Shown here one piece after another: positions 1 to 64,000 of a stretch of DNA of 64,000 bases. The stretch's first letter is position 1; each line of letters begins with the position of its first letter. A program made the position numbers and the translations under genes. The notes under the pieces are model-generated. The model was not told where the DNA came from. It did not search any database and was given only the letters and a program-made list of their open reading frames with translations. This DNA comes from Nakamurella lactea DSM 19367 (GTDB lineage Bacteria; Actinomycetota; Actinomycetes; Mycobacteriales; Nakamurellaceae), in assembly GCF_000426645.1 (NCBI RefSeq), contig NZ_AUFT01000007.1:372001-436000 (forward strand). Reading direction: 5' to 3'.

Positions 1-1161
1 ATGGCCAGCTTCCAGGAGTTCAACCTGATCTGGATCCTGACCGGCGGCGGGCCGCTGGGCAGTACCCAGACGCTGGCAACCTTCGCCTATGCCAAGGCAT
101 TCAGCGACTACGACAACGGGTACGCCACCGCCACCACCACCATCAGCATGATCATCATGATCCTGACGCTGGCGGTCGGCTTCGTGCTGCTCCGGCTGCT
201 GCGCCCGGTGTTCCGGTCCGTCCGGCGGGCCATACCGGACCTGCCCCGCCGGCAGCGGCCGGTGGTGGTCGGCGGCGGCCGAAGTCGTGGCCGGCGGCAC
301 GGACCGGGATTGCTGCTGCCGTCGATCGGCGCGCTGTTGGTGCTCGTCACGTCATTGCTGCCGATCCTGTTCATCGTGTCCAGGGCGTTCGACTCGACCC
401 CCGGCGGACTCGAACCCGTCACGTTGATCCCGCGCCAGTGGTCGCTGACCAACTTCAAGCAGGTGCTCGGCAACCCGGAGTTGTACAACACCGGAAACCT
501 GGTGGTGCCGCCGCTGGCGGTGAACTTCCTCAACAGCGTGCTGGTCTCGGTGGCCACGACCGTGCTGGTGCTCATCCTGGGAATGACTGCGGGATACGCG
601 CTTTCCCGCTGGCGCTCGCCGCTGGCCAAGGTCGGCATCGGCCTGGTGCTGGTGCTGCAACTGGTGCCGGTGATCGTGCTGGTGTTCCCGCTGTACGACC
701 TGTTGGCCAAGATCGGCTTGTTGGGCACGTTGACCGGACTGGTGCTGGCGACGGCGGCGCTGTACCTGCCGATCTGCACGCTGCTGTTCAAGGTGTTCTT
801 CGACGGGATGCCAAGGGAGGTGGAGGAAGCGGCGGCGATCGACGGTGCCGGCACCATTCGCGTGCTGCTGTCCATCATCCGGCCCTCCGCAAAGCCGGTG
901 ATCGGCGCGGTCGCGGCGTACACCCTGATCAACACCTGGAACGAGTACCTGTTGGGCACCACGCTGATCAGCGACCTGAACCGGCGGACCTTCCCGGCGG
1001 CACTGCAGCAGTTCATGTCCTCCTACAGCTTCAAGGCCCAGACCACACCGGGGATGCAGGCCGTCTACCTGCTGATCCCGATCGTCGCCGCGGTGATCCT
1101 GCTGGCCTTCACCCAGCGACACCTGGCGACCGCCTACCAGGGCGGCTCCGTCAAGGGCTGA
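1..1161 (+). CDS. ABC sugar transporter permease, MalF tail fused to MalG (5' partial)
   Basis: Membrane permease of a carbohydrate ABC importer (CUT1 class). Residues 1-75 read as the C-terminal end of a MalF/UgpA-type permease (LTGGGPLGSTQT, then a closing membrane helix). After a basic, glycine-rich linker (about 75-105), a complete MalG-type permease follows. Its EAA loop is visible as EEAAAIDGAGTIRVLLSI (about 279-296), where the ATPase docks. The two parts share one uninterrupted frame, so this appears to be a natural MalF-MalG fusion. The reading frame surely begins upstream of the window, because the first residues lie inside the MalF domain. The binding protein and ATPase are not in the window. 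The downstream 2-hydroxyacid dehydrogenase and KDPG-type aldolase suggest a sugar acid or sugar as cargo (inference). Confidence 0.85.
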   Translation: MASFQEFNLIWILTGGGPLGSTQTLATFAYAKAFSDYDNGYATATTTISMIIMILTLAVGFVLLRLLRPVFRSVRRAIPDLPRRQRPVVVGGGRSRGRRHGPGLLLPSIGALLVLVTSLLPILFIVSRAFDSTPGGLEPVTLIPRQWSLTNFKQVLGNPELYNTGNLVVPPLAVNFLNSVLVSVATTVLVLILGMTAGYALSRWRSPLAKVGIGLVLVLQLVPVIVLVFPLYDLLAKIGLLGTLTGLVLATAALYLPICTLLFKVFFDGMPREVEEAAAIDGAGTIRVLLSIIRPSAKPVIGAVAAYTLINTWNEYLLGTTLISDLNRRTFPAALQQFMSSYSFKAQTTPGMQAVYLLIPIVAAVILLAFTQRHLATAYQGGSVKG

Positions 1162-1221
1162 CCCGTTTCGCTCGGCAGTGCACGTCGGTCCCGGCTCGGG
1201 ACCTGTATCGGAAGGACTCCC

Positions 1222-2214
1222 ATGTCTTCGCTCACCATCGCCGTCGCGGACGGCGCCCTCAGTACCCAGGCCGAGATCGAGCAACGCTACGGGGGTCAGG
1301 CCCGATTCGTCACCGGGCCAATGGATTCGCCGGACAGCCTGGCCCGGACCGCGGCCGGGGCCGACGCCATCGTGGTCACCCTGCACCGGCTGTCGGCCGA
1401 GCACTTCGCGGCGCTGCCCGAGTCGGTCAGGGTGGTCGGGCGGGCCGGGGTCGGTCTGGACACCATCGACCTGGTCGCGGCCGACGAACGGGGCACGGCG
1501 GTGGTCTACCAGCCCGACTACGCCACCAACGAGGTCGCCGATCACGCTGCGGCAATGGCCCTCTCGGCCGTTCGGCTGATTCCCCTTGCCGACCGGAGCC
1601 TGCGCACCGGGCAGTGGGCGTCCGGGCCGCAGTTGGGCCCGATCCTGGATCTTCAGGAGGTGAGCGCCGGGATCGTCGGCGCCGGCCGGATCGGCCGGGC
1701 CGCCGGCCGCCGGCTGCGGCCGTTCGTCCGCGAGGTGCTCGGCTATGACGTCCCCGGCACCCCCGGGTCCGACGAACTGGAGATGGTCGGCTCGCTGCCG
1801 GAACTGCTGTCCCGCAGTTCGATCGTCTCACTGCACGTGCCGCTGACGCCGCAGACCCGTGGCCTGATCGGGGCGGACGAACTCGCCCTGCTACCGCCGG
1901 GTGCGGTGCTGGTCAACGTCTCCCGTGGCGGCCTGGTCGACGAGGCGGCGGTCGCCGAGGCGCTGCACTCCGGCCGGCTGGGTGCCGCCGCCCTCGACGT
2001 CTTCGAGACCGAGCCGCTCGCCGACGACTCGCCGCTACGCACCGCGCCGAACGCCATCCTCACGCCGCACATCGCCTGGTACTCATCGGCTTCCGGGCGG
2101 CGCCTGGCCGACTGGACGGTCAGCGACGTGATCGAGGTGGCACTGGGCAAAGATCCGCAGCGCGGCCGGCTGGCGGTTCGCCCGGTCGCCGATCCCGCCG
2201 GTCACCCGGCATGA
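1222..2214 (+). CDS. D-2-hydroxyacid dehydrogenase (NAD-dependent)
   Basis: Soluble oxidoreductase of the D-isomer-specific 2-hydroxyacid dehydrogenase family (phosphoglycerate/glyoxylate reductase-like), interconverting a 2-hydroxyacid and a 2-oxoacid with NAD(P)H. The 330 residues match the family's usual length. The Rossmann motif GIVGAGRIG starts near residue 150. The catalytic triad is present: Arg235 in NVSRGGLVDE, Glu264 in FETEP, His283 in LTPHIAW. The ATG at 1222 is the first in frame after the permease stop, 60 bases downstream. Its stop overlaps the start of the aldolase gene (ATGA), implying coupled translation. The substrate cannot be read from sequence; a hydroxy sugar acid is likely given the neighbours. 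Confidence 0.88.
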   Translation: MSSLTIAVADGALSTQAEIEQRYGGQARFVTGPMDSPDSLARTAAGADAIVVTLHRLSAEHFAALPESVRVVGRAGVGLDTIDLVAADERGTAVVYQPDYATNEVADHAAAMALSAVRLIPLADRSLRTGQWASGPQLGPILDLQEVSAGIVGAGRIGRAAGRRLRPFVREVLGYDVPGTPGSDELEMVGSLPELLSRSSIVSLHVPLTPQTRGLIGADELALLPPGAVLVNVSRGGLVDEAAVAEALHSGRLGAAALDVFETEPLADDSPLRTAPNAILTPHIAWYSSASGRRLADWTVSDVIEVALGKDPQRGRLAVRPVADPAGHPA

Positions 2215-2888
2215 GCACAGCGGCGTCACCGGGCGGGGCGGTGTCGCAGCGCGGCGCGGTTCCGGCCGGAGTTGTCGCGGTGGTGCGCAGCACCGACCCG
2301 CAGTTCGCCCGGACCGCGAGCCTCGGACTGCTGGCCGCCGGGGTGCCGGGCGTGGAGATCACCCTGACGGTTCCGAACGCGGTGGAACTGATCGCCGAAC
2401 TCGCTCCCGGCGCTGGCGGCCGGGTGGGCGCCGGAACGGTACTCAGCGTCGACCAGGCGCGTCGGTGCATCGCCGCGGGCGCCGGCTACCTGGTGTCGCC
2501 CTGCACCGACCTGGCGGTGCTGGAAGTGGCTGTGTCGGAGGGTGTTCCGCTGGTGCCCGGGGCCGCGACGCCGACCGAGATCCAGCGGGCACACCTGGCC
2601 GGAGCGGCCGCCGTCAAGCTGTTCCCGATCAACCTGCTCGGCGGTGTGGCGTTCGTCAGGGCCGTCCGCGAGCCGATGCCGGAGCCGAGGTTGGTGGTTT
2701 CCGGGGGAGTCACCATCGAGCAGCTCGCCGACCTGTTCGCGGCCGGCGTGCACGCGGCGTGCCTTGGCCGGGAGATCATCGACGGCGACGCGGCCGCCGC
2801 CGGTGACGTGGATGCCGTTGCGGCACAAGCCAGCCGGGTGCTGGCCGCGGCTGGGGTCGCCGTCAGCCGTAGCATGGTTGTCCCGTAG
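2211..2888 (+). CDS. eda: 2-keto-3-deoxy-6-phosphogluconate / 4-hydroxy-2-oxoglutarate aldolase family
   Basis: Class I aldolase (KDPG/KHG family) that cleaves a 2-keto-3-deoxy sugar acid (phosphate) to pyruvate plus an aldehyde through a Schiff base. The 225-residue length fits. Diagnostic residues are Glu49 in GVEITL, the GAGTVLS stretch, PGAATPTE, and the Schiff-base lysine Lys136 in VKLFP, matching the Glu45/Lys133 pair of the E. coli enzyme. The start overlaps the upstream dehydrogenase stop by four bases. It converges on the SDR gene, whose stop begins at the next base. The true substrate could be a non-phosphorylated deoxy-keto acid if this gene works with the SDR/FAH pair. Confidence 0.88.
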   Translation: MSTAASPGGAVSQRGAVPAGVVAVVRSTDPQFARTASLGLLAAGVPGVEITLTVPNAVELIAELAPGAGGRVGAGTVLSVDQARRCIAAGAGYLVSPCTDLAVLEVAVSEGVPLVPGAATPTEIQRAHLAGAAAVKLFPINLLGGVAFVRAVREPMPEPRLVVSGGVTIEQLADLFAAGVHAACLGREIIDGDAAAAGDVDAVAAQASRVLAAAGVAVSRSMVVP

Positions 2889-3617
2889 TCACATCAGCCG
2901 GGAGAGCAGACCGCCGTCGGCGCGCAGCGCGGACCCGGTGACGAAGGAGGCGGCGGGCGACAGCAGAAAGCTGACCACCTCGGCGATCTCGCGCGGTTCG
3001 GCCGTTCGGCCGATGGCGCCGTTGCCACCGGCAACGGTGACGCCCTCGGCCGCCATCGCGGCGCCGTGCGCCGCCGACATCTGGGTGTCGACGCTGCCGA
3101 CCACGATGGCGTTGACCCGGACGCCGTCGTCCGCATAGTCCAGCGCCATCTGCTGGGTCAGCGACAGCACCGCGCCCTTGCTCGCCGCGTAGGCGGCCAG
3201 CCGGGGCACCGTCGCCTCGGCGTGCACCGAGGCAAGGTTGACGATGGAACTGCCGGGGACGGCCCGCAGGTGCGGCAGGCACCACTTGGCGAGCAGGAAG
3301 GTGCCGCGGACGTTCACCGCGAAAACCTGTTCCCAGTCGGCGAGTTCGGTGTCGTGGACCGAACCGGTGCGCAGGATCCCGGCGGCGTTCACCAGGCCGT
3401 CGATCCGGCCGTACCGGGCGACGATGCCGGCGATACCGTCCCGGACGGCGTCCCCGTCGGTGATGTCGACACGCATGCCTTCCACGGCGGGTAGCTCGCA
3501 GGAGTCCCGGTCGATACCGACCACGGCCCAGCTGTTGTCGGCCAGCAGCCGGCAGACGGCGCCGCCGATCCCGCCGGCGGCGCCGGTGACGACGGCGACC
3601 CTGGCATCGTCGGTCAT
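2889..3617 (-). CDS. SDR-family dehydrogenase
   Basis: Short-chain dehydrogenase/reductase, 242 residues, classical subfamily. Visible motifs are the N-terminal cofactor motif VTGAAGGIGG, the NAAGIL motif, the catalytic Ser in VNLASVHAE and YAASK (Tyr-x-x-x-Lys). The longer open frame upstream is an antisense shadow of the GntR gene. The ATG at 3617 is chosen because it overlaps the regulator's stop (ATGA), making a two-gene operon. Beside a FAH-family enzyme and a KDPG-type aldolase, a plausible role is oxidation of a 2-keto-3-deoxy sugar acid, as LRA5-like enzymes do in L-rhamnose or L-fucose catabolism. That assignment is inference; SDR substrate cannot be read from sequence. Confidence 0.85.
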   Translation of the reverse strand: MTDDARVAVVTGAAGGIGGAVCRLLADNSWAVVGIDRDSCELPAVEGMRVDITDGDAVRDGIAGIVARYGRIDGLVNAAGILRTGSVHDTELADWEQVFAVNVRGTFLLAKWCLPHLRAVPGSSIVNLASVHAEATVPRLAAYAASKGAVLSLTQQMALDYADDGVRVNAIVVGSVDTQMSAAHGAAMAAEGVTVAGGNGAIGRTAEPREIAEVVSFLLSPAASFVTGSALRADGGLLSRLM

Positions 3618-4390
3618 GGCAGCAGGAAGGTGTCGGCGAGCCGGCGGATGTCGTCCTCCGGAGTGCTCTTGCCGGCGGTTTCGACCAAGCCGTTGACGAT
3701 CCGCTGGTAGCCGGTCGAGATGTGGTCCCTGACCTCCGCGGCGGCGGCATCCTCGGAGCCGCTGCGGATTCGCTCCAGGATGCGGTGATGACCCTCGGCG
3801 GTGATGACACGCCAGTCGGGGTTGGCGATGTTGCGCTTGAGGAGCAACAGGAACACCTGCATCCGGATCGCGCTCCAGCTGTCCCACAACCGTTCGTGCC
3901 GCGCCGCCGCAAAGATGCCGTCATGGAATTCGACGTCCATGCGCGCCGCCTCGTGCTCGGTGCGCTTGGACTTGGGCAGTTTCTCCATCGCATCGAAGGA
4001 TCCCTGCAGACGAGCGAGGTCGGACTCCTCGCGGCGCCTTGTTGCCAGCCGGACCGCCAGGTCCTCGATCGAAGCCCGCAGGCTGTAGACCTCACCGAGG
4101 TCGGTGAGCGACAGGTCAACCACCCGCGCGCCGCGGTGCCGCAGCACCTGCACCAGGCCCTCGCGTTGCAGGATCAGGAATGCCTCCCGGACCGGCCCGC
4201 GACTCACCTCCAGCAGCTCGGAGAGCTCTTCCTCCCGAAGGTGTTCGCTCGGGCGGAGTTCGCCGTGCAGAATTGCGTCGCGGACCCGGTCCGCGACCAC
4301 CTCACCCAGACTGGTCCGGGGCGCGGCCGACTTCAGTCGGCTCCGGTCCGGGGCCTGGTCGTCAGATGCCGCTGCCGTCAGTTTGCTCAC
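3614..4390 (-). CDS. GntR-family regulator, FCD subfamily
   Basis: DNA-binding repressor or activator with an N-terminal winged HTH (about residues 35-100, including SRGPVREAFLILQREGLV) and a C-terminal FCD ligand-binding domain rich in Asp/His metal-ligand candidates (VEFHDGIF, GHHRILERI, RDHISTGY). A GTG start at 4390 is preferred over upstream in-frame starts because a GGAGG lies 7 bases before it and the residues upstream are unrelated to the family. This gives 258 residues, normal for the family. It is translated together with the SDR and is divergent from the FAH-family gene. Two palindromes between the divergent genes are candidate operators, with a sugar-acid intermediate as likely effector. 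Confidence 0.88.
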   Translation of the reverse strand: MSKLTAAASDDQAPDRSRLKSAAPRTSLGEVVADRVRDAILHGELRPSEHLREEELSELLEVSRGPVREAFLILQREGLVQVLRHRGARVVDLSLTDLGEVYSLRASIEDLAVRLATRRREESDLARLQGSFDAMEKLPKSKRTEHEAARMDVEFHDGIFAAARHERLWDSWSAIRMQVFLLLLKRNIANPDWRVITAEGHHRILERIRSGSEDAAAAEVRDHISTGYQRIVNGLVETAGKSTPEDDIRRLADTFLLP

Positions 4391-4397
4391 GCCGTTA

Positions 4398-4402
4398 CCT
4401 CC
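4398..4402 (-). promoter_or_regulatory. Ribosome binding site deciding the GTG start of the GntR gene
   Basis: GGAGG on the minus strand, 7 bases before GTG 4390. It is much better than anything before the longer in-frame alternatives, so it fixes the start. Confidence 0.75.
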
Positions 4403-4475
4403 ACACGCCCGCTCGTTGGGTGAGGCCACCGGCCTTCCGCGAAGTCTAGACGCGCCCCGTTGTTGATCCGCGCAC

Positions 4476-4497
4476 ATCAATTGATTATTGTTGACAA
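4476..4497. promoter_or_regulatory. Two palindromes in the divergent GntR/FAH promoter region
   Basis: ATCAATTGAT at 4476-4485 is a perfect 10-base palindrome. TTGTTGACAA at 4488-4497 has perfect outer arms (TTGT..ACAA), the general form of FCD-type GntR operators. Both lie in the A/T-richer middle of the 181-base region between the divergent starts, so one regulator could control both directions. Which of the two is bound is unknown. Confidence 0.5.
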
Positions 4498-4571
4498 AGT
4501 GCATGCTACAACCACGCACCGGGTGGTGCAGCTCATCGGCCCCGCTCGCAGACCCTCGAGAGGATCCACCG

Positions 4572-5225
4572 ATGTCCCTTGTTGTCTCTCGCCCCGGAAA
4601 GATCATCGCTGTCGGGCTGAACTACACCGACCATGCGAGCGAGACCGAGACCGAGCCACCGATCGCTCCCGTCACTTTCACCAAGTTCCCGACCTGCCTG
4701 GTAGGGGACGGTGAGGACATCGTGATCCCGGCCGGCATCGATGAGGTCGACTGGGAGGCCGAACTGGCAGTGGTGATCGGCGCGCCGGCCCGCGATGTCC
4801 CGGTGGAGCAGGCCCTGTCGCATGTGCTCGGCTACACCTGCATGAACGACGTGAGCGCCCGGCGGGTGCAGCGCGAGGAGGGCCAGTGGAGCCGGGCGAA
4901 GTCGTTCGACACTTTCGGGCCGATCGGCCCACGGCTCGTGCCAGCCTCCGAGATTCCCGATCCGCAGTCGCTGTCGGTTGTCGCCCGGGTCAACGGGCGG
5001 GTGCTGCAGCAGGCGAACACCAGCGCGATGATATTCCCGGTGGCCGAATTGATCTCGCGGCTTTCCCAGGGGATGACGTTGGAAACCGGGGACATCATCA
5101 CGACCGGCACGCCGTCCGGGGTCGGGGCGTTCCGCAACCCGCCGATCTTCCTGACCGACGGTGACGTCGTAGAGATCGAGATCGACCGGATCGGCATCCT
5201 CACCAATCGGGTGCGGCAGGCGTGA
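4572..5225 (+). CDS. Fumarylacetoacetate hydrolase family protein
   Basis: FAH-fold enzyme, 217 residues, in the short-form size range without the N-terminal extension. Typical motifs are GLNYTDHASE, the acidic metal-binding DWEAELAVVIG, CMNDVSARRVQ, KSFDTFGPIGP and TGTPSGVG. Family members hydrolyse C-C bonds of diketo acids, or isomerise or decarboxylate oxo acids, using Mg2+. The ATG at 4572 is chosen because alignment to the family begins at this point. It is divergent from the GntR-SDR operon. With an SDR producing a 2,4-diketo-3-deoxy acid, it could act like LRA6-type hydrolases of non-phosphorylating deoxysugar pathways, releasing pyruvate plus a hydroxy acid. Pathway placement is inference. 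Confidence 0.85.
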   Translation: MSLVVSRPGKIIAVGLNYTDHASETETEPPIAPVTFTKFPTCLVGDGEDIVIPAGIDEVDWEAELAVVIGAPARDVPVEQALSHVLGYTCMNDVSARRVQREEGQWSRAKSFDTFGPIGPRLVPASEIPDPQSLSVVARVNGRVLQQANTSAMIFPVAELISRLSQGMTLETGDIITTGTPSGVGAFRNPPIFLTDGDVVEIEIDRIGILTNRVRQA

Positions 5226-5267
5226 GAGCGGCGCCAGCACTCCTCGCTGCCGGCTTGAGGCCCTGAT

Positions 5268-5743
5268 TCAGCGCGAGAGCCTGAAGCAGAGGGCGTAGCG
5301 CAACTGTGGCAGCGCCCGGCCGGGGATCGACCTGCTCGGCGTCTCGCCGATCCTCACGGCACCTATGTGCAGATAGAAGGCTTCGGCGTCCGGATCGGAG
5401 TCGATCAGCAGGCTTGGTCAGACCGAGCTGCCGGGCGCGGTCGACGGCATCGGCGAACAGCAAGCGGCCGACATCGGTGCCGATCGCCGGAGCATCGATG
5501 AACAGCGACTCGAGCGCCCTCGGGCGGGTCGCCGGCCAGTTGGTGGAACTCGAGCAGCGTCCCGTCCCGCTCGGCGGCGATGAGTCGGACTCCGTCGCAG
5601 AGTTCGGCCTGGATCGTCAGCTCGGCGCGGACGCTGTCCAGGAAGTCGGCCGAATAGCCCCAGTGGGCCTTGCTACGCAGTGCGAGCTCGCTGAGCTCGG
5701 CCGCTTCCGCCGGCACAGCCGGGCGAACCTGGGTGTTGCTCAT
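5268..5743 (-). pseudogene. GNAT acetyltransferase, two frameshifts
   Basis: The minus strand encodes one GNAT N-acetyltransferase split over three frames. It starts at ATG 5743 (MSNTQVRPAVPAEAAELSEL) and reads well to about GDPPEGA, near 5515. It continues in a second frame as LESLFIDAPAIGTDVGRLLF through ARQLGLTK, near 5417. It then continues in a third frame as LLIDSDPDAEAFYLHIGAVR and ends at RYALCFRLSR, stop at 5268-5270. Removing one base at each junction restores about 157 residues, the normal size of the family, with the GNAT end pattern of a Tyr followed by a Gly-rich loop. Either a recently dead gene or two sequencing errors. Substrate unknown. Confidence 0.85.
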
Positions 5744-5817
5744 AGTCCCCTGTTGTCCACACCGGTTGAGCCGGATCCAGGGGCTGCGCTTTTGGAAGGC
5801 GCTGATGCGTGCGCGCG

Positions 5818-6093
5818 GGGCACGGGTTCGTCCGGAGTATCAGTCAGCCTCGCTACCCGAGTCCGGTCTCACCGTCCGAGGCAGTGATGCTGTTGCGACA
5901 GGCGACGAACGACCCGCATCACGAGTTCTGGGCATGCGACCGCAGTCGGATGCACGGCCCGCGGCAGGGTACCGATGCCTACCTGTTGGCCCTGGCCACC
6001 ACGAAGTTCGCGGGTTCGTCACCTTCGATTACTCACTGCCGCTGTCGACGGTTCGTGGCGCCAATACGGCGAACCTGACGGTCCTCAGATTAC
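5818..6093 (+). pseudogene. VapC-type PIN-domain toxin remnant
   Basis: Two frames together read like the C-terminal half of a VapC ribonuclease toxin: GFVRSISQPRYPS and SEAVMLLRQATNDPHHEFWA, then HGPRQGTDAYLLALA. After a one-base shift near 6010 the sequence continues as GFVTFDYSLPLSTV and ends in ANLTVL. The conserved PIN acidic residues TDAYLLALA and TFD are visible. The N-terminal half with the first catalytic Asp is missing, and about 15 residues are absent between FWA and HGPRQ. No antitoxin gene remains beside it. I see no gene in the roughly 140 bases from here to the next start. Confidence 0.72.
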
Positions 6094-6237
6094 TGACGTC
6101 TCTCGCCGGGTTCGGAACGGCCGAGCCGGACGAACGGTGGGAAGCAGGCGACGATCGGTCGGGTCACTCAGCCGATAACCCGCTCGCATCGGATCACCAC
6201 GTTCGATGCGTCCGACCGTAATAGTTTTCAACGGTTG

Positions 6238-7986
6238 ATGGATGACCCCGGTGCGGTCGGGTCGAAGACTGTGGTCATGAACGACGCCAGGGGGTCGCTA
6301 CTCAGCTCGCCGGACACCGCCGCAGTTGCCGATGCCTATCTGAAGTTCACGCTCGACACCCAACCGGGGCTGCGGATCGTGCGGGGCGAGCCGGTCGACG
6401 GATTCCCCACTTACTCCGAGGACGAATCGCAGGCGCGCGCAGCATTCGCCACCGACGTGCTTGCGGCGCTGGCCGACATCGGCGAAAAGGGCCTCGACGG
6501 CCGGGACGCCGACACCGTCGGATTCGTCAGCGAATTGGCCGCCCAGGATGTGCGGGCCGCCACCCACTACTGGGCGACGCCGACTGCAACCCCCTATCAA
6601 CTGTTCCACTTCACCACCTACAGCGATCCCGTCTTTACCAGGTTCGGCTTCGAGTCGGCCGACTCCGTGGATCGGTATGTCGGGCTGGTCCGCTCACTGG
6701 CCGGATCGATCGCGGGCATCGGCGCCAAGGTTGCCGGCCAGGCCGCGCGCGGGTTTCGGATCCCGAAGCCGGCCCTTCCCGGCGCGGTGACGACCATCGA
6801 GAACCTGCGGACGCACCTCCTACACTCGGTACGTGTCGACGAAGAGCGACTCGGTCGGCTCGACCCGGGCGGTCGCGGCAAGCTGGACGACGCGCTCGAC
6901 GATGCAGTCAAGAACGACCTCGGTCCGGCCTTCAACGCGCTGCTGGCCGAGCTGAACGATCCCGAGTACCGCGACGCGGCGCCGGGCGCAGTCGGCTGGG
7001 TGCGCTATCCGCACGGTGACGATGCCTATCGCAACTTTGTCGCGGACTACACGACGACTGATCAGTCGCCCGAGGACCTGCACGAGCGCGGAAAGGCGGA
7101 ATGTGCCGGGCTCGCCGAGCGGATGAGCGAGTTGCGGGGCGCGCTCGACTTCACCGGGTCGGAGGAGGACTTCCGGGCGCGGCTGGCAGCCGAGCCGAGG
7201 CTCTTCGCCGCCTCCCCGGAGGAAGTTGAAGAGCGCTACATCGGCTACATGCGCCGATTGGAACCGATGCTGGGACAATGGTTTTCACGGCTGCCTGCCA
7301 CCCCCTACGGTGTCACTCGGCTGAACCCGGCACTTGAAGCCAGCATGACCTTCGGCTTCTACCAACCGCCGACCCCCGCCGCTCCGATCGGCCGCTACAA
7401 CTACAACGCTTCCGATCTTTCTCAGCGCTCCCTGCTGACCGCGGGCACCCTCATTTATCACGAGCTCGCGCCGGGGCATCATTTCCATATGGCGCGCCAG
7501 CGCGAGGACGACCACCTGCCTCCGTTGCGCCGCGACCTGATCGCATTCACCGCCTTTACCGAAGGATGGGCCGAGTACGCCGCCGGGCTCGGCTGGGAGA
7601 TGGGGCTGTACGACGACCCGTGGGATGCGTACGGGCGGCTCGCGCACGAACGGTTCACCGCCCAGCGACTCGTCGTCGACACCGGCTTGAACCTGGGCAT
7701 CATGTCGTTGGAAAAGGCTCGAGAGTTCATGCGGGCCAACACGATCGAGTCCGAGGTGCAGATCGGAACCGAGCTGCTCCGGTATTCGACGGATCTGCCC
7801 GGCCAGGCGTTGTGCTACCGCGCCGGATACCGTGAGTTCCTGCGGCTGCGCGAACACTCTCAGTCCCACTTGGGATCTGGGTTCGATGTCCGCGAGTTCC
7901 ACGAGGCGGTCCTCGGCGGTGGGGCGCTGCCGTTCCGTGCCCTGGAGCGCCGAGTGGCCCGCGAGCAAGGCATCGAATCAGCATGA
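6238..7986 (+). CDS. DUF885 family metallopeptidase-like protein
   Basis: About 582 residues, full length for DUF885. The likely zinc site is HELAPGHH (about residues 408-415) followed by EGWAEYA, which could supply the third ligand, an arrangement reminiscent of M3/M32-type gluzincins. No signal peptide is visible, so a cytoplasmic location is likely. The start is uncertain: ATG 6238 gives the longest form, but ATG 6277 (MNDARGS) is equally plausible because no clear ribosome binding site precedes either. The stop overlaps the oxidoreductase start (ATGA). Next to an oxidase, S9 peptidases and a peptide importer, a role in hydrolysing imported peptides or amides is likely but not shown. Confidence 0.82.
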   Translation: MDDPGAVGSKTVVMNDARGSLLSSPDTAAVADAYLKFTLDTQPGLRIVRGEPVDGFPTYSEDESQARAAFATDVLAALADIGEKGLDGRDADTVGFVSELAAQDVRAATHYWATPTATPYQLFHFTTYSDPVFTRFGFESADSVDRYVGLVRSLAGSIAGIGAKVAGQAARGFRIPKPALPGAVTTIENLRTHLLHSVRVDEERLGRLDPGGRGKLDDALDDAVKNDLGPAFNALLAELNDPEYRDAAPGAVGWVRYPHGDDAYRNFVADYTTTDQSPEDLHERGKAECAGLAERMSELRGALDFTGSEEDFRARLAAEPRLFAASPEEVEERYIGYMRRLEPMLGQWFSRLPATPYGVTRLNPALEASMTFGFYQPPTPAAPIGRYNYNASDLSQRSLLTAGTLIYHELAPGHHFHMARQREDDHLPPLRRDLIAFTAFTEGWAEYAAGLGWEMGLYDDPWDAYGRLAHERFTAQRLVVDTGLNLGIMSLEKAREFMRANTIESEVQIGTELLRYSTDLPGQALCYRAGYREFLRLREHSQSHLGSGFDVREFHEAVLGGGALPFRALERRVAREQGIESA

Positions 7987-9293
7987 GGAACAGTACTGCC
8001 GATGTCATCGTCGTCGGTGCCGGTGTCATCGGATCGGCCGTCGCCCTGGAACTCGCCCGACTCGGAATGACGACGATCGTGGTGGACCGGACCGGCGGCG
8101 CCGGACACGGTTCGACGAGCGCATCGAGTGCGATCGTCCGTTTCAACTACTCCACGTGGGACGGCGTCGCAACGGCGTGGGAGTCCAAGCATTGCTGGGA
8201 GAAATGGGCCGAACACCTCCAGTTCCGGGACAGTGCCGGCCTGGCGGCATTCCGCCGGACCGGCATGATGATGATCGATGCGCCAGCGGCGCCACGCGAG
8301 CGGATCATGCCGCTGTTCGAGGCAGTCGGGATCCCGTACGAGGAGTTGGATGCCGCCGCTCTGCGCGACCGGGTACCTGGTATCGACACCGGACGATACT
8401 GGCCGCCCAAACCCCTGAGCTCCGAGGACTTCTTCGCCGATGCCACGACCGAGGTAGGCGCCCTTTTCACGCCGGACGCCGGTTACGTGGACGACCCGCA
8501 ACTGGCCGCACACAACCTCGCGGTGGCCGCTGACCATCTCGGCGCGCGGTTCCGGTACAACGCCGCCGTAGTGGCGGTGGAAAGACACCGCGACCGGGTT
8601 AGCGGGGTGCTGCTGGCGGACGGAACACGCGTGCAGGCGCCGGTGGTGGTGAACGCTGCGGGGCCATGGTCGGGCGCGTTGAACCGACTGGCAGGTGTCG
8701 GAGCCGAGTTCACGGTGCATGTTCGCCCGATGCGGCAGGAGGTTCACCAGGTGCAGGCACCGCACGGCTATAACGGCGCGGGAAGCCTTGGCCCTGCGGT
8801 GGCGGACCTGGATCTCGGAGTCTATTTCCGTCCCGGATCGGGAGATCGGCTGTACATCGGAGGCACCGAGCCGGAGTGCGACCCCCTCGAGTGGCTGGAC
8901 GACCCTGACCTGGCCAACCCGAACGTGACTGTCGAGCGCTTCCAGGCACAGGTCGTGCGCGCGGCCCGGCGACTGCCGGACCTGACCGTCCCCAATGCGC
9001 CGGCGGGAATTGCCGGGGTTTACGACGTGGCGAGCGACTGGACGCCGATCTACGACCGGACCGATCTCGGCGGCTACTACGTCGCCATGGGTACCAGCGG
9101 CAACCAGTTCAAGAATGCGCCCCTGGCCGGGCGTTTTCTCGCCCTGCTCGTCGATCGTGTCGAGGCCGGGCACGACCACGACCGTGATCCGCTGCAGTAC
9201 CGGTGTGAGCACACCGGACACGAGATCAACCTCGCGGCGTTCTCCCGGAAACGTCCGGTCAACAACAACTCGACCGGAACTGTCATGGGGTGA
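7983..9293 (+). CDS. FAD-dependent oxidoreductase, DAO family
   Basis: Flavoprotein of the D-amino acid oxidase/sarcosine oxidase/glycine oxidase superfamily, 436 residues. The FAD ADP-binding motif GAGVIGSAVALELA lies at about residues 11-24, the second beta-alpha loop ends in VVDR, and VVNAAGPWSG is the typical mid-protein flavin contact. The C-terminal segment MGTSGNQFKNAP resembles the family's last FAD-binding glycine stretch. It would oxidise the amine of an amino acid or N-alkyl amino acid, giving a 2-oxoacid or aldehyde. The start overlaps the DUF885 stop, so the two are translated together and may act on successive intermediates. The exact amine substrate is unknown. Confidence 0.87.
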   Translation: MRNSTADVIVVGAGVIGSAVALELARLGMTTIVVDRTGGAGHGSTSASSAIVRFNYSTWDGVATAWESKHCWEKWAEHLQFRDSAGLAAFRRTGMMMIDAPAAPRERIMPLFEAVGIPYEELDAAALRDRVPGIDTGRYWPPKPLSSEDFFADATTEVGALFTPDAGYVDDPQLAAHNLAVAADHLGARFRYNAAVVAVERHRDRVSGVLLADGTRVQAPVVVNAAGPWSGALNRLAGVGAEFTVHVRPMRQEVHQVQAPHGYNGAGSLGPAVADLDLGVYFRPGSGDRLYIGGTEPECDPLEWLDDPDLANPNVTVERFQAQVVRAARRLPDLTVPNAPAGIAGVYDVASDWTPIYDRTDLGGYYVAMGTSGNQFKNAPLAGRFLALLVDRVEAGHDHDRDPLQYRCEHTGHEINLAAFSRKRPVNNNSTGTVMG

Positions 9294-9393
9294 AGGTGCG
9301 ACAGCGAACGAGTCACCGGCACAGCATCCGGTCGCCGCACCGAAGTGAGGCGCTCGGATGAGGGGCCCGTTGTGCGACAAGGATGGAGGAGCA

Positions 9394-11703
9394 ATGCAGG
9401 ACGACTTGCTCGAGCGATACCGAAGGGCCGCATCGCTGGGGCCGGAGCAGCTGCTGGCGCTGATGCGCAACCGCAACATCTCCCCGCACTGGACCGGGGA
9501 CGGGGACCGGTTCTGGTACCGGCGGGAGCGGGAGACCGGAGGGCACGAGTACGCGCTCGTCGATCCAGAGGACTTCAGCAGCCGGCCGCTGTTCGACCAC
9601 CAGGCGACCGCGGCGCGACTGGCGTCGCTCCTGGGCACTGAGGTCGATCCCTGGCAGCTCCCGATTGATTCCTACGATGCGGACCCGGCCGGAGGCGTCA
9701 GAGTGGCGCTGGTCGACGGCCGGATCGCCGCGCTCCGTGAGGGCGGCGACCAGATTGACGCGTCGCCGAAGTCCGCCGTGCTGGCCAGCCCCGACGGAGC
9801 TTACGAACTGTTCGTCAGCGACCACAATCTTTGGCTGCGCGCCATCGGGAGCGGCGAAGAGCGCGCGTTGACCGCGGACGGCGAGCCGCACTGGTCATGG
9901 GGGGCCCTGCCTGACTACAACGTGGTCCATATCCCCCTACTCAGGCAGGGGCGACTACTCCCGCCCGTGTTCACCGGCTTTTCGCCGACCGGCCGCCTGG
10001 TCGTCACCCTGCGCCCGGACGAGCGCGACTACCCGGAATACCCATTCGTGGAACAGCTTCCGGCCGATCGCGCCCGGCCCAGGACGTACCCGATCCGCAA
10101 CCTGCTCGACGATGAGAATCGCCGCGGCACACCACAGCTGGCGATCATCGAGGTGGAGACCGGGCGGCGGGTGAGCATCGACCTCGGCGAGGAACTGGCA
10201 GCCACGCTGATGTCCACCGGCCTGGACGTGCTGACCTGGGGAGCGGAAGACGAGTGCCTGTACGTGCTGGCCCACCGGGTAGGGACCGGCACCGCCACCC
10301 TGGAACGGATCGACGTGCGGACCGGTGAGCAGAGCACGGTGATCTCCGAGACCGCCGACCACATCTACGAGCCGAACACCCACCTCTACAGCCTGCCGCT
10401 GATCCGGGTCCTGCCGCGCACCCGCGAGGTCATCTGGTTCTCCCAGCGCGACGGATGGGGACACCTGTACCGATACGACCTAGACACCGGTGACTGCACG
10501 AACGCCATCACCTCGGGTGAGTTGGTGGTGCGGGACATCCTGCGGGTGGACGAGGAACAGCGGGAGGTTTACCTGCTCGCCGGTAGCGGCGCCGACGGTC
10601 ACAATCCATACTGGCGCAAGCTCTATCGCGCCGGACTCGACGGCGGCTCCCAACTCTTGCTGACGCCCGAGCCCGCCGACCACGAGATCCCGGCCAGGGT
10701 GCCGCAGTTCTTCGGGTTGGTCTTCGGCGTTCCGGACGTTACCGCGATCAGCCCCAGCGGGCGGTTTGTCATCGACCATATGTCGACGGTCTCCCGCGCG
10801 CCCGAGATCGTGCTGCGGGAGACTCGCCACGGCGGTCTCGTCGGCACGCTGGAGAAGACAGACGTCAGTGCCCTGCTGGCCGCCGGCTACCGGCCACCGG
10901 AACAGTTCACCGTGAAGGCGGACGACGGGCAAACCGATCTGTGGGGTGTGCTGAGCCTGCCTCCCGGACTGGCCGACGACGAGCGGGCGCCGGTCATCGA
11001 CCTGATGTACGCCGGCTTTCAGAAGGCAACCCAGCCGACCAGCTTCCTGGGTTCTGACCTGGACCACCGGTCCGTTCAGGCCGCGGTTGGCTACGGCATC
11101 CTGGGCTTCGCGACGGTCGTGCTGGATGGTCGCGGAACACCCGGCCGGGACCGGGTGTTCCGGCAGTGGACGCAACGCCACCCGGACATCACCCGTGGAC
11201 TGGCCGACCACGTGACCGCCATCCGTAAGCTGGCCGAGCGATACCCGTTGGACTTGAACCGGGTCGGCGTGACCGGACACTCGTACGGCGGCTACCACTC
11301 GGTGCGTTCAATGCTGCTGTTCCCCGACTTCTTCAAGGTCGGCGTGAGCTCGGCAGGCGTACACGTCCCACAGAAGCTGCCCAACGGCATGTGGGCCTGG
11401 CACGTCGGTGCCGAAACACCGCGCGACTCCGACCTCTACCGGTCTCTGGGAAACCTGCCACTGGTTGATCGACTCAGCGGGAAGCTCCTGCTGCTTTTCG
11501 GCGATCTGGACGAGAACGCCACACCGGACCACACGCTGGCCCTGGTGAACGCACTGATGAGCGCCGGCAAGCGATTCGACATGAAGCTCTGGCCTGGAAT
11601 GGACCACTACCGCACGAACACCGGGTACATCCGGATGATCACCTGGGACTACTTCGTCGAGAACCTGCTGGGCGAGCGGCCGCCCGAGCAGTTCGTGCCG
11701 TGA
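9394..11703 (+). CDS. S9 family prolyl oligopeptidase / DPP4-like serine peptidase
   Basis: About 769 residues with an N-terminal beta-propeller of the DPP-IV type (roughly 60-520) and a C-terminal alpha/beta hydrolase domain. Catalytic serine in GVTGHSYGGYHS, Asp in FGDLDENATPDHT and His in PGMDHYRTNTGY. It should remove dipeptides or hydrolyse short peptides. No signal peptide is seen. The ATG at 9394 is chosen for its GGAGGA; an in-frame ATG at 9358 adds 12 residues (MRGPLCDKDGGA) unlike the family. It follows the oxidase at a 100-base distance and precedes a peptide-binding lipoprotein, so it is probably part of a peptide-utilisation operon. Confidence 0.88.
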   Translation: MQDDLLERYRRAASLGPEQLLALMRNRNISPHWTGDGDRFWYRRERETGGHEYALVDPEDFSSRPLFDHQATAARLASLLGTEVDPWQLPIDSYDADPAGGVRVALVDGRIAALREGGDQIDASPKSAVLASPDGAYELFVSDHNLWLRAIGSGEERALTADGEPHWSWGALPDYNVVHIPLLRQGRLLPPVFTGFSPTGRLVVTLRPDERDYPEYPFVEQLPADRARPRTYPIRNLLDDENRRGTPQLAIIEVETGRRVSIDLGEELAATLMSTGLDVLTWGAEDECLYVLAHRVGTGTATLERIDVRTGEQSTVISETADHIYEPNTHLYSLPLIRVLPRTREVIWFSQRDGWGHLYRYDLDTGDCTNAITSGELVVRDILRVDEEQREVYLLAGSGADGHNPYWRKLYRAGLDGGSQLLLTPEPADHEIPARVPQFFGLVFGVPDVTAISPSGRFVIDHMSTVSRAPEIVLRETRHGGLVGTLEKTDVSALLAAGYRPPEQFTVKADDGQTDLWGVLSLPPGLADDERAPVIDLMYAGFQKATQPTSFLGSDLDHRSVQAAVGYGILGFATVVLDGRGTPGRDRVFRQWTQRHPDITRGLADHVTAIRKLAERYPLDLNRVGVTGHSYGGYHSVRSMLLFPDFFKVGVSSAGVHVPQKLPNGMWAWHVGAETPRDSDLYRSLGNLPLVDRLSGKLLLLFGDLDENATPDHTLALVNALMSAGKRFDMKLWPGMDHYRTNTGYIRMITWDYFVENLLGERPPEQFVP

Positions 11704-11891
11704 CGAAAGGCCCGTTGCCGCGCAGTGGGTTCCGGACCGGACGGGACCACCGCCCGAGCCCGCTTGGCCCCTGCAACACATGTTCTGACCGGCGGGTCAA
11801 GAACGCTACGTCCGTAGATGGTGTGCCCGGCCGCGGGCGGACACACTCAGCGAAACCCAAGCACGGCATCACCGACAGAAAGGTCGTCGAA

Positions 11892-13565
11892 ATGTCGACG
11901 AGAATGACGGCCGGGCGGCGTTCCTGGCTGTGCGGTCTGATCGGGCTCACATTGTTGATGTCCGGCTGCTCAAGTGGCGCCAGCTCGAACTCCGGCCCCG
12001 GTGCTGGCTCCGGGCAAGCTGCCGGCTCCGGTTCCGGCCCGGCGGCGGGCTCCGGTGCCGCCGGCGCGACGGTGCCGTCCGTCAACATCGCGCTCGGGGC
12101 TCACCCGAACTCCCTGGACATCACCAAACATTTCGACGCGGTCAACATGGGGACCATGTCTCTGTTCACCGAGCCGCTCGAACGCATCGCCAGCGACGGG
12201 AGCACGACCCCGAACCTGGCGACGAAGGTTGCCGAGCCGAACGACACCACGATCGTTTACACACTGCGCGACGACGCAACGTTCAGCAATGGGGACCCGC
12301 TCACCCCGGCGGATGTGGTCTGGACCATCCAGCACGTCACCGACGCGAAAGCGGGCGCCCAGACCTCGTCTCTGGTGAAGAGCGTCGCGAGCGTCAAGCA
12401 GACCGGTGACAACGAGGTGACGGTGACCCTCAGCCATCCCGATCCGACCGTTCGAAAGAACCTGTCGTTGGTCGCGCTGGTGCAGAACGCCAAGTTCGCC
12501 AAGGCCCACGCCAGTGATCTAGGCACCCCGGCGGCGGTGCCGGTCGGCACCGGCCCCTACCAGGTGACAAAGTTCGGCACCGAGGCTGTCACGCTGACCC
12601 GGAATCCGCACTATTGGGGAGACAAGCCCGCCCCGGATGCCGTGACGATCAGCTATCTCGCCACCGACAACACCGCGCAGTTGGCCATGCGTTCAGGCGA
12701 TATCCAGGGTGCCCTGGTCAACGATGCCACCACCCTGGCGCAGTGGAAGGCGATCGGTGGCAGCACGGCCTACTCGTCGCAGGCGCTGCTGTCCCAGTTC
12801 CTGTCCCTGGACACCACTGCCGCGCCCTTCGACGACCCTCATGTCCGCAAGGCGATGGCCTACGCGATTGATCGCAAGGGCCTGCTGCAGGCCGCGTTCG
12901 GTGGGAATGCCAGCCTTCTACCCAGCCTGATGCCCGTCGGCGTCATCGCCCCGGTCGCTCCGTCCGAGGACGCCGCCAACAGTTTCTTGGACGGACTACC
13001 GGCGTATGAATTCGACATGGACAAGGCGAAGGCCGAGCTGGCCGAGTCTTCCCACGCCGACGGATTCGCCGTGACCATCCCCTACATCTCCGAGCAGCCC
13101 TGGAGCAAGCTCACCGTGCTGAATCTCCAGCAGAACCTCAAACCGCTCGGTATCACGGTCACGCCGAAGCCACTGAGCTCGCAGGAGTGGGTGGCCGCGG
13201 TCTTCGGCCACAAGACGACATCGGTGTGGCCCATGGCCTTCGCCGCGGCGACGCCGGACCCGGTGGGGCTCGGCCGGGTCGTCACCGAAGCGGCGATGAC
13301 CGCGCCCGGCGGATACAACTTCGCCAAATGGGCCCCCGCCGACCTGCAGGAGCCGGCCGAGACGTTGACGAGCTCGGTGGACAAGGCCGCCCGCTGGGAG
13401 GCGGCGCAGAAGATCCTCACCGCGATCGCGACGGAGGTGCCGTACATTCCGCTCTTCCAACCCCAGTACAACCTGGTGTTGGCCAAGGGGTTCACCTTCG
13501 CCGAGACGCCGGGGATCATGGAAGTCGCGAGCGGAACCTGGATGAACGAGCTCCGGGCCGGGTAG
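11892..13565 (+). CDS. ABC transporter substrate-binding lipoprotein, family 5 (peptide type)
   Basis: Extracellular solute-binding protein of the DppA/OppA/GsiB family, 557 residues. A lipoprotein signal peptide ends in the lipobox LMSGC (Cys about residue 27), followed by a Gly/Ser/Ala-rich flexible linker to about residue 57. The mature part has family hallmarks: FTEPLERIASDG, YTLRDDATFSNGDPLTPADV, and GTGPYQV followed by RNPHYWG. ATG 11892 is chosen because the signal peptide starts there; the open frame upstream is not signal-like. It is followed at 46 bases by the permease genes, so it supplies this importer. Ligand class: di/oligopeptides or similar. Regulation by the neighbouring PucR protein is possible. 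Confidence 0.92.
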   Translation: MSTRMTAGRRSWLCGLIGLTLLMSGCSSGASSNSGPGAGSGQAAGSGSGPAAGSGAAGATVPSVNIALGAHPNSLDITKHFDAVNMGTMSLFTEPLERIASDGSTTPNLATKVAEPNDTTIVYTLRDDATFSNGDPLTPADVVWTIQHVTDAKAGAQTSSLVKSVASVKQTGDNEVTVTLSHPDPTVRKNLSLVALVQNAKFAKAHASDLGTPAAVPVGTGPYQVTKFGTEAVTLTRNPHYWGDKPAPDAVTISYLATDNTAQLAMRSGDIQGALVNDATTLAQWKAIGGSTAYSSQALLSQFLSLDTTAAPFDDPHVRKAMAYAIDRKGLLQAAFGGNASLLPSLMPVGVIAPVAPSEDAANSFLDGLPAYEFDMDKAKAELAESSHADGFAVTIPYISEQPWSKLTVLNLQQNLKPLGITVTPKPLSSQEWVAAVFGHKTTSVWPMAFAAATPDPVGLGRVVTEAAMTAPGGYNFAKWAPADLQEPAETLTSSVDKAARWEAAQKILTAIATEVPYIPLFQPQYNLVLAKGFTFAETPGIMEVASGTWMNELRAG

Positions 13566-13611
13566 CGAGCGTGCCGTCAGTGAGCGACCGCCGTCCGAAG
13601 GGACTCTGTCG

Positions 13612-14565
13612 ATGCAGGTCGTTGTCTTCATAGCAAAGCGACTGGTAGCGATGGTCGTGGTGCTGCTGCTGGTGAGTTTGTTGGTGTTCAGTCTCCTGAT
13701 GCTGAGCCCCGGCTCGATCCTGGCGACGCTGCTCGGTACCCAACCGACCACCCCGGAGCTGATCCATTCGCTCGAAGAGCGCTACCACCTCAACGACCCG
13801 TTCTTCGTCCAGTACTGGAATTGGCTGGTCAACGCACTTCACGGTGATTTCGGTCAGTCCATCCAGTCCGGTGAAGACGTCACCACCGTGGTGGCCGATC
13901 GCTTGCCGGTCACGCTCGGACTGGCTGGGCTCGCGTTGTTGCTCGTGCTGGTGATCGGGATTCCGGCCGGCATGGCCGCCGGCATGCGCCGGGGCAAGCC
14001 GTTCGACCGGCTTGTCACGCTGCTGACGATCGTCGGGATGAGCGCGCCGGTATTCACCGTCGGAATCCTGCTCATCTACGTCTTCGGAGTGCGGTTCGAG
14101 ATCATGCCGGTCTACGGCGCGGGCGAGGGATTCCTAGGGCGCATCGAACATCTCACCCTCCCCGCGGTGGCGCTGGCCACCGGTCTGACCGCGTTGATCG
14201 TGCGCCAGACCAGGGCGGCGACGATGACCGTCATGGATCAGGACTACATCACGTTCGCCCGGGCGCGTGGCCTGAGCCGATCGCGCATCCTGATTCCGTA
14301 TGCGCTGCGGAACACCGCACTGCCGATGGTCACCGCCGCGGGACTCATGCTGATCGGTGCGATTTCCGGGACCGTCATCATCGAGACCGTCTTCTCGCTG
14401 CAGGGCGTCGGCTCTCTCATGATCGAATCCGTTCAGGCGAAGGACATTCCGGTCGTCCAAGGGCTCGCGCTCTTCATCGCAGTCCTGGTGGTCGTGGTGA
14501 ACCTGGTGGTCGATCTGCTCGCTCTGATCATCGATCCCCGCATTCGGCTCTCGGTGAAGGGATAG
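13612..14565 (+). CDS. Peptide ABC transporter permease, DppB/GsiC type
   Basis: Inner-membrane permease, 317 residues, with about six helices. It begins with the family's N-terminal helix (VVVLLLVSLLVFSLLML) and carries the EAA-like ATPase contact loop DQDYITFARARGLSRSRIL. The periplasmic domain after helix 1 includes the typical YHLNDPFFVQYWNW. It pairs with the second permease, which begins four bases after this stop. Together with the lipoprotein upstream and the fused ATPase downstream it forms a complete importer. Confidence 0.92.
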   Translation: MQVVVFIAKRLVAMVVVLLLVSLLVFSLLMLSPGSILATLLGTQPTTPELIHSLEERYHLNDPFFVQYWNWLVNALHGDFGQSIQSGEDVTTVVADRLPVTLGLAGLALLLVLVIGIPAGMAAGMRRGKPFDRLVTLLTIVGMSAPVFTVGILLIYVFGVRFEIMPVYGAGEGFLGRIEHLTLPAVALATGLTALIVRQTRAATMTVMDQDYITFARARGLSRSRILIPYALRNTALPMVTAAGLMLIGAISGTVIIETVFSLQGVGSLMIESVQAKDIPVVQGLALFIAVLVVVVNLVVDLLALIIDPRIRLSVKG

Positions 14566-14569
14566 CGAC

Positions 14570-15427
14570 GTGACTGCTGAAACCGCGCTCGTCGTGGCCC
14601 CGGCCCGCACGCCTCGGCGACCGTCGGTGCTGATCATGCTGGCGTTCACCGTCCTGCTGATCGTCGCGGTGCTTGCCGTGTTCGGGCAATGGCTGGCTCC
14701 GCAGGACCCGACCGTTCAGGACCCGCTGCTGAGTGTTACGCCGCCGGGCGATGGCCACCTGCTCGGCACCGACCAACTCGGCAGGGACGTCTTTTCGCTG
14801 ATCATTGCGGCCGCGCGATCGGCGATCGTCGGACCCGTGTGCGTTGCGTTGGGGTGCGTGCTGATCGGCGGCACGCTGGGCATGGTCGGCGCCTACTTCG
14901 GCGGGGTGGCAGACGTTGCAGTGAACCGGTTTGCCGATCTGGTGTACGCCCTGCCCGCGCTTTTGATCGCGATCGTCGTCATCGGCGTCGTCGACGGTGG
15001 CTACTGGCTGACCGCCGCGATCCTGATCTTCCTGTCCACCCCGTATCAGATCCGGCTCTGTCGCAGCGTCACCATGGTGCAGGTCCGGCTGCCGTACGTG
15101 GATGCGGCACGAACGATCGGGCTGACGTCCAGGCGGACGCTGTTCCGGCACATCCTGCCGAACATCCTGCCGACCGTCGTCGCCACCCTGCTGCTCGATT
15201 TCGTGGCCGCCTTGATCGGCTATTCCGCGCTGGCGTATCTCGGCCTCGGCGTGCAGGCCGGTCAGCCGGACTGGGGTGCCATGCTGGCCGAGGGCCAGTC
15301 GTTCATCACGGTGAACCCGTGGTTGTCATTGGCCCCCGCGATCATGCTCATCGCCACCGCCTCCAGCGTCACCCTCGTCGGAGACTGGCTGTACGATCGG
15401 CTCTCATCGAAGGCGGTGTCGAGGTGA
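14570..15427 (+). CDS. Peptide ABC transporter permease, DppC/GsiD type
   Basis: Second permease of the peptide importer, 285 residues, starting with GTG 14570. Features are the DppC-type N-terminal helix, the LLGTDQLGRDVFS signature and the ATPase contact VRLPYVDAARTIGLTSRRTL. The stop overlaps the GTG of the ATPase gene (GTGA), so both are co-translated. The long forward frame across this gene in another phase is a shadow; the real ATPase begins only at 15424. Confidence 0.92.
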   Translation: MTAETALVVAPARTPRRPSVLIMLAFTVLLIVAVLAVFGQWLAPQDPTVQDPLLSVTPPGDGHLLGTDQLGRDVFSLIIAAARSAIVGPVCVALGCVLIGGTLGMVGAYFGGVADVAVNRFADLVYALPALLIAIVVIGVVDGGYWLTAAILIFLSTPYQIRLCRSVTMVQVRLPYVDAARTIGLTSRRTLFRHILPNILPTVVATLLLDFVAALIGYSALAYLGLGVQAGQPDWGAMLAEGQSFITVNPWLSLAPAIMLIATASSVTLVGDWLYDRLSSKAVSR

Positions 15428-17283
15428 CCACTTCGGGCAGCGACGGCGAAGATGTCCTGCTGGAGGTCGAGGGGCTGACGGTCACCGCAAGCAAGCCGGA
15501 CCGAACCCTGGTTCGCGATGTCGGTCTCCGGATCGGACCGGGTCGGACGCTCGGCGTCGTCGGGGAGTCCGGCAGCGGGAAGTCCCTGACCGCGCGTTCA
15601 CTGGTCGGTCTGCTGCCGGCCGGCCTGCACGCGATCGGAAGTGCTTCGTTCCAGGGCATCTCGCTCCTCAACGCACCGGAGCGAACCCTGCGCAGGCTGC
15701 GCGGAGACCGGATCAGCCTGCTGCTGCAAGATCCGTTCACCATGCTGAACCCGTCCCAGACGATCGGCGCGCACATCGGCGAGTCGCTGCCGCGGGACGT
15801 TCGCCACGACCGGCAGCGTCGATCACGGGAGATCGAACGTCGGCTGCTGGAGGTCGGGCTGTCCTCGGAGGTCGCCCAGCGCTTCCCCTTTCAACTCTCC
15901 GGCGGCATGTGTCAGCGGGTGGCGTTGGCGGCGGCGCTGGCCAGCGACCCGGACCTGCTCATCGCCGACGAGCCGACGACCGCGCTGGACGTGACAACGC
16001 AGAACGACATCCTGCGGCTGTTGAAAGGTTTGCAGGAACAGCGTGGGATGGCGCTGATCCTCATCACCCACGATCTGCAGGTTGCTTTTTCGGTGTGCGA
16101 CCGCGTCCAGGTGATGTACGCCGGGTCGGTGGTGGAGCAGGCACCTGCAGCGGAGCTGATGACCGAACCGCTCCATCCGTACAGCCTCGGACTGCTGAGG
16201 TCGGAGCCGCCGGTCGACCACTACGTCGGGCAGCTGAACTCCATCCCGGGGAATGTGCCGTCGCCGGACTCTGTCCGGCACGTGTGCGCTTTCGCTGCCC
16301 GCTGTGACTGGGCGGCCGATCGATGCCGGAGCGCCCGCCCCGGCCTGCAGACCGTCAGGGCGGGCCGCACGTCGGCCTGCGCCCGCGTCGAATCCATCGC
16401 CGAGGAACTGCGCGCGGCCGTCGCCGAGATCGAGCACGAGAGGTCCGCCACCCCGGCGCCGCCGGCCGGCCCGCCGATCCTGACCCTCTCCGAGGTCCGG
16501 AAGTCGTTCCAGAGCACCGGTCTGCTCCGTTCGTCCACCAGGACGGTAGCTCTGAACGGCGTCTCCTTCACCATCACCGCGGGTGAATCGCTGGGCCTGG
16601 TCGGCGAAACCGGGTCGGGCAAGACCACGATCGCCAGGTCCATCCTCGGGCTCACCACAGTGGATTCAGGGACGATCGAAGCGGGTGGACTTGACGTCAC
16701 CTCCTACCGCCGGCTCAAGTCGGCGGAGCGAAAGCGCGCGCGTCGATTTGTCCAGGTCGTGTTCCAGGACCCGTACGCTTCGCTGAACCCGTCGCTCACC
16801 GTCGGCAGCACGCTTCGGGAGGTGCTGGCACTACGGAGTAGCAGCGCCGCGGACGACGAGGTCGCCGAGCTGCTCCGCCAGGTCGGCCTGCCGGGCTCGT
16901 ACGCGGTGCGTCGGCCTGCCGCCCTGTCCGGCGGCGAACGCCAGCGTGTGGCCATCGCCCGGGCCGTAGCGATGCGCCCCGAACTCCTCATCTGCGACGA
17001 ACCGGTGGCGGCACTGGATGTCTCGGCCCAGGCACAGGTGCTCGAGCTGCTCCGAGAGATCCGCCGCCGCCACGGGATGGCCATGCTGTTCATCACGCAC
17101 GACCTGTCCGTCGTGCGCCAGATGGCGGACCGAGTCGTGGTCTTGTACCGCGGCGAGGTGGTCGAATCCGGCGACACCGGCCAAGTGCTCGATCGACCGG
17201 CGCACGTCTACACACGGAAGCTGATCCTGGCCGTTCCCGGACGAGGTCGACGGCCGTCACTGCCGGCCATCGAGCCCGGATAG
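15424..17283 (+). CDS. Fused double ATPase of peptide/glutathione-type ABC importer
   Basis: About 619 residues with two complete ABC modules in one chain, equivalent to DppD plus DppF and close in size to the fused GsiA ATPase of the E. coli glutathione importer. Module 1: Walker A GESGSGKS, signature LSGGMCQR, Walker B LLIADEP. It ends with a Cys-containing oligopeptide/dipeptide C-terminal domain (CAFAARCDWAADRC). Module 2: Walker A GETGSGKT, signature LSGGERQR, Walker B LLICDEP. GTG 15424 overlaps the permease stop. A gamma-glutamyltranspeptidase-family gene 3.4 kb downstream fits a glutathione-like or gamma-glutamyl cargo, though ordinary peptides are equally possible. Confidence 0.92.
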   Translation: MTTSGSDGEDVLLEVEGLTVTASKPDRTLVRDVGLRIGPGRTLGVVGESGSGKSLTARSLVGLLPAGLHAIGSASFQGISLLNAPERTLRRLRGDRISLLLQDPFTMLNPSQTIGAHIGESLPRDVRHDRQRRSREIERRLLEVGLSSEVAQRFPFQLSGGMCQRVALAAALASDPDLLIADEPTTALDVTTQNDILRLLKGLQEQRGMALILITHDLQVAFSVCDRVQVMYAGSVVEQAPAAELMTEPLHPYSLGLLRSEPPVDHYVGQLNSIPGNVPSPDSVRHVCAFAARCDWAADRCRSARPGLQTVRAGRTSACARVESIAEELRAAVAEIEHERSATPAPPAGPPILTLSEVRKSFQSTGLLRSSTRTVALNGVSFTITAGESLGLVGETGSGKTTIARSILGLTTVDSGTIEAGGLDVTSYRRLKSAERKRARRFVQVVFQDPYASLNPSLTVGSTLREVLALRSSSAADDEVAELLRQVGLPGSYAVRRPAALSGGERQRVAIARAVAMRPELLICDEPVAALDVSAQAQVLELLREIRRRHGMAMLFITHDLSVVRQMADRVVVLYRGEVVESGDTGQVLDRPAHVYTRKLILAVPGRGRRPSLPAIEPG

Positions 17284-17295
17284 CCGCCCGACGGA

Positions 17296-18507
17296 TCAGC
17301 GTGCGTCGATCAGCCGGGCGATCTTCAGACCCAGCTGCAGCGCGAGCCTGTCGTCACCGACCGACAGGTCGAGGCCGGTGATCTCCTGCACTCTTTTGAG
17401 GCGGTAGTACAGGCTCGTGCGGTGGATGTGCAGCTGGTCGGAGGTCCGCTGCACCTCGCCGGCGTTGTCCAGATACGTCTCGACCGTGAGCACGAGCGCG
17501 TCCGCGGAACCACCGTCGCGGTCGAGGATGCGGCGCACTCCGGGATGCAGATTCTCGACCAGCAGTTGGGTGGGGAGTTCGGAGAGCAGCCCGTAGACGC
17601 CGAGTTCGCCGTCGGCGACGACCGGTCCGAGCACCCGCACCACGCTGGCGACCTCCGCGGCGCGGCGCGCCTCGGTGTACGAGTCGTGCAGGTCGGCCGG
17701 ATCGGGTTGCGTCCCGCCTAGTCCCACCCAGCACTCCGCGCCCTCGGCGGCCTCCGTCAGCACCCGCTCGCGGACGGCGCGGCCGAGTTCCAGACTTGAG
17801 TTCCGAGCCTTCGGCCCGTCCTGGCTCAGCACCAGCACCCCGTGGTCGGGGCGCTCCAATGCCAGGGATTGGCGCGGTGCGCGCCTGCTACGACCGAACG
17901 CGACGCCGGCAGCCAGGGCCAGGCGGTCGTGGTCGGACAGGGGGGTACCGACACGAGCGAGAGTGACGACGAGCACGGCGGCGGGTCCGGGCGAAAAGAG
18001 ATCTTGCGCGACGAGTTCGGTGGCGGCCCGGGCCCGGACACCGGCCTGGTCGGTGAGCAGGTCCCGGACCAGCTCCCGCTCCCGGCCGCGGCTGAGCTCG
18101 CCTATCAGATACTCGCGGTGGAGCATCAAGGCCACGGTGTCCGCCGCGCGGCGAACGACATCGGCCTGCTCGTCGGTCACCGGGCCCTCGGAGGCGAGCA
18201 TCCAGACGAAGCCGAGCAAGGTGTTTTGGTGGTGCACCGGCATGCCGATGCGGGCGATGTTCAGTCCGAGGTCCGCGCGCGCCGGGACCGTGAACAGGTC
18301 GGTCGCGTCCCCTGCCCCTCGTTGGTAGATGTACTCGACGACCTCCGCGGGGACACTGCGTTTGAGGATCGAGCCAGTGCGAGCCGAGTCGACCGCGCCG
18401 ACATGCGGGTTGTAGGCCAACAGGTGGAGTTGAGGATCGTCGACCGCCACCGATCGGTTGAGCCGGTTGCCGAGGTTCTCCACCAGCCGTTGCAGCTCGT
18501 AGGTCAC
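17296..18507 (-). CDS. PucR-family transcriptional regulator
   Basis: 403 residues. A GAF-like sensory region occupies the first half, followed by a central region and the C-terminal PucR HTH: VETYLDNAGEVQRTSDQLHI then HRTSLYYRLKRVQEITGLDL. Such proteins usually activate purine, amino acid or peptide catabolic genes in response to a small ligand. GTG start at 18507; a GGAGGAG lies about 14 bases upstream, rather far. It converges on the ABC ATPase gene (12 bases apart) and is divergent from the S9 peptidase gene. A near-perfect inverted repeat in the shared upstream region is a candidate operator. Confidence 0.88.
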   Translation of the reverse strand: MTYELQRLVENLGNRLNRSVAVDDPQLHLLAYNPHVGAVDSARTGSILKRSVPAEVVEYIYQRGAGDATDLFTVPARADLGLNIARIGMPVHHQNTLLGFVWMLASEGPVTDEQADVVRRAADTVALMLHREYLIGELSRGRERELVRDLLTDQAGVRARAATELVAQDLFSPGPAAVLVVTLARVGTPLSDHDRLALAAGVAFGRSRRAPRQSLALERPDHGVLVLSQDGPKARNSSLELGRAVRERVLTEAAEGAECWVGLGGTQPDPADLHDSYTEARRAAEVASVVRVLGPVVADGELGVYGLLSELPTQLLVENLHPGVRRILDRDGGSADALVLTVETYLDNAGEVQRTSDQLHIHRTSLYYRLKRVQEITGLDLSVGDDRLALQLGLKIARLIDAR

Positions 18508-18535
18508 CGGGCGAGCCTAGGCACTCCTCCCTACG

Positions 18536-18558
18536 ATTGTCCAAAGCCCCTGGCCAAT
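18536..18558. promoter_or_regulatory. Imperfect inverted repeat, candidate PucR operator
   Basis: ATTGTCCA, 7 bases, TGGCCAAT: arms match at 7 of 8 positions. It lies 29 bases upstream of the PucR start, in the promoter region shared with the divergent S9 peptidase gene. Confidence 0.45.
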
Positions 18559-18638
18559 TGTTCGGCGTCCGTCGGTCGAGATGGCGTTGTCCTGTGCGAC
18601 AAGCTGTCTCCGGGGATGCAAGAGACGAAGGGTGAGAC

Positions 18639-18668
18639 GTGGCGATCGAGCAGGTCCGGCGCCGGTGA
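18639..18668 (+). other. Nine-codon leader ORF or frameshift remnant before the S9 peptidase
   Basis: GTG 18639 has a better Shine-Dalgarno region (GAAGGGTGA) than any in-frame start of the peptidase. It encodes only VAIEQVRRR, and its TGA (18666-18668) overlaps the GTG at 18665 of the peptidase frame. Either a translationally coupled leader peptide or a frameshift near 18666 that separated the real N-terminus. Confidence 0.4.
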
Positions 18669-20647
18669 CGCCGGGATCGGGTCGCCCCGCCGAGGACAGT
18701 GACGACGCCGCGGTCTTCGTCGGCGGTTTCCTGGACCGCAGTCTTGGCCCGGGCCTCGGCCGGATCAGCGACATCACCCAGTTCGCACCGGCCCCCGGGG
18801 GCGCCCGGATCGCTTTCACCGGCAGGGTTCGGGAGGCCCGGGATCTCCCGGAGCGGGACCGGATGTTCTTGGTCCGAACGGACACCGGCGAGTTGACCGA
18901 GGTCGCCGACGGAACGACCCCCGGGTGGTCATCGGACGGCCGCCTGCTGGCCTACTTCAGTGATCCGTCGACAGTCACCGTGGTGACGGTGCGTTCTCGT
19001 AGGACCCGGTCGTTTGCCCTGCCGGGGATCGGTGAGTACCTGCGGTTCGCGCCCGGCATGACCCGGCTGCTGGTCGGGATCGCCGATCCCGACGCGGATC
19101 GGGCCGGCGCAGCCGGATCCGGTGGTTTCACGGATGAGGAAGGCGCCGGCATCACGCGTGTCGAAGGCGGCCAGGGCAGCCGGGGATGGCGGCGGATCTG
19201 GCGGCTCGACACTGCTGGAAGCGCTGCGCCCGTGCGGATGTCGCCTTCAGGCTGCAATGTGTGGGAGGCGGACTGGTGCGTCGGCGGAGTCGTCGCGATC
19301 GCCTCCGATCTTCCGGAGGAGGGCGCCTGGTACGCCTCCCGGATCGTCACGTTCGACCGACCTGACCGACCCACGAAGATCGTCGCGACCGCCGACGATC
19401 AACTCGGGCTGCTCTGCGCGTCACCCGACGGCCAGGCGATCGCGTTCGTTGAGGCGATCTGCAGCGACCGCGGAGTGATTGCCGGGACCGCAAGGATCAT
19501 CGAGATCGCCACCGGTCTGGCCACCACCGTGGACGGCGCGGGCGTCGACATCGCCTCACTGGCCTGGCGGGACGACACCACGCTGCTGGCGGCCGGGCAA
19601 CGCCACCTCAGCAGCGTGGTGGCGGAGATCAGCCGGGACGGCCGATGGCACGAACTGTGGGAGTCTGTGGAGCAGACCTGCGGCAATTGGTATCCGCTGG
19701 CTATGCCGCTGGACTCGGGCGTGCCCGGCGCCTTCGCCGCCGTACTGCACGGGTACGGACGGCCGCCGGCGCTCACGGTCATCACACCCGCCGGACACCG
19801 CTCGATGGTCGACACCGAGACCGTGGGGACCCGATATGTCCGCGAGGTGGGCGGTCGGTTGACCGGACGTAGCTGGCAGGCGGAGGATGGGCTCGGCATC
19901 GAGGGGTTGCTGGCCGCTCCCGACGCGCCCGGACCACACCCGTTGGTCGTCCTGATCCACGGTGGCCCGGTCGCCGCCTATCGGCCGTCGTGGCAATTGA
20001 TCTACGGGTGGACACCGCTGCTTGTCGCGGCCGGATACGCGGTACTACATCCCAATCCACGGGGCAGCGGCGGTCGCGGTCAGCCGTTCACCGCCCTGGT
20101 CCGCGGCGATATGGGCGGCGCCGACTCGGGGGACATCACCAGTGCGGTCGATGTGCTCGCCATCGAAGGGGTCATCGACCCGGACCGGGTTGCCGTAGCG
20201 GGTCGGAGCTATGGCGGATATCTGGCGTCCTGGCTGGTCACCGGGGACCGGAGCTGGGCCGCGTCGGTCCCGATGGCCCCAGTGACAAACTGGTTCAGCC
20301 ACCACTTCACGTCCAACCTGGGGCCGTTCGCCGAAGACTTCCTGGCCGACCGCGTCAGTAACCCGACCGGGCGCTTCTACAGCCGCAGCCCGGTCTTCTT
20401 CGCCGACCGGGTCCGCGCCCCGGTCCTCACCATCGCCGGCGGACGGGACCGCTGCACGCCACTCTCACAGGCGACGGAGTTCCACCGTGCCCTGACCCGA
20501 CACGGGCGAGACTCGACGATCGTCATTTACCCGGATGAGGGTCATCACATCGAATCGCCTGCAGCTGTCGAGGATCTGCTCTCTCAGCTCCTCGGCTTCC
20601 TCGACGCCCACCTCGGGACTCCACGCAGAAGATCCGAACCGGAATGA
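18665..20647 (+). CDS. S9 family peptidase (acylaminoacyl-peptidase/prolyl oligopeptidase type)
   Basis: About 660 residues. An N-terminal WD40-like propeller (to about residue 390) is followed by an alpha/beta hydrolase domain. Catalytic Ser in VAGRSYGGYLAS, Asp in AGGRDRCTP, His in DEGHHIESP; the oxyanion region is LIHGGPVAAY. The N-terminus is uncertain: an upstream ATG at 18581 gives an Arg/Cys-rich leader that looks non-coding. GTG 18632 lacks a usable ribosome site. GTG 18665 overlaps a short leader ORF and is preferred. It is divergent from PucR and lies 15 bases before the gamma-glutamyltranspeptidase-family gene, so the two likely form one operon that degrades imported peptides. Confidence 0.85.
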   Translation: MTPGSGRPAEDSDDAAVFVGGFLDRSLGPGLGRISDITQFAPAPGGARIAFTGRVREARDLPERDRMFLVRTDTGELTEVADGTTPGWSSDGRLLAYFSDPSTVTVVTVRSRRTRSFALPGIGEYLRFAPGMTRLLVGIADPDADRAGAAGSGGFTDEEGAGITRVEGGQGSRGWRRIWRLDTAGSAAPVRMSPSGCNVWEADWCVGGVVAIASDLPEEGAWYASRIVTFDRPDRPTKIVATADDQLGLLCASPDGQAIAFVEAICSDRGVIAGTARIIEIATGLATTVDGAGVDIASLAWRDDTTLLAAGQRHLSSVVAEISRDGRWHELWESVEQTCGNWYPLAMPLDSGVPGAFAAVLHGYGRPPALTVITPAGHRSMVDTETVGTRYVREVGGRLTGRSWQAEDGLGIEGLLAAPDAPGPHPLVVLIHGGPVAAYRPSWQLIYGWTPLLVAAGYAVLHPNPRGSGGRGQPFTALVRGDMGGADSGDITSAVDVLAIEGVIDPDRVAVAGRSYGGYLASWLVTGDRSWAASVPMAPVTNWFSHHFTSNLGPFAEDFLADRVSNPTGRFYSRSPVFFADRVRAPVLTIAGGRDRCTPLSQATEFHRALTRHGRDSTIVIYPDEGHHIESPAAVEDLLSQLLGFLDAHLGTPRRRSEPE

Positions 20648-20662
20648 AGGAGAACTGTTGTC

Positions 20663-22315
20663 ATGCAGACTGTTGAGCCGGGAGTCGTCGGTCAGAAGGC
20701 AGTCGCATCGGGGCGGGTGGTGGCGACGAGCCAACATCCCGTCGTCACCGATGCCATGCTGGACACCGTGGCCCATGGGGGTAACGCGGTCGACGCTGTC
20801 GTCACCGGCGCCCTGATCCAGGCGACGATCCAACAAGAGATGACCAACCATGCGGGCACCGTGAGCTGCCTGTACTGGGACAACCTGAATAAGGAGTTGC
20901 ACGATCTCAACAGCGTCGGGACGCCGGCGTACGACCTTGCCCCGTTCCACCGAGTGCCTGGCGGACACGGCTTCTACGCCCCTCCCGGTACTCGCGGACC
21001 GTTCGCGGTTCTTCCCGGCTTCATACCCGGGCTAGCCGCCCTGCACGGCCGGTTCGGGTCGCGGCCGTGGGAAACCTTGGTGACGCCAGCCGTCCCCTGG
21101 GCAGAGGAGGGCAACGTCGTCACCTCGTTCGAGCACTTCGTCCAGGCGCTGACGGTCGACTTCTTTCTCTACACGCCGTCCGGACGGCAACATTTCCTCG
21201 TCGATGGGCACCTACCACAGGTCGGCGATCGATGGCCAAAGCCGGCATTGGCGCAGACGCTGCGCGGACTCGCTGCGGAAGGACCAGAGTGGTTCACCAC
21301 CGGGCCGTGGGCGCGGGCATTCGTCCAGCGCGCCAACGATCTCGGCTGGGACATCACCATCGAGCATCTCACCCGCACCCCGCCGCGCTGGGGATCCGGC
21401 CAACGATTCACTTGGCGGGACCACGAGATCGTGCAGCTGTCCGCGCCGGAGCGGCAAGCGGCATTCAGTGCCATCACCCTCGGCGTCTTCGACGCGCTGG
21501 GCGGCACGGGGTTCGGCCACTACAGCCAGGATCCGGAAGGTGCCTGGGCGCTCGGCCACGCGTTGCGCATCGCCGATCGGATGTGTGGCTACCTCAATGA
21601 CACCCAGGTATTCGAGTCACCGGTGGACGCCCTGCTGGACCCCGACTTCCACGAATCTCTGGCGAAGATCGTCAAGGGGCAGAAGACCTCCGCGGACCTG
21701 TCCAACCATGTGACTCTCACCCACGGGCCCACCGCGGTCGCGGCGGCCGGGGGAGCGCCGGACCAGCCCGCGGGAAGCTGCGAGCTCACCGTGGTCGACG
21801 CCCAGGGAAACTGGGTGCAGTTGATGAACACGCTGCAGTCCGGCGGGATCCCGGGAGAGGTGGTGGGGGGAGTCCCGATGGTGGGCAGCCACTCCCTTCC
21901 CTCGCTGGCCGCCGGTATGTCGCACTGGCTCGCGGAGGGTGCGCGCATCAAGTGCATTCTCGCCTGCACCATGGTGCTCCGCGACGGAGAACCTTGGTGG
22001 TCGTTGGGCAGTCCCGGCAACGTGCACTGCACCGCGCCGCAGGTCCTGCTCAACGGTCTCGGCTACAGCATGAGTCCCAATGAGGCCGAGGATGCGCCGC
22101 GGATGCTGCCGATGGACGACAACTACGTGCTCGGGATCGAGAGTCGGGTATCCGAGGATATGGCTGCGGGTCTGGCCCGGCGCGGCGTCCTACTCGAAGC
22201 GCTCGCACCGTACGACTTTCACATGGGGACCTATCAGATGGCCTGGCGAGACGGCGACGAATTCAGATCCTACACCGGTCGTCGGAGGGCGGGAAAGGCG
22301 GCGGGCGCGGGCTGA
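20663..22315 (+). CDS. Gamma-glutamyltranspeptidase-family Ntn-hydrolase, atypical nucleophile
   Basis: 550 residues, the usual size of the family's precursor. N-terminal motifs are present (VVATSQHPVVTDAMLD, GGNAVDAVV), as is the small-subunit GSPGN loop. The autoprocessing site differs: enzymes of known mechanism have a Thr-Thr-His before SVVD, whereas here the sequence is GSCELTVVD, placing Cys373 at the nucleophile position with Ser372 beside it. Cys is a legitimate nucleophile in other Ntn hydrolases, so activity is possible but may be altered. No signal peptide is seen, unlike periplasmic GGTs, suggesting cytoplasmic action on an imported gamma-glutamyl or acyl-amino compound. It is probably co-transcribed with the S9 peptidase. 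Confidence 0.85.
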   Translation: MQTVEPGVVGQKAVASGRVVATSQHPVVTDAMLDTVAHGGNAVDAVVTGALIQATIQQEMTNHAGTVSCLYWDNLNKELHDLNSVGTPAYDLAPFHRVPGGHGFYAPPGTRGPFAVLPGFIPGLAALHGRFGSRPWETLVTPAVPWAEEGNVVTSFEHFVQALTVDFFLYTPSGRQHFLVDGHLPQVGDRWPKPALAQTLRGLAAEGPEWFTTGPWARAFVQRANDLGWDITIEHLTRTPPRWGSGQRFTWRDHEIVQLSAPERQAAFSAITLGVFDALGGTGFGHYSQDPEGAWALGHALRIADRMCGYLNDTQVFESPVDALLDPDFHESLAKIVKGQKTSADLSNHVTLTHGPTAVAAAGGAPDQPAGSCELTVVDAQGNWVQLMNTLQSGGIPGEVVGGVPMVGSHSLPSLAAGMSHWLAEGARIKCILACTMVLRDGEPWWSLGSPGNVHCTAPQVLLNGLGYSMSPNEAEDAPRMLPMDDNYVLGIESRVSEDMAAGLARRGVLLEALAPYDFHMGTYQMAWRDGDEFRSYTGRRRAGKAAGAG

Positions 22316-22333
22316 CTACGGCGCCGCCGGGGC

Positions 22334-23524
22334 TCATCCGGCGACTTCCGGGGTTCGGTAACGGGTCTGGCCGTCGACGATGATCTGCACATCAACCACC
22401 AGATCGGCGACCGAAGACAGGTCGACCTCCATTCCCAGGCCCGGGGCCTCCGGAACGCGGACCAGTCCATCATCGAGCACGGCCAGGTGGTTGCGGGTCA
22501 ACTGGGTGGCCAGTGAGCGTGCGTGAATCGGGTACTCGCACAAACCGTGGTTCGGCAGGCCGACATATGGCTGCAATGATGCGCTCAGCGCCAGGTGCGA
22601 GGTGAAGGTGTGGTTGACGAATTGCACGCCGAGCCGATCTGCGGAGAGGGCCACCCGGGCGGCATCGCCGATGCCGCCCACCCGGCCGGTGTCGATCTGG
22701 ACCACGCCTATGTTTCCGAACCGCATGAGGTTGTCGGCCATCAACGGGTCGTGGGAACCCTCACCGCCGGCCAGCTTCAGCGTCCGGCAGTGGGAGGCCA
22801 GGGTCCGGTAGGCGCCGATGGCATGGGAGATAAACGGCTCCTCCAGCCAGTCCACCGCGCACTCTTCCAACGCCTTCACCCGTTCTGAGGCTGCGTCGAC
22901 GTCGTCAACCCACACTGTTCCGGCATCGACGAGCAAGCTCCGGTCCGGCCCAATGCCCTCCCGGGCAGCATGCAACTGATCGGCGTCTTCCGGGACCGTG
23001 CCCCGGCCGAATTGTCCCCACCCGAACTTGACCGCCCGGAACCCTGCGGCAGCAATACGTTTCGCCTCAGCAAGGGTCTGTTCCGGAGAGTCGCCGAACA
23101 ACACGGATGCGTAGGGGACCTTAGGATGTGAGCGGCCGGAACCGAGCAGGGAATACACCGGAGCCTCCAGGCAGCGCCCGAGCAGATCCCACAGTGCGAT
23201 CTCGATGCCGGAGAGCATGTGCGGGGCCTGGAGCAGATCCAGGCTCCGGGTCCGCACCCTGCGGACGACGGCCGCGATGTCTGCCGGAGTCTCCAGCCGC
23301 ATCCCAAGAACTGATTCCAGCACCGGCCGGCAGGCGCTGTGCGACGGCGGACAGATAAGGCTGGCGATGGACGGCAGCGGCGCCGCCTCACACTCGCCCC
23401 AGCCGACCTGCCCGGCGGCAGCCACCCGGACCAGCAGCATGTCTTGGCTGCCATCGCCCACGTCGTCGATCGTGGGCATCGAAAGGTAGAACGCGTCGAC
23501 CGATTCAATCGTCCTGATCGGCAT
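22334..23524 (-). CDS. Enolase-superfamily protein (mandelate racemase/muconate lactonizing type) 1
   Basis: 396 residues: capping domain, then a beta/alpha barrel. Metal ligands are visible as VDAGTVW (Asp), WLEEPF (Glu) and LAGGEGS (Glu). The first catalytic Lys is in AVKFGWGQFG (around residue 165); the second Lys of the usual K-x-K is replaced by Gly. The opposite face keeps an Asp (QIDTGRVGG) and His (FVNHTF) dyad, as in mandelate racemase and acid-sugar dehydratases. It would abstract a proton alpha to a carboxylate. It starts four bases after the GntR stop, forming an operon. Substrate unknown; the adjacent N-acyl-D-amino-acid deacylase favours an amino acid derivative. Confidence 0.85.
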   Translation of the reverse strand: MPIRTIESVDAFYLSMPTIDDVGDGSQDMLLVRVAAAGQVGWGECEAAPLPSIASLICPPSHSACRPVLESVLGMRLETPADIAAVVRRVRTRSLDLLQAPHMLSGIEIALWDLLGRCLEAPVYSLLGSGRSHPKVPYASVLFGDSPEQTLAEAKRIAAAGFRAVKFGWGQFGRGTVPEDADQLHAAREGIGPDRSLLVDAGTVWVDDVDAASERVKALEECAVDWLEEPFISHAIGAYRTLASHCRTLKLAGGEGSHDPLMADNLMRFGNIGVVQIDTGRVGGIGDAARVALSADRLGVQFVNHTFTSHLALSASLQPYVGLPNHGLCEYPIHARSLATQLTRNHLAVLDDGLVRVPEAPGLGMEVDLSSVADLVVDVQIIVDGQTRYRTPEVAG

Positions 23525-23528
23525 TGTG

Positions 23529-24275
23529 TCAGCTGCCTTCGTTAGTGGAATCGTTCTGGTGCTGCAGGATCAGCGCGGCAGAGGTCTCGACGATGTGCAC
23601 GCGGAGTTCGTCGTCGATAGCTACCGGATCACCGCCACGAAGCACTTCGAGCAGCGTCTGGTGCTCCCGCGTTACGTCATGAAGATCGGGGTGCCTGGGC
23701 ACTAGGCGGTAGAACTGCAGGCGGATGCGGGGGAGGACGCTGCGCCAGAGCTGGATAGTGTGGGGTGATCCGGAGGCCTCGACCAGCAACTCGTGGAACC
23801 GAGCGTCCGCCTCATTGAGCATGGCGATATCGCCAGTATCGGCGCCAGCGTCCATCACTTCGATCTGGCGCTGCAGTTCCTCGATCAGCTCGTCGTCCAG
23901 CCGTGACACGACCTGGTGTGCGGCAAACGTTTCCAGCAGAAGGCGGATCGGCAAGAGCACCCGGAGGGCCTCCTCGTCGCTGACCCCAACCACGAACACG
24001 CCGCGATTGGGGAAGTGTTCGACCAGGCCCTCACTTTCCAGCTGCCGCAGGGTCTCCCGGACCGGCGCCGGACTGACGCCGAACAGCGCGCTGAGCTCGT
24101 CCTGTTTTAGTTGCTGGCCGGCGGGAATCTGGCCGGAGATGATCGCTTCGCGGATCTGGGTGATGATCGCTCTTCGACTGGACACCGGAACCCCCGGTCG
24201 GGCCGACCGGGTCCACTCCGCGAACAGCCCGTTGCCGCTCTCTGCTGGGTGACCGCCCGGATCCGTGCGTCGCAT
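23529..24275 (-). CDS. GntR-family regulator, FCD subfamily (second)
   Basis: 248 residues. Winged HTH at about 28-95 (LSALFGVSPAPVRETLRQLE) and C-terminal FCD domain with its acidic/His ligand set (EADARFHELLVEAS, REHQTLLEVL, LRVHIVETS). ATG 24275 is chosen because AAGGGGG lies 3-10 bases upstream; the extended frame above it contains non-family sequence. It heads an operon with the enolase-superfamily gene and is divergent from the amino acid importer. TATCGAT repeats in the shared promoter are candidate binding sites, so it likely controls both directions in response to the imported compound. Confidence 0.88.
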   Translation of the reverse strand: MRRTDPGGHPAESGNGLFAEWTRSARPGVPVSSRRAIITQIREAIISGQIPAGQQLKQDELSALFGVSPAPVRETLRQLESEGLVEHFPNRGVFVVGVSDEEALRVLLPIRLLLETFAAHQVVSRLDDELIEELQRQIEVMDAGADTGDIAMLNEADARFHELLVEASGSPHTIQLWRSVLPRIRLQFYRLVPRHPDLHDVTREHQTLLEVLRGGDPVAIDDELRVHIVETSAALILQHQNDSTNEGS

Positions 24276-24292
24276 GACGCCCCCTTCCTCAC

Positions 24293-24334
24293 TATCGATG
24301 TGAGTGCAAGTTACCTCTTGACAGATTATCGATA
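24293..24334. promoter_or_regulatory. Repeated TATCGAT boxes and -35 element between GntR and importer
   Basis: TATCGATA at 24327-24334 is a perfect palindrome, and TATCGAT recurs at 24293-24299, 34 bases away (about three helical turns). A consensus-like -35 TTGACA at 24318-24323 faces the importer genes, so the palindrome would sit in the promoter spacer, where repressor binding would block transcription. The -10 position (24341-24346) is weak. Confidence 0.55.
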
Positions 24335-24441
24335 GTAGATCATCGTTGCTACCCAACGCACCGCCGCCGGGCGCCGGTTCCTCCGGGAGTCGACGAGTCC
24401 GACGGAAACCGAACCGACACCGACCAGGCAAAGGGGTTCGC

Positions 24442-25386
24442 ATGGCACGCCACCGCCGCAGTACTCAGCTCGTCGCCGTGATCGCAGCGCTCGCTACCTT
24501 CTCGCTATCCGCTTGCGGGAGCGATACTGCCGATCCGGGCGTCGCGGAGTCGGTCACCGTCACGCCCGACTGGTCGTCGCTGACCAAGATCGGCTGGACG
24601 CCGGCTGAGAACTCGCTGCCGTCTTTCGCCTGTACGGACGGGTCGTACGCCAAGGCCGTCAAGGACGGCATCAATCTGGGCATCTACTCCGCCGCGCCCT
24701 ATGAATACATCGACTCCAAGACGAACGAGCCTGCAGGGCTCGACTGGGAGATCAACATGGCGGTGCTCGCCTACATCGGCGTGACCGACATCAAGACCAC
24801 CACCCTGCAGTGGGACGGGATGATCCCGGCCCTGACCTCGAGCAGGATCGATGTGATCACCGGCAACATCCACGAGACGCCCGACCGACTCAAGAACATC
24901 GCCTTCACCGCGCCCGCCTGGTGGTACGGCTCGGCGCTCCTGATTCCCGAGGACAATCCGGGGAACATCAAGTCCTGGGAGGATCTCAAGCGCAAGGACG
25001 TCAAGGTCGGCGTCGTCAACGGCTCACAGTCCCAGGCTTATGTGAAGACACTCGGCTCCGAGGTCATCGCCTATCAGGATGCAAACGCTGAGTTCGCCAG
25101 TCTGGTTGCCGGCCGTGAAGACGTGGTGGTCGACGACTCGCCCAAGGCTGCCGAGTACATCATGCAGCATCCGGACTCCGGACTGACGATTCTCAAGACC
25201 GAGGATGTGCCGCCGAACGAGCTACTGGCCAACTACGCCCGGTACGGTCTGCGGAAATCAGACTGCACACTCAACGCCGCGTATAGCCGCGCACTGTCCG
25301 AACTGCGTGCGCACGGCGTGATCACCACCATTCTCAAGAACTACGGCCTGACGGACAACTTCTTTCAACCGCCGTACGGCCCGTAA
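24442..25386 (+). CDS. ABC transporter substrate-binding lipoprotein, family 3 (polar amino acid type)
   Basis: 314 residues. A lipoprotein signal peptide (VAVIAALATFSLSAC, lipobox LSAC) is followed by a family 3 binding domain: APYEYIDSKTNEPAGLDWEI, LQWDGMIPALTSSRIDVI, KVGVVNGSQSQAYV. This class binds polar amino acids or opines. ATG 24442 is the signal-peptide start; the open frame before it is non-coding 5' region. It is followed by its permease and ATPase, so it forms a standard three-gene importer under the divergent GntR regulator. Confidence 0.92.
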   Translation: MARHRRSTQLVAVIAALATFSLSACGSDTADPGVAESVTVTPDWSSLTKIGWTPAENSLPSFACTDGSYAKAVKDGINLGIYSAAPYEYIDSKTNEPAGLDWEINMAVLAYIGVTDIKTTTLQWDGMIPALTSSRIDVITGNIHETPDRLKNIAFTAPAWWYGSALLIPEDNPGNIKSWEDLKRKDVKVGVVNGSQSQAYVKTLGSEVIAYQDANAEFASLVAGREDVVVDDSPKAAEYIMQHPDSGLTILKTEDVPPNELLANYARYGLRKSDCTLNAAYSRALSELRAHGVITTILKNYGLTDNFFQPPYGP

Positions 25387-25449
25387 CCTCCTTCGGCCGA
25401 GTGTTTGCTATCGGAGAAAGCCGTGCCATACCTGCAGATTGGGTGAAGT

Positions 25450-26175
25450 ATGTCCTCGCTTTTTGATCCGGATCTGGCCAGAACAGCTTTTCCGGTCCTA
25501 CTGAGGGGCCTACTGGTCACCGTCGAACTGACGGTCATCTGTGGCGTGCTGAGTCTGGCCTTTGGCCTGCTCGTCGCGCTGGCCCGGATGTCGCCGTTTG
25601 GGCCGTTGCGGTGGATCGTGAGTGGCTACGTGCAGTTGGTCCGCGCCACCCCGCTGCTGATTCAGCTGATCTACATCTACTATGCATTGCCGTTCGTCGG
25701 TATCCGCTTCAGTCCGTTCGTCTCGGCCGTCCTGGGCCTGACCCTCAACGTCAGCGCCTATCTCGCCGAGGTCTATCGAAGCGGTATCGAGGCCGTGCCA
25801 CGCGGGCAACACGATGCCGCCGCTGCGCTGGGCATGCGTCCTAGTGTGGCGATGGTCAGGGTCATCCTGCCGCAAGCGATTCGGATCGTAATCCCGGCGC
25901 TGGGCAACTACATGGTGTCGCTGTTCAAGGACACGTCGCTGGCGGCCGTCATCACGGTTCAGGAGATGCTGTTCGCTGGGCAGATCGTATCCGCCGAGAC
26001 CTACGACTACTTCACCATCTACACAATGGTATTCATCCTCTACTTTGCCGTTGGGTATCCGGCGATCCGGCTGGTCATCCTGTTGGAGAAGAGGGTGAAG
26101 GCTGGCTACTCGGGCCGGAAGAAGTTGATCGTGACCCCGACTGGCGGCGTCGAGACCGTGGAGCTCATCAAATGA
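25450..26175 (+). CDS. Amino acid ABC transporter permease (HisM/GlnP type)
   Basis: 241 residues, about five membrane helices. The ATPase contact loop [18 protein letters not shown] is typical of polar amino acid permeases, as is the start [20 protein letters not shown]. Only one permease gene is present, so it probably works as a homodimer. The stop overlaps the ATPase start (ATGA). Confidence 0.92.
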
Positions 26176-26942
26176 TCACCGTGACCGACCTGTGCAAGTC
26201 TTTCGATGGTACCCAGGTGCTTAACAACGTATCGCTGACGGTGGCGGCCGGCGAAGTGGTCGGCGTCATCGGCCCGTCCGGCAGCGGCAAGTCGACCCTC
26301 CTGCGATGCCTGAACCACTTGGAGACTCCCGATTCGGGCGTCATCGAGGTCGATGGTCACCAGGCCTACATCGACGAGCGGGGCAAGACCCTGAGCGCCG
26401 CCAGGATCGCCGACACCCGCAGCGGAGTGGGCATGGTTTTCCAGCACTTCAACCTGTTCCCGCACTTGACGGTGCTACAGAACGTCGCGTCCGGTCCGCG
26501 GTTCGTCCGGCGCAAGGATCGAGCAGAGAGCGAACAGCGGGCGCGCGCGCTGCTGGCCCAAGTCGGGCTGGCCGAGAAGGCGGATCAGCACCCCGAGCAG
26601 CTCTCCGGCGGTCAGCAGCAACGCGTGGCCATCGCCCGGGCGCTGGCCATGCAGCCGAAGGTGATGTTGTTCGACGAGCCGACCAGCGCGCTGGATCCTG
26701 AACTCGTCGGCGACGTCCTGGCCGTGATGCAGCAGCTAGCCGAGGACGGGATGACGATGATCGTCGTCACCCACGAGATGGGTTTCGTCCGAAAGGTCGC
26801 CGGCCGGGTGATCTTCATGGATGAGGGGCGGATCGTCGAACAAGGCAGCCCGGCCGAGATCTTCGAGGCACCAGCTCAACCGCGCACCAGGTCGTTCCTG
26901 TCCTCGGTGCTCACCCACACGGCACAGGACGGCACCGCATGA
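26172..26942 (+). CDS. Amino acid ABC transporter ATPase (GlnQ type)
   Basis: 256 residues. Walker [10 protein letters not shown]-loop [12 protein letters not shown], signature LSGGQQQR, Walker B VMLFDEP, switch His in VVTHEMGF. This is the standard ATPase of polar amino acid importers. The start overlaps the permease and the stop overlaps the deacylase start (ATGA at both ends), so transporter and enzyme are made in step. Confidence 0.94.
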
Positions 26943-28549
26943 CGGCACCCTCAAGATTGGACCTGGCCATTCGCAACGCCAGGGTGGTTGACGGCACCGG
27001 CGAGGAACCCAGGCGCTGCGACATCGGAGTGGCCGGCGATCGTATTGTCCAGCTCGGCAGAGTTGATGCAGCCGAGCAGGAGCTCGACGCGCGAGGGCTC
27101 GTTGTGTCACCGGGGTTTGTTGACCCGCACAGCCACTCCGACTGGACGCTGCACTCCAATCGTGATGCTCAGTCGACAATTCGGCAGGGTGTGACCACCG
27201 AGATCGTCGGCAACTGCGGTATTACCAATGCACCGGTCAGCGGGCAGTCGTTGGACGCCGCCATGGGCCGTATGCGGGCCTACGGCTATTCGGGCGAGAT
27301 CACCTGGAGGTCGTTCGGCGAGTATCTTGCGGACGTCGAGAAGGACGGTGTGGCACAGAATCTCGCCTTCTTGGTGGGACACAGCACACTGCGAGAGGCC
27401 GCCGGCGTCTCCGGTAGCGACGTCGATGAGGCGGCGCTGGCGACTATGGAGAGCCTGCTGAGTGAGGCCATGGAGGCCGGTGCCCTCGGGATGTCCTCCG
27501 GGCTGGAGTACAGCCTCGGCGCGACGGCGGGCACGGCCGAGCTCATGCGGCTGGCGGCCGTGTCGGGCAGGTACGGCGGCATGTACGCCAGCCATGTCCG
27601 GAACCGAGACTCGCAGATCCTTGAGTCCATCAATGAGTTCCTGGCCATCGCGCGAACGGGCAACACGTCGGCGCAGATCTCTCACCTGAACGTCAGGGAC
27701 AACACCGGCGCCCCCGAGCGTGGGTGGGAACGCGCTGTCGAGCTGATGACCAACGCCCGCTCCGCCGGGTTGGACGTGCAGGCGGATACCACGCCCTTCC
27801 GGCAGGGGCTCGGCATGATGACCGGTCTGCTGCCGACCTGGGTGCTCGCCGATGGTCCGGGCGCCGCTGCAACCATGTTGCGCGACCACGGGGTGCGGAC
27901 CCGTCTGCGCGACCAGTGCGATCGCTACTGGCGGTTCATCCATCAGGGACAGTGGGAACGGGTGCGGCTGCAGAACAGTCCGCAGATGCCTGAACTGAAC
28001 GGCCTGACCTTCCTCGAGATCGCCCGCCGCCGACGGCAGGACGTCTGGGACTCCTACTTCGATGTGCTCGCCGCAGCCGGCGAGGGAATCGGCAACCTGA
28101 TCATGGTCGGTGACCTGTTCACCGAGAAGCACCTCGCGGAAATGGTGTCGCATCCACTATTCAGCCTCGGTGTCGATGCCTACACCAGCGTCGACCACGG
28201 CCCGCTGAGTCAGATCACCGCAAACCCCTTGCCCTACCGCGGACATGTCGAGTACCTGACACACCACGTGCGCGAGACCAAGACGCTGACACTCGCCGAG
28301 GCTATACGGAAGATGGCTGGCCAGCCCGCCGCTCGGTTTGGCCTCAGCGGACGTGGCCTGATCAGACCCGGTTACTACGCCGACATCGTCGTTTTCGATT
28401 CCGACGGGCTGCACAGCAACTCGACCTTCGCCAACCCTGCCGTCTACCCGGACGGCATCAAGCTGGTCACCGTCAACGGCCAGGTCGTCGTCCGGGACGC
28501 CGAACACACCGGGCGGCGCGCCGGTCGAGTGCTGCGGCGTCGATCCTGA
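26939..28549 (+). CDS. N-acyl-D-amino-acid deacylase / D-aminoacylase family amidohydrolase
   Basis: 536 residues, the full length of the D-aminoacylase family. The amidohydrolase metal motif HSHSD is at about residues 61-65, followed by [12 protein letters not shown] with the family's metal-binding Cys. Later motifs are [14 protein letters not shown] and the terminal YADIVVFD. Known members hydrolyse N-acyl-D-amino acids to D-amino acids and a carboxylate; some members are D-glutamate or dihydropyrimidinase-like variants. Translation is coupled to the importer ATPase, strongly implying that the imported solute is an N-acylated amino acid or similar amide. A hairpin begins in its stop codon. 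Confidence 0.87.
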
Positions 28550-28568
28550 TCGGCCCCGCAGGCCGATC
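28548..28568. terminator. Perfect 8-bp hairpin at the end of the deacylase gene
   Basis: GATCGGCC and GGCCGATC flank a five-base loop, starting inside the stop codon. There is no T-tract, so it is either an intrinsic terminator of the kind tolerated in high-GC genomes or an mRNA-stabilising stem separating the importer/deacylase genes from the enolase gene. Confidence 0.5.
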
Positions 28569-28608
28569 CGCACCATCTGCCAGTGGTACTACCCGAGAGT
28601 GAGAACAG

Positions 28609-29739
28609 TTGAAGATCAGAGAGATTCGCGCCGCCGGCCTTCGAGGCTCGACACCGGCCGGCGGCTGGAGTGAGGAGATCCAGGCCGACGACGTCGTCCA
28701 CACGCTGATCGCAGTGCATACCGACGAGGGTCTGGTCGGGGTGGGGAGCGCCTTCACCTGCGATGCGCTGGTGAAGGCCTCACTCGACGTGCTCTGGCCG
28801 CTGCTCGAGACTGAGACGGCGCTGGAGCCCGAACGCGTCAGCGAGAAGTTGCATCGGGCGACCTTCTGGTTGGGTCGTGGAGGTGCCGTCACCCATACCA
28901 TCGGCGGTATCGATCTTGCGCTGTGGGACATTCTCGGGCAGGCGACCGGCCAGCCCGTCGGTCGCTTACTCGGCGGACGGTGGCGTGATCGGGTACTGCC
29001 TTACGCCTCCCTGCTGATGGACTATCCGGGACCGATGGCTGAGGCGTTGCATCGCGTCGCCGCGCAAGGGTTCCGGTCGTTCAAGATCGGCTGGGGGCCG
29101 TTCGGGCGGGAAGACAGCGCCACCGATGAGGCGATCATCGCGGATGCCAGAGCCGCCGTCGGACCGACGGCGGAGCTGATGGTGGACGCCGGCGGCAGCG
29201 ACAGTCTGTGGCGCCACGGCCTGAAGTGGGCGCACCGGACGGCCGCCATGTTAGCCGCCTATGACGTCAGGTGGTTCGAGGAACCTTTGTGCCCGGACGC
29301 ACTCGACGACTTCGTGGCGCTCCGGGCGGCCTCGCCGGTGCCGATCTCCGGAGGCGAGGTGATGACTCGCCGGCAATCGTTCCTGCCCTGGCTGCAACGG
29401 CATGCGTTCGACATTGTGCAACCCGACGTCACCAAGGTTGGCGGACTGAGTGAGCAGCGGCGAATCGGTTGGGCAGCAGAGGATCACGACGTGCAGCTGA
29501 TTCCGCACGGATGGAATACCGCAATCGGGCTCGGAGCCGATCTGCAGCTGGCGTCGGCATTGCGTCAGACCGACCGAGTCGAGTACATTGCCGGTTCGCC
29601 GTACATCGACGACATCGTCGCCGAGCCTTGGACGTTGGATGACGAGGGCATGCTGGCGATCCCGACCACACCTGGGCTGGCACCGGCTCTCGACCCAGAG
29701 GCGGTCCGTCGCTACACCGGTGGGGAGCCCTTGCTGTAA
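28609..29739 (+). CDS. Enolase-superfamily protein (mandelate racemase/muconate lactonizing type) 2
   Basis: 376 residues from a TTG start (28609), placed after GAGTGAGAACAG. Lys159 lies in SFKIGWGPFG, again with Gly in place of the second Lys. Metal ligands are in MVDAGGS, WFEEPL and ISGGEV. The dyad is Asp in IVQPDVTKVGG and His in LIPHGWNT. It is a paralogue of the first enolase-superfamily protein (shared K-x-G-W-G-x-F-G), not a duplicate. It follows the deacylase by about 60 bases across a hairpin. Likely a racemase, epimerase or dehydratase acting on the same substrate family. Confidence 0.85.
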   Translation: MKIREIRAAGLRGSTPAGGWSEEIQADDVVHTLIAVHTDEGLVGVGSAFTCDALVKASLDVLWPLLETETALEPERVSEKLHRATFWLGRGGAVTHTIGGIDLALWDILGQATGQPVGRLLGGRWRDRVLPYASLLMDYPGPMAEALHRVAAQGFRSFKIGWGPFGREDSATDEAIIADARAAVGPTAELMVDAGGSDSLWRHGLKWAHRTAAMLAAYDVRWFEEPLCPDALDDFVALRAASPVPISGGEVMTRRQSFLPWLQRHAFDIVQPDVTKVGGLSEQRRIGWAAEDHDVQLIPHGWNTAIGLGADLQLASALRQTDRVEYIAGSPYIDDIVAEPWTLDDEGMLAIPTTPGLAPALDPEAVRRYTGGEPLL

Positions 29740-29787
29740 GTCCTGGTTTCGGCCGACGACAAGTGCCGCGGCGTCCGTTGGCGTCGG

Positions 29788-29816
29788 CGCCAGGCGACTG
29801 ATTCGCCCGCCTGGCG
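29788..29816. terminator. Perfect 9-bp hairpin after the second enolase-superfamily gene
   Basis: CGCCAGGCG and CGCCTGGCG flank an 11-base loop in the gap before the PIG-L gene. No T-tract. Probably a terminator or attenuator. Confidence 0.5.
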
Positions 29817-29852
29817 GCTGACCATGCGCGGCCCGTCAACGAGGATGCAGCG

Positions 29853-30689
29853 ATGACAACCAGCGAACTCTCGCAGTTGAAACCGCTTCCGGAGGACTGG
29901 GACTCGGCCCTGGCAGTCGTCGCCCACCCCGACGACATGGAATACGGCACAGCCGCAGCAGTGGCGCGGTGGACGGCGCAGGGCAAGACCGTGCGATACC
30001 TGCTGGCCACCCGCGGTGAGGCCGGCATCGACTCGATGGATCCGGTCACCACAGCCACCGTGCGCGCCGCCGAGCAACGGGCGGCCTGCCAGGCGGTCGG
30101 CGTCACCGACCTGGAGTTCCTCGACCACCCGGACGGGACGATCCACGACGTGATGCGGCTGCGCCGGGAGATTGCGGCGGCGATCCGCCGGCACCGCCCG
30201 GACGTGGTGATCGGCACCAGTCATCGGGAGATTTTCGGGCCGGGCATCTTCAACATGGCCGATCACCGCGTTGTCGGGCTGGCCACCCTTGACGCCGTCA
30301 GGGACGCCGCGAACCGTTGGGTCTTCACCGATCTCACCGGACCGGACGGCGCGGCCCTGCCGCCGTGGAGTGGGGTGAAGTTCACCGCCGTAGCAGGTTC
30401 CGGGCAGCCGAGTCACGCGGTCGACGTCAGCGACCACCTGGACGCCGGTGTTGCGTCGTTGAGTGCGCACCGCGCCTACCTGGAAGGTCTCGGACCGGAG
30501 GCGCCGGACCCGGCGCAGATGCTGCGAATGTTCGCCGGCTTCGCCGCCGACAGGTTCGGCGGGATCCCGTGTTGTGCGTTCGAGGTGATCGGACTGCCGT
30601 TCCAGATGCCCGGCGATTCCGGTGACGGCGAGGCGGCAACGGTCGATCGGACCTCCGACGCTGTCGGACGAGATCAGTCCCAGAGGTAG
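29853..30689 (+). CDS. PIG-L family zinc deacetylase
   Basis: 278 residues of the GlcNAc-PI/MshB/Mca family. The zinc-binding motif VVAHPDDMEYG lies at about residues 27-37, the third ligand His is in NMADHRVVG, and TRGEAG and FLDHPDG are typical family stretches. Members remove acyl groups from N-acetyl-amino sugars or cleave amide bonds of mycothiol conjugates. Mycothiol is the actinobacterial thiol, so an Mca-like role is possible. Placement after an N-acyl-amino-acid deacylase suggests an additional amide-cleaving step. The C-terminus (about 255-278) is hydrophilic and probably disordered. Confidence 0.87.
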   Translation: MTTSELSQLKPLPEDWDSALAVVAHPDDMEYGTAAAVARWTAQGKTVRYLLATRGEAGIDSMDPVTTATVRAAEQRAACQAVGVTDLEFLDHPDGTIHDVMRLRREIAAAIRRHRPDVVIGTSHREIFGPGIFNMADHRVVGLATLDAVRDAANRWVFTDLTGPDGAALPPWSGVKFTAVAGSGQPSHAVDVSDHLDAGVASLSAHRAYLEGLGPEAPDPAQMLRMFAGFAADRFGGIPCCAFEVIGLPFQMPGDSGDGEAATVDRTSDAVGRDQSQR

Positions 30690-30755
30690 CCGATGCGGGC
30701 GGTGGCTGCATAAAACGCAGCGATCAGGCCGGGATGGCTCAGTGGCCGGGGAGCT

Positions 30756-31328
30756 TCACGACCGGAGGAGATCAGCGATGAGCTTCTCGACGCGTGACGG
30801 ATCCCCGCCGGCGAGCAGCCAGTCCGCGGGTGAGGCCGGTGCGTCATCCAGGAACAGCTCACGGTTGGGTGTGGCCATCAGGTTGCTGATCGCCAGCGCA
30901 GGAGTTCCGGACGGGATCGCGGCGATCACCCGGCGCAGCTGCGGGAGCGGACTGTCTTCGGTCAGTTGCCACAATGGCAGCCGCCAGCCGCGGCCCAGCT
31001 TGATGCCGTACAGCGTTCCGTCGGCAATGGCACTGCGGATCCGTTGTTCGGTTCGATGCAGCCGCGCCGCGACCTGCTGAACGGTCGCCGATTGACCGGC
31101 GAGGCGGACGAGGTTGTCGGCGCGGGTGCGGATCAGGTCGTTGGCGACATCGGCGTCGAGGTCGGCTTCCGGCACGCCGACGGCCACCAGGGTCGCGCGG
31201 TCGTGGGAGCTGAGTGCTGCCGGATCCGGTCGGCCGGATTGGGACAGTGTCCGGTCCAGTTCCGCGGTGAAGTCCTTAACGGTCAGCCCATTGCCGTACT
31301 TGTCGAGGATGTCTTCGATGGTTGTCAC
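30756..31328 (-). CDS. Putative DNA-binding protein, excisionase-like HTH with MbcA/ParS-like end
   Basis: 190 residues. A short helical HTH near the middle (VQQVAARLHRTEQRIRSAI then DGTLYGIKLGRGW) resembles helix-turn-helix plus wing of excisionase-type proteins. The end (SPADWLLAGGDPSRVEKLIA) resembles the closing part of MbcA/ParS/Xre antitoxins that normally pair with RES toxins. No RES gene is adjacent; the ThDP enzyme gene upstream on the same strand is unrelated. GTG 31328 is chosen over ATG 31349 because AAGGAGG lies six bases before it. Function is therefore uncertain: autoregulator, orphan antitoxin or regulator of the neighbouring genes. Confidence 0.6.
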   Translation of the reverse strand: MTTIEDILDKYGNGLTVKDFTAELDRTLSQSGRPDPAALSSHDRATLVAVGVPEADLDADVANDLIRTRADNLVRLAGQSATVQQVAARLHRTEQRIRSAIADGTLYGIKLGRGWRLPLWQLTEDSPLPQLRRVIAAIPSGTPALAISNLMATPNRELFLDDAPASPADWLLAGGDPSRVEKLIADLLRS

Positions 31329-31334
31329 CGAGTG

Positions 31335-31341
31335 CCTCCTT
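31335..31341 (-). promoter_or_regulatory. Strong ribosome binding site deciding a GTG start
   Basis: AAGGAGG on the minus strand, six bases before GTG 31328, inside the longer in-frame ORF beginning at ATG 31349. It indicates that the shorter protein is made. Confidence 0.7.
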
Positions 31342-31381
31342 GCGTTCATCCACCCTATAGACGGCGCGCCGACCTGTGCTG

Positions 31382-33019
31382 CTAGCTCAACAGCTCCTGC
31401 GCGCCGATGGGGTAGTCCATCGGTTGCAGCTTGGTCAGATCGATCTCGATCAGCATCGGCCCCGGTTGATGGACCGATTCGGCAAACGCGGCGTCGAAAG
31501 TCTCAACCGAATCGACGTACCGGCTGGGCAGGCCCATCGCTGTGCCGAGCATGGTGAAGTCGGGCGTGGCCAGGTCGACGTCGTTCTGAGCTCCACCAAA
31601 GGTAGCGGACTGGATGCCGCGAAGGATGCCGTACCCGCGATCGTTGAACACGCAGACGGTGATCGGCAGGTCGAACTGTGCGATCGTGGCCAGCTCGCCG
31701 ATCGACAGCATGATGCCACCGTCACCATGCATGACAAAGGTTCGGCGACCGGTACCCACCGCGGCGCCGACCGCGAGGGGCAATCCGGGGCCGATTGCCG
31801 CGCTGACTGGGTTCAACGACGTGCGATCGACATAGATAGGTAGCAATCGATCGCCCCAGGCATAGGCGGGCACGGTGGCATCGCGAACGACCACGCCATC
31901 TCGAGGTAGGTGACGGCGCACACTGTCCAAAATTCCGCGATGGTCAGGTCCCAGCCGCTCCAGCGCGGAGTCCCTCGCCGCGTGCGCGGCCTTCTGGGCC
32001 AGCGTCAGCCATCCAGGTTCGGCCCTGGTTTCAGCGACGGTGTCCGCGATGGCTGCCAGCCCGAGCCTGGCGTCGGCCACCAGCGAGACCTCGGCCGGAT
32101 ACGTTCTGCCGATCACGGTGGGATCAGCGTCCAGATGGATCAGCCGGTCGGTCAGCGGCAGCTGCCAGAAGCCTGTCGTGTACATCTGGAAGTGGGTGCC
32201 CACGGCGAGTACAACATCCGCGCTGGCGACCACCTCGCGCAGCGGTTCGTCGGTGATCAGGCTTCCCAGGCAGAGTGGGTGGTCCTCGGGCAGCGACCCG
32301 CGGCCGGCGGTCGAGGTGACCACCGGAATCGACCAACGTTCCGCGAACTTGCGGAGGACCGCTGCGGCACCAGCGTGATTCACCCCGCCGCCGGCCCAGA
32401 TCAACGGCCTCTGGGCCACGCTTAACAGGTCGGCGGCTGCCTGAACCCGCTCCGGGTCTGGCGTCGTCGCAACGATCGGTGGGCACTCGGCCACGAGCCG
32501 CTCGGCGACGGCATATTGCAGATCGACGGGAATCTCGACTGCGGTCGGCGCCGGCCGGCCGGCCTGCGCCGCGCGGCCGGCCGCGACCACGGTCTCGATG
32601 ATGTCCGCGCCCCGCCGCACCGACCAGGCCTGCCGAGTGATGGTCGCCAGCATCGGCAGCTGGTGCTCCGCCTCATGCAGAAATGCCTTGCCCTGTCCGT
32701 AGAAGCGGCTCTCAACCTGCCCGGTGAGCATCAGCACCCGGGACGAGGCAAATCCGGCCTCGAACAGCCCGCCCATCGAGTTTGCGGCGCCTGGACCCGT
32801 GGACGTGATGGCCACCCCCAGCCGACCGGTCACCCGCGAGAATCCGTCGGCGGCATGTACCGCTGCCTGCTCGTGCCGGACGTTGATCACCCGAATCTCG
32901 CCACCTCGGGCGATGGCGTCGAGGATCGGCAGATTGTGGATCGAAGCGACTCCGAACACCACATCGACCTGGAGCGCTCGCAGCGCTGCAACGACCGCAT
33001 CGCCGCCGGTGCCGTTCAC
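31382..33019 (-). CDS. ThDP-dependent enzyme, acetolactate synthase-like
   Basis: 545 residues with the three-domain layout of ThDP lyases and decarboxylases. The catalytic Glu is in VRHEQAAVHAADG (about residues 48-60), the central nucleotide-binding-like domain has IWAGGGVNHA, and the C-terminal ThDP motif runs from GDGGIMLSIGELATIAQF to FNDRGYGIL. Possible reactions are 2-oxoacid decarboxylation, carboligation or 2-hydroxyacyl-CoA cleavage; sequence alone does not decide. The start overlaps the aldehyde dehydrogenase stop (ATGA). The paired dehydrogenase suggests that an aldehyde product is oxidised at once, as in benzoylformate decarboxylase/benzaldehyde dehydrogenase pairs (inference). 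Confidence 0.87.
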   Translation of the reverse strand: MNGTGGDAVVAALRALQVDVVFGVASIHNLPILDAIARGGEIRVINVRHEQAAVHAADGFSRVTGRLGVAITSTGPGAANSMGGLFEAGFASSRVLMLTGQVESRFYGQGKAFLHEAEHQLPMLATITRQAWSVRRGADIIETVVAAGRAAQAGRPAPTAVEIPVDLQYAVAERLVAECPPIVATTPDPERVQAAADLLSVAQRPLIWAGGGVNHAGAAAVLRKFAERWSIPVVTSTAGRGSLPEDHPLCLGSLITDEPLREVVASADVVLAVGTHFQMYTTGFWQLPLTDRLIHLDADPTVIGRTYPAEVSLVADARLGLAAIADTVAETRAEPGWLTLAQKAAHAARDSALERLGPDHRGILDSVRRHLPRDGVVVRDATVPAYAWGDRLLPIYVDRTSLNPVSAAIGPGLPLAVGAAVGTGRRTFVMHGDGGIMLSIGELATIAQFDLPITVCVFNDRGYGILRGIQSATFGGAQNDVDLATPDFTMLGTAMGLPSRYVDSVETFDAAFAESVHQPGPMLIEIDLTKLQPMDYPIGAQELLS

Positions 33020-34449
33020 CTGATTGACCCTTCCGGTAGCTGGACGGATTTAAGTTCGGTGAACTCCAGGATTCCGAAGCTACCCAGTTCTCGTCCGTGC
33101 CCTGACTTCTTGTATCCACCGAACGGGGCAAGCGAGTTGAACGGGGCGCCGTTGATGTCCACGGTCCCTGCCCGGACACGGGACGCGACGTCCATGGCGT
33201 GGTCCGCGTCTTTCGACCACACGGCAGCCGCCAGGCCGTACTCGGTGCCGTTGGCGAGTTCGATCGCCTCCTCCAACGTCAGGTACGGCTGCACGACGAT
33301 CACGGGACCGAAGATTTCCTGCTGCACAAGGGGAATGGCCGGATCCGTCGCCACGAACGCAGTCGGCGGCACGTAGTAGCCGTTGTCCGGCAGGCGATCC
33401 CGGTCATAGCTGAAGATGCTGCGGGCGCCGTCGAGTACGGCCCGCTCCAAGTGCTCCTCGACGCGCTGGACCTGAGCGGCATAGGCGAGAGGTCCAAGGT
33501 CGGACGACGACTCGGTTGCCGGTCCCACCTGATAGCTGCTCATCCTGGCGACTACTGCGGCTTCGGCCTCGGCCAGCAGGTCGAGTGGCACCAGCAGCCT
33601 GGTCAGAGCGGTGCACGTCTGACCACTGTTCACCATCACCGAGTGCACGCTGTGCGCAACCGCGGCGTCCAGGTCGCCGTCTTCGAGCACCACTGACGGA
33701 GACTTTCCGCCCAACTCCAGCGCAAGTCGCTTGATGCTGCCCGCAGCCAGCTGGCCGACCCGCTGCCCGGCACGGGTGGAACCGGTCAATGACACCATGT
33801 CGACCTTCGGGTGACGGACCAGCATTTCGCCGACGTGCGGGCCGGTCCCCACTACGAGGTTGAACGTCCCGGCAGGCAGGCCAACTTCGTCGATGGCCTC
33901 GGCGAGCAGATATGCGTCCAGCGGGGCGATCTCGCTCGGCTTGAGTACCACTGGGCAGCCCGCCGCTAGTGCGGGTCCGACCTTCGACGCAATCTGCATG
34001 AGTGGGTAGTTCCATGGCGTGATCGCAGCGACCACACCGACCGGCTCCCGCCGGATGGTGGAGTGGCCCACCTGCTCGGTGAAGTTCACCTGGGCCAGAC
34101 CCTTGGCGCTATTCCGGAAGCCCCTGATCGCCGGCTCGGCCTGGTGGGATCCGGTCAGGTGACGGGGCATTCCCATTTCCCGGGATATTGCGTCAGCGAT
34201 CGAGTCGAGCCGGCGTTCCAAGGCATCGGCGACGGCGTCCAGCATCGCGGCGCGTTCGTCCGCCGACATCCGGCCCAGCGGCCCGACGGCGGCGGCCGCG
34301 GCCTCTACCGCCGCATCCACGTCCAGCTCGGACGACTCACGAATCGTCGCGACACATTCCTCGGTACTCGGGTCGATGACCGCGATCAGCTCGGTGCCAC
34401 GAGCCGGAACCCATTGCCCGCCAACGTACAAGTCGTCACGATGCTCCAT
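33016..34449 (-). CDS. Aldehyde dehydrogenase
   Basis: 477 residues, NAD(P)-dependent aldehyde dehydrogenase superfamily. Motifs: TPWNYPLMQ, LKPSEIAPL, GSTRAGQRV, catalytic Glu in LELGGKSP, catalytic Cys in NSGQTCTAL, and EIFGPVIVV. It oxidises an aldehyde to a carboxylate. ATG 34449 has GGGGAAG upstream. Co-translated with the ThDP enzyme. Candidate aldehydes are a product of that enzyme or the retro-aldol product from the thiolase-like/DUF35 pair encoded at 44.5-46.1 kb. The 158 bases between this gene and the PucR gene hold no clear gene. Confidence 0.92.
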   Translation of the reverse strand: MEHRDDLYVGGQWVPARGTELIAVIDPSTEECVATIRESSELDVDAAVEAAAAAVGPLGRMSADERAAMLDAVADALERRLDSIADAISREMGMPRHLTGSHQAEPAIRGFRNSAKGLAQVNFTEQVGHSTIRREPVGVVAAITPWNYPLMQIASKVGPALAAGCPVVLKPSEIAPLDAYLLAEAIDEVGLPAGTFNLVVGTGPHVGEMLVRHPKVDMVSLTGSTRAGQRVGQLAAGSIKRLALELGGKSPSVVLEDGDLDAAVAHSVHSVMVNSGQTCTALTRLLVPLDLLAEAEAAVVARMSSYQVGPATESSSDLGPLAYAAQVQRVEEHLERAVLDGARSIFSYDRDRLPDNGYYVPPTAFVATDPAIPLVQQEIFGPVIVVQPYLTLEEAIELANGTEYGLAAAVWSKDADHAMDVASRVRAGTVDINGAPFNSLAPFGGYKKSGHGRELGSFGILEFTELKSVQLPEGSIR

Positions 34450-34607
34450 CGGACATCACTTCCCCGCGATCGCACCAGGTCCGACGGACCACTCCGTCGA
34501 TTACGGTGACCGGTGTCCCGGCAGTCGTGACGCTAAGCGCATTTCGTCGACGCGTCTTCGGGCTCGACACCCAAAATTGGCCGCAGTCTGTGATGTGACG
34601 GGCACAG

Positions 34608-35855
34608 TCAGGCCAGCAACAGACTCCGCAGGTCCGGTCGGCCGTTGTCCAGGTCCTTCCGCATCTCCACGACATCGAGTGCCATCAGGGCCACCTGCAG
34701 ATCGGCCAGGTCCGACACCGAACGCATGTCGCGACCAGTCAGTGCGGCGATTTGCCTGAGCCGGTATGCGACCGTGTTCGGGTGCACCACCAGTTCTTCT
34801 GCGGTCCGCTGTAGCGCCATGTCACAGGCGATGTAGGACCGTAGAGTTTCCACCAGGTGCGGCTTTTCCAGCAACGCACCCAGCCGGGAGTGGATGATCC
34901 TCCTGGACACCCAGTTGTTGTGCACCAACAACACTTCGAGGATCACCTCGGTGCACTGGGTGACCTTACCGCGCTGACCTCGATAGACGCCGATCTCCAA
35001 GGCGGACAACGCCTGTCGGCAGGATTGACCGGCCGCGGCCAACGTCGCGGCCGGCTCACCGGAGGCAATGAACAAGGACCGGCTCAGCTCCTCGTCGCTC
35101 AGCAGCCGGTTCAGCTGCTCGACCACGGCGGACGGGTCGCCCAAAGTCGGGACGAGGGCGAGTAACAGGCCGGTTCGATCGCGGACCAGAATCTGTCCCT
35201 GCGGATCATGGCGCCGGAGTCCGTCCAAAATACGGCGTCGCACGCGTGACCACTGCTGTGGGCTCGGCGCCGGCTCGTGACTGATCGCGATGGCACGGAA
35301 TGGCTGATGCGGATCGACCGACAAGATACGGGCCTGCGCATTGACCGTGTGCGGCTCAACCGGAGCGCCGGATGCCAGACAGCCGAGCAAGTCGGTGCCG
35401 ACCCGGGAATACCACCCGGACAGCTCCTCGACCGTGTTCTGATACGCGTCCATCTCCTGGGTACACAGGTCGTCAAACAACCGACCCAGCCGTTGCAGGC
35501 CCTCGCGCGCGTCCGAAATGTCGACGCTCTGACAGGCCAGGAATCGGTCATTGACGACGCGTTCCAGCGCGCGGATCCAGTCAACAGCCTCCGCCGGCGG
35601 GAGACCCTCAAGGGCGGCTCGCGCACCGCGATTCCCGCCGGCGCACTGCTTGCTCACCAGTTCGTCATCTCCGCAGAGGGCGACCGCGCATCGAGCCACG
35701 ATCTGCCGGGCGATCTCGAACGGTTCCCGTGAGCGGAGTCGTTCACTGCCGTGCGAGTCGGCGGAGACCTGCAGACGGATGAACTCGTTCGCTATCTGAT
35801 TCGTTGCTGCCGTGAGTTCGGTGGCGGCGTCGGACAGCGTGCCGGGCGACGACAT
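34608..35855 (-). CDS. PucR-family transcriptional regulator (second)
   Basis: 415 residues. A GGDEF-like/central region is followed by the C-terminal PucR HTH (LRSYIACDMALQRTAEELVV then HPNTVAYRLRQIAALTGRDM). ATG 35855 has GAGGAG at a good distance. It precedes the aldehyde dehydrogenase/ThDP genes on the same strand and is divergent from the polyamine-type importer, so it is placed to control the whole CoA module. It is not a close copy of the first PucR; only the HTH is clearly alike. The effector is unknown. Confidence 0.88.
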   Translation of the reverse strand: MSSPGTLSDAATELTAATNQIANEFIRLQVSADSHGSERLRSREPFEIARQIVARCAVALCGDDELVSKQCAGGNRGARAALEGLPPAEAVDWIRALERVVNDRFLACQSVDISDAREGLQRLGRLFDDLCTQEMDAYQNTVEELSGWYSRVGTDLLGCLASGAPVEPHTVNAQARILSVDPHQPFRAIAISHEPAPSPQQWSRVRRRILDGLRRHDPQGQILVRDRTGLLLALVPTLGDPSAVVEQLNRLLSDEELSRSLFIASGEPAATLAAAGQSCRQALSALEIGVYRGQRGKVTQCTEVILEVLLVHNNWVSRRIIHSRLGALLEKPHLVETLRSYIACDMALQRTAEELVVHPNTVAYRLRQIAALTGRDMRSVSDLADLQVALMALDVVEMRKDLDNGRPDLRSLLLA

Positions 35856-36128
35856 TGGCGCTCCTCATAGTCAGTGGTGGTTCCCTGTCTACCCGACCAA
35901 GCCTTTCCGGGGAAGGCTGCCGCTCTCGGATCACCCGAGCGGCCTGCGGGCCAGTCGGCACCGAGGTCGGCACTGGTGGCCGTCTTTGTGTGTGTGGCAC
36001 AGCACACCTGTCGGAGCTTTGCGGTTGGCGGCCGATGACATCCGTCAAGCCTGGTACTTGACTGGGCCCAGATCAGCCCGAGCAGGACTTCCGGCGCCGA
36101 CACCTGAAACGAGAGGAGACCGCGACCT
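35856..36128. promoter_or_regulatory. Divergent control region between PucR and the ABC importer
   Basis: 273 bases without a gene. It contains a perfect 10-base palindrome CTGGGCCCAG at 36062-36071 preceded by TTGA, a GTGTGTGTGG..CACAC inverted motif near 35989-36007, and a CCTTTCC/GGGGAAGG imperfect repeat near 35910. A GAGGAG ribosome site precedes the permease start. Any of the repeats could be the PucR site; none is clearly best. Confidence 0.4.
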
Positions 36129-37025
36129 ATGTCGCTTACCCTCCCAGCGGAGCAGACCACGGGTGGTTCCCCTGGGTTGCCACCCGCTGTGCGACGCAAA
36201 CGCAGGACACCGAGCTTTACCACGATCGTGCTGCTGGTTCCGCTGCTGTACATGACGGTGGTGTACGTCATCCCGGTGGGCCAGACCCTGCTGGACAGTG
36301 CCACTGAGCCGGTCGTCGGCTTCGGCAACTTCACGGCAGCGCTCACCGATCCGATCGTCCAGCGAGTCCTGTTGATCACTCTGCGCATCTCGGTCGAAGT
36401 GGCGGTGATCTGTCTGGTTCTCGGACTCCCGGTGGCTTACTTCATGTCCAGGCTGCCGGCGCGCCGGGCCAGGTTGGTTGCGCTGCTGGTGATCATCCCG
36501 TTCTGGACATCGGTGCTGGTCCGCTCCTTCGCGTGGATCGTGCTGCTGGGCGACGACGGTGTGGTGGCCAAGTTGCTGTCACCGTTCACCGGAGGGACCT
36601 CGGGGCTGCTGTACAGCGAGCCCGCAGTGGTGATCTCGATGGTGCATGTGTTGCTGCCGTTCACGATTTTGATCATTAAGTCGACTCTGGACCAGATCGA
36701 CTACAGCTTGATGCGCGCGGCACGAACGTTGGGCGCGGGACCGGTCCGGGCGTTCGTCCGGGTGTACCTCCCGCTTGCAGTCCCTGCGGCGGTCAGCGGG
36801 ACCATGTTGGTCTTCATCATGGGGCTCGGGTACTACATCACGCCGGCGCTCGTCGGCGGTCCCCGGCAGACCATGATCGCGATGTTGATCGAGCGGAAGG
36901 TCAACGTGACCTTCGATTGGCCCGGCGCCGCGGCACTGTCCACGATGCTGCTCGTTGCCTCGGTGGTGCTGTACTTCGTGATCCGCAAGCTCACCAAGGT
37001 CCAGGGCTTGGTAGGTGTCCAGTGA
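36129..37025 (+). CDS. ABC transporter permease, PotB type
   Basis: 298 residues, about six helices, with the polyamine/2-aminoethylphosphonate-type permease layout. The N-terminal tail is basic and cytoplasmic (RRKRRTPSF). The ATPase contact loop is MRAARTLGAGPVRAFVRVYL. The start has GAGGAG upstream and the stop overlaps the GTG of the next gene. The cargo is probably an organic anion or cation related to the CoA genes downstream rather than polyamine. Confidence 0.9.
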   Translation: MSLTLPAEQTTGGSPGLPPAVRRKRRTPSFTTIVLLVPLLYMTVVYVIPVGQTLLDSATEPVVGFGNFTAALTDPIVQRVLLITLRISVEVAVICLVLGLPVAYFMSRLPARRARLVALLVIIPFWTSVLVRSFAWIVLLGDDGVVAKLLSPFTGGTSGLLYSEPAVVISMVHVLLPFTILIIKSTLDQIDYSLMRAARTLGAGPVRAFVRVYLPLAVPAAVSGTMLVFIMGLGYYITPALVGGPRQTMIAMLIERKVNVTFDWPGAAALSTMLLVASVVLYFVIRKLTKVQGLVGVQ

Positions 37026-37918
37026 CCGAAACGGTTGTAGCCCGACGGACCACGAGAACTCGTTCCGGTCTTCCGATGACGGGAATGGAGAAAGCGTTCC
37101 GGTGGGGCCTTCGGATCCTGGTGTGGGCGATCCTCGCGTTCCTGGTGATCCCGATCCTCATCGTCATCGCCGAGTCCTTCAACGGCGTGAACTACTTGGC
37201 ATTCCCGCTCAAAGGGGTTTCGCTCAACGCGTACCGAAAATTCTTCTCCGACTCGTCTTGGGTCGATGCCACCTTGAACAGCGTCCGTATCGCCGTGGTG
37301 GCCGCGCTCATCGCAACCACCATCGGCACGTTGGCCGCCTGGGCGTTAGCCCGCACAAAGAATCGGTCCAAGGGCATCGTCTACGGGATCCTCTACTCGC
37401 CGGTCATCATGCCCCTGATCGTCCTGGCCATCAGTTACTACGCGGTGTTCTCCCGACTCCAGCTGATCGGTGAATGGGTCGCGGTGTCCGTTGCCTATTC
37501 GGTGATGGGTATTCCGTTCGTGCTGGTGGCAGTGTCCAGTGCCCTGCAACACTTCGATCCCGAACTAGAGAACGCCGCGCGGACTCTGGGAGCCGGACCG
37601 GTTCGCACCCTATGGAAGATCACCCTCCCGCGATTGACGTCCGCGATCGGCGCCGGCGCCGTGTTCGCCTTCGTCACCGCGTTCGACGAGGCCGTGATCA
37701 TCCTGTTCGTCGCCGGGAGCGGATCCGTCACACTGCCACGGAAACTCTGGGACAGCGTCCGCTATGACCTCGACCCGACTCTTGCGGTCGCCGGAACCGT
37801 GCTCATTGTCGTATCCGTCGGCCTGTTCTTGCTGGCCGAGCTGTACTCCGCTGTTCGAGACCGACGCCGAACCCGTGCACTTGCAGCAGCGACCGAATTG
37901 GAAGGATCCGATGGCTGA
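37022..37918 (+). CDS. ABC transporter permease, PotC type
   Basis: 298 residues from GTG 37022 (GTGA overlap with the first permease; the longer frame before it is a shadow). Helices begin at about residue 25. The contact loop ENAARTLGAGPVRTLWKITL is typical of PotC. Partner of the upstream permease. The last eight bases overlap the ATPase gene. Confidence 0.9.
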   Translation: MTETVVARRTTRTRSGLPMTGMEKAFRWGLRILVWAILAFLVIPILIVIAESFNGVNYLAFPLKGVSLNAYRKFFSDSSWVDATLNSVRIAVVAALIATTIGTLAAWALARTKNRSKGIVYGILYSPVIMPLIVLAISYYAVFSRLQLIGEWVAVSVAYSVMGIPFVLVAVSSALQHFDPELENAARTLGAGPVRTLWKITLPRLTSAIGAGAVFAFVTAFDEAVIILFVAGSGSVTLPRKLWDSVRYDLDPTLAVAGTVLIVVSVGLFLLAELYSAVRDRRRTRALAAATELEGSDG

Positions 37919-38993
37919 GCAGGTCGTCTTCAAAGGCATCAACAAATCATTCGGCGACGCAGCGGCCGTCGTCGACCTGAACCTCGGCATCGAGAAGGGT
38001 GAATTCTTCACGTTGCTCGGGCCGTCCGGGTCGGGCAAGACAACCACCTTGCGTATGCTGGCCGGTCTCGAGTCGGCAACGTCCGGTGAGATCGAGATCG
38101 ACAACGAGTTAATCACGCACACCGTTCCCGAGAAGAGGAACATCGGGCTCGTTTTCCAGCACTATGCGTTGTTCCCTCACATGACCGTGGCCGACAACGT
38201 CGCCTTCCCACTCAAGATGCGTCGCACTTCGAAAACGGACATCACGACCAAGGTGAACGACGTCCTGTCGATGACGCAACTGTCGGATTACCGGAAGCGC
38301 TATCCGCGGGAGTTGTCGGGCGGTCAGCAGCAGCGAGTTGCGCTGGCCCGCGCATTTGTCTTCTCCCCTTCCATTCTGCTGATGGACGAGCCGCTCGGTG
38401 CGCTGGACCGCAACCTGCGAGACCACATGCGGCTGGAACTCAAGAGTCTGCAACAACGGATCGATGCCACCGTTCTGTATGTCACGCACGATCAGGACGA
38501 AGCGCTGGCCATGTCCGATCGCATCGGCATCATGAACAACGGCCGGCTGCTCCAGGTCGCGCCACCCAACGAGATGTACGAGCGGCCGGCGAACTCCTTC
38601 GTGGCAAAGTTTCTCGGCGACTCGGTCTGTCTGCCCGCCACGCGATCCCGGCCGAATGGCAGCTGCGCGCTAGAGGTCGAACAGCTCTCCGGTCGGGTGC
38701 GGATCGACCCCAGCACCAACCTGTGTGACGACGACACCGGAGTGATGGTGGTGCGACCCGAGAAATTTGTGCTGCACAACAGCGAGCCCGGGGTCTCGGA
38801 CGACAACTGTGTCTCCGGCGTGGTCGAGGCCAGCGTGTACCTCGGCTCGGACCACCAGGTCTACCTCCGCGACGACTCGGGCGCCCGGATCCAGGTGAGC
38901 AGCCCCGCGGCCGCGGGCGCCATCGACGTCGGGTCGCGGCAATGGCTCACCTGGCGCCCCACCGACACCCTGTTCCTCCCGGTCGCCGACTAG
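37911..38993 (+). CDS. ABC transporter ATPase, PotA type
   Basis: 360 residues. Walker A GPSGSGKT, Q-loop VFQHYALFPHMT, signature LSGGQQQR, Walker B ILLMDEP, switch His in VTHDQDEA. A C-terminal TOBE-like regulatory domain (about 245-360) is present, as in PotA. ATG 37911 lies inside the end of the permease gene. The substrate-binding protein for this transporter is not here but 4.3 kb downstream. Confidence 0.92.
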   Translation: MAEQVVFKGINKSFGDAAAVVDLNLGIEKGEFFTLLGPSGSGKTTTLRMLAGLESATSGEIEIDNELITHTVPEKRNIGLVFQHYALFPHMTVADNVAFPLKMRRTSKTDITTKVNDVLSMTQLSDYRKRYPRELSGGQQQRVALARAFVFSPSILLMDEPLGALDRNLRDHMRLELKSLQQRIDATVLYVTHDQDEALAMSDRIGIMNNGRLLQVAPPNEMYERPANSFVAKFLGDSVCLPATRSRPNGSCALEVEQLSGRVRIDPSTNLCDDDTGVMVVRPEKFVLHNSEPGVSDDNCVSGVVEASVYLGSDHQVYLRDDSGARIQVSSPAAAGAIDVGSRQWLTWRPTDTLFLPVAD

Positions 38994-39021
38994 GCCGCGG
39001 GCACACCCACCACCCCAACGA

Positions 39022-39035
39022 CGTCCCCTGGGACG
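39022..39035. promoter_or_regulatory. Inverted repeat upstream of the crotonase-fold gene
   Basis: CGTCCC, two bases, GGGACG: a perfect 6-bp inverted repeat, 21 bases before the start. It could be an operator or a small hairpin between importer and CoA genes. Confidence 0.3.
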
Positions 39036-39056
39036 AACGCAGCTGAAGGGAACCAC

Positions 39057-39845
39057 ATGGATCTGTCTTCGGTCACTTCCGTCAAACTCAACATCGACGG
39101 CAACGTCGGCATCGTCACCCTGAACCGACCCGACAGGCTCAACGCCATCGACAGCGCCACGATCGGTGATCTCGACCGGGTGTTCGCAGAGATCGCCATC
39201 AACGATGCGGTCCGGGCGGTGGTGATCACCGGCGCCGGGCGCGCATTCTGTGCCGGCGCAGACGTTCAGGAGTGGAGTGAAGGCGACAAGCCGGACGACG
39301 AAGCCTGGCCACCGAAAATGCATCGGTTCATGAGCCGGCTGTATTGGTTGCCGAAACCCGTTATTGCAGCGGTCAACGGGGTAGCAGTCGGCGCCGGCTG
39401 CGATATCACGCTCACCGCCGATATCCGTATCGCCTCCACGGCAGCGCGTTTTGGCGAGGTGTACATGCGTTTGGGGTTCTGCCCGGACGCCGGGGGCTCG
39501 TTCCTGCTGCCGCGGATCGTCGGCGAGTCGCGCGCTGCCGAGATGATCTACACCGGACGGATCATCGAGGCCGCCGAAGCGGACAGCATCGGACTGGTCA
39601 GCGAGGTGGTCAGCCCGGATGAACTCCTGCCGCGGGCAATGGAGGTCGCCGGCGGCTTGGCGGCCGGACCGACCACTGCCATCGGCATCGCGAAGCAGAA
39701 CCTCCGACACAACTCCCTGGTCTCCTTCGATGAAGCGCTCCGGATCGAACTTCGTGGGGGGGAGCTGTGCGGGAAGACCGCCGACCACGTCGAGGGCCTG
39801 AAGGCGACGGTCGAGAAGCGGCAGCCGAAGTTCGTGGGCCACTGA
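39057..39845 (+). CDS. Enoyl-CoA hydratase/isomerase family protein
   Basis: 262 residues, crotonase fold. Oxyanion-hole motifs are GAGRAFCAGADV and NGVAVGAGCDI. The two catalytic Glu of classical hydratases are not conserved: the GGCEL position has Asp116, and the QPE position has Tyr136. An Asp144 in FCPDAGGS matches the acidic residue used by dienoyl-CoA isomerases and PaaG-type isomerases, so isomerase activity or another crotonase reaction is more likely than plain hydration. Its stop overlaps the ATG of the acyl-CoA synthetase (TGATG). It is the first enzyme after the importer, in a long forward gene row. Confidence 0.85.
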   Translation: MDLSSVTSVKLNIDGNVGIVTLNRPDRLNAIDSATIGDLDRVFAEIAINDAVRAVVITGAGRAFCAGADVQEWSEGDKPDDEAWPPKMHRFMSRLYWLPKPVIAAVNGVAVGAGCDITLTADIRIASTAARFGEVYMRLGFCPDAGGSFLLPRIVGESRAAEMIYTGRIIEAAEADSIGLVSEVVSPDELLPRAMEVAGGLAAGPTTAIGIAKQNLRHNSLVSFDEALRIELRGGELCGKTADHVEGLKATVEKRQPKFVGH

Positions 39846-42001
39846 TGAACTCATCCGACCACCCGCTGCATCCGTTGTTCGCGCCGCGAAGTGTCGCGGT
39901 CGTCGGTGCGTCGCCCAAGGGCGGATACGGCCTGACTACGCTGCAGAACCTCGCCGGTGTCGGTTACCACGGACGACTGTGGGCGGTGCACCCCCGCCTG
40001 GACTTCGTGGGCGGTGTCGAGGCATTCCCCACTTTGTCGGCGCTCCCGGGCGTGCCGGACGCGATCGCGGTGGCCGTCCCAGCGGCATCCACCCCACAGG
40101 TCCTGGCGGAGGCGGCGAGCCTGGGTGTCCGCGGTGCCGTGGTGTACGCGAGCGGCTTCGCCGAACTGGGCCAACGCGGTGAACCTCTGCAGCGACAGCT
40201 GCGGGCGGCGTGTGGTGATTCACTGAAGATGATCGGCCCCAATTGTCTGGGAATAGCCGGATTTCGGGACCGCACTGCGCTTTGGGGCATCACGATGCCG
40301 TACCGGCATGCCGATACGGACGGAACGGTTGCGCTCGCCGCGCAAAGCGGCAACATGGCACTGACGCTGATGCACTCCGGCCGGATACCCGCTGTCGCTT
40401 ATGCGGTTTCCGCGGGCAACCAGGCGGTGCTCGATGTCACTGACTGCCTCGACTACTTCCTCACGGACCCGCAGGTCCGGGTGGTCGGACTGATCGTCGA
40501 AGGGTTCCGGGACCTTCCGCGATTCCGGAAGCTGGCGCTGCAGGCGTCGGCAGCGGGTGTTGCCATCGCGGTGCTCAAAGTCGGTCGATCCGCCCAAGGC
40601 GAGAAGGCGACGGTCGCCCACACCGGGACGCTGGCAGGCAGCGACGCCGCTTACGGCGCGTTGTTCGAGCAGACCGGGGTGATCCGCGTGGACGACCTGG
40701 ACGAGCTGGTCGCCGTCTGCACCCTCTTGTCGGGATCGGTGCGGCCCCGCGGCCCGCGTCTCGGGGTGTTCGCCAGCTCGGGCGGTGAGTGTGGGCTGAT
40801 CGCCGACCTCGCCGAGCCGGCGGGTGTTCAGCTACCTGAGTTGGATACCGAGACCGCCCGCCGGCTCCGGGAGCTGGTGCCGGCCTACGGCTCGGTGGGC
40901 AACCCGTTCGACCTGACCGCCGGCGGCTGGGGAGACCAGGAAATCTATGCCGCATCCGTCGCAGCCCTGGGCCAATGCCCGACGACCGACGTCGTGGCGT
41001 TCGTCGGCGACGCGCCGACCGCTGCCGGCCGGCCGCAGGACTCGGGTTGGGTGGAGATGGTCGGCGGCGCAGGCAAAGCGGCAACGGAGCTGGACGTTCC
41101 GGTCGCGCTGATGACGACCACCACCGACGTCTCGGGCGAATTGGTTGAGCTGGCCAGGGAGAGCGGGATTCTGCTGCTTGCCGGGCTGCGGCCGGCATTG
41201 CGGGCTATCGGCCTGGCGGGGCGGTGGGCCAACGGACCGGTTGCCTCGACTGATGACGTCGACCTGCCAGCGGTCTCGTCCCCCGACGCCGAACAGGTGC
41301 GCACCCTGTTGGACCAGCATCCCGCTGCAGTGCTCACCGAGACCGAGGCGAAGCAAGTCATTTCCTGCTACGGAATTTCGGTCCCGGACGGCGGGACAGT
41401 TAACGACCGCGACTCCGCGGCCGAGTTGGCCGCTGCGGTCGGGTTTCCGGTGGTCGCCAAGATTGTCGCCGACAACTTGGCGCACAAGAGCGACGTCGGC
41501 GGCGTGCTTCTGAATCTGTCGACGCCGGCCGCCGTCCGCGATGCCTACGACCGCCTGATGACGCAGGCCGAGACCACCGAGGCCACCCGGATCCACGGCG
41601 TCCGGATCGAGCAGATGGTGGGAACCTCCGGGATCGAGATGATCGTCGGCGGCCGCAACGACCGGGCCGGTTCGCTGGTCGTGATCGGGGCCGGTGGGCT
41701 GCTGACGGAGCTGATGGCGGACGCCGGTCGATTGCTATGGCCATACAGCAGGAGCGACGTGCTGGCCGTGCTCGGGCGACTGCGGGTAAATCGGCTGCTC
41801 GCCGGATACCGGGGCGCCGCGCCGGTGGATGTGGGCGCGCTGATCGAAGTGGTGCTTCGGGTGGGACGCCTGTTGGCCGATCATCCCGGCATAGCCGAGA
41901 TCGATATCAACCCGCTACTGGTGCCACCGCCCGGTTCGCCGTGCCAGGCACTCGATGCACTGATCGTCACGGCGGATCCGTCTGCCACCGAGGAAGGATG
42001 A
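39845..42001 (+). CDS. ADP-forming acyl-CoA synthetase, fused alpha-beta
   Basis: 718 residues. CoA-binding/ligase part first (FAPRSVAVVGASPKGGYG; the phosphorylated His is in VAHTGTLAGSD) and an ATP-grasp part from about residue 490 (PVVAKIVADNLAHKSDVGGV). It makes an acyl-CoA from a carboxylate, ATP and CoA, releasing ADP and phosphate. It is likely the activation step for the imported carboxylate. Translation is coupled to the crotonase gene. Related Pat-type acetyltransferases carry a GNAT domain; none is seen here. Confidence 0.88.
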   Translation: MNSSDHPLHPLFAPRSVAVVGASPKGGYGLTTLQNLAGVGYHGRLWAVHPRLDFVGGVEAFPTLSALPGVPDAIAVAVPAASTPQVLAEAASLGVRGAVVYASGFAELGQRGEPLQRQLRAACGDSLKMIGPNCLGIAGFRDRTALWGITMPYRHADTDGTVALAAQSGNMALTLMHSGRIPAVAYAVSAGNQAVLDVTDCLDYFLTDPQVRVVGLIVEGFRDLPRFRKLALQASAAGVAIAVLKVGRSAQGEKATVAHTGTLAGSDAAYGALFEQTGVIRVDDLDELVAVCTLLSGSVRPRGPRLGVFASSGGECGLIADLAEPAGVQLPELDTETARRLRELVPAYGSVGNPFDLTAGGWGDQEIYAASVAALGQCPTTDVVAFVGDAPTAAGRPQDSGWVEMVGGAGKAATELDVPVALMTTTTDVSGELVELARESGILLLAGLRPALRAIGLAGRWANGPVASTDDVDLPAVSSPDAEQVRTLLDQHPAAVLTETEAKQVISCYGISVPDGGTVNDRDSAAELAAAVGFPVVAKIVADNLAHKSDVGGVLLNLSTPAAVRDAYDRLMTQAETTEATRIHGVRIEQMVGTSGIEMIVGGRNDRAGSLVVIGAGGLLTELMADAGRLLWPYSRSDVLAVLGRLRVNRLLAGYRGAAPVDVGALIEVVLRVGRLLADHPGIAEIDINPLLVPPPGSPCQALDALIVTADPSATEEG

Positions 42002-42011
42002 CCCAAACGCC

Positions 42012-43175
42012 ATGGACTTCACCATCTCAGAAGAAATGACCGAATTCCGCGGAATCGTCCGCACTTTCGTGGAGAACGAGCTGATCCCCTGGGAGGACCA
42101 CGTTGAGGAGCACGACGGGTTGCCCGAGGACGTCGAACGTGAGCTACGGATCAAGGCGGTGAAGCTCGGCCTCGCCGGCCTGGGAATGCCCGAGGAGGTC
42201 GGTGGCGCCGGATTCGGCACGCTGGACCAGGTGCTGATCGTGGAAGAGACGTCACGCGCCCTCGGCGGAGTCTCCTCCGGAACGATCCCCGGAGCGTCCA
42301 ACATTCTTCTGGCCTGCACGCCGGAACAACGTGAGCGCTTTCTCTACCCGTGCATCCGCGGCGAAAAGCAGGACTGCTTCGCGTTGACGGAGCCCGACAC
42401 CGGATCCGACGCCGCCGGCATCAAGACCCACGCCGAACTGGTGGACGGCCGATGGCGGCTCAACGGCCGCAAACGCTTCATCAGCCATGGTGACTCCGCC
42501 GATTTCGCGATCGTCTTCGCCGTCACCCACCCGGACCAGGAGGACGACCGCATCACCGCGTTCCTGGTGGAGAAGGGCACCCCGGGATTCTCGGTCGGCC
42601 AGGTGCACAAGACGATGGGGCATCGCGGCTACCGGCAGGCTGAACTGGTGTTTGACGACTGCATGATCGACTCGGCAAATGTGCTCGGCGAACCGGGCCA
42701 GGGGTTCGTCCTGGCCCGGGACTGGCTGCGCAACGGGCGCATCATGACGGCCGCGCGCTGCCTCGGGCCGATGGCGCGGCTCATCGACGAGGCACTGGAG
42801 TGGTCCAAGCAACGGGTCCAGTTCGGCCAGCCGATCGCCGACTTCCAGGCCATCCAGTTCATGCTCGCCGACTGCGCCACTGATCTGTACGCCTCCCGCA
42901 TGATGACCTACAACGTCGCCTGGGACGACGACCAAGGCCAGGACCCGAAGATGGTGTCGGCCAAGGCATCCGCCACCAAAGTGTTCGCCAGCGAAGCGCT
43001 CGGTCGTGTCGTCGACCGAGTGCTGCAGATCTTCGGCGGAACCGGATATATGAACGAGATGTTTGTGGAGCGCGCGTACCGCAACGCGCGGATCGAGCGC
43101 ATCTGGGAAGGGACCTCGGAGATCCAGCGGGTGATCCTGGCCCGCAGTCTGCTCAAGCGCGGCATGTTCGCCTGA
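42012..43175 (+). CDS. Acyl-CoA dehydrogenase
   Basis: 387 residues, standard length. FAD/substrate motifs: ALTEPDTGSDAAGIKT, GRKRFISHG, FGGTGYMNEMF, and the catalytic Glu in ERIWEGTSEIQR. It introduces a double bond alpha-beta to the CoA thioester, passing electrons to ETF. It is 10 bases downstream of the acyl-CoA synthetase, fitting a synthetase-then-dehydrogenase order. It is closer to the medium/isovaleryl general group than to the FadE-type steroid heterotetramers, since no half-site partner gene is present. Confidence 0.92.
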   Translation: MDFTISEEMTEFRGIVRTFVENELIPWEDHVEEHDGLPEDVERELRIKAVKLGLAGLGMPEEVGGAGFGTLDQVLIVEETSRALGGVSSGTIPGASNILLACTPEQRERFLYPCIRGEKQDCFALTEPDTGSDAAGIKTHAELVDGRWRLNGRKRFISHGDSADFAIVFAVTHPDQEDDRITAFLVEKGTPGFSVGQVHKTMGHRGYRQAELVFDDCMIDSANVLGEPGQGFVLARDWLRNGRIMTAARCLGPMARLIDEALEWSKQRVQFGQPIADFQAIQFMLADCATDLYASRMMTYNVAWDDDQGQDPKMVSAKASATKVFASEALGRVVDRVLQIFGGTGYMNEMFVERAYRNARIERIWEGTSEIQRVILARSLLKRGMFA

Positions 43176-43273
43176 GCAGAGCCGACAGCATGGCAGCAGA
43201 TTCGGCAGCTGTACCCGTGCGGACCCGACCGCACATCGACAGATCAGACCGCACCTCGACGAAGGAGATCAGA

Positions 43274-44428
43274 ATGGCCCGCAAACCAGTGTCCGCATCG
43301 CTGTTCAACGTCGGAATGAACCGACGTGATCTGCTCCGGCGGTCCGCCATGATGGCCGGCGGAGCGCTGGCGCTCGGCGGAGCGGGATCGTTGTTGGCCG
43401 CCTGTGGCGGCGACCCCACTAAGGCGGCACAGGGCGGAGAGCCGGCCGTGTCCGGTGGCGGCGGATCGAACAAAAAGGTCGTCGTAGCCGACTGGGGTGG
43501 CGCCATTCAGGACGCGGAGAAGACATACCTCTACGAGCCGTTCACCAAGGAAACAGGCATCGAGGTGGTGATCTCCGGCCCACCGTCCGACGCAAAGATC
43601 AAGGCCATGGTCGATTCCGGCAACGTCGAATGGGATCTGGTGGCCGGAAGCAAGTCGAATGTGCTCAGCCTCGGCTCGGAGTACTTCGAAGAATTTCCGG
43701 AGCGACTGCATTCGATCAAGGGTATGGATCCGGCCTTCACCGACAAACAAGCGATTGCCTACTACGTCTTCTCGACCAACATCGGCTGGAACGCCGAAAC
43801 CCTCAATGGCAAGAAGATGGAGAATTGGGCAGACTTCTTCGACACGAGCACGTTCCCCGGCAAGCGCACCATGGGTGGTATCGAGGGCGGCGGCAATCCC
43901 GAGTTGGAGTTCGCTCTGCTCGCCGACGGTGTGGCCAGGGACAAGCTGTACCCGCTGGACGTGGACCGAGCGTTCAAGAAGATGGAGGAGATCAAGGGCA
44001 GCGTCCCCCAGTGGTGGTCCTCAGGCTCCCAACCCGGGCAGATGTTGGTGTCCAAGCAGGTTGCGGCGGCCAGTATCTGGAGCGGCCGGGTCTTCACCCT
44101 GCAGGGCGAGAAGGCGCCGATCGACTTCACCTGGAACGACGGCATGTACACGCCGGCGGCCTGGATCATCCCCAAGGGCGCTCAGAACAAGGACGCGGCC
44201 ATCCAGCTCGCGGAGTACTCCGTGCAGCCGGAGGTCCAGGCACGGCTATGGGGCAATTATCCATGTGGGCCGACGAACTCGTTGGCCCTCGCCAAAATGG
44301 ATGAGGAATGGGCCATCAAGCTGCCAACTCACCCCGATCACGCCGCGGTGCAATTCATCAACAATGCGGAATGGTGGGGAGAGAACCGCGACATGGTGTT
44401 CAAGCGTTGGAACGAGTTCTCCCTCTGA
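43274..44428 (+). CDS. ABC transporter substrate-binding lipoprotein, PotD type
   Basis: 384 residues. A twin-arginine-like lipoprotein signal (NRRDLLRRSAMMAGGALALG, lipobox LLAAC) is followed by a Gly-rich linker and a PotD/AfuA-like binding domain (VVVADWGGAIQDAEKTYLYE). ATG 43274 has AAGGAGAT just upstream. It is the only binding protein for the polyamine-type permeases and ATPase 4.3 kb upstream, separated from them by three CoA enzymes, an unusual arrangement that ties transport and metabolism together. Cargo unknown. Confidence 0.9.
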   Translation: MARKPVSASLFNVGMNRRDLLRRSAMMAGGALALGGAGSLLAACGGDPTKAAQGGEPAVSGGGGSNKKVVVADWGGAIQDAEKTYLYEPFTKETGIEVVISGPPSDAKIKAMVDSGNVEWDLVAGSKSNVLSLGSEYFEEFPERLHSIKGMDPAFTDKQAIAYYVFSTNIGWNAETLNGKKMENWADFFDTSTFPGKRTMGGIEGGGNPELEFALLADGVARDKLYPLDVDRAFKKMEEIKGSVPQWWSSGSQPGQMLVSKQVAAASIWSGRVFTLQGEKAPIDFTWNDGMYTPAAWIIPKGAQNKDAAIQLAEYSVQPEVQARLWGNYPCGPTNSLALAKMDEEWAIKLPTHPDHAAVQFINNAEWWGENRDMVFKRWNEFSL

Positions 44429-44525
44429 TCGAGGACCATCAGTCACAGCTTCGACGTGATCAATTGGCGCCGGGCGGGTTGCGGACCAAGCGACCGACCG
44501 GCGCTCACCACGGGAGGAACGCCAA

Positions 44526-45683
44526 ATGAGATCGACCCGGAGCCTGCGCGGCGAAGCGGCTATCGTCGGCATCGCCGAAGCCGCATCACCCACCGGTGAG
44601 CTGCCCGCGCGCGGGCGCACCCTAGAGGCACAGGTGATCAAGGCTGCACTGGACGATGCAGGTCTTACGTTGGCCGACGTCGATGGCGTGGCCCACGCCG
44701 ATTCATCCCTTGACCTCGCCGAGTTCCTGTCGATCGCGCCGGCCTTCACCGAATCCACTTACACCGGTGGCAGTGGGTACGAGCTGTATGTGGAGAAGGC
44801 GGCTGCGGCGATTGCCACCGGACTCGCCGAGACCATCGTGATCGTCTACGCGGCAACGCCGCGCAGCGACCGCAAACAAGGACTGGGAGGTTGGGTGGAG
44901 CCTGCCGGCCCACGGGACGAGTTCGAGGTCCCGTACGGGCTCGGCCTGATGGGTTCGTACGCGCTAGCCGCTGATCGGCACATGAGCCAGTACGGCACCA
45001 CGGAAGAACAGCTCGCCTCTATCGCTGTCGCGACCCGCCAGTGGGCCGGATTCAATCCGATGGCCAGGTTCACCGACCCACTCACCGTGGACGATGTGTT
45101 GGCCTCTCCGAGGATCTGCTCGCCGCTGCATCAGCTGGACTGCTGTCTGGTGACCGACGGCGCCGGAGCGATCGTGGTGACCAGCACTGAACGGGCGAAG
45201 GACCTGCGGAATCCGGTCGTCCCGGTGCTCGGGGCTGCAAGTCTGCACTCCCACAACATGATCCACGCGATGCCTGATCTCACTGTCACCCCCGGGGCCA
45301 TCACTGGCAAACGTGCGCTGGACCACGCCGGAGTCACCGCCGGCGACGTCGGCCTGCTGATGGGATACGACTCGTTCACCATCACCGCTCTGTTGCATTT
45401 GGAAGATCTCGGATTTGTCCCGAAGGGCGAGGCGGGTGCTTTCGTCGCCGACGGAAATACCAGGCCAGGCGGCTCGTTGCCGATGAACACCAACGGCGGT
45501 GGGCTGTCCTACACCCATCCCGGCATGTACGGGATCTTCCTGTTGACCGAGGCTGTTCGACAACTGCGGGGCGCTGCGGGCGCGCGGCAGATCCAGGATC
45601 TGGAGATTGCAGTCGCACATGGCTCTGGCCAGTTCCTTTCGGCGATGTCCACCGTGGTGCTGGGAACGGAGGCTGCGCTGTGA
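44526..45683 (+). CDS. Thiolase-fold lipid-transfer-like protein, catalytic Cys absent (putative aldolase)
   Basis: 385 residues, thiolase superfamily of the Ltp/SCP2 kind. Where thiolases have the acyl-Cys the sequence reads YTGGSGYELYVEKAAAAIA, with Ser83 near that spot and no Cys. The closing Cys-x-Gly-x-Gly is AHGSGQ (Cys replaced by His). The catalytic His is kept in THPGMYG. Loss of both cysteines argues against thiolysis and fits retro-aldol cleavage, as in Ltp2-type steroid side-chain aldolases, which need a DUF35 partner. The DUF35 gene follows at once with a GTGA overlap. The combination is strong evidence for a two-subunit acyl-CoA aldolase. Confidence 0.85.
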   Translation: MRSTRSLRGEAAIVGIAEAASPTGELPARGRTLEAQVIKAALDDAGLTLADVDGVAHADSSLDLAEFLSIAPAFTESTYTGGSGYELYVEKAAAAIATGLAETIVIVYAATPRSDRKQGLGGWVEPAGPRDEFEVPYGLGLMGSYALAADRHMSQYGTTEEQLASIAVATRQWAGFNPMARFTDPLTVDDVLASPRICSPLHQLDCCLVTDGAGAIVVTSTERAKDLRNPVVPVLGAASLHSHNMIHAMPDLTVTPGAITGKRALDHAGVTAGDVGLLMGYDSFTITALLHLEDLGFVPKGEAGAFVADGNTRPGGSLPMNTNGGGLSYTHPGMYGIFLLTEAVRQLRGAAGARQIQDLEIAVAHGSGQFLSAMSTVVLGTEAAL

Positions 45684-46090
45684 GCCGGAACGAGTTCGCG
45701 CCACTCCCGTCCGCCGCGACCGCGCGGTATTGGGCGGCGACTCGGGAGCGTCGCCTGCTCTTGCAGTGGTGTCCGAACTGTGAACGTCATGTGCACCATC
45801 CGCGCGAGGCCTGTCCGGGCTGCCTGTCCACCGAACTTCAGTGGCGCGAGTCGGCGGGGAGAGGGACGGTACATGCCGTCTCGGTGCACTATCGGCCGTT
45901 CGCGCCGATGACTGCCGAGGACTGCCCCTACGCCGTGGCCTTCGTCGACCTGGAGGACGGGGTCCGGTTCCTGGCGAACGTCACGGCCGACGACCTGGAG
46001 GCCATCCGCGTCGGCGACCCCGTGTCCCTGCAGTGGAGTCCGATCGCCGATGGATACCACCTACCGGTGTTTCATGCGAATGCTCACTGA
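45680..46090 (+). CDS. DUF35 OB-fold protein with zinc ribbon
   Basis: 136 residues. The N-terminal rubredoxin-like zinc ribbon has four Cys in WCPNCERHVHHPREACPGC, then a C-terminal OB-fold (VHAVSVHYRPFAPM, PYAVAFVDLEDGVRFLANV). Such proteins bind acyl-CoA and form complexes with Cys-less thiolase-like aldolases or with HMG-CoA/thiolase enzymes. GTG 45680 overlaps the thiolase-like gene's stop. It is probably the obligate partner of that protein. Confidence 0.9.
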   Translation: MSRNEFAPLPSAATARYWAATRERRLLLQWCPNCERHVHHPREACPGCLSTELQWRESAGRGTVHAVSVHYRPFAPMTAEDCPYAVAFVDLEDGVRFLANVTADDLEAIRVGDPVSLQWSPIADGYHLPVFHANAH

Positions 46091-46107
46091 GCGCCAGGGG
46101 GCATGCA

Positions 46108-47298
46108 GTGTCTCACTCGGCGTTCGCCAGAACCTTGCTGTCGATGTGGTGGGTCTACCTGTCGGTCGGCGTGCTGATTCCGCTGGTGCCGCACTGGATC
46201 GTCGGCGAACTCAACGGTTCCGGGACCGATGTCGGCGTCACCGTGTTTGTCTACGGTGTGGCCAGCATCGCCTCGCGGCCCCTGGCCGGCGCCTACCTCC
46301 GACGGGGGCGCCCGGAGAGGTTGATGACGGCCGCCGTCGCCGTCGGCGCAGTGGCACTGGTCGCGACACCGCTGGTCCCGCAGCTCGCCTGGATGTGGGG
46401 CCTGCGATTCATCGATGGTGCTGCGGTCGGTCTGTTTTACACGTGCGCCGCAACGGGTGTGGTGCGCTCGACCACCGCGGCGCGTCGCGGAAGTACGCTG
46501 GCCGTGTTCTCCGTGCCGTTGTTCTCGGGCGTCGCGTTCGGGCCAGTGGTCGGGGACTGGGCGATGGAACACCTGTCCGCCGGCTGGGTCTGGGTGCTGT
46601 CCGGAGGGCTGATGTCGCTGGCGATCGGCAGCACCGTCTTCGGTGTTGCGCTGTTCGGCGACCCGCCGGCCGACCAGTCGGAACAAATCAGCCCGATGCT
46701 GTTGCTCCGGGCGCTGGCCCATCCGGCCGCCGTGCGGCCGGCCGCGGTCCTGGCTCTCTCCATTGCCGGATGGGCGGCCTTCCAGGCGTTCGTCCCGCTG
46801 TACGGGCCGACGATCGGTTTGGCGGCAACGGGAACAGTGTTCCTGACCTACTCGGCCGCCGTCATCGTCATCCGCATCGGCGGTGCTCGATGGTTCGACC
46901 GCATGCCGATCATCGAAGTGATCACGATCGGCTGTCTGGCCAACATCTGCGGCCTGTTGCTGGCTGCGCTATGGCGCCGGCCGGCGGCGCTGTTCCTGGC
47001 CGCCGGTTTGATGGCGATCGCGATCGCCCTGATGTACACGACCTTGATGCAGGTTGCCCTCGACGGGGCGCCGCGCCGCGACGAAGGTCTGGTGGTCGCG
47101 GCCTACAGCGTCTCCTACGACGTGGGCGCGGGGCTCGGTGGCGCTGCGCTCGGCGTGGTGATGACCTGGACCGGCTCCTACACAGTGGTTTTCATCGGAG
47201 GCGCGGCAGCCGGCGTGCTCGCATTGGCCCTGCTACTGCAATCGTTCTGGCCGCGGCGGGCGCGTTACGCCCCGGTCCGGCCGCTGCCGGCAGATTGA
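46108..47298 (+). CDS. MFS transporter
   Basis: 396 residues, 12 predicted helices in two halves. Motif-like stretches are AYLRRGRPERLM between helices 2 and 3 and GPVVGDW near helix 5. GTG 46108 is chosen, with AGGGGG upstream; the frame before it is a shadow of the DUF35 gene. It lies within the CoA gene row, so it could import or export the pathway substrate or product. No drug-resistance signature stands out. Confidence 0.85.
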   Translation: MSHSAFARTLLSMWWVYLSVGVLIPLVPHWIVGELNGSGTDVGVTVFVYGVASIASRPLAGAYLRRGRPERLMTAAVAVGAVALVATPLVPQLAWMWGLRFIDGAAVGLFYTCAATGVVRSTTAARRGSTLAVFSVPLFSGVAFGPVVGDWAMEHLSAGWVWVLSGGLMSLAIGSTVFGVALFGDPPADQSEQISPMLLLRALAHPAAVRPAAVLALSIAGWAAFQAFVPLYGPTIGLAATGTVFLTYSAAVIVIRIGGARWFDRMPIIEVITIGCLANICGLLLAALWRRPAALFLAAGLMAIAIALMYTTLMQVALDGAPRRDEGLVVAAYSVSYDVGAGLGGAALGVVMTWTGSYTVVFIGGAAAGVLALALLLQSFWPRRARYAPVRPLPAD

Positions 47299-47353
47299 TC
47301 CCTCGATTCGACCGGACGGACGGGCGAGGACCTGAGAGGACAAGGAAAAGGGA

Positions 47354-48187
47354 ATGACGATGGAATCACTTGATGGACGGGCCTTTGTGGTGACTGGTGG
47401 TGGCTCGGGGATTGGCAGAGCCACTGCGCTGCGGCTGATGGAACTTGGCGCGTCGGTGACGGTGGCCGGCCGCACCGAGGAGCGCCTTCGCGAGGTCGTC
47501 GCCGCGGGCGAGGGGCTCAGCGGTACTGCGATGGCCCGGGTGACCGATGTTCGGGATCCAGAGGCGGTCGAGGGCATGGTCGCCGATACGGTCGAGCGCT
47601 TCGGTCGGATCGATGGCCTGGTCAACAACGCTGCCGGCAATTTCGTCTGCCCGGCAGAGGATCTGAGCACCAACGGCTGGCGGGCGGTGATCGACATCGT
47701 GCTCAACGGCAGCTGGCATTGCGCGTCGGCGGTGGGTCGGGCCTTGATCGCGGCTGACCGGCCAGGAGCAATCCTGTCGGTGGTCGCCAGCTACGCCTGG
47801 CTGGGACATCCGGGCACCGTACACTCGGCGGCGGCGAAGGCCGGGGTGGTAACGATGACCCGGACCCTGGCCGCGGAGTGGGCCCGGTACGGGATCAGGG
47901 CCAACTGCATTTCGCCCGGGCCGACCACGACCGAAGGTGCTGGTGCCGCGCTCTGGGCCACCGCTGCGGAGCGGGAACGGGTGTTGGAATCGGTGCCGGC
48001 CCGTCGGTTCGCAGAGCCGGCCGAGATCGCTGATATAGCCGGCTTTCTCCTGTCAGATCGGGCCGGCTACATCACCGGCGAAGTACTCTCGGCCGACGGT
48101 GGGCAGTCTCTGGGTGCGCAGGTGTACGGCACTCCGGTCGCAGAATTGACCCGACCACGAACGACCGCTCCGGCAGCGGGTCGCTGA
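47354..48187 (+). CDS. SDR-family dehydrogenase/reductase
   Basis: 277 residues. Motif VTGGGSGIGR, NNAAGN, and a C-terminal ITGEVLSADGG. The catalytic Tyr-x-x-x-Lys position reads HSAAAKAG, with His where Tyr is usual and Lys kept, as in 2,4-dienoyl-CoA reductases of the SDR family. That points to enoyl or dienoyl-CoA reduction rather than alcohol oxidation (inference). It is one base before the next SDR gene and is likely co-transcribed. Confidence 0.87.
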   Translation: MTMESLDGRAFVVTGGGSGIGRATALRLMELGASVTVAGRTEERLREVVAAGEGLSGTAMARVTDVRDPEAVEGMVADTVERFGRIDGLVNNAAGNFVCPAEDLSTNGWRAVIDIVLNGSWHCASAVGRALIAADRPGAILSVVASYAWLGHPGTVHSAAAKAGVVTMTRTLAAEWARYGIRANCISPGPTTTEGAGAALWATAAERERVLESVPARRFAEPAEIADIAGFLLSDRAGYITGEVLSADGGQSLGAQVYGTPVAELTRPRTTAPAAGR

Positions 48188-48188
48188 C

Positions 48189-49076
48189 ATGGGTCGCCTC
48201 GACGGTTGCGTCGCTATCGTGACCGGAGCCGGCCGTGGTCTCGGTAGGGCGCACGCCTTGTGTCTGGCTGCCGAGGGCGCATCGGTGGTGGTCAATGACC
48301 TGGGTAGTGCACGCGACGGCGGCGGCTCCGACTGCTCGCCGGCCGACGCCGTCGTGCACGAGGTTCGGGCAGCTGGCGGATCGGCGATCGCCGACCACGG
48401 AGACGTCAGCGACCTGGATCAGGCAGAACGGATGGTGAACACCGCGGTCGCGGAGTTCGGCCGGCTCGACGCGGTGGTGAACAACGCCGGAATCCTGCGA
48501 GACAGGATGCTGTTCAACATGTCCGGCGAGGATTGGGACGCCGTGATGCGCGTGCACCTGAAAGGCTCGTTCGCGCTGACCCACCATGCCGTGCGGCACT
48601 GGCGAGCGCTTGTCAAGGACGGTCAACAAGTGGACGCCCGGATCGTCTGCACCTCGTCGCCGAGTGGGCTCTACGGCAACGTCGGCCAGGCGAACTACGC
48701 TGCGGCCAAGGCCGGCCTGGTCGGCTTCACGCTGACCCTGGCGAAAGAGGTCGAGAAGTATGGGATCGCCGTGAATGCGCTCTCCCCAGGGGCTCGTACC
48801 CGGATGACGGAGGGGCTGTTCGACATGGACGAGGGCGCCGACCTATGGGCGCCGGAGAATGTCTCACCCGCGTTGGCGTGGCTGCTGTCGGACGCTGCCC
48901 GCGGTCTGACGGGGACAGTGCTGGAGGTCGAGGCCGGGTGGGTCGGGTTCGCCGCACCGTGGACGCACGGACCTCGGAGACGACAGACCGACCGGCACTG
49001 GAGTGTCGACGACGTTGATCGGGTGATGCCCGAGCTATGGCGGGACTATCGGGAATCGGTCGAGGACCGGCAGTGA
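48189..49076 (+). CDS. SDR-family 3-hydroxyacyl-CoA dehydrogenase-like protein
   Basis: 295 residues. TGAGRGLGRAHALCLA is the multifunctional enzyme type 2 variant of the cofactor motif. NNAGILRD follows, then catalytic Ser in CTSSPSGLYG and Tyr-Lys in QANYAAAKAG. The closest family is the dehydrogenase domain of peroxisomal MFE-2, which oxidises (R)-3-hydroxyacyl-CoA. The GTG of the following MaoC-like hydratase overlaps its stop, recreating the MFE-2 dehydrogenase-hydratase pair as two genes. A classical beta-oxidation step may therefore run in parallel with aldol cleavage. Confidence 0.9.
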   Translation: MGRLDGCVAIVTGAGRGLGRAHALCLAAEGASVVVNDLGSARDGGGSDCSPADAVVHEVRAAGGSAIADHGDVSDLDQAERMVNTAVAEFGRLDAVVNNAGILRDRMLFNMSGEDWDAVMRVHLKGSFALTHHAVRHWRALVKDGQQVDARIVCTSSPSGLYGNVGQANYAAAKAGLVGFTLTLAKEVEKYGIAVNALSPGARTRMTEGLFDMDEGADLWAPENVSPALAWLLSDAARGLTGTVLEVEAGWVGFAAPWTHGPRRRQTDRHWSVDDVDRVMPELWRDYRESVEDRQ

Positions 49077-49915
49077 CGGGCGCGCTCGATTCCGACGAAT
49101 GGAGCGTCGGCAGGCCAGTGACAGTGGAGCAGGAAGCCGTCGCCCAGTTCGCCGAGGCCGTCGGTGAGCAGTCCGGCGACGACTGGCTGGCCAGCTCGCG
49201 CTCGACGGAACTGTTGGTGCCGGCGACATTTCCGGTGACGTTGGTGTGGTCGGTCCAGAATCTGGCACTTCAGTCGGTATATCAGGGTCCGGGGCTGGGA
49301 TTGCACGGAGAGCACGCGTTCGCCTACCACCGTCCTGTCCGGGTCGGGATGACGCTGCAGCCACGTGCACGGGTCGTCGCTGTCGTGCCGAAAATGGCCG
49401 GCACGGTCGTGGTCTGCCGCAGCGAGTTGCTCGATGACGCCGGCCCGGTGTGCACTCAGCTCTTCACCCTGTTCCAGGTGAACGAGTCACTGCATCCGAT
49501 GGGTGAGCCGGCACGGCTCGACGGCGATCCGGGGAACCCCGGCGACGTTGCGGACCGCCCGTCCCTGGGCGAGCTCACCGAGTCGGTTGCCGGTGATCAG
49601 TCGTATCGCTATGCGGCGGCGTCGGGCGACGGCTACCGGATCCATACGGACGAGGTTTTCGCTACGGGTCAGGGTCTGGACGGGATCATTCTGCACGGAA
49701 TGTGCACCCTGGCCTTCGCCGCCCGAGCTGTCGTCGCCCTGGCAGCGGGCGGAGATCCGGCTCGGCTGGCCTTCCTCGGTGCACGCTTCTCGACACCGGT
49801 CCGTCCCGGCCACACTTTGACTACGACAGTGTCCGGCTCATCGGCGGGCGGGTTCACCACGACGGCGGACGACGTACCTGTGCTGACCCGAGGTCGGTGG
49901 GCCGTCCAAGGGTAA
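49073..49915 (+). CDS. MaoC-like dehydratase (hot-dog fold, two-domain)
   Basis: 280 residues: an N-terminal MaoC-N-like hot-dog domain (about 10-140) and a C-terminal MaoC domain (about 150-280) with the hydratase-type helix GLDGIILHGMCTLAFAARA. It resembles (R)-specific enoyl-CoA hydratase 2. The residues around DGYRIHTDEVFA correspond to the catalytic Asp/His region (N/D-x-x-x-x-H). The GTG at 49073 overlaps the dehydrogenase stop. Last gene of the CoA module. Confidence 0.87.
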   Translation: MTGALDSDEWSVGRPVTVEQEAVAQFAEAVGEQSGDDWLASSRSTELLVPATFPVTLVWSVQNLALQSVYQGPGLGLHGEHAFAYHRPVRVGMTLQPRARVVAVVPKMAGTVVVCRSELLDDAGPVCTQLFTLFQVNESLHPMGEPARLDGDPGNPGDVADRPSLGELTESVAGDQSYRYAAASGDGYRIHTDEVFATGQGLDGIILHGMCTLAFAARAVVALAAGGDPARLAFLGARFSTPVRPGHTLTTTVSGSSAGGFTTTADDVPVLTRGRWAVQG

Positions 49916-50191
49916 AGCCCTAGGCTCCGCGACCGAGGTGTGGCCAACTATCAATGAGCGGGCCAGCAGGAACGGCCGCTGTTGCTCACCCGGAGTGGTG
50001 CCAGCGGGACAGCCTCGACGGCCGGCGGTCGGCTGCAGTGTGGTCGCGACCTCCGGTGGTGTGGTCCCGCTGTGGGCGTTCGTTGCCGTCATGTCGGGTG
50101 GCGACCGCTGCATAAACTCGTGGCTCCTACGCCCGTCTGTGCTGTCTACGCACACACTGACGATTTCCCGTTCGATCCGAAGGACTGAGCC
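49916..50191. other. Intergenic region without a recognisable gene
   Basis: 276 bases between the CoA module and the next gene. Open frames here look like composition-driven shadows, and no strong hairpin was found. Confidence 0.5.
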
Positions 50192-50515
50192 GTGCCCGAC
50201 CGACCTGAGATCGTCTGCATCTGCGGCTCTACCCGGTTCGTGGCCGAGATGCTCGCGGCGAACCGTGATCTGACGTTCGCAGGTGTCATCGTCGTCGCAC
50301 CAGGCGTCTTCCTGCGCACCGAGGATCACGAAGCGGACGAGGTGATCACCCACGAGCAGAAGGCCGCGCTGGACGCCCTGCACCTGCGCAAGATCGACCT
50401 GGCGGACAGGGTTCTGGTCGTCAACCTGGGCGGGTATATCGGCGAGTCCACGAGCCGGGAGATCGCCTACGCCCAGGCCACCGGCAAGCCGATCTCGTTC
50501 ACCGATCCCATCTGA
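50192..50515 (+). CDS. Nucleoside 2-deoxyribosyltransferase-like protein
   Basis: 107 residues. CGSTRF near the N-terminus and GYIGESTSREIAYAQATGKP near the C-terminus are the substrate-binding stretches of the nucleoside 2-deoxyribosyltransferase-like fold, with the Glu in GEST likely near the active centre. Shorter than characterised enzymes (about 140-150 residues). GTG start with AAGGA upstream. It could act on nucleotides or nucleosides, or merely bind them. It stands alone. Confidence 0.7.
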   Translation: MPDRPEIVCICGSTRFVAEMLAANRDLTFAGVIVVAPGVFLRTEDHEADEVITHEQKAALDALHLRKIDLADRVLVVNLGGYIGESTSREIAYAQATGKPISFTDPI

Positions 50516-50749
50516 CCGGTAGGCGCTTCGTGGTACGCGCGGGCAACGCGTCTCGGTCAGTCTCGGAGCGTGTTGTTGGAGGGCTTCGACACGAAGGCCC
50601 GATGCATCGGATCTATGGCCGCCGTCATCCGTCACCCATTTGGCAAACCCCGCATCGTTGACGTGCTTCCGCGGTCCGCCTACAGTCCAATCGAGCCAAA
50701 CATCGGAGGAATCCGGTGCCGCCGTCGGCAACGAAGCCCAGGAGCACGC

Positions 50750-53700
50750 ATGATCGAGTATCCGCCCGTCAGCACAACGACCATGCGGTGGGGCCCGGTC
50801 CGCCGGATCGGGATGGTGGCGGTGGCCTTGGCGACCGGGGTACTCGGAGTCGTTGCGGTTCCGACGTCCGCCCAGGCGGCAGCGGGCGGGACGACGATCT
50901 ACGTCGCCACTACGGGCGACGACGGCAATTCCGGCACCAGCGCCGACGCTCCGGTCGCGGATCTGGCAAAGGCCCAGCAGTTGGTCAGGGCCGCGCTGCC
51001 GACGGCTACCGGAGCGATCACCGTCGAGGTCGCGGCCGGCACCTACTACCAATCCGCACCGCTCGAGTTCGGCCCCGCGGACTCCGGCACTGCCGAGGCG
51101 CCTGTCACCTGGCACGCAGCCACCGGAACCACCATCAGCGGTGGGCGGGCGCTGCACCCGACGTGGGCGCCGCAATCTGCCGGCAGCCACGTCATGGTCG
51201 CGACGCTGCCGGCCGGACTCGACTTCGACGGGCTGTTCGTCAACGGCAAGCGACAGATACTCGCCCGCTACCCCAACTTCGACGCCGGCGCGAAGCGCCT
51301 CGGCGGCTCGACCAGCATCGCCACGCTGAACTCCAGATCGGCGAACTGGTCCGACCCGACCACCGGATTCGTCCGCGGCATGCACTGCGGTGACTGGGGG
51401 AGCGTGTCGTTCACCATCACCGGGCGAACGGCCGACGCTCTGCAACTGCACTATGTGGGCGACAATAACCGCGCCCAGGACTGCAACCGGACTCTGCCGT
51501 ACAACAGCAACGTGGTGATGGCCGAAAACATCAAGGAAGAGCTGGACGCCCCGGGCGAATGGTTCTACGACCACACCGGCGGGCAGCTGCTGTACTACCC
51601 GCCCACCGGCACCGACCTGTCGACGGCAACCGTGGAAACCGCCGAACTCAACGAGCTGGTCCGCCTCACCGGCGAATCTGACACCGCGCCGATCCACGAC
51701 ATCACCTTCGACGGATTCCGCTTCGCCGACACCCACCGCACCCTGTTCAACAGCACCTTCGAGGGCCTGGCCAAGGGCGACTGGTCGGTGGTCCGCAAGG
51801 GCGCCGTCTACCTGAAGAACGCGGCGAACATCGTCATCGCCCATGCGCAGTTCGATGCCGTCGGCGGCAACGGGGTCTTCATGGACGGCTACAACAAGGG
51901 AAACGTGGTCAGCCACAGCACCTTCAGTGGCAGCGGTGCCAGCGACGTGCAGGTGGTCGGCTCACCCGACGCCGTCCGTGAGTACTCCGGCAACTACCAC
52001 ACCCAGATCCCGGTCGCCGATCTGACGGCGGGGCCGGCGTCGGAGAACTATCCGCGGGACATCGACATCACCGACAACCTGATGCAGAACATGGGCCGCT
52101 TCGAGGTCCAGTCCTCGGGCGTCAACATCTCGATGAGCCGCGACGTGACCGTCGACGGCAACACGATGAGCGGGAGCCCCCGCGCCTGCCTCAACTTCGA
52201 GGACGGCACCTGGGGCGGGCACGTCATCAAGAACAATGATCTCTACGACTGTGTCTCCGGCAGCGGCGACAACGGATCGATCAACGCCTGGGGTCGATCA
52301 CGTTTCTGGGCATCAGGTTCGGCCGGCAGCAACAATGTGCTCGCCTCCACCGGCCAGCCGATGGACGACGCAACGGCGCGGCAGATCATGAAGCTGGACC
52401 AGGTCGAGCCGACCACCATCGAACACAACCGGTTCTGGCACGACGGCGACTGGGCCATCGACCTGGATGATGGAACGTCGAACATGGTGCTGCGCAACAA
52501 CCTGCTGCTGGACGGTGGCATCAAACTGCGCGATGGCTTCGAACGCACCGTTGAGAACAACATTCTGGTCAGCGGGCACGTCTACGAACAGGTCAGCCAC
52601 GCCGACGGCGGCGACGTCATCGAGCACAACATCACCCTGGGCGGCACCGCCTACGAGAACACCCAGAACAAGCCGGCCGTCAACAAGTACGCGATCGATG
52701 CGAACCTGTTCTGGAACGGCGGTTCGCCGATCGGTATCACCCCGGACAACTCGCACCCTGGGGAGAAGCTGTCGACCGACGGCAAGACCCTGAACGCGGC
52801 GTCGTCGTGGGTGCAGGCCGGGATGGACGTCCACTCGCTGATCATCGACCCGAAGTTCACCGCCGACGACCCGACCGAGACCTACGACTTCACCGTCGCC
52901 GCGGACTCGCCGGCGATCGGGCTGGGCTTCGTCAACTTCCCGATGACGGGGTTCGGCGCCACCGGAGCGCCGTTGCCGCCGAAGGCGCAGCTGCCGTACG
53001 GCGAGGGGAGCGGTCCGGCGGATCCGCTGCTCGTCCAGCCCGAAAAGCTCATGGGCGCAACGGCAACCAATGTCTCCTCGCTGGCCATCCAGTCGTCCCT
53101 GGGTCTGACGAACAACTTCGGCCTGTACCTGACGGACGTACCGGACGGCTCCTACGCCGCTGACGCCGGACTGCAGTCCAGTGACGACATCCTGCAGATC
53201 AACGGACACGGCGTGACGGCCGACCGGAACACCTTCTGGAAGGTCTACAACTCGCTGGCGGCCGGCGACGACATCAACCTCGGCGTGCGGCGCGGGCAGA
53301 CCGACATCACCGTGCAGCTGACCAAGACGGATCAGCCGGAGCAGCTCAACAACACCTCCGGCGTCGCCTACACCAACACCGGAGCGCCGACCACCGGCTG
53401 GATCTGGCGTGGCGGCAACACCGGTGGCGGCGGGTCGTATCTGGAGGACATCTGGGCCACTCAGAACCTGGGCGATTCCTGGCGTCTGGCGTTCAACGGC
53501 ACCGGTCTGGACATCATCTCGCAGACCAACTCCGACGAGGGTGACGTCGACATCGCCGTCGACGGGACCTTTTACAAGACAGTGAGTTTCAGAACGTCGA
53601 CCCGTGTCTACCAGAGCACCGTGCTGTCGATCTCGGGCTTGCCGGCAGGGACCCATACGATCACCGGCACGATGAAGTCCGGCGGGTACATGATCGTGGA

Positions 53701-54541
53701 CTCGTTCCGCACCCACCCAGCAGCCGCGTCCGACACCACCGCGCCCACCGTCACGGTGACCGCTGACCCGCCGACGCCGACCGGCGCCGCCGGTTGGTAC
53801 ACCGGTTCGGTCGCCATCACCGCGACCGCTGCCGACGACACCGATGCTGCCCCCAAGGTAGAGGCGCGGATCGACGGATCCGACTGGGCCCCGCTCAGTG
53901 GTCCGGTCGAGTTCTCCGACGACGGCGCCCACACTCTGGACGTGCGGGCCACCGATGCCGCCGGCAACGTCTCGGCCACGACGTCGACCTCGGCGAAGGT
54001 CGATGCCACCGCGCCGGTGTCGAACGCCACCGTCGACGCGACGAAACGAACGGTGACGCTGCGGGCCGCGGACGAGACCTCCGGCCTGCTCCGGATCGAA
54101 TATCGGGCCGCCCAAGGCGCCTGGGAGACAGCCGACGGCCCGATCCCGGCGGGTGCTGGTGAGATGACCCTCGAGTACCGCGCCATCGACCGGGCCGGTA
54201 ACGCCGAGACCGCCAACACGGTGACGGTACCGAAGGCCGGGCCGCAACTGCTGACGTCAGTCATCGCCGCGACTCCGTCCGCGGTGACCACCAAGGTGGG
54301 TAAGGACGTGCGGATCGCCGTCGTTGTCAACGGGTCCGACCGAACGCCGACAGGCACCGTGCGCGCACAGATCGGCTCAACCGTGCTCGGGGAAGTGACG
54401 CTGCACCGGGGCAAGGCGCGCCTGGTGGTATCGACCGTTGCCATGCCGCCGGGGCGTCATTCGGTTGATCTCGTCTACAGCGGTGATGCGACCTACGCCG
54501 GATCCAGCGACAGTGTGCTGCTGACCTTGAAGGCGGCCTGA
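50750..54541 (+). CDS. Secreted multidomain right-handed beta-helix protein with PDZ-like and Ig-like domains
   Basis: 1263 residues. A Sec signal ends near residue 43 (PTSAQAAA). Residues about 48-720 form a right-handed parallel beta-helix with N-rich turn repeats (EHNRFWHDGD, LRNNLLL, VENNILV), typical of polysaccharide lyases or glycosidases (GH120/DUF1565 type). About 780-860 is a PDZ-like domain (AGLQSSDDILQINGHGVTAD). About 870-990 is a carbohydrate-binding-like beta-sandwich. Two Ig-like repeats (998-1160) and a Big_3-type domain (1164-1263) end the protein. ATG 50750 follows AGGAG. Probably extracellular, breaking down or binding a polysaccharide. No cell-wall sorting motif was seen. 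Catalytic residues cannot be assigned. Confidence 0.85.
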   Translation: MIEYPPVSTTTMRWGPVRRIGMVAVALATGVLGVVAVPTSAQAAAGGTTIYVATTGDDGNSGTSADAPVADLAKAQQLVRAALPTATGAITVEVAAGTYYQSAPLEFGPADSGTAEAPVTWHAATGTTISGGRALHPTWAPQSAGSHVMVATLPAGLDFDGLFVNGKRQILARYPNFDAGAKRLGGSTSIATLNSRSANWSDPTTGFVRGMHCGDWGSVSFTITGRTADALQLHYVGDNNRAQDCNRTLPYNSNVVMAENIKEELDAPGEWFYDHTGGQLLYYPPTGTDLSTATVETAELNELVRLTGESDTAPIHDITFDGFRFADTHRTLFNSTFEGLAKGDWSVVRKGAVYLKNAANIVIAHAQFDAVGGNGVFMDGYNKGNVVSHSTFSGSGASDVQVVGSPDAVREYSGNYHTQIPVADLTAGPASENYPRDIDITDNLMQNMGRFEVQSSGVNISMSRDVTVDGNTMSGSPRACLNFEDGTWGGHVIKNNDLYDCVSGSGDNGSINAWGRSRFWASGSAGSNNVLASTGQPMDDATARQIMKLDQVEPTTIEHNRFWHDGDWAIDLDDGTSNMVLRNNLLLDGGIKLRDGFERTVENNILVSGHVYEQVSHADGGDVIEHNITLGGTAYENTQNKPAVNKYAIDANLFWNGGSPIGITPDNSHPGEKLSTDGKTLNAASSWVQAGMDVHSLIIDPKFTADDPTETYDFTVAADSPAIGLGFVNFPMTGFGATGAPLPPKAQLPYGEGSGPADPLLVQPEKLMGATATNVSSLAIQSSLGLTNNFGLYLTDVPDGSYAADAGLQSSDDILQINGHGVTADRNTFWKVYNSLAAGDDINLGVRRGQTDITVQLTKTDQPEQLNNTSGVAYTNTGAPTTGWIWRGGNTGGGGSYLEDIWATQNLGDSWRLAFNGTGLDIISQTNSDEGDVDIAVDGTFYKTVSFRTSTRVYQSTVLSISGLPAGTHTITGTMKSGGYMIVDSFRTHPAAASDTTAPTVTVTADPPTPTGAAGWYTGSVAITATAADDTDAAPKVEARIDGSDWAPLSGPVEFSDDGAHTLDVRATDAAGNVSATTSTSAKVDATAPVSNATVDATKRTVTLRAADETSGLLRIEYRAAQGAWETADGPIPAGAGEMTLEYRAIDRAGNAETANTVTVPKAGPQLLTSVIAATPSAVTTKVGKDVRIAVVVNGSDRTPTGTVRAQIGSTVLGEVTLHRGKARLVVSTVAMPPGRHSVDLVYSGDATYAGSSDSVLLTLKAA

Positions 54542-54608
54542 TCCACCACCACCGAGCCGACTGCGAGCCCGCCGGCCGCGTGCTCGCATGGGCGCCGTCC
54601 CGCGACGG

Positions 54609-55322
54609 TCAGCGGGCGGCCTTCCGGTGCAGTTCCTCGACGCCGGCCACGTACAGGTCGATGCCGCCGCCGTAGTAGGCATCTTCGTCATCGCAGTTCG
54701 TCAGCGCTTCCGCGCAGTCCACCAGGTTCGGGAACTGAGCCGTCGACAGTCCGGCGATCGCGGCCGTCTTGGCCGCCGTCTTCGCCGCCCGCTCGTCCTC
54801 GTGGGTGTCGATCTCGGCGCCGGGCCGGCCCTGGACCAGCATCACCGCAGTGAACAGCGCCTGCCGGGCGAGATCGGCGGCCTGCCGGACGGAGAATCCG
54901 GCTCCACGCAGCGCGCCGAGGGTGCGTTCGGCGAGCAACTGGCCCTCCGGTGACAGCAGGACCCGCGCCATGGCCAGGTCCACCGACCCGGGGTGCCGCC
55001 GCAGCACGTCCACCAACGAGACGAGCGCCGCCCGCACCTGGTCCAACCAGTCGGCGCCGGCCGGGGGGATGCTCAGCGACTGGAAGATCCTGTCTCCCAT
55101 CGCATCCAGCAGCTCGTCCTTGTTCTTGACATGCCAGTAGAGCGCCATCGGGGTGACGCCGAAATCGGTGGCGATCCGCCGGATCGCCACCGCGTCCAGC
55201 CCCTCCCGGTCGGCCAGATCCAGCGCGTGATCGATGAGCGACTCGCGGCTCAGCTCGGGCGCAGCGACCGCCCGTCGGGCGCCGCGCGCATTGCTCCGTT
55301 TGGTGGACGTTCCCGAAACCAT
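54609..55322 (-). CDS. TetR-family regulator of the efflux gene
   Basis: 237 residues. N-terminal HTH (IRRIATDFGVTPMALYWHVK, about residues 50-70) and a TetR-C-like ligand domain. ATG 55322 is chosen from the HTH position; the upstream extension is a shadow. It is divergent from the MFS efflux gene with repeated GTAC operators in the 87-base gap, so it is almost certainly the repressor of that gene and of itself, released by the pump's substrate. Confidence 0.9.
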   Translation of the reverse strand: MVSGTSTKRSNARGARRAVAAPELSRESLIDHALDLADREGLDAVAIRRIATDFGVTPMALYWHVKNKDELLDAMGDRIFQSLSIPPAGADWLDQVRAALVSLVDVLRRHPGSVDLAMARVLLSPEGQLLAERTLGALRGAGFSVRQAADLARQALFTAVMLVQGRPGAEIDTHEDERAAKTAAKTAAIAGLSTAQFPNLVDCAEALTNCDDEDAYYGGGIDLYVAGVEELHRKAAR

Positions 55323-55330
55323 GTTGACAA

Positions 55331-55389
55331 CTGTACACCGTATGGGCTTCCCTTTACGTCGTACATGTACGCCGTACAAGTACACCGTA
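55331..55389. promoter_or_regulatory. TetR operator cluster
   Basis: CGTACATGTACG at 55360-55371 is a perfect 12-base palindrome. TGTACA at 55332-55337 and GTACAAGTAC at 55374-55383 are related, and GTACACCGTA occurs twice (55333-55342 and 55380-55389). The cluster fills the gap between the divergent TetR and MFS starts. A TTGACA lies at 55324-55329. Confidence 0.72.
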
Positions 55390-55409
55390 GAGGAGAGGCA
55401 GAAGGAACC

Positions 55410-56843
55410 ATGCGATCGACCTGGACCCTGCTGGCCGTCGGGCTGGCAACCTTCATGACGTACCTGGACAACAACGTCGTCAACGTCGCGATCCCGGCGG
55501 TGCAGCGCGACCTGCACCTGACCACCTCCGGCCTGGAATGGGTGGTCAGCGGCTACATCTTGGTGTTCGCCAGCCTGCTGCTGGCCGGTGGCCGGTTGGC
55601 CGACGTCTGGGGGCGCAAGCGGGTGTTCATGGTCGGGCTGGCGATCTTCACCGGATCGTCCCTCGCGGCCGGGCTGGCCGGCACCGCCGGTGAACTGATC
55701 GCGGCCAGGGCGGTGCAGGGGCTGGGCGCCGCGCTGCTCACTCCGACCACCTTGGCGATCATCTCGGCCACCTTCGAGGCGGGCCGCAAACGTGCTGCCG
55801 CCATTGGGATCTGGAGCGCCGTCGGCGCGCTCGCGCTGGCCGTCGGCCCGCTGATCGGCGGCGTGCTGTCGGAATACCTGAGCTGGGAGTGGATCTTCTT
55901 CATCAACGTCCCGGTCGGCGTGGCAACCATGGTGCTCGGCTGGCGGGTGATCGACGAGTCACGGGACGTCGACGCCCCGCGCCGGATCGACCTGCCCGGC
56001 GTGGTCACCTCGGCGCTGGCCCTGTTCGCGTTGACCTACGCGCTGATCGAGGGTCACGACAAGGGCTGGACCTCGCCGCTGATCCTCGGCACCTTCGCCG
56101 CAGCCGCGCTCCTTGGAGTGCTGTTCGTGCGGATCGAAACTGCCTCCGCCACTCCGATGGTCGCGCTGCGGCTGTTCCGTGCACGGGTGTTCACCGGCGG
56201 ACTGATTGCCTTGTCGCTGTGGGCTTTCGGGCTGTTCGGCATCTACTTCTTCACCTCGCTCTATCTGCAGAACGTGCTCGGCTTCTCCTCCACCAAGGCC
56301 GGCGCGGCGTTCGTGCCGATGGCGCTGTTGATGGCGGTCGGCGCGATCATCTCCGAGCGGGTGTCGCACCGGCTGGGTGCCCACCGGGTGGTGTCGGTGG
56401 CGCTGGTGTTCATGGGGCTGGGCATCGCGTCCGTCAGCCTGCTCGGCGCCGATGCGTCATTCCTGTCGTTGATGCCGGCCTTCGCGGTGATCGGACTGGC
56501 CGGCGGCTTCACCGTGCCGCTGACCGCCAGCGTCATCGACGCCATGCCGATCGCCGAGGCCGGCGTCGCGTCCGGAGTGTTCAACGCCTCCCGCGAGGTG
56601 GCCGGTCTGCTCGGAATCACCGTCATCGGCGCGGTTCTCAGCGGTCGGCAGTCCGCCCTGCTGGGTGACGGGTCGAACCCGCTGGACGCCTTCCTCGGCG
56701 GATACCGGGCCGGGCTGCTGGTGGCTGCGGCGCTGGTGGTGCTCGGCGGAGTGGCCGCCTACCTCGGGTTGCGGGGAGCATCGCGGGCGTCCAGGGCGGC
56801 GGACGTCGACGCGGCGGGTGACGGGGAACTGGTCGGGGTCTGA
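55410..56843 (+). CDS. MFS multidrug efflux transporter, DHA2 (14-helix) family
   Basis: 477 residues, about 14 helices. Motifs: LDNNVVNVAIP in helix 1 (DHA2 motif D1-like), GRLADVWGRKR between helices 2 and 3 (motif A), GPLIGGVLSEYLSWEWIFFI (motif C and following). It likely exports drugs or toxic metabolites with proton antiport. ATG 55410 is downstream of GAAGGA; the longer open frame is a shadow. Repressed by the divergent TetR protein. A two-tier hairpin follows the stop. Confidence 0.92.
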   Translation: MRSTWTLLAVGLATFMTYLDNNVVNVAIPAVQRDLHLTTSGLEWVVSGYILVFASLLLAGGRLADVWGRKRVFMVGLAIFTGSSLAAGLAGTAGELIAARAVQGLGAALLTPTTLAIISATFEAGRKRAAAIGIWSAVGALALAVGPLIGGVLSEYLSWEWIFFINVPVGVATMVLGWRVIDESRDVDAPRRIDLPGVVTSALALFALTYALIEGHDKGWTSPLILGTFAAAALLGVLFVRIETASATPMVALRLFRARVFTGGLIALSLWAFGLFGIYFFTSLYLQNVLGFSSTKAGAAFVPMALLMAVGAIISERVSHRLGAHRVVSVALVFMGLGIASVSLLGADASFLSLMPAFAVIGLAGGFTVPLTASVIDAMPIAEAGVASGVFNASREVAGLLGITVIGAVLSGRQSALLGDGSNPLDAFLGGYRAGLLVAAALVVLGGVAAYLGLRGASRASRAADVDAAGDGELVGV

Positions 56844-56852
56844 CGGGGCTGG

Positions 56853-56891
56853 CCGCGCCGGAATGTCACCTGCTGGTGGCAGCCGGCGCGG
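56853..56891. terminator. Nested hairpin after the efflux gene
   Basis: Outer stem CCGCGCCGG/CCGGCGCGG is a perfect 9 bp; an inner stem CACC/GGTG (56867-56870 with 56875-56878) lies inside its loop. No T-tract. Most likely the end of the MFS transcript. Confidence 0.55.
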
Positions 56892-56994
56892 TCATCCAGA
56901 TCCCGCCGATGACGGCTCTTGACAGACCCTCGTCGCCAGGCACCTAATAGGTCGAACCGCACCATCGCGGCAGGTAGTCGGGATCGCGAATGTC

Positions 56995-58464
56995 ATGTTG
57001 GCGAATCGAGAGCAGATGACCGGACCGATCTACGCCGAGCGGACGCGACCGACTCCATCGACTCCGGACGACGCCAGACCGGCGACCGAGCCGGCAACCG
57101 CGACTGCCGTGCAGGGTGGCTTCCCGCAGGTGGTGCCGCAGACGGTCATCGCCCAACCGGGCGGGCAGCCGGCCAGTCACCGCGCCGCGTCGATCGCCGC
57201 GCTACGACGGACCAACGGCGTAGCCGAGGCCCAGGAGGACGACGGCGAAGAGGCGGAGACGACAGGCCTGAGCATCGATGGCGACGAGGTTTCCTCGGCG
57301 GACATCACCCGGGACTCGGCCTACAAGAAGCGACTCAATTCCATCATCAGCGAAGAGGCGCGGAGCGCAGGTCTGGCGCCGGTCCAGGTGCGGAACGCGC
57401 TGGTGGCCATGGCAGATGACCATCAGGAAGTGCACGCCTTCGATACGGCGCGGGAGGCCATTCAGTTTGCCGTGGCCACGACCATCCGGCGCCTGGTGAC
57501 CAGGGCGCTGGCGGACCTGACGGGCGACAAGCTCAGCAAAGAGGTGATCCTGGCCCGGCTGACGAAAGAGTTCCACGGCACCGATCAACTGCACAAGGCC
57601 ACCAAGGTTCCGGACTTCGCCGATGCGCTGCTCGAGGCGGTCCGCACCAAACAGAGCACAACCTGGGTCGAGGCAACGACTATCGAGGAGGTGGAGCCGG
57701 CGTCGTGGACCAACGACGAGATGCAGCACTGGAACCTTCGCCACTACTCGAGCAAGTTCACCGCGGTCCTCGGAAGGGAGCTCGCCGGCGGCATCTTCGA
57801 GATTGCCGACGTCAAGCCGCCGCCCTTCAAGGAATTACTGTCGACGGTCACTCTGGCCACGATGACGGGTTCGGGCCCCTCGACCACCGTCCCGAAGCCG
57901 GGCAGCACGATGATGCTCACCTTCACCTCGGGCAGCGCGACGTCGGGTCACACCACCGCCAAGGACTGGCAGCACATCGGGAACATCGGCGACACCTTCT
58001 ACGGCCTGTTCTACAAGGATCAGCCGGCGACCGGAGTCACACCGAACTTCATCAGGGACGCGGTCTACTACGCCGTGTGGCCGGCCAGCGAGTTCGGCGA
58101 GGGCTGGGCCTCGGCCGACTGGCTCGGCACCGCCGCCGACAGTCAGAAGGAGGGCGCCAAGACGCCCGACGACAAGGCGCGGCAGGGACCGATGACCGAC
58201 GTCATTGCCGACATCTTCCCGCAAGCGACCACTCGTGTGCTCAAGGACGGGAAGGAATCCGTGACGGACCAGGCCACCCGGGAGGCAGCGTTCCGAAAGA
58301 TGGACAACTTCGAGGTGAAGCAGCACGGCCCTCGACCCGTCGACACCTGGAATCCAGTGTCCTCCAACGTCGACAAGATCAAGAACTGGTGGGTCAATGC
58401 CAGCACCGGAAAGATCATCAAGCTGCCATTGCTGCTACCCCCAGAGGCGCGCGCAGCGCTCTAG
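56995..58464 (+). CDS. Hypothetical protein, orphan
   Basis: 489 residues, not recognised. The first about 80 residues are Pro/Thr/Ala-rich and look disordered; residues about 95-190 are helical (KRLNSIISEEARSAGLAPVQ then VRNALVAMADD). The second half is beta-rich with many Gly, Ser and Thr (TMMLTFTSGSATSGHTTAKD) and Trp-containing stretches (FGEGWASADWLG). No signal peptide or membrane helix. A disordered N-terminus, helical middle and beta-rich end are seen in proteins loaded into contractile injection particles and in polymorphic toxins, but no signature supports either. ATG 57016 is an alternative start. Confidence 0.6.
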   Translation: MLANREQMTGPIYAERTRPTPSTPDDARPATEPATATAVQGGFPQVVPQTVIAQPGGQPASHRAASIAALRRTNGVAEAQEDDGEEAETTGLSIDGDEVSSADITRDSAYKKRLNSIISEEARSAGLAPVQVRNALVAMADDHQEVHAFDTAREAIQFAVATTIRRLVTRALADLTGDKLSKEVILARLTKEFHGTDQLHKATKVPDFADALLEAVRTKQSTTWVEATTIEEVEPASWTNDEMQHWNLRHYSSKFTAVLGRELAGGIFEIADVKPPPFKELLSTVTLATMTGSGPSTTVPKPGSTMMLTFTSGSATSGHTTAKDWQHIGNIGDTFYGLFYKDQPATGVTPNFIRDAVYYAVWPASEFGEGWASADWLGTAADSQKEGAKTPDDKARQGPMTDVIADIFPQATTRVLKDGKESVTDQATREAAFRKMDNFEVKQHGPRPVDTWNPVSSNVDKIKNWWVNASTGKIIKLPLLLPPEARAAL

Positions 58465-58667
58465 CAGTTAGTCGATACCGGGGACGTCGTCGGTCGTGGT
58501 GGCGCCGCCGATGAGTGGCACTGCAGGTGGCGACCTGCTCCGTCGATCCGAATCGAAGGCGATGCGGTCCCGAGATCGCCACCGCGACAACAACTCCGCC
58601 AGCTCGCGGCCGCGACGTTCGGACCGGTTCTAGGTTGCAGCCATCCGGGGCGCAAACATCACTGATG

Positions 58668-58684
58668 TGGCACCATGGGTGCCA
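58668..58684. promoter_or_regulatory. 7-bp inverted repeat before the next gene
   Basis: TGGCACC, three bases, GGTGCCA: perfect arms, 35 bases upstream of the next start. Operator or mRNA hairpin. The 254-base gap holds no other visible feature. Confidence 0.35.
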
Positions 58685-58718
58685 TGACCTCGCAGAGATC
58701 GGACTTCGCCCCGGCCGC

Positions 58719-59432
58719 ATGACGGCGCCAGGCGCGGATCCGCGCACCAATGTCCTGTTCATCGATTCCCGTCCCAACGGCACCAGGGCCGAGACCCTGA
58801 TCAGCGTCGACGGCGTCGACCTCCTCGAACTGCAGCGGCCGACCCACCGGCCGGACGGCTCGCTCTATCCGTACGGCCCGTTCGTCTACCTGCCGCCGGA
58901 TCCGGTGGACTTGCTGCCGCCAGACTCGGCAAACCTGTTGCCCACCAGCGAACCTCACCGGGCGATGGTCGGGATCTGCGGCTGCGGACACGCCGGCTGC
59001 GGATCCCTGTGGCTGCAGGTGCGCCGCGACCGCGACCAGGTGATCTGGGAGCCGTCGCGGGAACCGCCGGGCGGGTCCCGGTCGACGATCGACACCAGCT
59101 ACCGGTTCGAACTGCTGGCCTACCTGGATGCCGTCGACGCCGGCCAACGATCGGTCGCGACCTGGGAGGAGCGGCCGCGGTTGCTCGCCCGGGAGCTACG
59201 CCACCGGCGGGACAGCCTCGACGGGCTGACCGTCGGCAGTAGCGTCGACCGAACGGCCGGCGACGTGGTGACGGTCCAGGCGTCGCCGGCCTTCGAGAAC
59301 ATCATCGTGGTGGTGTCTCCGTGGGCCGATCGGATGGAGATCCACCTATCGGTCCCGGACGACCGGTCGGACGACGAGGTCATTCGCGGCCTGCAGCGGC
59401 TGGATCCGGATGTCGTCGGACGCTGGCCGTGA
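58719..59432 (+). CDS. Hypothetical protein with a Cys/His cluster
   Basis: 237 residues. A central CGCGHAGCG motif (about residues 88-97) carries three Cys and one His, a likely zinc or other metal site. Otherwise it has no family I can name, though similar motifs occur in uncharacterised actinobacterial proteins. The start is uncertain (ATG 58719 chosen). The stop overlaps the GTG of a TetR fragment. Confidence 0.6.
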   Translation: MTAPGADPRTNVLFIDSRPNGTRAETLISVDGVDLLELQRPTHRPDGSLYPYGPFVYLPPDPVDLLPPDSANLLPTSEPHRAMVGICGCGHAGCGSLWLQVRRDRDQVIWEPSREPPGGSRSTIDTSYRFELLAYLDAVDAGQRSVATWEERPRLLARELRHRRDSLDGLTVGSSVDRTAGDVVTVQASPAFENIIVVVSPWADRMEIHLSVPDDRSDDEVIRGLQRLDPDVVGRWP

Positions 59433-59764
59433 CGGCGCCGAACCGTGAGGACGCCGCCGGAACGCTCCCTATCGTCGATAAGCCGGCGAAGCAGCGGGCG
59501 ATCACCGCAGAGATCCAGACCGACCTGCACATCGCCGAGGACCTGGTGCGCCGGTTGTTGCGCCCGCAGCTGGGCGCAACCGCGGACCGGATCCGGGTAG
59601 CAGTCGCAGCGGGGGAGGTCGATGAGGCGGTCGATGTCGAACCGGCGGTGGAGCTGTTGTTCGGCCCGGTGTTCCACCGCCGGATACTCCGGACCGCTGA
59701 GCTGGATGAGCCTTTCGCCGACGGGATCGTCACCCTGGTGCTCGGCGGATTACGGCCGCGCTGA
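59429..59764 (+). pseudogene. TetR C-terminal domain fragment
   Basis: About 111 residues that read as only the ligand-binding end of an AcrR/TetR protein (VRRLLRPQLGATADRIRVAV, then EPAVELLFGPVFHRRILRTA and GIVTLVLGGLRPR). The N-terminal DNA-binding domain is missing. The GTG overlaps the preceding stop, so it could still be translated, but it cannot act as a normal repressor. Confidence 0.7.
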
Positions 59765-59794
59765 CGAACTTCGCGGCGCTGACGAACTTCGCGG
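59759..59794. repeat. Tandem 18-bp repeat
   Basis: Two perfect copies of CGCTGACGAACTTCGCGG, running from the end of the TetR fragment into the gap. A recent duplication, perhaps by slippage. Confidence 0.85.
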
Positions 59795-59920
59795 TGCACA
59801 AGTAGGTCCCGCAGCCCGTGTGATCAGACGCTGGGCCGGACGATTACCGAGATCAGTGGATCCCATTAGGGTGTCAGACCTGACATCTCTGACGCCGAGT
59901 CCGAAGGGTGGCAACTGCCG

Positions 59921-60208
59921 ATGTACCGACTGACCGTGGTCTACGACGAGCCGGCCGACAAGGAGGCCTTCGACCGCCGCTACACCGACGAGCACGTCCC
60001 CCTCGTCAAGGCCGTGCCCGGGCTGGGCAGCTTCCAGCTCAGTCACCCGCAGGGCGGCACGCCGTACCTCGTCGCCGAACTGCTCTGGCCCAACGAGGAC
60101 GCCTACAAGACCTCGGCCGCGACCCCCGAGATGGCCGAGACCCGCAAGCATGCGCAGGGCTGCGGCACGACGTTCACGGTCTACTCCGGCGACGTCGCCG
60201 TAGTCTGA
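59921..60208 (+). CDS. EthD-family protein
   Basis: 95 residues, ferredoxin-like EthD fold: YDEPADKEAFDRRYTDEHVP and the closing AQGCGTTFTVYSGDV. Members are small dimeric proteins in catabolic operons, some of them with a role in decarboxylation or ether degradation. The start has GAAGGGTGG upstream. It lies near the remnant of an alpha/beta hydrolase, but no intact partner gene is seen. Confidence 0.82.
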   Translation: MYRLTVVYDEPADKEAFDRRYTDEHVPLVKAVPGLGSFQLSHPQGGTPYLVAELLWPNEDAYKTSAATPEMAETRKHAQGCGTTFTVYSGDVAVV

Positions 60209-60377
60209 CCGGCCGCGCCGATCCGTTGTCGGACCAGGGCGGCCCATCCGTGCCATCGCGCGGACAATGCGTCGAACGGTGGTAGCCACACGCCGGCCCG
60301 CAGGTGGCCGGTCACGGATCAACCGAAGGGTCCGGCGCGGAGCCGGTGAGGATCGCGTCGTCGGTGCCGAGCAGACG

Positions 60378-60583
60378 CTGCGGCGCGTCGCCCGCAGCTA
60401 CGGCCGGCCCGGCGGATTCGCCGGTGCGGCAGGCCTTTACCGCAGCATGCTGACCGAAGGCGAAGAGCTGCGCACCCTCGCCCAGGCCGCGCCGCTGCAG
60501 ATACCCGTGACCGCCATCGGCTCCCGCAACGGGAGGCCCCGGAGCTGCTCGCGGAGCGACTCATCGACGCATTCGCCGGCTGA
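60378..60583 (+). pseudogene. Alpha/beta-hydrolase (epoxide hydrolase-like) remnant
   Basis: YGRPGGFAGAAGLYRSM matches the cap-domain edge of epoxide/haloalkane-type hydrolases, and after a frame change the end reads PELLAERLIDAFAG then stop, their usual C-terminus. The nucleophile, acid and His regions are missing; an internal deletion joins the two parts. The rest of the 400 bases between EthD and MazG shows no other gene. Confidence 0.65.
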
Positions 60584-60609
60584 CCGCGGTTGCCTGGCAA
60601 GCTGACCGG

Positions 60610-61959
60610 ATGACGGACTACGACCAGCTCCACCGCGACATCCGGGCGTTCTCGGCGGAGCGGGACTGGGGTCGCTTCCACGACCCGAAGAGCCTGCTGA
60701 TCGCGATGATGGGCGAGGTCGGCGAGGTCTCGGAACTGCTGCAGTGGCTGCCGGCCGACGAGGCAGCCGCTCTGGTGGCCGACGAACCACTGCACGGCCG
60801 GGTCGCCGACGAGCTGGCGGATGTGTTCATCTACCTGATCCAGCTGGCCGAGGTCTGCGGCGTCGACCTGGTACCGACGCTGAGGACGACGCTGGCGTCG
60901 TCCGGGTGGAATCATGCGATGAAGTCGCCTCAGGGAGGGTGCCCGAGCTTGGAGGTGCTGCCCGACGCCAATCCGAGCAACTATCGGGCGAGGCTCCGTC
61001 GAATCAGAGCCGAGCGCAACGGACTACGCAAGACCAAAGGGCAGTATCATCCGCGCATGAACCTGGTCTTCAACCCGCCGCCTGGGTGGCCCCCGCCACC
61101 CGTTGGTTGGCGGCCACCACCTGGTTGGTGGCCGGTTGGGCAGCCGACACCGCCTCCCGATTGGAAATTCTGGGCAGAGAGCTCTGACATTCCGCGGGTC
61201 AAGGGCGCAGTGATGAGCCCGCAACAGTTCAAAATCCAAAACCTGACTGAGGGGCAGCTCGACCAGTTGGTCAGGGACTCGGCGGATAGAATTGCCTGGT
61301 ACTTCTTCGAGCGGGCCGCGGCCATGCAAAGGAATCCATGGATCGTCATGTCAGAGCACGCGAGTGCTATGCAGGCGATTCTGGAACGGATCGACCGTGA
61401 AGTGCTTCAGGATCTCGAATCGGCGAGCGAGCTTGACCTGATCGACAATCCTGTGTTGACCGGCCAAGACGCCCGACTGCATCGTCACGACTCGATTGCG
61501 ACGTTTCGGAGGGACTTCAAGTCGCGGACTCGCCGCCGAGTTAGTGCGCTCGTGTCAGAGTCGAGTGGTCCACCGGGGTCGATCCCCTTTACACCCTCCA
61601 CGCTGCAGTATCCGGTTCACCAGACCGAGAGGACCAATCAATCAGTTGTGAGTGCACCAACGGGTGTGGAGAACCTTCGATCGGGTACCTCGATTGTCGA
61701 CTCAGCTGAGATCGAGATCCGTATCGAATTCATTGCGAAAAGCATCAGGCGCCGTTCGGTCCGCTCTGCATGGATCTCCGGAATTGTCTTCGGAGTGGGC
61801 GCAGTTTTAACGGCATCGTCCCTTTTGGATAGTAGTCCGTCAGTTGCAATTTTTTGGGGCGCAATCGTATTTGGTGGAATTGCTCTAGTCCGCGCCTTAC
61901 TGCAGTATCACGCGGCCCGTGCGCATGCGGAAGCGCAAGTTCGGTCTCGTATGCATTGA
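60610..61959 (+). CDS. Chimeric ORF: MazG-like N-terminus joined to Pro/Trp-rich membrane protein
   Basis: Residues about 1-90 are a MazG-like nucleotide pyrophosphohydrolase (EVGEVSELLQWL, ELADVFIYLIQLAE, with the E-x-x-E and E-x-x-D metal sites). The family's usual end is missing; after GVDLV (about 60870) the sequence becomes unlike it. From ATG 61057 a second protein starts, with a Pro-Gly-Trp repeat (NPPPGWPPPPVGWRPPPGWW), a helical region and two C-terminal membrane helices (ISGIVFGVGAVLTASSLL and IFWGAIVFGGIALVRALL). The ORF is continuous, but the downstream part is probably translated separately from 61057. It looks like a junction where foreign DNA entered the mazG-like gene. Codon use becomes A/T-richer past the junction. 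Confidence 0.65.
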   Translation: MTDYDQLHRDIRAFSAERDWGRFHDPKSLLIAMMGEVGEVSELLQWLPADEAAALVADEPLHGRVADELADVFIYLIQLAEVCGVDLVPTLRTTLASSGWNHAMKSPQGGCPSLEVLPDANPSNYRARLRRIRAERNGLRKTKGQYHPRMNLVFNPPPGWPPPPVGWRPPPGWWPVGQPTPPPDWKFWAESSDIPRVKGAVMSPQQFKIQNLTEGQLDQLVRDSADRIAWYFFERAAAMQRNPWIVMSEHASAMQAILERIDREVLQDLESASELDLIDNPVLTGQDARLHRHDSIATFRRDFKSRTRRRVSALVSESSGPPGSIPFTPSTLQYPVHQTERTNQSVVSAPTGVENLRSGTSIVDSAEIEIRIEFIAKSIRRRSVRSAWISGIVFGVGAVLTASSLLDSSPSVAIFWGAIVFGGIALVRALLQYHAARAHAEAQVRSRMH

Positions 61960-62650
61960 TCGGCGCTGAAGCATTCCATTTTTGATACGCCTAGTTGATC
62001 CAGAAGAAGCTCGTGGAGTCGCCGTCATTATTGTTGGCCGCTGGCTACCGCGCGGGTGCCCCATCGCCACTAATCTTTTCGTCAGTCGGGCCGCGAGATC
62101 ACGGGAACTATGCATGTCGGTCCCGTCCACCGCTTTCACTAGCCTGGAGCCGACCGCTAACAGTCGGTTGAGCACACGGCTTCCCGCCGAAAGCCTCCTC
62201 ACGGACAGTGTACGGGTTCCGAGAACACGGCTCGCGTCCTCGGTGGTGGAGGTTCGGGCATCGTCGATGCCGCTGTTCTCGGACTTTAGTAGGTACTGCC
62301 GATGAATGGCTTTGCGCGTTTGGGATGCACCTATTCAGCATCAAAGACTCGGGGCTGCCTGACGCTAACCTCGGAGGCTATTAGGCAAGAACGGCGACTT
62401 GATCGAAATTGACGTCCATAACCGCAGGGTAAGCGGGTCGAGTCTGAGCGCGCGAGGCCGGGCCCCTGTTTCCGCGCCTGTGCGGGAATGCAACCAGAAC
62501 TGGTCGAGCACAGATGACGTGGGCGGCGAAATCGTCCGGTGGACGTCCCAGCGTATCGAAGAGCATCACTATACCTGCTGTCGGTGGCCGGCGATAGCAG
62601 TCGCAATGAATGTGGTTGCCAGAGCGGGAATGGTGTCCGCAAAATTCCCG
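61960..62650. other. Gene-poor, A/T-richer stretch
   Basis: 691 bases where no frame looks convincingly coding on either strand. Short minus-strand frames exist (for instance one ending in DVNFDQVAVLA near 62381), but none has a usable start plus recognisable content. It may hold decayed genes or the 3' side of the neighbouring island gene. Confidence 0.5.
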
Positions 62651-64000
62651 TCATCTGAAAGAATGCAAGCGCCCAGAATTGCTGCCGCGCGCGACCTCCA
62701 GGACGACTCGACTGACGGGCCTTCGCAATTGATCCGCGAGATTGTCCGCACGGCTGCCGAAGCGGACGCCCGACTCGTTCCGTACAAACCTGATCCACAC
62801 AACGGCCGCGGCTGCGACGGTACGGTGACGCGGAGGGGCGGTGGGTCTACGGCGCGCAGCCTCATCTTGAAGCTCGAGCCAGATCGCGTAGACACGCCCG
62901 TTTGGCATCGTAATCTCGGCCAGGCCGTCACCCAGTTGCATCGGGTTGGAGTTGACGCCGATACCTAGTTGCTCGAGCACTGTCGCAACGAACACAGAGA
63001 CGACGGGCGCCCACTGATCGCGCTTCCTCGCCGCGTCACTCCAGAAAGCATCGTCGGCCAACCCGGCACTAAGCGCGTCCGCGAGACACTCCAGGGTTGC
63101 TTGAATGGCTACCCCTGGATCAGAGGTGTTCGCCATGCGGTCCTTCAGCCTGCCTGAGTGTTTCAGAGCAAAGCGGCGGCCGATCTCCAGCCAGGCGACG
63201 CGAAGCGCTGGATCGCGGCCGATGTCGTATGGCCTGGATGCTGCGGGCGAGGTCTCGAGAAATTCTGATACCAATGCGGGCCGCGCACGTGCCAGCTCGC
63301 GACCTGCTTCGTGTAGCCGAGAAGTTGACACTCTCTCCCTGATAGCACTCCCAATCAGGTCGTTGAGGAACTGGCGATCATCACCAGTCAACTTGGCGGC
63401 CGCCCAGTTGTAAAACGACGCGCTGTCGAGCGCATATGACTCTTGCAGAAACCTGCTGGGCACGAGCAAGATGGGCACCTTGTGGAACGGATTGTGGGGG
63501 AGTCGATGTGGTTCAGACCGCCAACCCGCTTTCCCGAATGTTGCGTTCGGTACCTCGCTCAGTTGAGTGCGAACGTGGTGTTTGGTAGCGATCCGCTTGG
63601 TGTATTCGATGAACCTTTGTTTGAGGATGTTCAGCACCAGATCCGACAATCTGTCCGGTCCGACTCCGTCGGCCAGGATGGTCAGCGACTCGAGGTAGAA
63701 GCGCTTGTCCTCAACAAGTCCGGCCGCGTCATGAATTGCCATTGCGATGCTCGATGCCGTGATGGTACCGATGCCACTGCCTGCCGTACCAGCACCCGTG
63801 AGTCCTAGGGCGAACTCGCGGGGCTCAGGGAATTGGAGCATCCGTGCCGCCTCGTGGACTAACCACTTGCGTGATGAGGTTGGCGTCAGGACTGCTCGCG
63901 TGAAGAATCGCTGAATATCGCCACGTGCGTCAGCCCAGAAGGGATCGTGGTCTCTGAAGACAAGTTGAGGGCTGACGAAGAGTTGAGTATCTCTCGAGCA
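62651..64000 (-). CDS. Hypothetical protein, possible defence-island protein (5' partial)
   Basis: At least 450 residues; the frame stays open to the window edge, so the start lies outside. The visible part begins FVSPQLVFRDHDPFW, has GLTGAGTAGSGIG and DGVGPDRLSDLVLNILKQRF, and ends HSFR. The order (acidic N-terminal stretch, Gly-rich loop, VGPDRLSD, helical middle, a C-terminal GDGLAEITMPNGRVYAIWLE) recalls uncharacterised proteins near phage-defence genes whose C-terminus is PD-(D/E)xK-like. Here the C-terminal catalytic pattern is not clean: no Lys follows the Glu. I cannot name the family, and homology is tentative. The ATG at 63841 is internal, not the start. Confidence 0.5.
   Translation of the reverse strand, partial: CSRDTQLFVSPQLVFRDHDPFWADARGDIQRFFTRAVLTPTSSRKWLVHEAARMLQFPEPREFALGLTGAGTAGSGIGTITASSIAMAIHDAAGLVEDKRFYLESLTILADGVGPDRLSDLVLNILKQRFIEYTKRIATKHHVRTQLSEVPNATFGKAGWRSEPHRLPHNPFHKVPILLVPSRFLQESYALDSASFYNWAAAKLTGDDRQFLNDLIGSAIRERVSTSRLHEAGRELARARPALVSEFLETSPAASRPYDIGRDPALRVAWLEIGRRFALKHSGRLKDRMANTSDPGVAIQATLECLADALSAGLADDAFWSDAARKRDQWAPVVSVFVATVLEQLGIGVNSNPMQLGDGLAEITMPNGRVYAIWLELQDEAARRRPTAPPRHRTVAAAAVVWIRFVRNESGVRFGSRADNLADQLRRPVSRVVLEVARGSNSGRLHSFR

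Follow-up and report, generated by a model that had tools for sequence, protein, structure and literature searches.

A cysteine-less thiolase-fold protein and its stand-alone DUF35 partner in Nakamurella lactea: a probable acyl-CoA aldolase pair with its own active-site pattern

Characterised relatives in the thiolase superfamily that carry a YDxF tyrosine are retro-aldolases, and a DUF35 protein serves several such systems as a partner. Stand-alone DUF35 partners are already known, namely, in BbsAB, IpfDE, and Atf1/ChsH4. The benzoylsuccinyl-CoA thiolase BbsAB (7PXP) is a DUF35-thiolase with a 3-oxo substrate. In ibuprofen degradation (plasmid pIBU218), the thiolase-like IpfD is encoded next to the stand-alone DUF35 protein IpfE, and has been assigned, in work that included a mutant, a retro-aldolase role in which a non-steroid is cleaved to release propionyl-CoA (PMC9195938). 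In Mycolicibacterium neoaurum, the aldolase Atf1 and the stand-alone DUF35 gene for ChsH4 lie end to head (PMC10398937). In the steroid aldolase TcLtp2–ChsH2(DUF35) (6OK1), which acts on the steroid C3 side chain, DUF35 is a domain of a hydratase; in the bile acid aldolase CtSal–CtShy(DUF35) (9MYR), DUF35 is fused to a hydratase and has a C3H1 zinc finger. The published catalytic residues are Tyr294/Tyr344 for TcLtp2 and Tyr302/Cys304 for CtSal; the YDxF Tyr is experimentally essential in both, the C304S variant of CtSal is inactive, and the nucleophile position of CtSal is a Gly (PMC12329534).

This study analysed a stretch of 64,000 nucleotides of Nakamurella lactea DSM 19367 (hereafter the window), in which two genes at positions 44526 to 46090 encode a thiolase-like protein (385 aa, ATG start) and a DUF35 protein (136 aa, GTG start). 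Pfam assigns the former to Thiolase_C_1 (192 bits) and the latter to zf-ChsH2 and OB_ChsH2_C, i.e., DUF35; NCBIfam places the former in PRK06158, 'acetyl-CoA acetyltransferase' (444.4 bits, passing the cut-off of 421). The stop of the first gene and the start of the second share four nucleotides, GTGA (45680–45683, + strand), an overlap that had been reported in a preliminary description and agrees with the ORF coordinates; through it the two genes may be translationally coupled. The features of the pair are:

44526..45683, + strand: Cys-less SCP2-thiolase-fold protein, probable DUF35-dependent acyl-CoA aldolase (Pfam, NCBIfam, alignment, tree, fold)
44769..44771, + strand: Gly82 codon, position of the thiolase nucleophile (alignment; Gly in CtSal too, PMC12329534)
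45366..45377, + strand: YDSF motif, Tyr281 proposed catalytic base (corresponding to Tyr294 of TcLtp2 and Tyr302 of CtSal, PMC12329534)
45516..45518, + strand: codon of His331, the thiolase His that is kept, putative general acid (aligned with Tyr344 of TcLtp2 and Gln352 of CtSal)
45618..45620, + strand: codon of His365, where thiolases have their C-terminal Cys (alignment)
45680..46090, + strand: stand-alone DUF35 protein, 136 aa, with a zinc ribbon C31-x2-C34-x10-C45-x2-C48 and an OB fold

An alignment with thiolases whose Cys are intact (7yvy and L034) bears out the earlier claim that the catalytic cysteines are missing and the catalytic His is kept. Gly82 occupies the column of the nucleophilic Cys, YDSF (281–284) replaces the HDCF/HDAF motif and thereby places Ser283 at its Cys, and His365 stands in the C-terminal Cys column, whereas the His of the thiolase GHP motif is retained as His331 within THPGM. 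The only Cys residues of the protein are 198, 206, and 207, none of them at a catalytic position, and the search of a corrected alignment for such a Cys, which had been named as a finding that would speak against the claim, yielded none.

Relatives were retrieved with the patterns DCCLV[TS]DG and HM[HS]x[YF]GTTxE, so that conservation of DCC is biased by the retrieval, and Tyr281 and His331 lie outside both patterns. Among the best 80 of 597 candidates, a choice that favours close relatives, Tyr281 and His331 are each present in 80 of 80 and Gly82 in 79 of 79; at residue 283, 54 of the 80 have Ala and 25 have Ser, and position 365 is His in 68 of the 80 and hence not invariant. Four of these 80 (L066, L070, L072, and L079) have a Cys at the His365 position (CGSGG), with the nucleophilic Cys still absent, and may possibly form a functional subgroup. 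A shifted catalytic Cys at position 207 was also considered and rejected, as its invariance is biased by the DCC in the retrieval pattern and CtSal lacks it.

The window pair is no oddity: it is common in bacteria, with at least 595 related loci in genome contigs, and 575 plasmid records contain a match of some kind. The best matches listed come from Actinomycetota, Pseudomonadota, Bacillota, Chloroflexi, and one haloarchaeon. Scored by tblastn, 82 of 85 loci have a DUF35 gene next to the thiolase-like one (77 of the 80 best genome loci and 5 of 5 plasmid loci), in the order DUF35–thiolase in 54 of the paired loci and thiolase–DUF35 in 28. A stand-alone partner, first regarded as a departure from the norm, is thus the rule in this family, as well as being published for Atf1/ChsH4 and found beside IpfD. 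Both gene orders show overlaps of exactly 4 nt, in 59 of the 82 paired loci, a count that is perhaps somewhat high because the script took the start codon nearest to the neighbouring stop. Together with the conservation of Tyr281 and His331, these overlaps mean that the pairing and the residue pattern are not due to chance. In the single-contig genome G032, the sole such thiolase and the sole DUF35 lie side by side, and G001 has two of each, with each thiolase beside one DUF35; no true Ltp2 was found in either genome, where an Ltp2 query matches only the pair's thiolase-like genes (33–37%). In the genus of the window, 3 of 17 genomes carry a close relative, a frequency that fits an accessory catabolic module.

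The DUF35 protein of the window has a C4 zinc ribbon. In 29 of 83 aligned DUF35 proteins (the one in the window included), the full CCCC set of zinc ligands is absent, e.g., in the partners of L037, L063, L080, L103, L120, and L126, and therefore zinc may be dispensable in thiolase–DUF35 pairing.

The solved structures nearest in sequence to the thiolase-like protein are 4u4e (E 8e-108), 6ok1 (Ltp2), and 9myr (Sal), an order also returned by Foldseek, and the best matches of the DUF35 subunit are the DUF35 chains of 6ok1 (Ltp2 complex) and 9myr (Sal complex). An AlphaFold2 model of the thiolase-like protein has a mean pLDDT of 86.3 and a pTM of 0.89, with low values at 117–139 and at 330–333; the latter is the loop of His331 (pLDDT < 50), where the geometry of the model is not established. 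The model superposes on 9myr (CtSal) with Z 50.0, on 6ok1 (TcLtp2) with Z 48.8, and on 4u4e with Z 48.6, compared with about 46 for TbSLP and about 31 for classical thiolases. In a maximum-likelihood tree, the window protein falls into a 36-row clade with 4u4e (SH-aLRT 98), and Ltp2 (100), Sal (100), and a group containing IpfD (99) are separate; the tree was a quick one with several long branches and SH-aLRT values without bootstrap, and its deeper order is unsure. The clade signature is Tyr281 in YD[A/S]F with the invariant His331, as opposed to YDHF with Tyr in Ltp2 and YDCY with Gln in Sal. Predicted fold, residue pattern, conservation, gene pairing, and clade are in this way established for the window pair. 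A shared fold is no proof of function for the window protein.

The pair is part of a same-strand gene run at about 36 to 50 kb of the window, in which it is accompanied by:

36129..38993, + strand: permeases and ATPase of a Pot-like ABC transporter, first genes of the run
39057..39845, + strand: enoyl-CoA hydratase (crotonase)
39842..42001, + strand: ADP-forming acyl-CoA ligase
42012..43175, + strand: acyl-CoA dehydrogenase (ACAD)
43277..44428, + strand: ABC transporter substrate-binding protein
46108..47298, + strand: MFS transporter
47354..48187, + strand: SDR oxidoreductase
48189..49076, + strand: SDR oxidoreductase (PRK07791)
49037..49915, + strand: double-hotdog protein of the MaoC/hydratase-2 type, candidate hydratase for the step before the aldolase

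The closest relatives among the matches listed (76%) are on two Streptomyces plasmids, in compact clusters together with an Lrp regulator, an acetate--CoA-ligase-family protein, an amino-acid-type ABC transporter, MaoC, and FabG; these clusters also share a conserved 163-aa protein that has no Pfam match (L035:7734-8222, L036:7783-8274). By tblastn with family representatives, which gives approximate counts, the neighbours in 65 long loci are SDR (39), ACAD (38), crotonase (31), MaoC (30), CaiB (25), AMP-binding ligase (21), and tripartite carboxylate binding protein (19). Pfam scans around other close relatives revealed no common substrate; transporters and ligases vary among loci, and therefore the substrate probably differs between them. 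Elsewhere in the window, the translations at 25450–34449 suggest a distinct group of genes similar to those for the catabolism of aromatic side chains (amino-acid ABC transporter, amidohydrolase, mandelate-racemase-like, ThDP-dependent decarboxylase-like, and aldehyde dehydrogenase genes), and the translation at 50570–54541, a large secreted protein, resembles a right-handed beta-helix with a region similar to PDZ.

The reading favoured here, with moderate confidence, is that the genes at 44526–46090 encode a two-subunit, DUF35-dependent retro-aldolase of the thiolase superfamily acting on non-steroid 3-hydroxyacyl-CoAs. We infer that the two proteins form a complex, in which the stand-alone DUF35 subunit would probably complete the substrate cleft of the Cys-less thiolase-fold subunit. 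A 3-hydroxyacyl-CoA, formed by the products of the ligase, dehydrogenase, and hydratase genes nearby, would be cleaved to acetyl- or propionyl-CoA and an aldehyde or ketone. Tyr281 would act as the base that removes the proton of the 3-hydroxyl group, and His331 as the acid that protonates the enolate. The base Tyr of the published aldolases is present in the window protein, and neither of their acids is; residue 283 is Ala or Ser and therefore could not be the acid, leaving His331 as the probable one by elimination. The retro-aldolase reading draws support from the nearest folds of the model (the Sal–DUF35 and Ltp2–DUF35 aldolases and 4u4e), from DUF35 adjacency and the nearby genes for CoA activation, dehydrogenation, and hydration, and, by analogy, from the retro-aldol role of IpfD (40% identity; PMC9195938).

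What argues against a retro-aldolase is the frequency of SDR neighbours (39 of 65 long loci, with two SDR genes in the window run), which are unneeded for cleavage in a simple hydratase–aldolase route; a 3-oxoacyl-CoA substrate is therefore possible. In such a Cys-independent retro-Claisen reaction, which is considered unlikely, an SDR would oxidise the 3-hydroxyacyl-CoA, and the pair, with water activated by His331/His365, would yield a carboxylic acid and an acyl-CoA. The retained thiolase His, the other His in the column of the C-terminal Cys, the lack of a Cys-thiolase among the scanned genes of the run, and the precedent of BbsAB are consistent with this. However, the YDxF Tyr belongs to the characterised aldolases and is absent from the thiolases compared, His365 varies, and we know of no such hydrolase with a thiolase fold. 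Very unlikely is the reverse, biosynthetic direction, i.e., aldol/Claisen-type C–C bond formation, or promiscuous acyl transfer, as the neighbours serve mostly uptake and CoA-dependent catabolism and PhlC-type chemistry relies on a Cys, even though the relative L051 adjoins a ketosynthase gene. DUF35-thiolase-fold systems such as PhlABC do form C–C bonds (PMC6392133). As for the annotated acetyl-CoA acetyltransferase, whose NCBIfam model is passed, its name is an annotation and not a test; of the residues of a catalytic thiolase, the GHP His is present, but the nucleophilic and the acid/base Cys are absent, no other Cys takes a catalytic position, and the relatives lack the nucleophile as well, so that this function is scarcely credible.

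That the pair might instead be an Ltp2- or Sal-like steroid aldolase working together with steroid-type side-chain genes in other parts of the contig is quite improbable. Besides the similar folds, the same contig (C5) does carry such genes: about 284 kb from the window pair (416.5 kb), a true Ltp2 lies at C5:132 kb (PRK07855, 679 bits, passing the cut-off of 469; 604 bits to 6ok1), preceded by two ACADs and accompanied by a DUF35 match at 130 kb. An Ltp2-clade paralogue at C5:153745-154863 (L004) has YDAF in place of YDHF and its own adjacent DUF35, and a Sal-like gene (YDCY) at C5:203422-204633 (L002) has no DUF35 gene near; zf-ChsH2 matches in this genome occur only at C5:130, 153, and 417 kb. 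Side-chain genes only are the basis on which the organism might be said to degrade steroids. The genome thus has separate steroid-type aldolases, its own Ltp2 among them, but the window pair differs in clade and residues, and relatives occur in a complete genome without Ltp2, in Bacillota, and in a haloarchaeon. With members of the clade in that complete genome and beside non-steroid CoA catabolic genes, a non-steroid substrate, as first suggested, is probable. The initial likening to Ltp2-type aldolases stands as regards kinship with DUF35-dependent aldolases; membership of Ltp2 itself is rejected by motif (YDSF and His331, with no second catalytic Tyr and no YDHF His), by HMM score (PRK07855, 237.6 bits vs the cut-off of 469), and by the tree. 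A Sal bile acid aldolase was likewise rejected, given YDSF in place of YDCY with its essential Cys.

If the retro-aldolase reading is correct, the catabolic routes predicted around the pair would change: cleavage would already take place on the hydroxy compound, thiolysis would drop out, and the products would be aldehydes or ketones. Retro-aldol chemistry would have arisen on the thiolase fold with no fewer than three kinds of acid residue, and the clade would be a source of CoA aldolases that are not specific for steroids. Many genomes carry the pair as 'acetyl-CoA acetyltransferase', a reaction that the protein very probably cannot perform. A wider proposal, advanced only tentatively, is that PRK06158 and its relatives, a large group, may all be wrongly annotated and be DUF35-dependent retro-aldolases whose active site works in a third way (Tyr as base, the retained thiolase His as acid) on non-steroid, perhaps beta-branched, 3-hydroxyacyl-CoAs; they could give bacteria, and at least one haloarchaeon, a generally usable substitute for thiolysis, and a subset of them would employ DUF35 proteins that have lost their zinc ligands.

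Compared with known systems, the window pair shares with TcLtp2–ChsH2 the fold, the Gly at the nucleophile site, the YDxF Tyr, and a DUF35 partner (PMC12329534), but has YDSF instead of YDHF, His331 in the column of the acid Tyr344, a DUF35 that is no hydratase domain, and a place in a different clade. With CtSal–CtShy it has in common the fold, the Tyr base, the nucleophile-site Gly, and a DUF35 partner, whereas CtSal has YDCY with the essential Cys304 and Gln352 at the position of His331. IpfD likewise adjoins a stand-alone DUF35 and acts on a non-steroid, yet has YDAF with a Tyr at the position of His331 and belongs to a separate clade. Atf1/ChsH4, likened here by description and not by sequence, performs steroid C22–C23 cleavage. 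BbsAB shares the stand-alone DUF35 with a thiolase subunit and the GHP His, but has an HDAF motif and is a thiolase. Of the solved structures, the nearest in sequence is 4U4E, a putative thiolase of Sphaerobacter thermophilus that carries no assigned function, with about 50% identity and the same clade and motifs (YDSF, SYTHPGMYG, and HGTGG), which unlike the window pair appears in the match lists as a thiolase chain only, with no DUF35 chain. The literature search found no paper on 4U4E or the window subfamily and no biochemistry for any member of the clade, so that the function of this clade and its Tyr/His site appear to be undescribed in the literature searched. With the YDxF Tyr, no nucleophilic Cys, and the SCP2-thiolase fold, the window protein is best placed within the DUF35-dependent thiolase-fold aldolases, as a putative aldolase and a variant with its own active-site arrangement.
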